A stretch of 30,213 bases of DNA from a virus, in the IMG/VR virus record IMGVR_UViG_3300022926_000073, positions 1 to 30,213 of that record, one strand, 5' to 3'. The position numbers and the translations under genes were made by a program. The notes under the pieces were generated by a model that had not been told where the DNA came from, made no database searches, and saw nothing but the letters and a program-made list of their open reading frames with translations. Below, in pieces: positions 1-30,213 of this stretch; positions within the stretch are counted from its first letter, which is position 1; each line of letters opens with the position of its first letter.

Positions 1-342
1 TACAGCGCTTGATAAACCATCTGCATCAGTAGCAGTGTCTGCGTTACCAGTAAGGTTAGCAGTAATAGTTCCTGCACTGAAGTCACCGGAAGCGTCACGT
101 TGTACAATAGCGCTTGCTGTGTTTGAATCAGTAGCTGCGTCAATGGCATCAGTGTAATACTTACCACCAATGGCATGAATTTCAGCAGTGCTGCCGTCTG
201 AGCCAATAGACTCAATATATAGTTTTGCATTTGCTCCTGAACCACTCTGGTCCTGTGCGTATGCTAATTCGCCTTCTGCAAGTGCCGCCGTAGTTGGAGC
301 AGTTGAGCCAGAAGAGCGTTTAATTTGAATTACTGTTGCCAT
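1..342 (-). CDS. Tail-fibre-like virion protein, N-terminal part (runs off the left edge)
   Basis: The reading frame is open from an ATG at 342 to the window edge, giving 114 residues without a stop. It begins MATVIQIKRSSGSTAPTT and continues with LAEGELAYAQDQ, KLYIES and IHAIGGKYYTDA, an N-terminus typical of marine T4-like phage tail fibres and related to tropism-determinant N-terminal domains. It then passes into a fibre-shaft motif (AIVQRDASGDFSAGTITANL, followed by TGNADTAT). A clear Shine-Dalgarno (GAGGAAG) lies about 5 bases before the ATG. It follows the 79-residue gene on the same strand after a 38-base gap in which I see no promoter. The likely role is host recognition or fibre attachment at the baseplate periphery. 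The family assignment is from sequence pattern; the receptor-binding end is outside the window. Confidence 0.75.
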   Translation of the reverse strand, partial: MATVIQIKRSSGSTAPTTAALAEGELAYAQDQSGSGANAKLYIESIGSDGSTAEIHAIGGKYYTDAIDAATDSNTASAIVQRDASGDFSAGTITANLTGNADTATDADGLSSAV

Positions 343-380
343 TTTACTTCCTCTATTGAGTTATTGTTATTAAAATGTTA

Positions 381-620
381 TTAAAAAGTACCGCCATCTA
401 ATGTTGTAATACTTGAGGTATCTATAGCTAACCCCGATACAGGTGTAGCCTCCCATTTATCTAAGTCTGCGTTGTATGTAAAAGTATATCCATCTTGGGC
501 TCCTGTAAGATCGACATTTGCTAACCCTTCTAGTTTTGTTGCAGTAGTAGTTCTACTACTGGTAGTTACTACCTTAGGCGTTCTTGTGCTTGAAGATGGT
601 ATTACGACTTTAACGGCCAT
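381..620 (-). CDS. Small conserved virion-type protein, 79 aa
   Basis: This is a Thr/Ser-rich small protein beginning MAVKVVIPSSSTRT and ending TLDGGTF. The middle (about residues 30-60) reads GLANVDLTGAQDGYTFTYNA and then DKWEATPV, a pattern common in short proteins encoded beside marine phage tail fibres, where it resembles a fibre head or adaptor strand. Its ATG overlaps the stop of the upstream 108-residue gene in a TAATG junction, which suggests translational coupling. It lies between an Ig-like virion protein and a fibre gene. I do not recognise a named family; a structural or fibre-accessory role is inferred from context. Confidence 0.6.
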   Translation of the reverse strand: MAVKVVIPSSSTRTPKVVTTSSRTTTATKLEGLANVDLTGAQDGYTFTYNADLDKWEATPVSGLAIDTSSITTLDGGTF

Positions 621-946
621 TAGCGAGTTACCTCTGGAGTTACAGTTACAATTCCTTCTAATATTCTTAAAGTTTCTGTAGTATCGTCAATCTCAATATC
701 GTACACATACCGTCCAGCTTTCAGACCTGATGTTTCAGCAGCCGTCAAACTAATAGTTATTTCGCCTGAATTGTCTACTTTAGTAGTTGTAAAATCTACT
801 TTAGTTGAAGTGTAATAACTTTTTCTAAGTTGGGCTGCTACTGTATATGAGGATAGATCTTTAGCGGAACCGTCAGAATTCTCTACTGTAAAAGTAAAAC
901 TGTAGGTTGTGCCTTGATCTATTACAATATTGCTTACTGTAGCCAT
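620..946 (-). CDS. Ig-like, baseplate-upper-protein-type domain virion protein, 108 aa
   Basis: The protein begins MATVSNIVIDQGTTYSFTFT and reads as a single all-beta domain: an opening strand, DGSAKDLSSYTVAAQLRKSY, DNSGEITISLTAAETSGLKA, GRYVYDIEID and RILEGIVTVTPEVTR. This matches the small beta-sandwich seen in many phage baseplate upper or fibre-adaptor proteins (BppU N-terminus-like). It is the first gene of a leftward set (108 aa, 79 aa, fibre) joined by a TAATG overlap with its neighbour. A TATAAATA late box lies 32 bases upstream. No good Shine-Dalgarno is visible before its ATG. The fold assignment is from pattern only. Confidence 0.6.
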   Translation of the reverse strand: MATVSNIVIDQGTTYSFTFTVENSDGSAKDLSSYTVAAQLRKSYYTSTKVDFTTTKVDNSGEITISLTAAETSGLKAGRYVYDIEIDDTTETLRILEGIVTVTPEVTR

Positions 947-953
947 ATAAATA
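946..953 (+). promoter_or_regulatory. T4-type late promoter box, rightward
   Basis: An exact TATAAATA lies on the plus strand, overlapping the start codon of the leftward 108-residue gene. With T4 late-promoter spacing (box at -13 to -6) transcription would begin near 959 and give a leader of about 43 bases to the glycosyltransferase ATG at 1002. It is the only promoter-like element I find directly ahead of the rightward operon. A near-copy (TATAAGTA) follows at 957-964. Confidence 0.45.
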
Positions 954-977
954 TCTTATAAGTATTAGTGTTCTACT

Positions 978-985
978 TATTTATA
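978..985 (-). promoter_or_regulatory. T4-type late promoter box, leftward
   Basis: An exact TATAAATA on the minus strand lies in the short intergenic region. T4 spacing puts the start of transcription near 972, a leader of about 26 bases before the ATG at 946. The geometry is like that of the box upstream of gp48 (30105-30112), which supports a real late promoter for the 108 aa, 79 aa and fibre genes. Confidence 0.55.
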
Positions 986-1001
986 ACATTTCGGACTTGT
1001 A

Positions 1002-1649
1002 ATGAAAACTATTTTGACCTTAAAATATGGTGACAAATATACTTCTGATGACGTAAACAAGATATATACTGACACCAACGGCAAATATAATTATGTATGC
1101 GTGACTGATGATCCTAAAGGACTACATCCTAATATTTATACAATTTCTATTGACCATGAACCAGATGGGCATTGGGAAAAGATTAAACTTTTTCAGTATA
1201 ATTTTGGAAAAACTCTATACTTAGATTTAGATATTTGTATACAAAAAGATATAGATCATTTGTTTGATTATCTTGACAACACCCCGATGATTTGTTATAC
1301 TTATTGGAAGCCTTTAGAATTTCCTTATCACAAAGATGATCGCTGGTCTTATAACTATTTAAGTAATTTTAATTCAAGTGTCATGTTATGGGAAGATGCA
1401 CACCATATATATAATAAGTGGTTAGAAAATCAAGATTATTATATGGTAAAATATGCGGGTGATGATAGATTTTTGTTCCATGAAAACTTCACATTTGAAC
1501 ATTGGCCAGAAGGTGAAATATATTCTTACTGGTTTAATAGAGACGGGTTCCAACCAAATGCTACAATAGCTCTATTAAACGGACAAGAAAAGTTTCCTGA
1601 GTTGAGAGAAAAGTATTATGATGAACTTCGTGTGCATCAAATGGGGTGA
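1002..1649 (+). CDS. GT-A type glycosyltransferase, first of four tandem paralogues
   Basis: A 215-residue putative glycosyltransferase. The N-terminus (TLKYGDKYTSDDVNKIY) is a variant of the K-W-G-x-K-Y-x-P-x-x-V-N signature shared by the next three genes. A DxD motif (D75-L-D77 in LYLDLDICIQKDID) is the expected metal and nucleotide-sugar site of a GT-A fold. Further shared blocks are NSSVMLW (about residue 125) and the C-terminal PEGEIYSYWF. It is the shortest of the four and lacks the HPKYWF/WDR segment of copies 2 and 3, so its acceptor or sugar may differ. Its 3' end overlaps the next gene by 32 bases. Donor and acceptor cannot be read from sequence. Confidence 0.72.
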   Translation: MKTILTLKYGDKYTSDDVNKIYTDTNGKYNYVCVTDDPKGLHPNIYTISIDHEPDGHWEKIKLFQYNFGKTLYLDLDICIQKDIDHLFDYLDNTPMICYTYWKPLEFPYHKDDRWSYNYLSNFNSSVMLWEDAHHIYNKWLENQDYYMVKYAGDDRFLFHENFTFEHWPEGEIYSYWFNRDGFQPNATIALLNGQEKFPELREKYYDELRVHQMG

Positions 1650-2373
1650 TAAGTACACTCCGGATTATGTAAATAATTTATATCGTATGGTTGAGAGAAA
1701 CTATACGAAACCCTTTACCTTTACTTGTTACACAGATGAAACAGAAGGTTTAGAATGTGACACACATCCTATACCTGACGATGGATTATTGCATCCTAAA
1801 TACTGGTTTGGTAAAGAAGGTTATTGTTGGGATAGAGCAAAGTTTCTTGTATTCAATTCTGCACAGTGGTTAGGGTTGCTGGGTAAATGGTGTTACTTTG
1901 ATTTAGATGTTATCATACAAAATAACATAGACGATATAGAAATTCTAGCTGAAAAGCCGAGAATAATACATTGTAATTGGCAGCCAGGCAGGCAGAAAAA
2001 TGATAGAGAATTTTTTGAGATGCGAGGTACTTTTTATAATTCTAGCATGATGTTATGGAATGGCGAACAATGTAGACATATTTACAGTGATGTCTTTCAG
2101 AATGGTGAAATGGTATTCACAACCTTCTATAAAGGTTCAGATAACTATCACTATTGGCGCCAAAGAAGTTTTTGGAAGGACATACCAAGTAATTGGGTTT
2201 ATAGTTACAACAGAGGCATGAAACACCCAGAAGACATTGAACCCTTTATCTATAGACCAGATCCTAAAATCTGCTTATTCAATGTTGATAATACTAAACA
2301 CCCTGACGCTAAAAAACAAATCAAAATAAAAGAGTTAAAAGATGAGGCATTGCTTACTTTATGGGAAAGTTAA
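1618..2373 (+). CDS. GT-A type glycosyltransferase, second tandem paralogue
   Basis: A 251-residue protein opening with FVCIKWGDKYTPDYVNNLY, the array's signature. It then has FTCYTDETEGL, HPKYWF, a WDRAKF segment (about residues 71-76) and the DxD motif D95-L-D97 within YFDLDVIIQNNID. NSSMMLW and PSNWVYSYNRG follow, both shared with its neighbours. Two ATG codons stand in tandem at 1618 and 1621, so either may be the start. The gene begins inside the end of copy 1 and its own end overlaps copy 3 by 13 bases, so the set is probably translated as a coupled operon. The specificity is unknown. Confidence 0.75.
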   Translation: MMNFVCIKWGDKYTPDYVNNLYRMVERNYTKPFTFTCYTDETEGLECDTHPIPDDGLLHPKYWFGKEGYCWDRAKFLVFNSAQWLGLLGKWCYFDLDVIIQNNIDDIEILAEKPRIIHCNWQPGRQKNDREFFEMRGTFYNSSMMLWNGEQCRHIYSDVFQNGEMVFTTFYKGSDNYHYWRQRSFWKDIPSNWVYSYNRGMKHPEDIEPFIYRPDPKICLFNVDNTKHPDAKKQIKIKELKDEALLTLWES

Positions 2374-3197
2374 GAGTAAATTATATATGCTGCAAATGGG
2401 GCACCAAATATGGACCACACTTTGTTAATAAACTTTATAACATGGCCAAGCGAAATACCGATAGCGATAAATTTGATTTTCACTTTTATTGCTATACTGA
2501 TATTAGTGAAGGTCTTGAGCCTGACATTAAAGTTATTGAGTTTCCTGATATTCCCAATATTCATCCTAAGTATTGGTTTGATTCTGATAAGTTCAAGTAC
2601 GGCATGGCTCGTTGTTGGGATAGGCCTAAAACTTTTATTTTTAATACTCACAATTTTGCTCCTGATAAGCCTACTGGTCGGTTCGTTTTTTTCGATTTAG
2701 ACGTAATTATACAAGATGACCTTGAACCTATAATCATGTATGACTTAGAACACCCTACTAAACTAAGAAGTTGGTGGCAGGATCCTAGACCAATGAAAAG
2801 TAGACAATTTAAATTGGGCCATGGTGCCTATACAAATGGTTCATGTATGGTTTGGAGTGACGATCAAACTGAATGTATTTGGGATGATGTATTAGAACAC
2901 CAGGAACGCATATGGTATACTTTTACTGATGGTACAGACAATTATCATAGTTGGCGTTGGGGTATGTTTAGACCTGACGGCAAAGAGCCTCTCTGGAAAC
3001 ATTTCCCAAAAGAATACGCATACTCTTATAATAGAGGTAGGGATTGGGATTCAGAAGATTTAGAGGTTGATAAGTATCGCAGTGATGCTATATTGTGTAT
3101 ATTTAATGTTGACTTACTACCATTTGAGGATTCTAGTAGAGGTAAAACAAAACAAGATAATTTAGCAGATCCTAACTTGTTGGAGCATTGGAAATGA
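2361..3197 (+). CDS. GT-A type glycosyltransferase, third tandem paralogue
   Basis: At 278 residues this is the longest copy. It carries the signature YICCKWGTKYGPHFVNKLY, then FYCYTDISEGL, HPKYWF (about residues 69-73), CWDRPKTF and the DxD motif D112-L-D114 in FFDLDVIIQDDLE. C-terminal shared blocks are NGSCMVW, DGTDNYHSWRWGMF and AYSYNRGRDW. The DNYH-x-WR block is shared with copy 2 but not with copies 1 or 4, so copies 2 and 3 are probably the closest pair. It overlaps both neighbours. A role in adding a sugar to a phage or host glycan is inferred from the fold and from the two methyltransferases downstream. Confidence 0.75.
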   Translation: MGKLRVNYICCKWGTKYGPHFVNKLYNMAKRNTDSDKFDFHFYCYTDISEGLEPDIKVIEFPDIPNIHPKYWFDSDKFKYGMARCWDRPKTFIFNTHNFAPDKPTGRFVFFDLDVIIQDDLEPIIMYDLEHPTKLRSWWQDPRPMKSRQFKLGHGAYTNGSCMVWSDDQTECIWDDVLEHQERIWYTFTDGTDNYHSWRWGMFRPDGKEPLWKHFPKEYAYSYNRGRDWDSEDLEVDKYRSDAILCIFNVDLLPFEDSSRGKTKQDNLADPNLLEHWK

Positions 3198-3877
3198 TTA
3201 ACATATATACTGTGAAGTGGGGATTTAAATATGGCCCTGAACACGTTAATAAAATTTTTGAACAGTGTAAGGAACATATTACAGAAGAATTTGAGTTTTA
3301 TTGTTTAACTGAACACCCCGTTGGATTATCTCCTGAAATAAATGTTATTCCTTTACCTCGTGATAACTATTATGAGAAGTGGTGGAATAAACTGTATTTG
3401 TTTGACAAGTATCTTGTTAAGCAGGAGGGAGAAAAACTATTCTTAGATTTAGATATTATTATACAAAAAAATATTGATTGTATTGTAAATTATGATCCAG
3501 AAGATAACCTGGTGTTTGTTAAAACACATTGGCACAATATAGTTAAAATGAAAAAAGATTTGAAAGATATTCCTCACAAGTATACTGATCTTAACTCAAG
3601 TATTCTTAGGTGGAATGACAAACTAGATATTGATAAAATAACAAAATTTGTAAAAGATTATGCTAGTCAAATGTTTTTTTATTATCGAGGATTAGATAAC
3701 TTATTCGGTCATCAAAGAAGAAGACTTTTAAATATTGATTTTTTTCCTTCTGGTTGGGTATACAGTTATAACTATGGATACATATGGCCTTCAGATATTG
3801 AAGAAAAGAAATTTAGAGATGAACCTTTAGTATGTTTATACGACTCAATGGAGCGACCACAAGATGTTAAACTATAA
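3194..3877 (+). CDS. GT-A type glycosyltransferase, fourth tandem paralogue
   Basis: The start is chosen at the ATG at 3194, which overlaps the stop of copy 3 as ATGA. The frame can be extended to a TTG at 3188, but the ATGA junction and alignment with the other copies favour 3194 (227 residues). It opens INIYTVKWGFKYGPEHVNKI and continues FYCLTEHPVGL, then the DxD motif in LFLDLDIIIQKNID (about residues 82-95). NSSILRW and PSGWVYSYNYG complete the family pattern. Its end overlaps the following methyltransferase gene by 14 bases. The specificity is unknown. Confidence 0.74.
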   Translation: MINIYTVKWGFKYGPEHVNKIFEQCKEHITEEFEFYCLTEHPVGLSPEINVIPLPRDNYYEKWWNKLYLFDKYLVKQEGEKLFLDLDIIIQKNIDCIVNYDPEDNLVFVKTHWHNIVKMKKDLKDIPHKYTDLNSSILRWNDKLDIDKITKFVKDYASQMFFYYRGLDNLFGHQRRRLLNIDFFPSGWVYSYNYGYIWPSDIEEKKFRDEPLVCLYDSMERPQDVKL

Positions 3878-4523
3878 TTTTTTAAATAACTATAAAAACT
3901 GGGGCAGTGCTTTAGATAAAATTGGACATGAGATGCCTTATAAACATGAGGACTTTCGTAAATCTTTAAACCCAAACTCAATGGAAGCTTCTATTTGGTT
4001 GGTTGAAGAATTACAAAAAGTTTTAGGATCAGTAGAAAAGAAACTCAACATAACTGTTTTAAATTCTTGGTTAGGATTTCCTTTAGTTCCTTTACTGTGT
4101 GAGAATCTAAATGTAGAAAAATTGAATCTTATAGATGTAGACCGGGACGCCTTAGAGTTGTCAAAAGTTTTTAATAAGTATTATACCGATCAAAATATTG
4201 ATCTTAATCATATTAATTGGGATGTTCCGTTTGCTTTTCACGATATAAATGCTTTAAACACAGACGTAGTTATATCTTTGTCAGCAGAAACAATGTATCC
4301 ATTGAGAGAACTCACAACAGCGAATCCTGAATGTATATTTGCTGTACAAAATTCTAATTTAATAAAAGAAATGTACGGTATTAATTGTGTTGATAGTATA
4401 GAAAAACACGCAGAAAACACAGGCATTAAGGATGTTTTGTATAGTGGAAACATCAAACAAAATTATTGGACTTTTGATGGTTTAAATGAATATGACCGTT
4501 TTATGATTATTGGTAGTAAATAG
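3864..4523 (+). CDS. Class I SAM-dependent methyltransferase-like protein
   Basis: A 219-residue protein with the layout of a class I methyltransferase. A beta1/loop segment (ITVLNSWLGFPLVPLL, residues 63-78) takes the place of motif I but lacks the usual GxGxG. The acidic end of beta2 follows in LNLIDVDRDALELS (residues 87-100), and a motif IV-like strand in DVVISLSAETMYPL (about residues 134-147). The NSWLG form with an SAE block resembles phage methyltransferases that depart from the textbook glycine loop. It overlaps the fourth glycosyltransferase by 14 bases and precedes a second methyltransferase by 2 bases, which suggests a joint task such as methylating a sugar or a carrier. Substrate unknown. 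Confidence 0.62.
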   Translation: MLNYNFLNNYKNWGSALDKIGHEMPYKHEDFRKSLNPNSMEASIWLVEELQKVLGSVEKKLNITVLNSWLGFPLVPLLCENLNVEKLNLIDVDRDALELSKVFNKYYTDQNIDLNHINWDVPFAFHDINALNTDVVISLSAETMYPLRELTTANPECIFAVQNSNLIKEMYGINCVDSIEKHAENTGIKDVLYSGNIKQNYWTFDGLNEYDRFMIIGSK

Positions 4524-4525
4524 TT

Positions 4526-5122
4526 ATGATGGGAAAAAATGGTACTAATGAAGACACTAAAGAATTGTGGAAGATATTACCCGAAAACTCTTTGGGAGCT
4601 GAAATAGGTGTATGGAAAGGAGAGTCTACTAATAGATTTTTAAGAAGAGCTAGACATATACATATGGTAGATCCCTGGAGTATAACAGCGTATGATGAAT
4701 CTACTGATTGGTTGAATATAGGTGTTGACGGCATTATGAAAAGATATGCTTACATGGTAGGGTCAACTAAACGTGAAGATTATGAAAAATTTTATGATGA
4801 ATTATATGAATCCGTGTGTGAAAAGTTTAAAGACAAACCAGTAACCATACACAGAATGACGTCTACAGAATTCTTCAATATGTATGAAGGTGAAAAATTA
4901 GATTGGATTTATATTGACGGTGACCATGCGTATGAAGCGGTATATTCAGATTTAAATAACTGCTTAAAAGTTATGAAAGAAGGTGCTAGAATATACTGTG
5001 ATGATATTGCCGCGGATAACAGACAACACCCAGGAGTTAGACAAGCGGTATCACAATTTTGTAAAGAGAATGACCTAACTCCTAGAAGAAAATTTAAAAA
5101 TCAGTGCATCATTCAACTATAA
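4526..5122 (+). CDS. Class I SAM-dependent methyltransferase (Methyltransf_24/TylF-like)
   Basis: A 198-residue protein with recognisable methyltransferase motifs in order: motif I GAEIGVWKGEST (residues 24-35), HMVDPW at the end of beta2 (46-51), LDWIYIDGDHAYEAVYSDL around residues 125-143, and GARIYCDDI (153-161) followed by HPGV. The YIDGDHxYE and CDDI blocks are typical of the metal-dependent O-methyltransferase-like group that often acts on sugars or small molecules. ATG codons stand at 4526 and 4529; either could start. It is the last rightward gene and its stop overlaps the end of the leftward oxygenase-like gene by 10 bases. Methylation of a sugar added by the upstream transferases is a reasonable inference only. 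Confidence 0.72.
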   Translation: MMGKNGTNEDTKELWKILPENSLGAEIGVWKGESTNRFLRRARHIHMVDPWSITAYDESTDWLNIGVDGIMKRYAYMVGSTKREDYEKFYDELYESVCEKFKDKPVTIHRMTSTEFFNMYEGEKLDWIYIDGDHAYEAVYSDLNNCLKVMKEGARIYCDDIAADNRQHPGVRQAVSQFCKENDLTPRRKFKNQCIIQL

Positions 5123-5769
5123 ACAGAAGCATCTTCTTCTGATATATCTTCAATCATATTGCGCCACATATCTAAATGTGGTACAATAAATCCTAAGGTA
5201 ACACGAGGTTCATATGTTCCTGCACAGTGATAATAAACTTTGTCGGGTTCTCTGCCTCTGCCATAGTATCCTACTTTACAAGTCCAACCGGGCTTGTCTT
5301 CCATAGTTACTATTTCTTTTGTAAGAGGATCTAGGTATCTAAAGAAACCATTGCCTGTGGGTGAATAAGACAATAGTATATTATAACCGGAAGCATTCCA
5401 GTTATTATGCCAACCCATATAACCGCCTTCAGGATAGAAAACATTTACTGCTTGATTTTTAGCTCCCAAGAATTGACACAGCTCTTGATCTAATTCATTT
5501 CTTCTCTGCTTATGTTCTCTAGGTACTTGTTCGTCTGATGCTATGTCTACAGAAATAGTAGTTTCCGGCCACCCAATATGTTTACCATCTTTGTCTACTA
5601 TGTGTTTTAGATATTGTTCTCCGCATGCTTCTTCTAATTTCATTCCGCGGTGACGGCCTTCATGGTGTGAGATTTCAGTAAGTTTACTGTAGTCGCTAGA
5701 AAAAAACCAATCACTATAATCAGTCAATGTATCTAAAAGTTCACTGCTTTTTATATCAATCCACTTCAT
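5113..5769 (-). CDS. 2OG-Fe(II) oxygenase-like protein with an HxN site
   Basis: A 218-residue protein whose second half resembles a 2-oxoglutarate/Fe(II) dioxygenase core. NVFYPEGGYMGWHNNW (residues 109-124) corresponds to the strand carrying the first metal ligands, GFFRYLDP and KPGWTCKVGYYG are internal strands, YYHCAG (179-184) supplies the distal His (H181), and EPRVTLGFIV (187-196) supplies the Arg (R189) expected to bind 2-oxoglutarate. The usual HxD is here H121-N-N123. The gene starts at an ATG overlapping the stop of the upstream glycosyltransferase (ATGA). It may hydroxylate a protein, sugar or base, or be inactive; the target is unknown. The N-terminal 100 residues match nothing I recognise. 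Confidence 0.6.
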   Translation of the reverse strand: MKWIDIKSSELLDTLTDYSDWFFSSDYSKLTEISHHEGRHRGMKLEEACGEQYLKHIVDKDGKHIGWPETTISVDIASDEQVPREHKQRRNELDQELCQFLGAKNQAVNVFYPEGGYMGWHNNWNASGYNILLSYSPTGNGFFRYLDPLTKEIVTMEDKPGWTCKVGYYGRGREPDKVYYHCAGTYEPRVTLGFIVPHLDMWRNMIEDISEEDASVYS

Positions 5770-6506
5770 CTTTCTAATTCTTCCTTAGGTATTGTATGAT
5801 GATAAAGCACAATCTCAGTTCCCTTTAACTCGTCTGGAGTATATCCATTGATAAAATTCCATCTAGCATCCGGTTCTTTTATGTAACCCCAATTAATATC
5901 ATGTCCACCGTAAGTTAATAGGCGCCACATGGTGAACGTATCCCATTTAATGGCATCCTTAGGATAATGTGCTATGTCATAATCAGGTTCCCATTGTTTT
6001 AAATATTCAGTCCACCAGGCACCCATAAGATCCATCATTGCTGGAGTTTTTCTATATATGAAGAACCCACAGTGACAGGTCATTTCTTCAGTATTAGATA
6101 GCTTAGTTAATTTTGCATTGTAAGGTCTATTTTTTGTAAACACAATGTCTTTGTCATCAGGCAATTGATCAAAGACATTTACAATATCTTCGTGCATACA
6201 CATCATGTCTGCATCTAAATAGCAAGTTATGTCATAGGGTGTTTTATTCAATGCCCAGAGTTTGGTACGAATATGAGAAGGGACATCGTCTTTGATAATA
6301 TTATCAAACAAGTCATAGTCTTCTTCTTGTACCCATTCTTTTTCTGTAAAGAAAGTTATGTTTGCTTCAGGCCAAAAGTCTCTAACTGATTCTGCTAAAA
6401 GCTTAGCATACCTATAGAATGCGTGCTTCTTAGAAGCAACAATTATAAAGCCTTTACTTTGCTTCTTCTTCTTCGCTTTAAAGCCTTTACTTTGCTTCTT
6501 CTTCAC
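5766..6506 (-). CDS. GT-A glycosyltransferase with duplicated Lys-rich N-terminus
   Basis: A 246-residue protein with a GTG start at 6506, preceded by AAGGA about 8 bases upstream. The core begins GFIIVASKKHAFYRYAKLLA and carries FFTEKEW, a HIRTKLWALNKTPYD segment (about residues 78-92) and a D98-A-D100 motif in TCYLDADMMCM, all typical of GT-A glycosyltransferases of the GT8 kind. MTCHCGFFIYRKT and a C-terminal LYHHTIP complete the pattern. It is not closely like the four-copy plus-strand family, as it lacks the KWG signature. The first 20 residues contain KKKQSKGF twice, owing to a 33-base duplication. It sits between a charged hypothetical protein and the oxygenase-like gene, both overlapping it. 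Confidence 0.72.
   Translation of the reverse strand: MKKKQSKGFKAKKKKQSKGFIIVASKKHAFYRYAKLLAESVRDFWPEANITFFTEKEWVQEEDYDLFDNIIKDDVPSHIRTKLWALNKTPYDITCYLDADMMCMHEDIVNVFDQLPDDKDIVFTKNRPYNAKLTKLSNTEEMTCHCGFFIYRKTPAMMDLMGAWWTEYLKQWEPDYDIAHYPKDAIKWDTFTMWRLLTYGGHDINWGYIKEPDARWNFINGYTPDELKGTEIVLYHHTIPKEELER
6446..6504 (-). repeat. 26-base direct repeat, 33-base offset, across a gene junction
   Basis: Bases 6446-6471 and 6479-6504 are identical over 26 positions. The 33-base offset is 11 codons, so the glycosyltransferase frame is kept and gains the residues KAKKKKQSKGF. The copy nearer the start also encodes the last residues and stop of the upstream 162-residue gene. Confidence 0.9.
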
Positions 6507-6975
6507 TTTCCATGTCCTTTATAACTAAAGCTGTTGTCATAACGTGTACTTCCATGACACTTTTGGCTTTACGTATCTTTCTTTTCATCTCTGAATTTTT
6601 AGAATTTTTAACAGCATCAATTTCAAATGCTAACAGTTTTGCTGAAAACAATTCTTCTTGCAATGCTCTTGATCGTTGTGATTCTCTACGCTCTGCTTGT
6701 TTTCTAAGGTTTTCATTACGTCTACGTAAACCGTCATCAGTATTTTTCATTATCTGTTCTTCTGTATATAACTCAAGAACAGCTTTCATATCCGGATTTG
6801 TTCCGTCTTTATCCTGAATAGAAGCAATGCTTTCTTTGCCATTAGGTTGTTTAATGGTTACGATGAGATGACGATTTTCCTTATTAGCCCAATAAGGATG
6901 TAGGTATTGTTTACCTGTAGAGGTAATCTGTTGTCCGGTAACCGGGGCGTCTGCGGGTGCAGTAACTTCTGCCAT
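6487..6975 (-). CDS. Charged conserved hypothetical protein of T4-like marine phages
   Basis: The frame opens at 6987, but the start at 6975 (MAEVTAPADA) is preferred: GGAG stands 6 bases before that ATG, inside what would otherwise be codons 2-3. The 162-residue product has a short disordered N-terminus, a compact segment YLHPYWANKENRHLIVTIKQ with NGKESIASI, then a strongly charged helical or coiled-coil stretch (RRRNENLRKQAERRESQRSR, about residues 83-102) and FEIDAVKNSKNSEMKRKIRK. It resembles small conserved proteins of cyanophages as I remember them, but I cannot name a function. It is the first gene after a consensus sigma70 promoter and overlaps the glycosyltransferase by 20 bases. Confidence 0.6.
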   Translation of the reverse strand: MAEVTAPADAPVTGQQITSTGKQYLHPYWANKENRHLIVTIKQPNGKESIASIQDKDGTNPDMKAVLELYTEEQIMKNTDDGLRRRNENLRKQAERRESQRSRALQEELFSAKLLAFEIDAVKNSKNSEMKRKIRKAKSVMEVHVMTTALVIKDMESEEEAK

Positions 6976-6999
6976 AATATTCTCCATAATTAAAACTAT

Positions 7000-7028
7000 A
7001 TTATATTAGTATATAGTCAAGTTGTCAA
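7000..7028 (-). promoter_or_regulatory. Consensus sigma70 (early-type) promoter, leftward
   Basis: On the minus strand TTGACA (7028-7023) and TATAAT (7005-7000) are separated by exactly 17 bases, a perfect match to the bacterial housekeeping consensus. The -35 box overlaps the TGA stop of the upstream repeat protein. Transcription would start around 6993, just ahead of the GGAG/ATG of the 162-residue gene, and would cover that gene, the glycosyltransferase and the oxygenase-like gene. In T4-like phages such promoters serve early genes. Confidence 0.75.
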
Positions 7029-8950
7029 GCAGTTCTTAACCAAAGTTTCAATGTAGATACAGTATCTTTTGATGCCTGTATTGTATCTCCAGCGTATTGT
7101 CCAGTATATGCACCAGTGTATGTGCCGCTGTATGCTGAAGTACCTACATAGTTGCCAATATAGGAACCTGTGTATGTGCCAGTGTATGTGCCGCTGTATG
7201 CTGAAGTACCTACATAGTTACCAGTGTAGGAACCTGTGTATGCGCCAGTATAAACACCTGTGTAAGTTTTAGGACCAGTGTAATATCCAGTATAGTTACC
7301 AGTGTATGAACCAGTATAAACACCTGTGTAAGTTTTAGGACCAGTGTAATATCCAGTATAGTTACCAGTGTATGAACCAGTATAAGAACCAGTATATGTT
7401 GAGGTACCTACATAGTTGCCTGTATAGTCACCGGAGTATGCGCCAGAATAAGAACCAGTATATGTTGATGTACCTACATAGTTACCTGTGTATTGACCTG
7501 AATAAGCACCTGAATAAGAACCAGTATATGTTGATGTACCTACATAGTTACCTGTGTATTGACCTGCATATTGGCCCGCGAAGTTTCCTGTATACTGTCC
7601 TGTGTATGTTCCGGAAAATGATCCATAATTTACACCTGCGTAATACAGAATATACGAACCGGTATAATTGCCAGAAAATTGACTAGAGTAGCTACCTGTA
7701 TATTGACCAGTATACTGACCAGAGTATGTTTTATTTCCTACATATCCACCTGCATAAGCACCTGTATATGCACCAGTATACTGACCAGAGTATGTTTTAT
7801 CTCCTACATATCCACCTGCATAAGCACCTGTATATGCACCAGTGTATGTGCCGCTGTATGTTTTATCTCCTACATATCCACCTGCATAAGCACCTGAATA
7901 GTTACCGGAGTATGCGCCAGAGTAAGCAGAAGTACCTACATAGTTACCAGTATAGTCACCTACATAAGCACCGGCGTATGTGCCAGAGTAAGCAGAAGTA
8001 CCTACATAGTTACCAGTATAGTCACCACTATAAGTACCGTCATACGAACCGACGTATGTTTTGGCGCCTGTGAAAGCTCCTGCATAACCGCCATCGTAGC
8101 TACCAGCATATGGGCCACTGTATGTTTTGGCGCCTGTATAGTTACCAGTATAATTACCAGTATAATTACCTGAATACTGTTGTGAAGCAACTGCTTGTCT
8201 AGTATCAGTTAGGTTGTCGCCCATCTGAACCCAAGTTCCAGTACCTGGAATTGATGCTTGAAGTTTATATGTACCTACACCTGAGTCAATAATTCTGTTT
8301 CTGAAATTCGGTACCATCTGCTCAATTTCAGCAGCACTCATCTGTTTTAAGCCACTATCATATTTTAGTGAAGTGTAATCAGCATTTGCTGAGGTTGTGG
8401 GAGCAGTTTTTTGCCACAAATATTTTAGATTATCGCCACTAAGAGAAGAATCTGTAATAGTATATCTTGAAGTCCAAGTACCACCGCTTGGTGCAGAAGC
8501 TGCTAATGTATATTGACCTACAGTATAGTCAGTCTCAGAAACCATATCACCGATTACTTTATCTAAAACATCAGTGTCTAAATCAGAATCAGTCATTTCT
8601 TTTACGGCTGAATCATATCCTACAAGACGATTTGTTATACTTTCTGTTGCCGATGCTGTTACTTGTTTGAAGTAATATGTAGTAGAAGTTGTAGACCCAG
8701 AAGCAGGGTGAGTTCCAATCGCTTCTGTTCTTTCTGTATCAACAAAGGTACCTATTGAAGTACCCGCAAGAGCATTTGCGGTATCTACGTTAAGCTCGGC
8801 AGTGCCGGTACCATCCGTATCACTAGCAAACTTATTTGTAATTACATAGGATAAATATTGATTAATCTCACCATCTGACATTTCCTGCAAACCCTGAAAA
8901 TTTGCCGAAGTAATCGGTGATCCTGATGCTTTAATTCTTAATGGCTGCAT
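7025..8950 (-). CDS. Virion-type protein with a long 22-residue Tyr/Gly repeat domain
   Basis: A 641-residue protein. Residues 1-258 contain three copies of a short helix-like motif (LQEMSDGEINQYL, VKEMTDSDLDTDVL, LKQMSAAEIEQMV, near residues 21, 116 and 201). The last two are linked with beta segments of the form VG-x-Y-x-L-x-A-S-x-P followed by GTW. Residues 259-622 are almost wholly Y-x-G-x tetrads arranged in 22-residue units of four tetrads plus one hexad (Y-x-G-x-[SK]-[TA]). A short tail ends LKLWLRTA. No catalytic motif or signal peptide is seen. It lies in the fibre and baseplate block next to a fibre-type protein, so a virion fibre or sheath-like role is inferred. The Shine-Dalgarno is weak (AAGAGA about 11 bases before the ATG). 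Confidence 0.7.
   Translation of the reverse strand: MQPLRIKASGSPITSANFQGLQEMSDGEINQYLSYVITNKFASDTDGTGTAELNVDTANALAGTSIGTFVDTERTEAIGTHPASGSTTSTTYYFKQVTASATESITNRLVGYDSAVKEMTDSDLDTDVLDKVIGDMVSETDYTVGQYTLAASAPSGGTWTSRYTITDSSLSGDNLKYLWQKTAPTTSANADYTSLKYDSGLKQMSAAEIEQMVPNFRNRIIDSGVGTYKLQASIPGTGTWVQMGDNLTDTRQAVASQQYSGNYTGNYTGNYTGAKTYSGPYAGSYDGGYAGAFTGAKTYVGSYDGTYSGDYTGNYVGTSAYSGTYAGAYVGDYTGNYVGTSAYSGAYSGNYSGAYAGGYVGDKTYSGTYTGAYTGAYAGGYVGDKTYSGQYTGAYTGAYAGGYVGNKTYSGQYTGQYTGSYSSQFSGNYTGSYILYYAGVNYGSFSGTYTGQYTGNFAGQYAGQYTGNYVGTSTYTGSYSGAYSGQYTGNYVGTSTYTGSYSGAYSGDYTGNYVGTSTYTGSYTGSYTGNYTGYYTGPKTYTGVYTGSYTGNYTGYYTGPKTYTGVYTGAYTGSYTGNYVGTSAYSGTYTGTYTGSYIGNYVGTSAYSGTYTGAYTGQYAGDTIQASKDTVSTLKLWLRTA
7085..8176 (-). 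repeat. Tandem 66-base repeats encoding Y-x-G-x tetrads
   Basis: The stretch encodes residues 259-622 of the repeat protein: an 18-residue opening unit, six regular 22-residue units (277-408), an irregular 66-residue middle equal to three unit lengths (409-474), six more regular units (475-606) and four closing tetrads (607-622). Some neighbouring units are nearly identical in DNA, notably the two that contain YYTGPKT (residues 519-562), while others have diverged at wobble positions and in the variable residue. Confidence 0.9.
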
Positions 8951-8964
8951 GTTTTTTTATTCTC

Positions 8965-9459
8965 TTAGTTCAGACGATTGCCAGACGAATCATACACAAT
9001 AGTTTCGACCATTGTGTTCCAATTTGAGCTACTAGTGCCTACAAGTTTAGAAGATGTTCCTGCAGGAATCGTTATAGCAGTGTTGATGCTACCACTATTT
9101 ATAGTTCCTGAGGTGTTGGGATATATTTTCACACTAACACTTGTAGCATTAATAATAGTATATAAAAGTCCTTCTTCGGCAGTTGGTAATTTAATTCCTT
9201 GATTGTTTGTAGCAGTTGTAACAATATTAAAAGTTTTGGATAATAATGTTGCACCACCTTGTGTAGTTCCGGCTGCAGCAACTGTTGTTCCTATTGAAGC
9301 AACAATATCTCCACTTATTGTGACATCGGCAACATCAATGTTGTCTCCGGATTCATACTTGTCCTCATTTAAATTAATGAAGTTAGTATCCATCTCCGTG
9401 TTAGTTAATGCAGATCCCTTAGCGGATGCACCTGTGTCTCTTGTTACAATAGTGGCCAC
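8965..9459 (-). CDS. Fibre-type virion protein, 164 aa
   Basis: The start is a GTG at 9459. The sequence ATIVTRDTGASAKGSALTN, EMDTNFINLNEDKYESGDNI and VADVTISGDIVAS is typical of short fibre-head or adaptor proteins of marine T4-like phages. The second half is beta-rich: KTFNIVTTATNNQGIKLP, YTIINATSVSVKIYP and the closing WNTMVETIVYDSSGNRLN. The gene lies 3 bases after the 77-residue gene and 14 bases before the Tyr/Gly repeat gene, on the same strand. A structural role is inferred from context; no enzyme motif is seen. Confidence 0.65.
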   Translation of the reverse strand: MATIVTRDTGASAKGSALTNTEMDTNFINLNEDKYESGDNIDVADVTISGDIVASIGTTVAAAGTTQGGATLLSKTFNIVTTATNNQGIKLPTAEEGLLYTIINATSVSVKIYPNTSGTINSGSINTAITIPAGTSSKLVGTSSSNWNTMVETIVYDSSGNRLN

Positions 9460-9462
9460 GTA

Positions 9463-9696
9463 TTAGTTCCCGGATAACTTTTCTATAATTAAATTTAAAC
9501 TTTCTTTGATGTCTTTTATATCCTTATTCAATGTATTTATATCCTTTTGACATTGAATAATTTTATTTTTTTCTTCATGTCGTAAAGCTCTTGCCAATTT
9601 ATATTCAGCAAGAGCTTTGTTGTCAGTGCTCAAAATTGCTTTGGAGCCTGTTTCTCTAATTAAATTATTTTCGCCTTCTACTTTTTGGTATTTCAT
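9463..9696 (-). CDS. Small coiled-coil protein, 77 aa
   Basis: A short, charged protein beginning MKYQKVEGENNLIRETGSKA. The second half (about residues 40-75) has heptad-like spacing of I and L (KIIQCQKDINTLNKDIKDIK, then ESLNLIIEKLSGN), which predicts a parallel coiled coil. Its ATG overlaps the stop of the giant baseplate-associated gene as TAATG. A small coiled-coil protein next to large fibre genes would fit a fibre-associated or assembly role, but I recognise no named family. Confidence 0.6.
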   Translation of the reverse strand: MKYQKVEGENNLIRETGSKAILSTDNKALAEYKLARALRHEEKNKIIQCQKDINTLNKDIKDIKESLNLIIEKLSGN

Positions 9697-12600
9697 TATA
9701 CAGCCAACGCATATGCTCTAAGATTTGCAGATTTAGGTACTTGTGAAGTATTGGAACTCACATGTACAATTTTAATAGCATATGATTTGAAGCCTGTATA
9801 TAAATTACTTGTCATAGTAGCTGTCAATGTAGCACCTGCACCATTTCCTGATATTGTAGGAGCAACTGCAAGTGTTGGGGTACCTGAGTATCTACCTGGA
9901 TCTTCAACACTAATTCCCGTAATTTCGCCACTGCTGCCAACTGAGGTAATAATTGCTCTACCTCCTCTGCCGTCGCCACCAGTTATTCTTATTGTATCGC
10001 CTGTATCGTAACCAGTACCTGCCGCGTCAATAGTAATTGAAGAAATTTCTTTAGTAACGTATTCTAGTACGCCTGAGCTATTAACACCTATGTTATCAGA
10101 TCCTCTAGCAGGAATCTTGTAAACATATTCTGCCCAACCTTTAGCTGAGGTATCAAACGGTGAAGATTCAACTTCTAGTTCTTTCCAAATAATATCTTCT
10201 AAGAAGTCGCCTGAATCATCAGCTTTGTTTTGGAACTTAGCATATACTTTAACATCACCTTGTGCTTTCTTGTTGTCTAGATATACTTTCAAATCTTCTG
10301 CGTCTTGTCCGTCTGCGAGAACAACCTTCTTACTGATGTATCTAGTATCAGCTGAGCCGCCGGTTGCAACTTCTTCACCGCTTGCGTCATTGTTGATCTT
10401 GTTAGTAATCATCAACATACTGGTAGAACCTGCATTAACCATTGGACTCAAATTATCTACTTCAGTCTTAAGGCCAAATTGCACACTAGCTGTTGCGCCA
10501 CGAGTTGAATCAAAACTATTTGAATAACTATATATTTTACATGGGTTCGACAATTCAGTTGTTTTATTAATAACAATGTCTGAGAATGTTTCGGTATTAC
10601 CTGAACCCGCACCCATAAAGTTAGGAGTTTGAGTCCTAGTAGTGTGTGAAGAACGAGTTAGCAACATCCTAGGAGTAAGTTTACCATAACTACCATAGTT
10701 AGCTACCCTAGACTTCAGAACAAATGCGTCAATAATTCTATCATGTATTGTACCGATTGTAACGTCTGTTGTTCCATCAGTTACTTTGCTACTATGGGTA
10801 TCATCAAAGTGACCTTGTGTGATTTCAATTTCATGGGTATTATACTTAACTATCTTTCTTGCAACTCTACCTCTATTTAATCTTACAGTAGCAGTAGCTC
10901 TGTCTGTACCAGAAGAAGGATTTGCAATAGTAATTGTAGGTGCTCTAAAATAACCTGAACCGTAATCAGTTACAGTGAATCCGGTTACTTGTCCACTACT
11001 ATTTGTGTTGGCAGTAAGAGCAAGTCCAGTACCACCTGTGTTTGTATTATCCACCTCAACAACAACAGAAGTTGAGCTTGTAGCATATCCTGCACCGTCA
11101 TTTGTGATGTTAAATGTAAATCCATGAACAAATGTACCTGGATCGAATGAAGTAGATTCATCAAACTCAATCCAATCCATGTTTTTGTGTTTCATGTTTA
11201 CAACAAACTCACGGCCAGTTCTAAAGAAACAACGCTTGATTCTGAACATCAAATCTTGATTCTGATGAGGTGTCCAAGATCTGTTGTTTGCTGAAGTAAA
11301 CAGAACACCTGCTGCTGCTTGTTTACTAATTACTCTGGAAGTTCCTACTTCATTTTGACCCAACTCTGCCAACCAAATTTCATAATTAGGATCGTTTCTG
11401 TCTGGTATTGGTACCAAACAATATTCAGTATTGTTCTCTAGGTAAATAGGATTGTCAAATCTAAAAGTAGTTGACTTAAATGTAACTGCACCAGAAGCAG
11501 TAGGAGGACACGGAGTACAATCATTTCTTCTCTTGTGTACTCTTCCTAATGAAGTAGGACCGGGCATACCGTTAATTACTTCTCTAACTTCTAACGTAAT
11601 ACCGTTATCACTTGCTTCAGTTGCTATTCGTTTGAAGAACAAATCTACTTCTGACATGTACATACCACCAGGCATACCTTCAACCAAGAAAGTTTGTGCC
11701 ATTGGATCCCAGCCGTTCGGGCAATACATTCCGTACATATCTGTCATCATGCTGCCAAGAGCTATCATCTCAGCTTTTACTTGTTCTCTTAATGCTTTTT
11801 CTATATCTGCACTATCAATATCGTAGGTGATTTCAATATCTGAATCTACAGTTGTAATTGTAGGAGTAGCCTCGCCTACACTAGGGTCAGTAAAGTTGTT
11901 GTTTGATGCTGATACTTTTGGTTGAGTATATGTATTAGTCGTAGTCATGTAAACATTGCTAAAAGTATTATTAGCAGTATTTACCAAATGAGCTGGATTA
12001 GCACCTGATACTACGTTGGTTAGTGATACTGCATCAGAGCTAACTGCGGCAGAAGTAGATGATTCTACTTCATTAACAGTGCCTGTATCTTGTGTAAATA
12101 TAGAATTTACAAGACCTGCAGCGCTGTCCTGATACAATATTGAGGTTTGAGTATATCCGTGATCTATTATCTCCGGGTAAGAATCTACCTTAGTAACCAC
12201 AGTATTGACAATAGGATCTTTCTTAATCAACTTACTTCTGAGCTTAGTAGTAGTTGATCTAGGAGCTACAATATGCTGTTTAGTAGTTGTAGTAGTAGAA
12301 ATCTCATGCTGAGCAGTAAAGAAAGCAGAAGCATAAGATTCTACATTCATATAATGTTTTTCTGCACCAGAAGCTACAACCATAATCTCATGTGTTCCTA
12401 CTTTTAATTCACCATCAGAAACACTAATAGTTCCTGAAGCATTTCCTAAGCTATCAGACCACACAGTCCCCTTGTCTATACCGCCTATAACAACATAGTG
12501 AGGCATGTTTTCACATAGACCTTCTACCGAGAAGTCAATGGCTATAGGTCTCATATATGAGGTCAAAGACTTAACTACTTCTGTTTCAGAATCTGTTTCT

Positions 12601-15600
12601 ACAATTGGACCAGGTAGAATACCGTTATAATAAGGATCTATTTTATACCCTGTTTCAATAGTGTTTGTAGTAACTTCTTCATAAACATCCCATTGTTTAG
12701 TGGTCCACGAATAGTATCCTTCTTCAGCATAATCAGAAGTACCTTCTCCCGCCCTTTCAGAAACTACGTATTCTGTTTCTGTTTCTGACCCGACTAAATC
12801 TGTGTATGAAGTTTTAGTTACAGTAATAATAGGATCTGAATCTTCCCAACCGTTCCATGTTACATTCCAAGGTTCAGGATAAACAAACTGACTGTACTCG
12901 CCTGTTTTATCTTCAAGTACAATGTCATAAGATTCATAAGACATCCAAGCATCTTCTGTGGGAGAAATACTCATAACACCCGCACAAACTCTAGTAGGAG
13001 GAGTAAAAGCTATACAGGATTGGGTAGATTCGTCCCAAGTATAACCAGGTCCACAGGGTGGTCTTTCTTCTATTGAAGTGTCATTAATAATTACGCTTGT
13101 AGATTTTGAACCAGTAGAATAACCAAGGCCGTCAGTGGCGCCTAAAGTAAATGTTAGAGTTTCATCTGCGGTATCAGAATCTTCTGCTATATTAAAGGTA
13201 ATACTAGCGGTTGCGATAGGCGCTGTGTTAGTAAATGTTAGGGTTCCTGTTAAACTTGCTCCACTTATATCAGCAGAATCAACACCTGTTACTGTATAAT
13301 CTACGGTATTGCTTGTTCTGTGATTTTCTGCTTTCACTGAAATTGTAACTGAGCTACCTTCATCCACTCTATTTTTACTTCTAATTAAAGTATAGATTGG
13401 ATTTGGATCATCTATAGGAGCGTCATCAACATCTGTGTCTGTAGTATTATCGGTGTCAGTTGCTGGAGTATCCTGAATAGGATCAGCCGGAACCGGTATT
13501 TCAATATAGTTATTAACTACAATAGTTTCAGATGTTGGAGCCGGTATGTCACCTAGTTTAGTTTCTAAATCATCTACACCTACTATAAGTGCCGCAATAT
13601 TAGCAGCATTCTGAGCTGCATTATTGAGAGCGGTGTTCACACCATTCTGCGCATTAGCCGCCGCTTGAGCTGCACTAGCTGCTCTTTTTAATGCTAAGTT
13701 TGCTGTATCTAAAGCATTGTCAATGGCTTCTGCTACTGGGTCTGTTGTGTCATACAACAATTCAATAACAACAGGTACTGCCTGGCTGGCCTGCATCTGT
13801 TCTGCATACACTCTTTGTTCAAAGGGGACGTGGAATACAGAACCTGATTGTCCAGCACCGTTACCTGAAGTATCTATTGCTCTGAAATCTATAGTAGACT
13901 CGTTGAAATATGCACGAAGATTTTGACGTTTGCCATCAATGGATGCTTTGAAGTCGGGATGACCTGAAGAGGCAACGCTATGTCCCTTGAAAGAATCTAC
14001 CAATAGCCCGTGTTTAAATCTGTCAACACCGGAAGAATCAAGTATCTGTTGATCTCTAGCTTCTTTTTCTAACATTGAAAGAGAAGTATAATATTCAATA
14101 TTTGTAATTCTTCTTTCTAGTTTACCAATGTCTCTCATTGTGTAATGAGGATTTTCTAAATTAGAAACTCTAAGTGCGAGATCCGTTCTATTATAGAACA
14201 TTGCGGACTTAGGAGTCAAGCAAGGAAACGGAGGACATACAAATGTTGCTAATGTCATCTTGCCTGAATCACTATAAGGAGCAGCTACTTTTTCTCCTTT
14301 GGGTGCTTCTGCGATAGAAACTTCTCCGTTCATATCCACTGCACATCTAAATGCCTGAGGAACATAAGAGTAAATATCAGTTTCAAATACACCATCTATA
14401 GTTGGGAAAGTATAATTTGACCATTCAAGTGTTTCTATAGAACTAGGATTATATGAAGTAATATCTGATGCTGTTCCATTAAGCTTATCAAGAATTTCAT
14501 CTTCGGCACGACAATAAGGTCTAAAATCTACACAATCTCTCAGGTCATATACCCCATGTTTTTGAGATGTAAATATAGGGATTTCCTGATAATATATCTG
14601 TGTAGAAGCAGCTGTGGCTGTTTCTGAGCTAGGTAACGGATAAGAATCCACTGTAGTAAAACTTACATTGGTACTTCCTCTTGAAAAATAATCAAACTCA
14701 ACATTTAAATATTTGTATGTGCTAAGATTTAGTGTACTTGAACCTTTCTTTGTTATAAAAGCAAGTCCATAGTAGTTATCTTTTTGACCATTAGTTAATC
14801 TAAACTCTGCTGTTACATCTTTTGAACCAGCACTGAATCCAGAAGTAATAGTATCCCCTGAATTTATTTGTGAGGTTGTTGTTGAAAGAACAATAGTATC
14901 CGCATCCGGAACACTGGTAACTGTTCCCACAATCACACCATTAGAATCTTTGAGTAACGAGCCTAGAACTACTTCTGTGTCAGCAGCGCCTCCACTGCCT
15001 GTAATTGTATTTGAACCATCAGAAGTCCAGGTACCTGTAAGAGTATCTTCAGTATATGCTGTTACTGAACGTAGTTTATATACATCTGGAACGCCTAACG
15101 AGTATTGACCACCAGTGTGATTGGGGTGGTTATCAATATCTATTCTTATATTTTGTTGTTTTTGTGCTGTTTTGCTTATAGGGCTAAGAGAAGTACCAGT
15201 ATTGGTAACAGTTGTGTGTGCATATGCTTTAAATGAAGCGATTCCTGCTGTAACAGCACCTCCTAGATCTATTCTAACGTAACCACCTGTTGATGTATCG
15301 CCAGAATCATATAGTGTTTCTGCGTCTATGATTTGACCTATTTTATAGGTTACGCTGTTTGCTGTAAACTCAGTAGTTGCTACTAGTATAAGATTAGCAT
15401 CAAGATTTGCGGCGGAATTTGCCCAGGGGAAATTTTCAAGATTTCCACCATCTGCTTCAATATCAAATGTTCTTGATGTAATACTGGTTATATCAATTTC
15501 TTTAAAATATTCAAATTGATAGTTATTAGCATTACTACTGTCTTGTAATGTTTTAATAGACTTTTTGGGCAAACGCCACAACATTCTATTATAGTCGGTT

Positions 15601-17111
15601 TCTTCAAGTGTCGCAGAAGATGCAACTACATCTGCATACGCATCAATAGTTCCATTTTCATAATGTAATCCTTGAACGTCTGTAAAATCACCACTAGTAA
15701 TTTTAATGTCATATAGGTAAAGTTTATATCTTGCTGTTGCTGTACCAATAGTACCCGATGAATGAACAATCTGACGTACTTTGGCCTCGCCTATTTTAGT
15801 ATTTGAATTAGTTACATTACCTACATTACCAGTACCTAAAACATATGTTGCCGCACCTATAGTACCGTCATATAAATCTACAATACCATCACCGTTAGTT
15901 AATGAACCAATATCCCAAACACCTGCCATTTCGTCAACTTCAATGTAGTTGCCGTAAGAAGTAGTAAGTGTACTGGCATCTGATTTAACTGATGTAATGG
16001 GTTTCTTAAAGGGGATTGGTAACTCGTTATCTAGAGATCTAAGATATCCGTTTATGTTAGCTTTACCGGGAGAAATTGTAGCAATAAGAAGTGAGTTATC
16101 ACCTCCTTCTGCAGCAGTAAATCTACCACCATTCAATGAATCTTTTAAGTGTTCTTGTACATTTACATAGTAACCGTTGACAACATAATTGCCATTAGCA
16201 GCGTGTGCTCTTTTAGCAATCTCATCACCTAACTGTGAGAGTGGATCGTTTTTAATTTTGTGGGTAATAAACTTACCATATTGATAAGTACAGTATCTAA
16301 AAAAGTTATCAGGTGGGGCTGTGTCTAAAGGAATAGATCTTAAAGTAACTGATACTTTATACCTATCTGCTCCAGGAGAGTTATAGTTATATGTACCTGA
16401 TGCTGGATCTAACAAAGTGCCGTCTGTGTCTGCACCTACAATACTTTCGTCTACTACGAAACCAATCTGTCGTCTAACAACAGAATTATGTCTGTCTACA
16501 TAACAACCTATTTTGTCTGTTCTAATAAACTGTCCCTTAGCATATATGATACCAGGAGACAATTGAATTCTTTGTGCGTGTCCCCAATATCTTTTCTTCA
16601 GAGTGTCAGTAGCATCAGCTACTTCAAAAGTATCTCCGTTCCAAAAACCAGGGGAGACAACAGTGAGTATTTCACCGCTGTCAAAATGTTGAGCTTTAGT
16701 GGTGTTTGTGGTTCCACCGCCGTCAAAGTATGAAAGATATAGTGTTTTCTCATCACCGTTAGAATCGTTTTCTGTACCGCCTCTAACATCTATAATTGTT
16801 GCTTTGAGTCCAGTGGTCCCACCCTCTACAGTTTCTCCAATGTAGTTGGGCAATGTGTTATTAGTATAATCGGCAGAGTCATTTACTTTAATATAAGGAA
16901 CACTGGATGTAAATTCTTCACACCCTGAAATAACCGCACCCTCCTTGAGAGTAAAGCTACTTATTTGTCCAATTTGATCTTGCAGTACAGTTTGAAGCTG
17001 AGTTAATTCTCTAGCTTGTACGGCAACCCCTGGCTTAAACAGAATCCTGTTATAGTTATTATCAGGGTCAAAATCGTCATAGTACGGTGATGTGTTTAAA
17101 TTAAGCGCCAT
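9696..17111 (-). CDS. Giant DUF4815-type baseplate/fibre structural protein, 2471 aa
   Basis: The N-terminus (YYDDFDPDNNYNRILFKPG, VQARELTQLQTVLQDQIGQI) is the DUF4815-type start found in marine T4-like virion proteins. After a long beta-rich part there is an Ala/Asn-rich predicted coiled coil (about residues 1127-1183), an Asp/Thr-rich acidic linker (about 1200-1235), a Calx-beta-like domain (about 1240-1347, with VDEGSSVTISVKAEN, EDSDTADETLTFTLGATD and TSVIINDTS) and a small Cys segment (CGPGYTWDESTQSC). Near residues 1800-1830 comes DPMAQTFLVEG followed by SEVDLFFKR, a hallmark block of this family. G-x-G-Y beta modules lie near 2000, 2045 and 2360. It follows gp8, the place where T4 has genes 9 and 10. 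The exact structural position is unproven. Confidence 0.75.
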   Translation of the reverse strand: MALNLNTSPYYDDFDPDNNYNRILFKPGVAVQARELTQLQTVLQDQIGQISSFTLKEGAVISGCEEFTSSVPYIKVNDSADYTNNTLPNYIGETVEGGTTGLKATIIDVRGGTENDSNGDEKTLYLSYFDGGGTTNTTKAQHFDSGEILTVVSPGFWNGDTFEVADATDTLKKRYWGHAQRIQLSPGIIYAKGQFIRTDKIGCYVDRHNSVVRRQIGFVVDESIVGADTDGTLLDPASGTYNYNSPGADRYKVSVTLRSIPLDTAPPDNFFRYCTYQYGKFITHKIKNDPLSQLGDEIAKRAHAANGNYVVNGYYVNVQEHLKDSLNGGRFTAAEGGDNSLLIATISPGKANINGYLRSLDNELPIPFKKPITSVKSDASTLTTSYGNYIEVDEMAGVWDIGSLTNGDGIVDLYDGTIGAATYVLGTGNVGNVTNSNTKIGEAKVRQIVHSSGTIGTATARYKLYLYDIKITSGDFTDVQGLHYENGTIDAYADVVASSATLEETDYNRMLWRLPKKSIKTLQDSSNANNYQFEYFKEIDITSITSRTFDIEADGGNLENFPWANSAANLDANLILVATTEFTANSVTYKIGQIIDAETLYDSGDTSTGGYVRIDLGGAVTAGIASFKAYAHTTVTNTGTSLSPISKTAQKQQNIRIDIDNHPNHTGGQYSLGVPDVYKLRSVTAYTEDTLTGTWTSDGSNTITGSGGAADTEVVLGSLLKDSNGVIVGTVTSVPDADTIVLSTTTSQINSGDTITSGFSAGSKDVTAEFRLTNGQKDNYYGLAFITKKGSSTLNLSTYKYLNVEFDYFSRGSTNVSFTTVDSYPLPSSETATAASTQIYYQEIPIFTSQKHGVYDLRDCVDFRPYCRAEDEILDKLNGTASDITSYNPSSIETLEWSNYTFPTIDGVFETDIYSYVPQAFRCAVDMNGEVSIAEAPKGEKVAAPYSDSGKMTLATFVCPPFPCLTPKSAMFYNRTDLALRVSNLENPHYTMRDIGKLERRITNIEYYTSLSMLEKEARDQQILDSSGVDRFKHGLLVDSFKGHSVASSGHPDFKASIDGKRQNLRAYFNESTIDFRAIDTSGNGAGQSGSVFHVPFEQRVYAEQMQASQAVPVVIELLYDTTDPVAEAIDNALDTANLALKRAASAAQAAANAQNGVNTALNNAAQNAANIAALIVGVDDLETKLGDIPAPTSETIVVNNYIEIPVPADPIQDTPATDTDNTTDTDVDDAPIDDPNPIYTLIRSKNRVDEGSSVTISVKAENHRTSNTVDYTVTGVDSADISGASLTGTLTFTNTAPIATASITFNIAEDSDTADETLTFTLGATDGLGYSTGSKSTSVIINDTSIEERPPCGPGYTWDESTQSCIAFTPPTRVCAGVMSISPTEDAWMSYESYDIVLEDKTGEYSQFVYPEPWNVTWNGWEDSDPIITVTKTSYTDLVGSETETEYVVSERAGEGTSDYAEEGYYSWTTKQWDVYEEVTTNTIETGYKIDPYYNGILPGPIVETDSETEVVKSLTSYMRPIAIDFSVEGLCENMPHYVVIGGIDKGTVWSDSLGNASGTISVSDGELKVGTHEIMVVASGAEKHYMNVESYASAFFTAQHEISTTTTTKQHIVAPRSTTTKLRSKLIKKDPIVNTVVTKVDSYPEIIDHGYTQTSILYQDSAAGLVNSIFTQDTGTVNEVESSTSAAVSSDAVSLTNVVSGANPAHLVNTANNTFSNVYMTTTNTYTQPKVSASNNNFTDPSVGEATPTITTVDSDIEITYDIDSADIEKALREQVKAEMIALGSMMTDMYGMYCPNGWDPMAQTFLVEGMPGGMYMSEVDLFFKRIATEASDNGITLEVREVINGMPGPTSLGRVHKRRNDCTPCPPTASGAVTFKSTTFRFDNPIYLENNTEYCLVPIPDRNDPNYEIWLAELGQNEVGTSRVISKQAAAGVLFTSANNRSWTPHQNQDLMFRIKRCFFRTGREFVVNMKHKNMDWIEFDESTSFDPGTFVHGFTFNITNDGAGYATSSTSVVVEVDNTNTGGTGLALTANTNSSGQVTGFTVTDYGSGYFRAPTITIANPSSGTDRATATVRLNRGRVARKIVKYNTHEIEITQGHFDDTHSSKVTDGTTDVTIGTIHDRIIDAFVLKSRVANYGSYGKLTPRMLLTRSSHTTRTQTPNFMGAGSGNTETFSDIVINKTTELSNPCKIYSYSNSFDSTRGATASVQFGLKTEVDNLSPMVNAGSTSMLMITNKINNDASGEEVATGGSADTRYISKKVVLADGQDAEDLKVYLDNKKAQGDVKVYAKFQNKADDSGDFLEDIIWKELEVESSPFDTSAKGWAEYVYKIPARGSDNIGVNSSGVLEYVTKEISSITIDAAGTGYDTGDTIRITGGDGRGGRAIITSVGSSGEITGISVEDPGRYSGTPTLAVAPTISGNGAGATLTATMTSNLYTGFKSYAIKIVHVSSNTSQVPKSANLRAYALAV

Positions 17112-17124
17112 CTTTCTTTAATTC

Positions 17125-19023
17125 CTAGAATGTAATAAATGCTTTAATTGTTTCTGCCTGGTCTTCTTGTCTACCAATAGTGCCTCTATTTTCGTAGTAA
17201 ACAAGTTCCCCTGTTTTAATACTAAACTCAGGCTCAGTTACAGCTAAAATATTTGCTGTTGCTGTTGAGCCTCCCTGAGTTGTGTTACTCAATGAAGTAG
17301 CAGCTGATACTGAACCTTTCACTGGTTGTAAATGTAAAAAATATCCATTAGTATTTCTAGTCTGAGAAACATAAAATTCTCCTCCACTAGATGACGTAAC
17401 ACCATCATCTACATCATATTTATCAAGTTCTGATTGACTGTCTAATTGAACTACAAAAGAAGCTGTTCCCGTTGAGCCAGTGTATTCCTGAGTTACATCT
17501 GAATATTGTTTCAAATTTTTCATTAGACCGATTTGTCTAAAGTCGTTATTCAAAATCAAATCTGAATTATCGGAATCGGATAAAGCTGTTACTATAGCAA
17601 TGGTAGTAGAATACAATTCTCTTACCATATTATCACCGTGTCCATTTAAAGGAGCAATAATAGCTCGAGTTTGAGCACCTGAACCGGTACCAGAACCTTG
17701 AGTAATAGTTATCTCTGCAAAGGTATAATTAGATCCTGCATTAGTAATTGTAATATCTGTTATTTGTCCGTTGTTATCAATAACAGGTATTGCAGTAGCA
17801 CCAGAACCATCGCCTGATATTGTAATAGTAACGTCACCGTCTATGTAATTAAGTCCGGCACTAATCATTTCAATCCTGTCAATTTGTCCCGCGGAATCCG
17901 AAGCAGCTTGTTCTACTGCCCATTGATCTAATCCACTAGTAATGTCAGGGTCGCCCAATCCGATAGAAGCAGTTGCACCAGAACCGGTTTCAATAGCGGC
18001 TGTTGCTGTAGCGCCGCCGCTTCCTGAGAAAGTAACTGTGGGAGGGGTTTCGTAACCACTACCATCTTCAGTAATTACTACAGCTGTTATTTCTCCTGCT
18101 AAATTTACGGTAGCAGTTCCAGTTGCTTGTATGCCGTCCGCTGCATCAGGTATTGATATAGTGACAGTAGGTGGATTGTTAGGATCGTAACCAGATCCTC
18201 CGTTAGTAACGCTTATACTTTTTACACCACTGTTAATTAAAAACTGTGCAATAGCAAAAGAGTACCCTGACCCGGCAGAATTGATACTGATAGAATCTAC
18301 TGCTCCGGAACTATCAATAGTACAAACAGCAGAAGCTCCTTGCCCATCTCCTAAAATAGATACTCCGGGAGCTACTACATAACCGGAACCGCCGTTGGTC
18401 AAAGTAATGGTATCAACTCTTCCATTTACATCAAATCTTTGTCCATTACTGCCAGACAATTTTCTAACCGGTATCCAGTTAGAATCTAAAAATCTAATAG
18501 CATCACCGTCAGTGACAGTTCCCATATATTTCCATTTATAATCACCGGCAGTGATAATATCTAAATCAACGCCTGTAGGTTCTGTATCACTAGCAACCAC
18601 ATCACCGTTAGCATCTCTATTATCAATACATTTATAAATGTTAAGTTCTGATGTTATTACATAATAGTTAGCATCAGGTAATATTTGAGCTGTACGCCAT
18701 GAACGGTTTTCATACCCATCATCGCCTTCTGAAAGACCGTGATACGTATCATCATATCTGTCGTAAATGGTATTGCTTTCCCATTGAATTCTTCTTACTA
18801 AGTGACAAGCGTTGGCCGCTGTAATTTGTTGTGCAAAAAGTATATTTCTACGAAATGAATTTGCAGCAGAAGGTGAGTCAACAGGAGTGTCCGGGTTTGA
18901 TTCATCCGCCCACTCTGTAGTTTTGCCAAAAGTAAAAAAGTAATAGTCGTTCTGGTTTTGAATATCTCTAAAATAAGAACGAGCTAGTTCAGTTTTACCT
19001 AATTTAGTAAGAAGAAGTGCCAT
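17125..19023 (-). CDS. gp8: Baseplate wedge subunit gp8 with an inserted beta-repeat region
   Basis: The N-terminus (ARSYFRDIQ, YYFFTFGKTTEWADES) matches the gp8 pattern of a short helix followed by TFGR/K-x-x-W. Other shared points are IYKCID, a GDYKWKYMGTV segment, WIPVR (near residue 181) and a C-terminus TGELVYYENR followed by ETIKAFITF, close to the end of T4 gp8. At 632 residues it is nearly twice T4 gp8 (334); the excess is a stretch of six or so G-x-G-Y beta modules at about residues 195-450. In T4, gp8 dimers bridge wedge parts. The gene follows the 149-residue gene by 11 bases and precedes the giant protein by 13 bases, with GGAAAAT just before the ATG. Confidence 0.85.
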   Translation of the reverse strand: MALLLTKLGKTELARSYFRDIQNQNDYYFFTFGKTTEWADESNPDTPVDSPSAANSFRRNILFAQQITAANACHLVRRIQWESNTIYDRYDDTYHGLSEGDDGYENRSWRTAQILPDANYYVITSELNIYKCIDNRDANGDVVASDTEPTGVDLDIITAGDYKWKYMGTVTDGDAIRFLDSNWIPVRKLSGSNGQRFDVNGRVDTITLTNGGSGYVVAPGVSILGDGQGASAVCTIDSSGAVDSISINSAGSGYSFAIAQFLINSGVKSISVTNGGSGYDPNNPPTVTISIPDAADGIQATGTATVNLAGEITAVVITEDGSGYETPPTVTFSGSGGATATAAIETGSGATASIGLGDPDITSGLDQWAVEQAASDSAGQIDRIEMISAGLNYIDGDVTITISGDGSGATAIPVIDNNGQITDITITNAGSNYTFAEITITQGSGTGSGAQTRAIIAPLNGHGDNMVRELYSTTIAIVTALSDSDNSDLILNNDFRQIGLMKNLKQYSDVTQEYTGSTGTASFVVQLDSQSELDKYDVDDGVTSSSGGEFYVSQTRNTNGYFLHLQPVKGSVSAATSLSNTTQGGSTATANILAVTEPEFSIKTGELVYYENRGTIGRQEDQAETIKAFITF

Positions 19024-19034
19024 CTATTTTCCTA

Positions 19035-19484
19035 TTAAGAAATAGTAATAGTCCAGGTAATAGTCATACTATCTGCAGCGCCTTTGTTAATAGTGCTGTA
19101 AACAGTACGACAAAGCATTGTACCACCTGAAGCAGCATTAAAAATACCTGCTTCTGTCAATGCACCAGTACCTGTACCTGCACCAAATGTTGCGACATAT
19201 GCAATAGCATTAGCAGTAATATCACTTGAAGTAAGAGCAGTACGTGAACCTGCAACTGCAGCACCAAGAGCAGTATCAGCTCCACCAGCAGCCGTGTTAT
19301 CGGTACCTACTTCCATATGTGACATAACATTAGCAGTTGCATCTTTCATACGGCTGGCAATGAATTCAAGACCATCATTTACAACCAAGTTGTTTACTGT
19401 AAAATCTTCTTTAACATTACCTTTTTCATCTTTAAGTACGACATGGACTTTGCCTGTCGCTTTCATTGTTTCTTTGTTGAACAT
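19035..19484 (-). CDS. Small fibre-type virion protein between gp7-like and gp8
   Basis: A 149-residue protein beginning MFNKETMKATGKVHVVLKDE. It contains the block MEVGTDNTAAGGADTALGAA, a TEAGIFNAASGGTMLCRTVY segment and the ending INKGAADSMTITWTITIS, a pattern common in small tail-associated proteins of marine phages. TGGAGA lies 8 bases before the ATG. It interrupts the T4 order of genes 7 and 8. I infer a virion component; its position in the particle is unknown. Confidence 0.65.
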   Translation of the reverse strand: MFNKETMKATGKVHVVLKDEKGNVKEDFTVNNLVVNDGLEFIASRMKDATANVMSHMEVGTDNTAAGGADTALGAAVAGSRTALTSSDITANAIAYVATFGAGTGTGALTEAGIFNAASGGTMLCRTVYSTINKGAADSMTITWTITIS

Positions 19485-19513
19485 TTTTGATCTCCAAAAA
19501 TTTTTAGTTTACA

Positions 19514-22297
19514 TTAAAAGGTTCCCTGTAACGAACCCAAATAATCATTCGGCGTTGTTAGATAGGAGGGATCCATATAATCCTGCTCGAATATTATATT
19601 TCCTGATTCAGATGTCGTTGCCGAATTTGCAAAGTCTCTGTTCCAAGTTGTTAGTAAAAAAACAGTTTCATATGTTCTTGGCCTAACATTAAGTCCTTCA
19701 GGATCTCTTATAATCTTTTCAATATTTATAACAGTATTTTGTGTTGTTGATACTGAATTTGAAACATTTTTACCAATATCAAAAACAAAATTTAATCCTG
19801 TGTCATCCACTGTTATTGTGTCTGAATACTCAAATCCAAAATCTAATAATTCAGTTATGTTTTGAACACTATCAGCATAAGCAACAACTTTGTGAAGAGC
19901 TGGCACTATATTCTCAGATATTACCGGAGTGTCAGTTAAGTATCTGTTCCAAGTTAATACAGGAACAAAGAGTTGTGAAGAAATTATAGAATCAGATACA
20001 ACTTTGCCAATATTTTTTTCTACAAATCCTGTTTGGGTGTAGAAACCATACCAATAATCATCTTCAACATAATCTGCAAGAGTTCCTTCTTCCGCATCTA
20101 GTATTTCAGACGGATTCAAATTATATAGAATTTCAACACTTGTTTCTACTACAGTTACCGTTGAAAGATCGTCTGCGTCATCAGGAAAACTTCTTACCCA
20201 ATACACAACAATACTAATAGGATCTAGTACAGTTACTACTTCTTCTGTAATAAATTTAAATACACTGAGTCCATCAGGAACAGAGTATGTAACACTGGGT
20301 GCAATAGTAGAAGAAAGAAAGATGTCGCCAAATACTTCCTTACCTGCAGGGTGCATATGCTTTCTAAACCCTGAATCCCATATACTCTGTGTTAGTGTAG
20401 AACGAATAATGTAGGAATATATTTGATATTTTCTGTTATCATTTAATATATTTTTTTCTGATAACTGTCCTTTAGTTCCTATAAAACGACCTTCATAATC
20501 AAAAAGATATTTTGTTGTAAAAGTAACATCAATGTCTTCTCCTGTTCTAGATGTAACAGTATCAGTTCCTGTGGCTGAAGACCATCCTTCACCCGGAGAA
20601 ATTAATGTCCATGTTTGAGGGATATTATAACTGTTTACACTTTTAACACGAGCCCAAGTTCCTTCAGTAGATCCTTCAGCAATTTTAAATGCTTGCCCAA
20701 CTCTAAAACCCACATCTGATACTGAACCACTATACGTACCGGCTGATATATTAGTCACTACTCTTTTCAATGTGGCTTTTTTATTTTCTTCTGAAGGATC
20801 ATCTCCTCTTAGAACAACAAATGTAGGTAAACCAGACACATCAAAACTAACACTAGCAGTTCCACTAGTATAGTTAGAACCACCACTGTTCACAGTAAAA
20901 TACTGTATAGTGCCATTAGAGATGTTTGCGGTTATGTTAGCATTGGCGCCCGTGCCGGTATCAGTAATTACTACAGTTGGCGCAGCTGTGTATCCTGTTC
21001 CGCCGTTAATAACCGAAACAGATTTTATTTGACCGTCATTGATACTACTTACAGTAAGTACAATATCATCAGTGGCGTTACTTCCAAAATTTGATGCTGC
21101 AAGTGTTATAGTATCATTTAGAGCGTAGTCTTTACCACCTTCTTTCACATCAAGACTTGCTACACCTGCATCCGAAACTGATATTGTAAATGTAGCCCCA
21201 GTTCCACTACCAGAAGTGGTTCCTGTTATGTTTCTGTAAATACCGGTTGTACGAGTAGCGTCAGTTTCACCGGAATCAAAAGTTGTAGATAACACAACAC
21301 CATCTTCAATGGTCAATGACGCAGACGCCCCATCACCCGGACCAGGTATCTCTAATACAGAATCTACAAAGTTTAATTTTAATTCATATGATTGAGGGAA
21401 GGTATATACAATTTTAGAACCTTCTTGTACATCTGCTTGTATTTTTGCTAATACTGTATTTGGTAAACGATACCCATATTGTGGGTCATCGTCGTCGCCT
21501 TCTATAAAATAGTTTGAAGTGACATAATAGTAAATGTCCACTTCTCTTCCCACAAGATTGATACTGTCATAATCATCATAACCGGCAGAAACCTTGATAG
21601 ATCTTTTTTGTCTCCAAGTACCATCATTTGTTCTTAACAAATAGTTTGTTGGATATGATACTTCTACATCTTCATTGTATACTAATTTAAAATATGCTTT
21701 AATAGCACGTTCAGAACCTTTAGCTTCATAAAGAGTTTTAATGTGTTTATAAAGTAGACTTCTATCTACTTCTAAAACTTGTGGAAAATCTCTGGCAAGT
21801 TCTAGTGCTCTTTTATTTAGAGCAATAGCGTCTAAATCATCAATGTCAAAATAATGTGTATTGAAAAGTAGATTGCCGGGCTTACCGGACTGATCCATGT
21901 ATTCAAAATACTTTTCAATAAACGTAGTAAATGCTGAGTAATCTTCTCTTACGAATTCTGGCAAACTATACTTTGCCATTCTTTTAAATGTTTTTGTATA
22001 GTCAGAAGGTGAACCAACAGCTATTGCAATCGAACTCGTAGCAGTAGCATCAGTACCTCCTGTGGGTGAAGCGGCTATTGTAATTGTCGGAGGAGTTGTA
22101 TAACCAGCACCTCCGTTTGTAACATTGATAGTTGTTATAATTTCGTTTACTACAACAGCAGTTGCAGTTGCTTGTATACCATCAGATTCATCAGGAGCAG
22201 ATATTGTAACCGTGGGTACGGCATTGTATCCAGTACCACCATTTGTGACCGTAATAGATGATACGTATTTAAAAAACTGCGGTATATAATGTGGCAT
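19514..22297 (-). CDS. gp7: Baseplate wedge protein, gp7-like
   Basis: A 927-residue protein between gp6 and gp8. It opens with two G-G-x-G-Y beta modules (residues 15-75). A helical block follows (PEFVREDYSAFTTFIEKYFE near residue 105), then KTLYEAKGSERAIKAYFKLV with YNEDVEV (about 185-212). That block resembles the T4 gp7 region with STKGIEASYKFLFKVLYNEE, as I recall it. Later IWDSGFRKHMHPAG with EVFGDIF (near residue 640) resembles the T4 RFVHPVGFGF segment. More G-x-G-Y modules occupy about residues 365-495. The family is usually hard to detect, so the call rests on these motifs and on gene order. Its ATG overlaps the gp6 stop as TAATG. Confidence 0.72.
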   Translation of the reverse strand: MPHYIPQFFKYVSSITVTNGGTGYNAVPTVTISAPDESDGIQATATAVVVNEIITTINVTNGGAGYTTPPTITIAASPTGGTDATATSSIAIAVGSPSDYTKTFKRMAKYSLPEFVREDYSAFTTFIEKYFEYMDQSGKPGNLLFNTHYFDIDDLDAIALNKRALELARDFPQVLEVDRSLLYKHIKTLYEAKGSERAIKAYFKLVYNEDVEVSYPTNYLLRTNDGTWRQKRSIKVSAGYDDYDSINLVGREVDIYYYVTSNYFIEGDDDDPQYGYRLPNTVLAKIQADVQEGSKIVYTFPQSYELKLNFVDSVLEIPGPGDGASASLTIEDGVVLSTTFDSGETDATRTTGIYRNITGTTSGSGTGATFTISVSDAGVASLDVKEGGKDYALNDTITLAASNFGSNATDDIVLTVSSINDGQIKSVSVINGGTGYTAAPTVVITDTGTGANANITANISNGTIQYFTVNSGGSNYTSGTASVSFDVSGLPTFVVLRGDDPSEENKKATLKRVVTNISAGTYSGSVSDVGFRVGQAFKIAEGSTEGTWARVKSVNSYNIPQTWTLISPGEGWSSATGTDTVTSRTGEDIDVTFTTKYLFDYEGRFIGTKGQLSEKNILNDNRKYQIYSYIIRSTLTQSIWDSGFRKHMHPAGKEVFGDIFLSSTIAPSVTYSVPDGLSVFKFITEEVVTVLDPISIVVYWVRSFPDDADDLSTVTVVETSVEILYNLNPSEILDAEEGTLADYVEDDYWYGFYTQTGFVEKNIGKVVSDSIISSQLFVPVLTWNRYLTDTPVISENIVPALHKVVAYADSVQNITELLDFGFEYSDTITVDDTGLNFVFDIGKNVSNSVSTTQNTVINIEKIIRDPEGLNVRPRTYETVFLLTTWNRDFANSATTSESGNIIFEQDYMDPSYLTTPNDYLGSLQGTF

Positions 22298-24210
22298 TAA
22301 TAACCCTGTTTATCGGCAGTTACTGATATTTTAACACCTTGTCTCGAACCAGTAGTCACACTCTTTGTTGTTCTATCTACATCTAAAACTGTGTTTGTAC
22401 TAGGTGTAGCGAATACTGGTCCAGTTGATACTGCTGCTGTTCTTGTTAATATGCTGGTTGTTATATCTTTAGTTTCGTCATGTGGTCTTGTAGTAAAACG
22501 AATTGATGTTTCACTACCATATAAAGCACCCACAGTCATTGCGTTTATTGTAATTTTGCCTGTGGTATAATCTATAGTTCCTACTTGTGCCACTTGTTTA
22601 CCATCTACTGTGAAAGCGTAAACTTTGCCGCCGCCAGAATACTCGGGAGGAACAACACCGGCATCCGGAATATCTTGTAGATTTACTTTTGTGTTTGCGT
22701 TACCTACCTTAATATCAAACCATGTAGTATGTAGTTCTCTAGGTTGAATTCTATTATTGAAAGTAAAAGAATAGTTGGCTGCTAAATTAAAATCTAAAAC
22801 ATTAATACGTTTTTGTAAATACGGAGTTACATTCACAGATATGATAGAATCAGATGACTCTTTAATTATATTGTGTAGCCTTGAATAATAAAAGTTTTTA
22901 TTCAATGTCTTAAGATCTGTTGCAAAGAAATCATTAATAGAGGTATTAACTGCCGCCTGAATTTGAGCAGAAGATTGTGTTGTTAAATTAGGATTGTAAA
23001 CAATACCAACTGTCAACCCAATATAGGTATATTCGGGGTCTACAAACACTGGCAACATTGAAATTGATCCTTTTGGATTTATAATATCATTTACAATATT
23101 ATCTTTATCCTGTTGCGTAATTGTTTGTCCCTCAATAGGATCAAGCGATATAAAAACTTTACCGTATTCGGGAGGATCATTTTTCTCCCCTCCCCACACA
23201 GCACAAGATTGGATGTTAGCATTACTTGCGAGTATTAAACTTTGATAATCTGTAGCTGTAACCGCTCTTGATTGTGCGCTATAATTTCTTGGCGCATTTA
23301 TTCTAATACTATCTATAGATTCTTTATTTTGCCCGCCGGATGATGAGTTTACAGTAGTAACCGTTTTTGTTTCGGCTGAGTTAGTTAAAGTAGATGTTAT
23401 GCTAAAAGTATTTGCTTTGTTTCCATCAGGACCCGCTGTTGCAAGATAATCTACTGTTACAAGATTACCCGCTTCTAATTTTTTACCTATAACACCGTCA
23501 CCAAAATAGATTTGATATTGTCCTTCATTGTTTTCTTCAATATAAAATATAGTTGAAGAACTATTCAATGAAAGCAAACTAGAATTTACAGTGTAAGTAG
23601 TAACATCCGTAGCATAGGTTGTTTCTCTTACTCGTACACGAATAGTAGAAATGTCCACAGTTTCATTGGGTATAATCAGCGGCTCTAGTTCTTTACCTGC
23701 TGCTACAACATATCTATTTGTAATTCTAGTACCTTCTTTAATAACTAAATTATTAAATACAAATTGATCTGTTCCGTTAATATCCTGAATAGTTTGTGTT
23801 ACCGCTTCTGACGGATAAAATGTATACGAAGTACCTTCTACATTTGCTGTGAATTGTGTATCTCTAGATAAAGTAAATACACTATTTGAAGACAAATAGT
23901 TAGCATCAGGCGTAATACTTAAATTTATTGTAGCCGTTGCTGCTTTAGTAGAACGAGGAGTGTACCCTAAAGCTTTTGCAAGAGAAACTACAGAGCTTCT
24001 TTTAACCGCAGTGTCAATAAAGGATTCGTTTGCAAGCATATGTGCAAGCACAGCATTGTAGTGAGTATTATATGCTAATACATCTAACAAAACAGAAAGA
24101 GCCGAGCCCTCAAAATCGTAGTCAGTAAATTCATCCTGACTAGACAAATATGTTTTTAAATTTTGTTTGATATTGTCAAAATCTAATTCTGTAACATTTA
24201 ACTGTGCCAT
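22297..24210 (-). CDS. gp6: Baseplate wedge subunit gp6
   Basis: A 637-residue protein, close to the 660 of T4 gp6. The N-terminus (VTELDFDNIKQNLKTYLSSQ, then FEGSALSVLLDVLAYNTHYN and RSSVVSLAKALGYTPRS) is the conserved gp6/J-like start of contractile-tail wedge proteins. The middle (YQIYFGDGVIGKKLEAGNLV) and AVTATDYQSLILASNANIQS are equally typical. In T4, gp6 forms the wedge ring that joins gp25, gp53 and gp7. It lies 3 bases after gp25 and runs into gp7-like with a 1-base overlap, so the three are probably co-translated. Confidence 0.92.
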   Translation of the reverse strand: MAQLNVTELDFDNIKQNLKTYLSSQDEFTDYDFEGSALSVLLDVLAYNTHYNAVLAHMLANESFIDTAVKRSSVVSLAKALGYTPRSTKAATATINLSITPDANYLSSNSVFTLSRDTQFTANVEGTSYTFYPSEAVTQTIQDINGTDQFVFNNLVIKEGTRITNRYVVAAGKELEPLIIPNETVDISTIRVRVRETTYATDVTTYTVNSSLLSLNSSSTIFYIEENNEGQYQIYFGDGVIGKKLEAGNLVTVDYLATAGPDGNKANTFSITSTLTNSAETKTVTTVNSSSGGQNKESIDSIRINAPRNYSAQSRAVTATDYQSLILASNANIQSCAVWGGEKNDPPEYGKVFISLDPIEGQTITQQDKDNIVNDIINPKGSISMLPVFVDPEYTYIGLTVGIVYNPNLTTQSSAQIQAAVNTSINDFFATDLKTLNKNFYYSRLHNIIKESSDSIISVNVTPYLQKRINVLDFNLAANYSFTFNNRIQPRELHTTWFDIKVGNANTKVNLQDIPDAGVVPPEYSGGGKVYAFTVDGKQVAQVGTIDYTTGKITINAMTVGALYGSETSIRFTTRPHDETKDITTSILTRTAAVSTGPVFATPSTNTVLDVDRTTKSVTTGSRQGVKISVTADKQGY

Positions 24211-24213
24211 TTG

Positions 24214-24630
24214 TTATCTTAACCTTTTTAATTCTAGTGACAGTCTATCAGGTTTATTTACGTTTCTACCATAAAATTCTATAATAACACTATATGCGTT
24301 GGCATCATAATCAGGAATAACATCCACATATTCAATTTTTGCTCTTGGTTCATACGTCTCAATTAAATTTTGTATAGCCTTAGCCATAGTATTTGCCATC
24401 ATATATGTCATATTTTCAAACAACATTCCTCTCAAATTGCCACCTTTTGTTGGATAGAAAGGTCTTTCATAAAAATCAGTCAACACAAGTATTTTTAATG
24501 CTTGTTTGATAGCGTTGAGATCATTCTTTTTTGACACACCAGATCTTTGATTAGCAGTAAAGTCTAAGTCAAGGTCTTTGAATACCTTGGCTACTAGTGT
24601 TTTTGGCTGTATACTATTTTCCTGTGACAT
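24214..24630 (-). CDS. gp25: Baseplate wedge subunit gp25
   Basis: A 138-residue member of the gp25/GpW family (T4 gp25 has 132 residues). The SKKNDLNAIKQALKILVLTD and FYERPFYPTKGGNLRGMLFE segments are characteristic, and YEPRAKIEYVDV contains the conserved E-P-R triplet that anchors the wedge core to the sheath initiator site. The gene sits 17 bases after the unknown 200-residue gene. No clear Shine-Dalgarno is present; instead a TATAAATA box ends 5 bases before the ATG. Confidence 0.93.
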   Translation of the reverse strand: MSQENSIQPKTLVAKVFKDLDLDFTANQRSGVSKKNDLNAIKQALKILVLTDFYERPFYPTKGGNLRGMLFENMTYMMANTMAKAIQNLIETYEPRAKIEYVDVIPDYDANAYSVIIEFYGRNVNKPDRLSLELKRLR

Positions 24631-24635
24631 AACTG

Positions 24636-24643
24636 TATTTATA
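24636..24643 (-). promoter_or_regulatory. TATAAATA late box directly before gp25
   Basis: An exact TATAAATA on the minus strand lies in the 17-base gap before gp25. With T4 spacing, transcription would begin at 24630, the A of the gp25 ATG. It may be a late promoter that makes a leaderless gp25 message, or that serves gp6 and later genes; chance in AT-rich DNA is also possible. Confidence 0.4.
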
Positions 24644-24647
24644 TCCG

Positions 24648-25250
24648 TTAGTCGCCGCCGAACCTAGGTTTTACAATATTTAAGTATTTTTCCCCGGCTT
24701 CTCTTTTTGCTCTGGCAATGTCAACTTTTATGATAGGATCTATCACCTTAGGAATATTACCGCCACGAATAATACTGACTGCATCGATCTCAGGAAAAGT
24801 AACAGGAGCACCTTTGATAATAACATCAACCCCTTCTTTCTGTAAGTTAGGTATTTTCTTACATATACTTTCTAAATCTAATTGTCCTGATCTAAGTAGC
24901 TGTGGCAAATTATTTAAATCAATATCTCCTAAATCTAAACTTCCCCATTTCTTTTCTAGATTTTTTAGATCGTTTGCTAAATCAGCAGCAGCGAGTTTAC
25001 CTGTAAGCAATGTTTTGACTATATTTGTTACATCATTTTGTAAACTGTCGGGGACTTTAGGTATTTCAGGAATCAGTTTCTTTAGAGAATCAGTCATACC
25101 GGTTACTTCACCCTGTATTGTAGATTTCAAACTAGATACTTGTGACGCAATACCTTGTTGTGCATCACTGATAACTGAGTCAATTTTGTCATTGACTGCA
25201 TCTACTTTAGCTGCTAATGCTTTAGCACCTTCTGCCGGACCGCAACTCAT
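24648..25250 (-). CDS. Unknown conserved baseplate-operon protein, 200 aa
   Basis: The protein begins MSCGPAEGAKALAAKVDAVN. The first 100 residues look helical with coiled-coil spacing (KIDSVISDAQQGIASQVSSL, TDSLKKLIPEIPKVP). A middle part has LDLGDIDLNNLPQLLRSGQL, and the end reads VIDPIIKVDIARAKREAGEK with a basic tail. No enzyme motif or membrane segment is seen. AGGAGA stands about 6 bases before the ATG. It lies between the PAAR tip gene and gp25, which suggests a role in hub or wedge assembly, but I recognise no function. Confidence 0.6.
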   Translation of the reverse strand: MSCGPAEGAKALAAKVDAVNDKIDSVISDAQQGIASQVSSLKSTIQGEVTGMTDSLKKLIPEIPKVPDSLQNDVTNIVKTLLTGKLAAADLANDLKNLEKKWGSLDLGDIDLNNLPQLLRSGQLDLESICKKIPNLQKEGVDVIIKGAPVTFPEIDAVSIIRGGNIPKVIDPIIKVDIARAKREAGEKYLNIVKPRFGGD

Positions 25251-25262
25251 TTTAATCTCCTA

Positions 25263-25604
25263 TCAATCTGCAAAAACATCTCCGGAACCCTGGGACACTG
25301 TTCCAGTGTCACAGCTGTCTCCTTTTCTTCCTATTAATCTACCATTAACATATACTGTACTGGCAGAGGATGACAAAGATCCTCTATGCGGTAAACAAGG
25401 ATATGAATATTGAGGTACACCTTCATCGTATCCATCTAAAGTTTTTGTTGGAATAGTATGTTGATCGGTTTTATCACTGTGTCTTGCTACCCCCAATCCG
25501 TTGGCAAATACATTAGTTGAAACTAAATCCATTTGTCCCTGAGTTGTACAGCCGTGACTAATATTACTAACAGTGTCGGTTTTTCTTGCTACATTGCTTG
25601 CCAT
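25263..25604 (-). CDS. PAAR-type spike tip protein (gp5.4-like)
   Basis: A 113-residue small protein with PAAR character: repeated short G/N turns (NISHGCTTQG, VYVNGRLIGRKGDSC, TGTVSQGSGDVFAD) and scattered His/Cys (H17, C19, H42, C70, H73, C98) that could hold the metal ion at the tip. PAAR proteins cap the trimeric spike and sharpen it for membrane piercing; T4 gp5.4 is the known example. The gene directly follows the spike gene gp5, with AGGAAAG overlapping the gp5 stop as its Shine-Dalgarno. Which residues bind the metal cannot be fixed from sequence. Confidence 0.8.
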   Translation of the reverse strand: MASNVARKTDTVSNISHGCTTQGQMDLVSTNVFANGLGVARHSDKTDQHTIPTKTLDGYDEGVPQYSYPCLPHRGSLSSSASTVYVNGRLIGRKGDSCDTGTVSQGSGDVFAD

Positions 25605-25612
25605 AAACTTTC

Positions 25613-27025
25613 CTAGTTCAGATCTATTCTAGATCCGTCTATGTCTACTATGGCGCCTGCTGTAATTTCTATATTACTAGAAGCGTCCATGTCTACCTTA
25701 CCAGAGCTGACATTTACAGTTTGATTTCCGCCTGTAACGAATATGTCTTGCTTGCCGGCAGTTTGTATCAGTTGGTCGTCTTCTGATCTAAATGTTGACT
25801 TGCCGCCTGCACCGATAGACATATTGTCACCTGTACCTATATTTCCATTTTCTGCTACCATTATTGTCATGTTTTGACCGACGGTAGTATTCATGTTTGA
25901 CAAATGACTTTCACTAACATTTCCACTAACAGTAGTGGTCTTAGTAAGTCCTACTGAATGGGTTTGAGAACCCAATACAGTTTCAACATCATTCAATGTA
26001 ACACGAACGGCTCTGTTGCCGTTTATCTGTGTATTAGAATCAGAAAGTATTTCTGTTAAATCGTTACCACCAATCTTAGTAACACGGTTACCACGTATAG
26101 TATTAAACTGATTGCCGTCAACCTCAGTGTACATATCACCCTTCACATACATCTTAGCGTTTCCGGCAATTGTAACATCACAGTTGCCTGCAATATAGAC
26201 CTTTCTATTCTTTAATGTAATTTCGTATTCATCACCTACAATTTTAGTAATTTTTTTACCGTCAGCTTGTATTTCATAGAATGTGCCTGAATTATGATAC
26301 TCATGTATTCTACCATTTCCTGGAGTGTCGTCTACCTCTCTAATGTGACCCTGTTCTGTTTCCCACACATTGTTATAAGGATAAACAGAGGTTGTTCCAT
26401 CTTCAAATGTAGGTTGCTCACCTGCAGGAGTATATGTTCCTTGATCGGTAGAACCAAAACGAGGATGTGGTTCGTCCCAGGTTTCTCTTTCGTATGTAGC
26501 ACCTGGCAAATTGTCACTGACTGAAGGAACCTCGGGGGCTAATCCTCTAGGAATTTCTGTTGTTCTTGTTCCTCTTTTATTCAATAAAGAATAATGATCT
26601 TCTGCCTTCTTGCCTCTAGCTAATCTAGAAGTGTCGGGTTCGTTCAGTGTATTGCGACCTTCTTGTTCTCCGTTTAATGGGTATGTATGAAAGGGATCAT
26701 TGAATCCCACTTCAGGATTTTCTTGTCTTTCTGTTGGAAAGCCCATGTAAGAACCAACTATCACAGGCTGTTGTTCTTCGTTACCGTCAGCAAAAAAACC
26801 TAATACTGTGCTACCTTCAAGTAACATAGCATTCTGTCCAATTCCTGACATACCGGGTGAATAAACAGGCATAATACAAGTTGCCCAGGGTAATTCTGCT
26901 GTAGGTAAGGTAATTTTGTTAGCCGTGTGATATCCTAGTACACGTACTCTGTATCTACCTAGTTGTTCAGGATCGGCTCTGTCTTCTACAATACCTATCC
27001 ACCATTTTAAATTTGGAGCTATCAT
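25613..27025 (-). CDS. gp5: Central spike gp5-like protein without a lysozyme domain
   Basis: A 470-residue protein. Residues 8-95 form an OB-fold of the gp5/VgrG type (WWIGIVEDRADPEQLGRYRV, LPWATCIMPVYSPG, GFFADGNEEQQPVIVGSYMG). Residues 96-228 are a Pro/Glu-rich linker. DDTPGNGRIHEYHNSGTFYE (232-251) is the classic entry into the spike, and about 255-470 are short V/I/T/N-G repeats of a trimeric beta-helix needle. T4 gp5 (575 residues) has a lysozyme domain between OB-fold and needle; nothing like it is present here. The gene overlaps the gp27-like gene as ATGA and is followed by the PAAR tip. Confidence 0.88.
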   Translation of the reverse strand: MIAPNLKWWIGIVEDRADPEQLGRYRVRVLGYHTANKITLPTAELPWATCIMPVYSPGMSGIGQNAMLLEGSTVLGFFADGNEEQQPVIVGSYMGFPTERQENPEVGFNDPFHTYPLNGEQEGRNTLNEPDTSRLARGKKAEDHYSLLNKRGTRTTEIPRGLAPEVPSVSDNLPGATYERETWDEPHPRFGSTDQGTYTPAGEQPTFEDGTTSVYPYNNVWETEQGHIREVDDTPGNGRIHEYHNSGTFYEIQADGKKITKIVGDEYEITLKNRKVYIAGNCDVTIAGNAKMYVKGDMYTEVDGNQFNTIRGNRVTKIGGNDLTEILSDSNTQINGNRAVRVTLNDVETVLGSQTHSVGLTKTTTVSGNVSESHLSNMNTTVGQNMTIMVAENGNIGTGDNMSIGAGGKSTFRSEDDQLIQTAGKQDIFVTGGNQTVNVSSGKVDMDASSNIEITAGAIVDIDGSRIDLN

Positions 27026-28365
27026 TTCACTTCACCTAGAGATTTTGTTAATCCATTCTTAATAACTTCAGCACGTATAACGTGTCTTTCAGTTGTGATT
27101 GTATGATGTAATGCTGATATTATATATTGTCCTGTCAACAAAGGATCAAATACGTCATCTATTTCTGTTTCGTCACCCAGTTTTGTTTTAGCAGCAGGAT
27201 ACAGAATACTAATTAACTGTCCCACTTCTATATCTGTTCTTCCAGGAATAGTAATTTCAAACTTAAACTGATTGAAAGAATTTAGATAAGATTTTCTAAA
27301 CATAATTTTTGGATCGTGTGTTTCAGCATCTAATCCATATGTATTGTAAAGTCCACTATTATATGAAACAAATTGTGTTTGTGTTTGAGGATCCAACAAT
27401 ATATCAGAAGGAATCGGAACACCGTTCTCAGTCCTTACAAAGTTTCCTAACTGTTGTCTAGCATCAAAAATATTTTCAGACATTTTCTTAGTGAACATAT
27501 CATATCCTCTGTTCACTTGACCGTAGTATCCACTATCCTGTCCATCTAAAACGTCAATGACTTTTGGTACTGTCATTTCTTCTATTCGTGTCATACTAGA
27601 AGGAAAAGTATTTCCGTATTTGTCGGGATTGAATCTAGGTATAGAATCAGGTTGTAATTCGTACACATATTCATCAAACACACCTACAGTTCTTTGGTCT
27701 GCTATTAATGATTCTAAACTAGTAAAATAAAATGCCTTGTTTGTTTCAAAGAATATAAAATCCCCCATGCCTATCTGTGCGCCTTTTACTCTTCGGCCAA
27801 TAAACATTATATTTTTAATAGGACTCCAATAACATGAAGTGTATCTTATTTGACTTGCATGAGGAGTGTCATGTATGACCAAACCAGTTTTTCTATTCTG
27901 ATCTACTCTACGTTTACCTTGTATCATTTCAAAATGTTTACTTACAAGATCAGCCGTATTTCCATCAAATGTTTTAGAAAGAGCAACAGCATTGTCAGAG
28001 TATGCTTCTACTGACATAAAATTTAAAGCATAAAATTGTGATCTGTCGTTGTTTAGCGTTCGGTTAGTTATAGAATATACTTGAAAAGTTTTTTCGATTA
28101 TATTTTCGGGTACATCGAGCAGTGTAGGTGTTCTGAATTTTACCGTAATAAGTTCTGTGCCTATCATAGGTAACTCAGTGATTAAGTTATTTGAATCACT
28201 AATAACAATATCGCCGTGCATAGTAGGTGAAAATAAATCTTCATACAGATTAAATTCTACCATAAAATTGGTAAGATCAACATTAGAAGGATTTTGAGAA
28301 GAGGTTATGAAAACTTCTTCAACATCGACTTCACCTGCAAATTGTAAAACCTCGTCGTCTTGCAC
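27022..28365 (-). CDS. gp27: Baseplate hub protein, gp27-like
   Basis: A 447-residue protein starting at a GTG that overlaps the gp53 stop (TAGTG). The first half has the hub tube-domain pattern (LTNFMVEFNLYEDLFSPTMH, GDIVISDSNNLITELP, then FQVYSITNRTLN and FYALNFMSVEAYSDNA). The last part (FKFEITIPGRTDIEVGQLIS and LTGQYIISALHHTITTERHV) is a second beta-barrel of the kind in gp27 and in the N-terminal half of VgrG. T4 gp27 has 391 residues. The trimeric hub links the tail tube to the gp5 spike, and the adjacency to gp5 agrees. The call rests on architecture and position more than on close identity. Confidence 0.78.
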   Translation of the reverse strand: MQDDEVLQFAGEVDVEEVFITSSQNPSNVDLTNFMVEFNLYEDLFSPTMHGDIVISDSNNLITELPMIGTELITVKFRTPTLLDVPENIIEKTFQVYSITNRTLNNDRSQFYALNFMSVEAYSDNAVALSKTFDGNTADLVSKHFEMIQGKRRVDQNRKTGLVIHDTPHASQIRYTSCYWSPIKNIMFIGRRVKGAQIGMGDFIFFETNKAFYFTSLESLIADQRTVGVFDEYVYELQPDSIPRFNPDKYGNTFPSSMTRIEEMTVPKVIDVLDGQDSGYYGQVNRGYDMFTKKMSENIFDARQQLGNFVRTENGVPIPSDILLDPQTQTQFVSYNSGLYNTYGLDAETHDPKIMFRKSYLNSFNQFKFEITIPGRTDIEVGQLISILYPAAKTKLGDETEIDDVFDPLLTGQYIISALHHTITTERHVIRAEVIKNGLTKSLGEVK

Positions 28366-28871
28366 TAGCTACTCACTAATTTTTTATATGTTTTTACAAA
28401 GTCTTTTACATATTCGGGACGTAACAACATAATGTTTCTTTTCTTTTCATTTATTTCATATTCATATGTGTAATTAGTAACCTCTTCTATACTACCATTA
28501 GCAAGTCCCGCTGCATCATAATCTACTATAAATCTGTTTCCTGTACTTTGTCTATAATGATTTATTAGTCCTGATCCATTTTCACCATACTTATCTTCAC
28601 ATAAAGTTTTTAATTCTCTATCTGGTATAGGCCATTCATCATAAACATCTACAATAGTATTTACTAGAAGAATAATCCAATGATGTCTTGTGTTGCCATA
28701 GAATTTGTGAGCAACAATTTCAGGAGTTTCCCCGTCTGCTATACGATATGAAGTAAGTGTTACTTTATTTACTTTCGGTGACTTGTTTGTAACCCTAACA
28801 AATATGTCTTTGACATTTACAATTTTACCATCAATAGGGTAATATATATTTTTAATAGATTTAAAATACAT
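28365..28871 (-). CDS. gp53: Baseplate wedge subunit gp53
   Basis: A 168-residue protein (T4 gp53 has 196). The central segment RIADGETPEIVAHKFYGNTR followed by HHWIILLVNTIVDVYDEWP is the LysM-like core of gp53, in which Y-G-N and H-W-I/V-L-L are conserved. The C-terminus (KRNIMLLRPEYVKDFVKTYK) is also typical. In T4, gp53 clamps neighbouring wedges together around the hub. Its ATG overlaps the gp48 stop as TAATG, and its stop overlaps the GTG of the hub gene, so the three are probably translated together. Confidence 0.87.
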   Translation of the reverse strand: MYFKSIKNIYYPIDGKIVNVKDIFVRVTNKSPKVNKVTLTSYRIADGETPEIVAHKFYGNTRHHWIILLVNTIVDVYDEWPIPDRELKTLCEDKYGENGSGLINHYRQSTGNRFIVDYDAAGLANGSIEEVTNYTYEYEINEKKRNIMLLRPEYVKDFVKTYKKLVSS

Positions 28872-30070
28872 TAGAAGCTATCCCTAAAGTTTTGACCTAT
28901 ACGATCATTTGTAAGAAGTTCAGTTTCAGCAAACGTAAGTTCCATATTAATAAATGCAGGAGCACCGTACGTTCCCTTGATAGTTACAAAGTCTTGATTA
29001 CCGTAAGTCACTCTCATATTTTCCAGTACACAAGAACCGATTTTACTCAACCATGTATTTCTACTTGTCTGAGTAAATTGGCCGCCATCAGGAGGGCCCA
29101 CGAAATCTGTACCATTATAACGATATTCTATTTGAAATTCTGAAGGATATATCAAAAACAATCTGTCAGCAGTTTTTTCAGGGTGCATATGATATTTAAA
29201 AAGCTGTATAATTTCCATTACGCTTTCAAGTTCTGCTTTGTTTTTAGGAGCAAACTGATAACTGAAACTATGCTTTCTAAATTCCATATTTTTAAATAAC
29301 TGCTCTCTATATGGGTTAGCAACTTTCTTAGAAGTTGCTTCAATAGCAGCACCCACGTTTATATTTACACCAGCAGCTGCTGGTAGCTGGGCTGCTGCAG
29401 AAATCGCACCTCTTGCAAGATATTCGGCAGAGGCTCCTGGGCTGGTAAGTGCCTCCATAAAACCTCCTTCTTGGCCAAAAATACCGACTGCACCTACATC
29501 TTCTTGGTCATATGATGCCCCATATGCTGCAATCGGGGGTGTCTGAGTCACAAGCTCAATCGCACTTAGTAATCTAACTTGAGTAGAGGAATCAGCTACC
29601 GAAGCAATAACACCGGCAGCAGCAGTACCTATTGCTCCTTTTTCAATGAAGGACCCGATTGCAGATTTTAAATCACCGTTAAAAAGTTTCTTTAAAGCCG
29701 CACCACCCGCGACGCCGGCAGTAATTGCACCTACAGAAGCGGCAATCTCAGCATACTGTTCAGACTTCATTCTATTTTGACCAGTGTACTCAGCAGTTAA
29801 TCTATTTTGAGCCTGAGCAAACTGTGCATTATTAGCATTTTCTGCTATAGCTGCTTGCCCTACTCTACTGTTAGAACGAGCATTGATATAGAAGATTACA
29901 CTGTGTGGGTATGTCGCCCCTTGCTCTCTTTCAACATGAAGATCAGATGGGTAGTGATGTACAGTAGGAGATGTAGCAACAGTGGCTTTCAGATCTTGAA
30001 AATTGTCGGTGGCCTTACCTGCTGCTGCTTCTCTGTTGTCTATTAAATCTTTTTCTGTTAGTGAGGGCAT
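28871..30070 (-). CDS. gp48: Baseplate tail tube cap gp48
   Basis: A 399-residue protein (T4 gp48 has 364). The N-terminal 80 residues are polar; about residues 105-255 are Ala/Gly-rich and helical (SVGAITAGVAGGAALKKLF and similar). The C-terminal tube-like domain has FRKHSFSYQFAPKNKAELES, IIQLFKYHMHPEKTA, LIYPSEFQIEYRYNG, LENMRVTYGNQDF and INMELTFAETELLTNDRI, agreeing with the gp48/tail-tube initiator pattern. It caps the hub and starts tube assembly. The ATG at 30070 follows an AGGAAGAG Shine-Dalgarno and overlaps the stop of the preceding gene. A TATAAATA box lies 35 bases upstream. Confidence 0.82.
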   Translation of the reverse strand: MPSLTEKDLIDNREAAAGKATDNFQDLKATVATSPTVHHYPSDLHVEREQGATYPHSVIFYINARSNSRVGQAAIAENANNAQFAQAQNRLTAEYTGQNRMKSEQYAEIAASVGAITAGVAGGAALKKLFNGDLKSAIGSFIEKGAIGTAAAGVIASVADSSTQVRLLSAIELVTQTPPIAAYGASYDQEDVGAVGIFGQEGGFMEALTSPGASAEYLARGAISAAAQLPAAAGVNINVGAAIEATSKKVANPYREQLFKNMEFRKHSFSYQFAPKNKAELESVMEIIQLFKYHMHPEKTADRLFLIYPSEFQIEYRYNGTDFVGPPDGGQFTQTSRNTWLSKIGSCVLENMRVTYGNQDFVTIKGTYGAPAFINMELTFAETELLTNDRIGQNFRDSF

Positions 30071-30213
30071 TACTCTTCCTGATTAGGAGTGTTAGTATTT
30101 TCACTATTTATAACACTCCCATCAGGATTTCTAACAATTTTTTTCCATTTACCTATAGGACAAGAAGCAAAATCTAGTCTGACCTTAGCTGGCATAAAAC
30201 ATCCACACTTTTT
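30070..30213 (-). CDS. C-terminal part of a small Cys-containing protein (runs off the right edge)
   Basis: The minus-strand frame is open from the window edge to a TAA at 30072-30070 that overlaps the gp48 ATG (TAATG). The 47 visible residues include KKCGCFMPAKVRLDF and SCPIGKWKKIVRNPDG and end NTNTPNQEE. The C-G-C and later Cys could be part of a metal site, but no family is recognised. The start lies outside the window, unless the internal ATG (MPAKVRL) is used. The late box for gp48 lies inside this reading frame. Confidence 0.6.
   Translation of the reverse strand, partial: KKCGCFMPAKVRLDFASCPIGKWKKIVRNPDGSVINSENTNTPNQEE
30105..30112 (-). promoter_or_regulatory. T4-type late promoter box before gp48
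   Basis: An exact TATAAATA on the minus strand. T4 spacing predicts a start near 30099 and a leader of about 29 bases that contains the AGGAAGAG Shine-Dalgarno of gp48. The geometry matches the box at 978-985. It probably drives gp48, gp53, the hub, spike and following genes. Confidence 0.6.

Follow-up and report, generated by a model that had tools for sequence, protein, structure and literature searches.

The 30,213-nucleotide virus record analysed here (IMGVR_UViG_3300022926_000073, positions 1-30,213, complete; hereafter, the window) carries an exact sigma70-type promoter sequence, TTGACA-N17-TATAAT, among structural genes and directly before a conserved operon of three genes (hereafter, the trio). 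Comparison with relatives makes it probable that this sequence is, in one branch of uncultured marine T4-like phages, a working promoter of the early class, at a position occupied in sister phages by a T4-type late promoter. The pair itself very probably represents a real, selected sigma70-type promoter in the late structural region, and early expression of the trio is likely.

An exact sigma70-type pair upstream of P162

The window has a GC content of 36.7% and contains T4-like baseplate genes on the minus strand. The sigma70-type pair (Table 1) agrees with the consensus in 12 of 12 positions, and the distance between its boxes, 17 bp, lies within the 16-18 bp range of sigma70-type promoters. 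The initial annotation had pointed to this pair and had considered that composition alone would produce it far less than once in a sequence of this size. Both statements hold: the site, which is on the minus strand, is the sole exact spacer-17 copy in the window, compared to 0.02 copies expected from shuffles of the whole window on both strands, and the corresponding chance expectation for spacers of 15-19 is 0.07. A scan of bases 1-20000 likewise gave no second 12/12 site, and sites of at least 9/12 taken together were about as frequent there as expected from shuffles (82 found vs. 76.5 expected). Given that many motifs were on view, such a low chance figure is weak by itself, and the relatives are decisive.

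The stop codon of the upstream fibre-like gene (TGA, 7027-7025) falls within the TTGACA box, and the spacing of the elements predicts a transcript start at about position 6993. The GGAG site that the initial annotation had described as good was found 6 nt before an ATG, so that the first gene is most likely the 162-aa frame and not the 166-aa ORF. The overlaps between the P162, glycosyltransferase-like (GT) and 2OG genes indicate a single operon. None of the late motifs TATAAATA, NATAAATA and CTAAATA occurs in the 85 nt upstream of P162 in the window. The analysis detected no terminator-like site between the fibre stop codon and the operon, so late read-through is possible.

Table 1. Positions of the promoter elements, genes and late motifs in the window.
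Feature	Position	Strand	Remarks
Sigma70-type pair TTGACA-N17-TATAAT, full site TTGACAACTTGACTATATACTAATATAAT	7028-7000	minus	12/12
-35 box TTGACA	7023..7028	minus	sequence match
-10 box TATAAT	7000..7005	minus	sequence match; spacer 17
Ribosome-binding site GGAG	6982..6985	minus	6 nt 5' of ATG at 6975
Conserved core TTGACTATATACTAAT (clade form TTGACTATATAGTATT, palindrome ACTATATAGT inside)	7005..7020	minus	from comparison of relatives
Operator-like dyad ACTATAT-N9-ATATAGT	6995..7017	minus	over spacer and -10; P = 0.096, not significant in the window alone
P162, charged protein, 162 aa	6487..6975	minus	first gene
Glycosyltransferase-like gene	5766..6506	minus	second gene; 20-nt overlap with P162
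2OG-Fe(II) oxygenase-fold gene	5113..5769	minus	third gene; 4-nt overlap with the GT gene
Fibre-like gene, YTG/YAG repeats	7025..8950	minus	upstream of P162
Late motif TATAAATA	9534..9541	minus	82 nt 5' of the ORF that ends at 8965; of the upstream late motifs that lead to a gene start, the nearest
Late motif TATAAATA	978..985	minus	before the p108 gene at 620-946
Late motif TATAAATA	946..953	plus	56 nt 5' of the convergent GT/methyltransferase cassette (ORFs 1002-5122)

Sequences of two promoter classes at the same site in relatives

Relatives were collected from viral contigs with two P162 queries, the first of which yielded 5 loci while the second was limited to the best 80 of 224 relatives, and with a glycosyltransferase query (best 80 of 105 relatives, overlapping the P162 sets). 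From the resulting 162 loci, 9 without a readable P162 start or without a P162 match were dropped, leaving 153 loci, among which several contigs are represented by two loci, with 65 distinct upstream types. In this set of top-ranking relatives, the T4 late promoter NATAAATA precedes P162 in 26 of the 65 types. Exact sigma70-type pairs were found in 7 of the 39 non-late types (shuffle mean 0.010), pairs of at least 11/12 with spacer 17 in 12 (shuffle mean 0.075), and pairs of at least 10/12 with spacer 17 in 22 (shuffle mean 0.945), where the shuffle figures overstate independence because the upstream types are related. Conversely, not one of the 26 late-type upstream regions contains a pair of at least 10/12 with spacer 17, that is, NATAAATA and the sigma70-like pair are mutually exclusive in the same upstream regions. 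All 12 types at 11/12 or better have a spacer of 17 and a -10 box located 22-37 nt from the ATG; when this distance is limited to 20-40 nt, the counts among the 39 non-late types are 7 exact, 12 of at least 11/12 and 15 of at least 10/12. The sequence CTAAATA, given as a late promoter form of phage Aeh1 in a passage of PMC1524935, occurs in 6 of the 39 non-late types, 2 of which also have a sigma70-like pair. In two late-type loci (L004, 5946-6000, and L005, 5923-5980), the stretch that separates the late motif from the start of P162 contains a hairpin with a T-rich tail, recognised by eye.

A tree of the three operon proteins, built with a quick method for 60 of the 65 upstream types (the other 5 types, for which at most one of these proteins was available, were omitted), places the window in a clade of 22 rows (SH-aLRT 100) and, within it, in a subclade of 7 rows (97). 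Conservation of the motif wherever the gene set occurs, which the initial annotation had proposed as a check, was found in part of the tree. Pairs of at least 11/12 are present in 6 of the 7 rows of the window's subclade (3 exact) and in all 5 rows of a separate second clade (SH-aLRT 100; 4 exact and one at 11/12, with unrelated spacers), whereas in the 15-row sister subclade the pair is poor or missing (at most 10/12, the -10 box mostly being just 13-14 nt from the ATG), and throughout an 18-row clade (SH-aLRT 99) it is replaced by the late promoter TATAAATA. Because the spacers are unlike between clades, the boxes have been kept and the spacer has not. On the tree, upstream regions must have switched between late and not-late a minimum of 5 times. 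A search centred on the second clade added no further upstream types inside that clade; more distant new loci were inspected and left out of the counts.

Exact pairs in larger relatives

Larger relatives contain 18 exact pairs in 165 kb, 13 in 156 kb, 20 in 162 kb (G025) and 15 in 125 kb (G026, a member of the sister subclade), and the reversed-pattern control was near zero (1 for the 162-kb genome). In the complete phage C48C1, exact pairs are located directly before the genes for the late sigma factor, SbcD, sliding clamp, DNA polymerase and a methyltransferase; its P162 site has no clear sigma70 pair and no late motif. In G025, where the P162 promoter is exact, such pairs precede the genes for DNA polymerase, primase, thymidylate synthase, UvsY, GTP cyclohydrolase and QueE, and among 10 downstream proteins scanned, 6 could be named, 2 belong to families of unknown function, 2 had no match and none was structural. 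Four of the 20 exact sites in G025 are within ORFs of at least 150 aa. Only 2 of the 20, one of them within a gene, fall between 77 and 132 kb, a region that includes homologues of the window's structural genes. All 15 exact sites of G026 are at 8.9-67 kb, and none was found among its homologues of the window's structural genes (78.7-101.9 kb). The 30-kb window has a single copy, at P162; exact motifs before replication and nucleotide genes were seen in the relatives G025 and C48C1, and it is from these genes that we infer early timing in the window's phage.

Upon infection, host RNA polymerase with the housekeeping sigma factor would bind TTGACA-N17-TATAAT, and transcription, beginning near position 6993, would proceed through the overlapping P162, GT and 2OG genes. 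Later, read-through from late promoters upstream of the fibre gene could provide a second, late supply of the trio. The benefit of such a schedule might be surface modification or fibre maturation ahead of virion building.

A palindromic core within the probable promoter

The spacer of the window promoter contains a core (Table 1) that is conserved among relatives. With at most 2 mismatches, the core is confined to the P162 upstream site across 888,441 bases of loci, and in the 125-kb genome G026 TTGACTATATAGTATT occurs once, the next best sequence having 3 mismatches. Most members of the 22-row clade retain the core within 2 mismatches, with variable -35 and -10 boxes, and in the 15-row sister subclade TTGACTATATAGTATT is intact in most rows and better kept than the boxes. 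The core also travels with P162 in relatives that have an additional gene between the fibre gene and P162. This gene (L098, 4625-5960; L033, 4642-5950; L141, 1-330) encodes what we take to be a relative of CapK/phenylacetate-CoA-ligase-type adenylating enzymes. In promoters of the second clade, an inverted repeat spans the -10 box; its length is 7-10 bp and its arms differ per lineage (P = 0.003 for L163, 0.028 for L168, 0.001 for L053, and 0.060 for L050); the form seen upstream of P162 in these four loci is ATTATA-N7-TATAAT. No notable inverted repeat was found over the promoter in L125, L129 and L171 (P = 0.47-0.70).

These observations allow a more specific scenario, which we advance tentatively: in a clade of T4-like phages, the trio may have moved from late to early expression by promoter exchange at one site and, in addition, come under a dedicated regulator acting via a palindromic operator over the promoter. 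If true, this would be a single-site regulatory switch within the late region. It is rather unlikely that the selected element is the palindromic core itself (ACTATATAGT in TTGACTATATAGTATT), for example as the site of a phage or host regulator, with the sigma70 boxes secondary and working in some members only. The retention of the core next to variable boxes in the 22-row clade, its single occurrence in G026 and the second-clade repeats are compatible with such a role; however, the second clade and L091 have the -35/-10 pair and lack the TTGACTATATAGTATT core, inverted repeats are common in AT-rich DNA, the window dyad is not significant, and three promoters have no notable repeat at all. A sigma70-type promoter as the selected element remains the preferred reading.

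Comparison with neighbouring genes and late promoters

A sigma70-like pair of at least 10/12 was found at none of the 305 placed starts of eight neighbouring genes, the counts being limited to starts that could be placed. In a copy-count control that included one locus per upstream type (64 loci and 624,878 bases, with the C48C1 locus excluded), 7 exact pairs were detected at the P162 site and 1 elsewhere, inside a gene. Taken together with the shuffle counts, these two comparisons largely rule out a chance origin. Exact or 11/12 matches within genes do exist, at G025:96198, at position 7397 of L053 and, at 11/12 on the reverse strand, in a glycosyltransferase-like gene, so an exact match alone is no proof of a promoter, and the window's pair could in principle reflect chance or coding constraint. 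We consider this highly improbable, given that the window site is intergenic save for the end of the fibre gene and that several lineages share the pair, with unlike spacers, at this position, its count being about 700 times the shuffle mean (7 vs. 0.010), with nothing comparable at the neighbouring starts.

The nearby 11/12 site on the reverse strand, which is conserved, is a coincidence of the coding sequence. A sigma70 promoter serving the opposite-strand cassette was considered as a candidate and dropped: both this site and G025:96198 are inside coding sequence. The cassette (1002-5122, plus strand of the window) faces the operon and consists of glycosyltransferase-like and methyltransferase-like genes.

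Consistent with the earlier description of a housekeeping promoter within a late region, the flanking genes keep TATAAATA-type promoters: in the non-late loci, a late motif of this type is present before the ORF preceding the fibre gene in 17 of 30 cases and before p108 in 15 of 15, and each of the 19 non-late contigs tested contains TATAAATA, in most cases more often than the reversed control. The retention of plain TATAAATA before neighbouring genes in related contigs, and the lack of NATAAATA and CTAAATA at the window site, make it very unlikely that this site is a diverged late promoter read by a phage gp55-type sigma factor, even though relatives carry TATAAATA at the same place and the late consensus, as a passage of PMC1524935 indicates, varies among T4-like phages.

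Conservation of the operon

The order of fibre, P162, GT and 2OG genes was found, where the contig was long enough, in nearly all of the 85 tabulated loci with either promoter type; these loci were found via the first or second gene, and viruses without the trio would escape. The operon is usually followed in these loci by a convergent glycosyltransferase/methyltransferase cassette, and phage C48C1 has the trio at the same place and in the same order. This constant gene order in the tabulated loci, whatever the promoter, indicates that the gene set is not a recent insertion, so that the suggestion of the initial annotation, in which a self-contained module has entered the fibre region together with its own promoter, is highly improbable, notwithstanding that the clade's core accompanies P162 when another gene lies upstream and that accessory glycosyltransferase-like genes are numerous in the region.

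Relation to known promoters

For T4-like phages, early promoters in front of accessory genes have been reported; according to part of PMC1524935, they are also found 5' to novel ORFs, and a section of PMC2984593 describes a sigma70-like motif that precedes early genes of S-PM2 and Syn9. Like these T4-like and cyanomyovirus early promoters, the window has a TTGACA/TATAAT-like pair, a short leader and a ribosome-binding site, and the pair of its relatives precedes replication and nucleotide genes; unlike them, it is located in the fibre/baseplate region, where sister phages have a late promoter, and includes a palindromic core conserved in one clade. Early and late promoters that overlap are described, in the same section of PMC2984593, for the middle mode of RB49, which is also proposed for S-PM2 and Syn9. 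An early promoter together with probable late read-through could similarly provide early and late expression of the trio, but no late motif overlaps the window site, and the late supply would come from upstream promoters. The T4-type late promoter TATAAATA (gp55/gp33/gp45) occupies the orthologous position, in the form NATAAATA, in the 26 late upstream types, whereas the motif is absent at the P162 site in the window and its clade.

The host recognition cluster of pelagimyophages, as outlined in part of PMC7029224, is a variable part of the structural module of marine T4-like phages in which tail fibres accompany numerous glycosyltransferases, and the window region likewise has fibre and glycosyltransferase-like genes; a passage of the same paper states that late promoters could not be predicted in pelagimyophages. 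Among the open-licence papers searched, no title or abstract dealt with an early promoter at this place. As far as the literature searched extends, what is new is the conserved core and the change of promoter class at a single orthologous site, the gene set being unchanged. The many glycosyltransferases of the marine T4-like host-recognition region may act by an early change of the host surface against rival phages or by a late change of the phage's own fibres. A natural promoter swap in front of the same genes would turn timing into a testable handle on their role, and would show how a phage could retime an operon via a few dozen bases.

Proteins of the operon and the fibre gene

A nucleotide search of a phage collection with the trio gave no match, and protein searches identified one named relative, Phage C48C1. 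PHROG and Pfam contained no family for the trio, and sequence-profile searches of the PDB gave nothing credible. The P162 model (pLDDT 87.9) consists of a three-stranded sheet and long helices; Foldseek provided no confident fold (best E = 0.12 in the PDB and 0.05 in a viral library), and the VIA-align scores (Z = 7.2 to a small three-helix domain and at most 6.5 to Hsp70 lids) are too low to be informative for helical folds. The position of the gene suggests a fibre-related role. Longer versions of P162, with 216-218 aa, are encoded in L168 (3358-4005) and L050 (4313-4966), and in the L168 phage the C-terminal motif KLEAFEI..IKNSK..IRRAKS..EV occurs twice.

For the GT protein, the match to Pfam Glycos_transf_2 was under the cut-off (E = 0.07), and D98 and D100 (DxD) are invariant in 27 aligned rows. 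The model of the 2OG protein (pLDDT 93) adopts a double-stranded beta-helix fold, clearly matching prolyl hydroxylases, with PHD2, P4H and relatives as the best PDB matches (Z of at most 10.7, 145 aligned, rmsd 3.3). H121, N123, H181 and R189 are invariant in this protein, and the HxD/E...H metal triad is absent, all 32 of 32 rows having H121-x-N123...H181. With HxN in place of HxD/E, the chemistry is uncertain, and the protein would be either inactive or endowed with a variant iron site; oxygenases that lack the carboxylate and have a variant iron site exist.

The distance from the fibre start to P162 is variable among relatives, and in the window the fibre gene contains, at 7107-8170, 66-base repeats that encode YTG/YAG-type units.

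Follow-up and report, generated by a model that had tools for sequence, protein, structure and literature searches.

The question raised by this locus is what shape is taken by the Tyr/Gly repeat of YG641, a gene in the 30,213-nucleotide stretch of DNA analysed here (the window), which is carried by an uncultured T4-like virus of bacteria. Protein repeats normally say nothing about which of their units touch each other; here a mirrored Lys/Ser code allows the strand register to be fixed from sequence alone, and the repeat is very probably one long antiparallel beta-hairpin, locked in register and turning at a distal tip. The features discussed below are listed in Table 1.

Table 1. Features of the YG641 locus, with positions in the window
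Feature	Residues	Positions	Strand	Remarks
Fibre gene YG641		7025..8950	minus	641-aa ORF; three tandem N-terminal domains, Tyr/Gly ribbon and 19-residue C-tail
Base domain copy 1	16-99	8654..8905	minus	AF2 elements E18-23, H26-43, E53-56, E64-74, E87-96; three-copy motif alignment
Base domain copy 2	105-183	8402..8638	minus	short loop in final hairpin 158-167/174-183; BLASTP, AF2 strands
Base domain copy 3, first part	194-258	8177..8371	minus	last strand continues into outgoing arm
Outgoing arm of ribbon	259-432	7655..8176	minus	hexads AKT AKT TSA TSA DKT DKT NKT
Hairpin tip	433-445	7616..7654	minus	YILYYAGVNYGSF
Return arm of ribbon	446-622	7085..7615	minus	hexads TST TST TST PKT PKT TSA TSA; pairs with outgoing arm at i+j=880
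C-tail	623-641	7028..7084	minus	TIQASKDTVSTLKLWLRTA; supplies the final strand of base copy 3
Putative fibre chaperone, 166-aa charged protein		6487..6987	minus	role from position only; adjoins YG gene in all testable loci
Glycosyltransferase-like protein, 246 aa		5766..6506	minus	YLDADM motif; weak Pfam matches to Glycos_transf_2, Nucleotid_trans, Glyco_transf_8
Oxygenase-like protein, 218 aa		5113..5769	minus	H121, N123, R189 invariant, H181 nearly so; 2OG-type assignment weak
164-aa protein directly upstream of YG641		8965..9459	minus	same place in close relatives
2471-aa structural protein, T4-like baseplate/tail region		9696..17111	minus	phrog_358, E 1e-250

The repeat and its place in the base

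Residues 259-622, encoded by exactly positions 8176-7085, consist of Y-x-G-x tetrads with a two-residue addition (forming a hexad) every 22 residues. Of the 364 residues 83 are Tyr and 86 are Gly; His is absent. The 22-residue register that the first-pass annotation had described there was borne out. The 14 hexads (Y/F-x-G-x-[KS]-[TA]) have their first residue at 271, 293, 315, 337, 359, 381 and 403 and again at 469, 491, 513, 535, 557, 579 and 601, spaced by 22 throughout except for a single interval of 66, and the residue autocorrelation reaches 0.65 at lag 22, where lag 4 gives 0.47 and odd lags give 0.02-0.04. The DNA copies of the unit share a mean identity of 66% (range 47-94%), with a divergence of 0.49 at third codon positions versus 0.33 and 0.22 at the others, and the closest copies are neighbours within one arm (519/541, 365/387 and 475/497). 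Since the units have diverged, and most at third positions, the register is held by selection on the protein and not by recent slippage, as had also been proposed.

The hexads are symmetric about residue 440, with seven on each side in blocks of 2-2-3 and 3-2-2. Their types run KKSSKKK before the middle and SSSKKSS after it, and antiparallel reading places every K opposite an S. The 66-residue interval, previously noted as an irregular middle, was confirmed as an interval and is better read as the tip of a hairpin, the mirror symmetry around it having been missed.

A second line of evidence comes from the three tandem domains that precede the ribbon. With the ribbon omitted, base copies 2 and 3 align by BLASTP with an E value of 5e-8 and 32% identity; the last two strands of copy 2 are joined by a loop (residues 168-173), and in copy 3 the ribbon sits at the place of that loop. 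W240 of the GTW motif and T640 of the RTA motif sum to 880, the same centre as obtained from the hexads, and the GTW/RTA spacing agrees with the hexad centre in 28 of 45 proteins, the remainder being 1-2 residues off, at base indels. Judged from these alignments, the ribbon is an insertion into copy 3 of the tandem domain, where it takes the place of a short loop. One relative, L054, has no arms, and its tip YILYYAGVNYG (YILYYAGVNYGTF) sits directly on the base, so the arms represent growth between base and tip.

Mirror register and co-variation among relatives

Scanning IMG/VR with the window protein turned up 54 loci, almost all of which carry this gene, and a DNA pattern search for five Y-[TSAP]-G-x tetrads gave at least 119 stretches, many of which share the N-terminal part, with ORFs reaching at least 3,134 residues among the matches listed. 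In this family a conserved N-terminal region (about 258 residues) is followed by a Tyr/Gly stretch whose length differs greatly between members, and then by a conserved tail of some 20 residues that closes with LW-[LIV]-[RK]-T-A; the unit-number variation that the first-pass annotation had proposed to look for is present in the IMG/VR relatives. Among 50,697 phage records a single relative was found, a 3,347-residue hypothetical protein of Phage C48C1 (annotated Kyanoviridae). The fibre family is widespread and had been almost without annotation. In the Phage C48C1 protein (L001:12001-22044) Y-x-G-x tetrads are mixed with Y-x-R-x tetrads, and several non-repeat inserts and a recent internal duplication are present.

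When the base is used to anchor the register, 234 of 241 hexads among 80 homologous proteins from IMG/VR lie at mirror positions, and matches at other offsets are absent except at 10, 20, 22 and 30, which follow from how the hexads are spaced. Base and first hexad are as far apart as last hexad and tail in all 34 measured proteins, over lengths from 16 to 36, and the hexad-bearing architectures tested have equal counts per side (7+7, 4+4, 3+3, 2+2 and 1+1). Other mirrored architectures with K opposite S are KKKS/KSSS, KKS/KSS, KS/KS, SK/SK, KSKS/KSKS and KKSS/KKSS; in the last two the spacing is 10, mirrored likewise (L040, L063, L100 and kin).

The residues that face each other in this register also co-vary. 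Exactly one Lys occurs in 113 of 117 facing hexad pairs, which include 104 Lys:Ser, 6 Lys:Gly, 3 Asp:Lys and no Lys:Lys. When one protein was taken per architecture (n=17), 41 of 45 pairs held a single Lys under antiparallel pairing, a value reached by none of 100,000 shuffles; parallel pairing of the two halves gave 9 of 45 and was rejected. In mirror register Tyr lies opposite Gly and never opposite Tyr. A non-Gly partner (Arg, Gln, Asn) is commoner for Phe than for Tyr; the odds ratio of 7.1 takes no account of relatedness and draws in part on pairs close to the tip. On a tree built from the N-terminal part, architecture changed about 26 times and single arm features 11-16 times, with nearly equal numbers for both arms; the mirror pattern arose on this tree through about 11-26 coordinated changes. 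Among the giant relatives (1,250-3,347 residues), gapped self-alignment was mirror-positive in L087 (1,250 residues) and L170 (1,721 residues) only, and it gave no positive result for the others, Phage C48C1 included.

These data bear on the proposal of a flexible or disordered repeat whose register is a by-product of unequal crossing-over in the DNA. Adjacent units are the most alike, hence tandem duplication does occur, and the AlphaFold2 (AF2) confidence in the ribbon is low; however, third positions have diverged more than first and second ones, and the mirror register survives many coordinated changes. Moreover, duplication within one arm cannot match the number and the Lys/Ser type of the units in the other, so the 2-2-3 and 3-2-2 blocks point to selection on pairing. 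We therefore consider this explanation highly improbable.

Folding of the ribbon

In the hairpin proposed here, the chain would leave the third base domain, run out for about 175 residues, turn at the tip around residue 440 and return in strict register, completing the last strand of base copy 3. Each Tyr would face a Gly on one face of the ribbon, and the two extra residues of the hexads would oppose each other, with Lys on one arm and Ser on the other acting as periodic register locks. Three chains would combine into a thin shaft, and trimerisation as a tail-fibre shaft is probable; the base domains would anchor the fibre at the baseplate with the tip toward the host, which the tip may contact at residue 440. 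Shaft length would be tuned in whole units through matched additions to both arms, and such paired insertions offer a testable route by which a virus alters the length of its fibre. An extended strand covers about 0.33 nm per residue, and the arms of the window protein, if fully extended, would measure roughly 58 nm. For materials, too, a modular Tyr:Gly beta-ribbon of natural origin is of interest.

AF2 predictions of monomers are confident for residues 1-258 (pLDDT mostly above 90), which form repeated helix-plus-strands domains, and of low confidence for the ribbon (pLDDT about 22-75). They agree with the earlier expectation of a beta-rich repeat in a fibre-like protein, and we infer beta structure along the whole ribbon. 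In a 409-residue relative, strands were predicted at residues 259-276, 286-293, 308-325, 335-353 and 365-407, mostly with pLDDT 40-60; strands 308-325/335-353 and 259-276/365-407 are placed as mirror images about the sequence-derived centre (i+j=660), and from the strand extents in this model we infer that they pair.

For the window protein AF2 drew instead solenoid-like two-residue strands (EE--EE--EE--EE--EEEE--), with pLDDT rising to 75 between residues 461 and 550, which together with the strict 22-residue register of the window would suit a beta-solenoid in which each unit is one coil, Tyr ladders run along the stack and the hexad forms a corner. This fold, put forward in the first-pass annotation, was not borne out and is now very unlikely, since the two arms mirror each other in unit number, unit spacing and Lys/Ser type. 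Mirrored hexads, equal arms, Lys facing Ser and a mirrored spacing of 10 are all unpredicted by it, and no credible solenoid match was found in the PDB, where the best neighbours of the AF2 model are ice-binding and antifreeze proteins with E values of 0.15 and above. A parallel coil of constant 22-residue length was rejected on the spacing of 10 and the antiparallel order of units across the family. AF2 has been reported to build unrealistic solenoids when given repeat sequences (PMC11795689), so the solenoid-like pattern constitutes weak evidence against the hairpin.

Database comparisons likewise returned no credible Pfam, PHROG, PDB or Foldseek match for the fold, in agreement with the earlier impression that it lacks a described counterpart. 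The window protein had no match in PHROGs, where 27 relatives gave weak matches only; a profile search of PDB sequences with the fibre protein found no fibre; Foldseek gave nothing at E ≤ 0.001 against PDB or BFVD; and no Tyr-Gly fibre repeat was found in the open-licence papers searched. Residues 364-406 pass the Pfam cut-off for Gly-zipper (PF13441; 70.1 bits versus 28.9), but this is a composition match on two units. Zipper families are membrane helices, and AF2, at low confidence, shows strand or coil and no helix in the repeat, so this assignment was rejected.

The antiparallel pairing could also be established between the chains of an intertwined trimer or other oligomer, as in domain-swapped needles. 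Precedent exists in the T4 gp37 needle, which has six antiparallel strands from three intertwined chains (PMC9659904), and sequence co-variation is blind to the difference between intra- and inter-chain contacts. Nothing direct speaks against such an arrangement, but the insertion point lies within a hairpin of base copy 3, which makes pairing within one chain the simpler case; we regard inter-chain pairing as possible and on the unlikely side.

The gp37 needle is among the nearest known systems, being an antiparallel thin fibre from a fibre gene of a T4-like phage, with a chain that is thought to run out to a distal tip and back, and this out-and-back trait is found in YG641 as the mirror register and its co-variation. 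The two show no sequence similarity detectable by profile search of PDB sequences. The arms of YG641 differ in being repetitive, extendable and register-locked by Lys:Ser hexads, and whereas the needle has iron-binding His motifs, the ribbon has none, so that no His-coordinated iron sites are expected in it. The gp38 adhesins of S16 and PP01 are similar in having glycine-rich motifs at the fibre end in T4-like phages. They are described as polyglycine-rich domains, from which the period-4 Y-x-G-x repeat with mirrored arms seen here appears to differ. The mirror-paired Tyr-Gly hairpin appears to be an extendable fibre shaft of a new kind. The broader proposal of a new extendable architecture, combining a Tyr:Gly ribbon, Lys:Ser locks, matched two-arm insertion, lengths of thousands of residues, and a dedicated chaperone with a modifying glycosyltransferase and oxygenase, is more tentative, and we hold it to be somewhat less probable than its negation.

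The conserved fibre cassette

YG641 lies in a T4-like baseplate/tail region with gp6-, gp25-, hub- and tube-cap-like genes, and the large structural protein encoded nearby has homologues in 875 phage records, several of them annotated 'structural protein'. The order fibre, 166-residue protein, glycosyltransferase-like protein and oxygenase-like protein was found in all 55 testable loci among the matches listed, these being pattern-found loci with a fibre gene of the family and enough downstream sequence, and it is present in Phage C48C1 too. A conserved four-gene fibre cassette can thereby be named in uncultured T4-like phages, two genes of which resemble modifying enzymes.

The names given to the three downstream proteins are tentative. 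No family was found for the 166-residue protein. In the glycosyltransferase-like family D98 and D100 of YLDADM (the DxD of GT-A) are invariant, while the curated Pfam score is not reached: the best glycosyltransferase match has an E value of 0.0013 (20 members), and the window protein scores 13.5 bits versus a cut-off of 23.3. The oxygenase-like protein conserves H121-N-N123, H181 and R189, with Asn in place of the Asp of the HxD/E...H triad, and one relative matches 2OG-FeII_Oxy weakly (E 0.06).

As an addition to the hairpin, and in keeping with the first-pass annotation, which had named the repeat a candidate target for modification, the ribbon might be the substrate of both adjacent enzymes, with Tyr, Ser or Thr glycosylated and some residues hydroxylated, in a logic comparable to that of modified collagen. 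The fixed gene order lends this indirect support and the weak similarity to GT-A families is consistent with it, but the oxygenase is without a clear HxD motif, and the near-repeatless relatives L050 and L054 retain both enzymes, making the tip, the base or another target equally likely. In addition, phage glycosyltransferases near fibres have also been proposed to alter host LPS (PMC7029224), and modification of the ribbon itself is at present doubtful. The same study describes in marine T4-like phages a pelagimyophage host recognition cluster, in which a large structural gene is followed downstream by tail fibre and glycosyltransferase genes (PMC7029224), a placement of fibre and glycosyltransferase that the YG641 locus shares; neither tyrosine nor glycine was matched in its text, so it describes no Tyr/Gly repeat.

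Several further observations were made at these loci. A tandem repeat of about 33 bases at 6446-6509 spans the overlap of the 166-residue and glycosyltransferase-like genes and gives the glycosyltransferase-like protein two copies of a KKKQSKGF-like peptide at its N-terminus. On the opposite strand, positions 1002-5122 (plus) hold four similar glycosyltransferase-like and two methyltransferase-like genes, partly conserved in relatives. A 440-residue protein, adenylate-forming (PaaK-like) by eye, lies between the fibre and 166-residue genes in L007 (7345-8667) and L008. An exception in gene order is L134, where the glycosyltransferase gene comes after a YG protein that lacks the usual base, and the 166-residue and oxygenase genes come after a base-bearing repeatless protein. 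Finally, a 113-residue protein at 25263-25604 (minus), between the gp5-like and gp25-like genes of the window, resembles by eye a PAAR-type spike tip.
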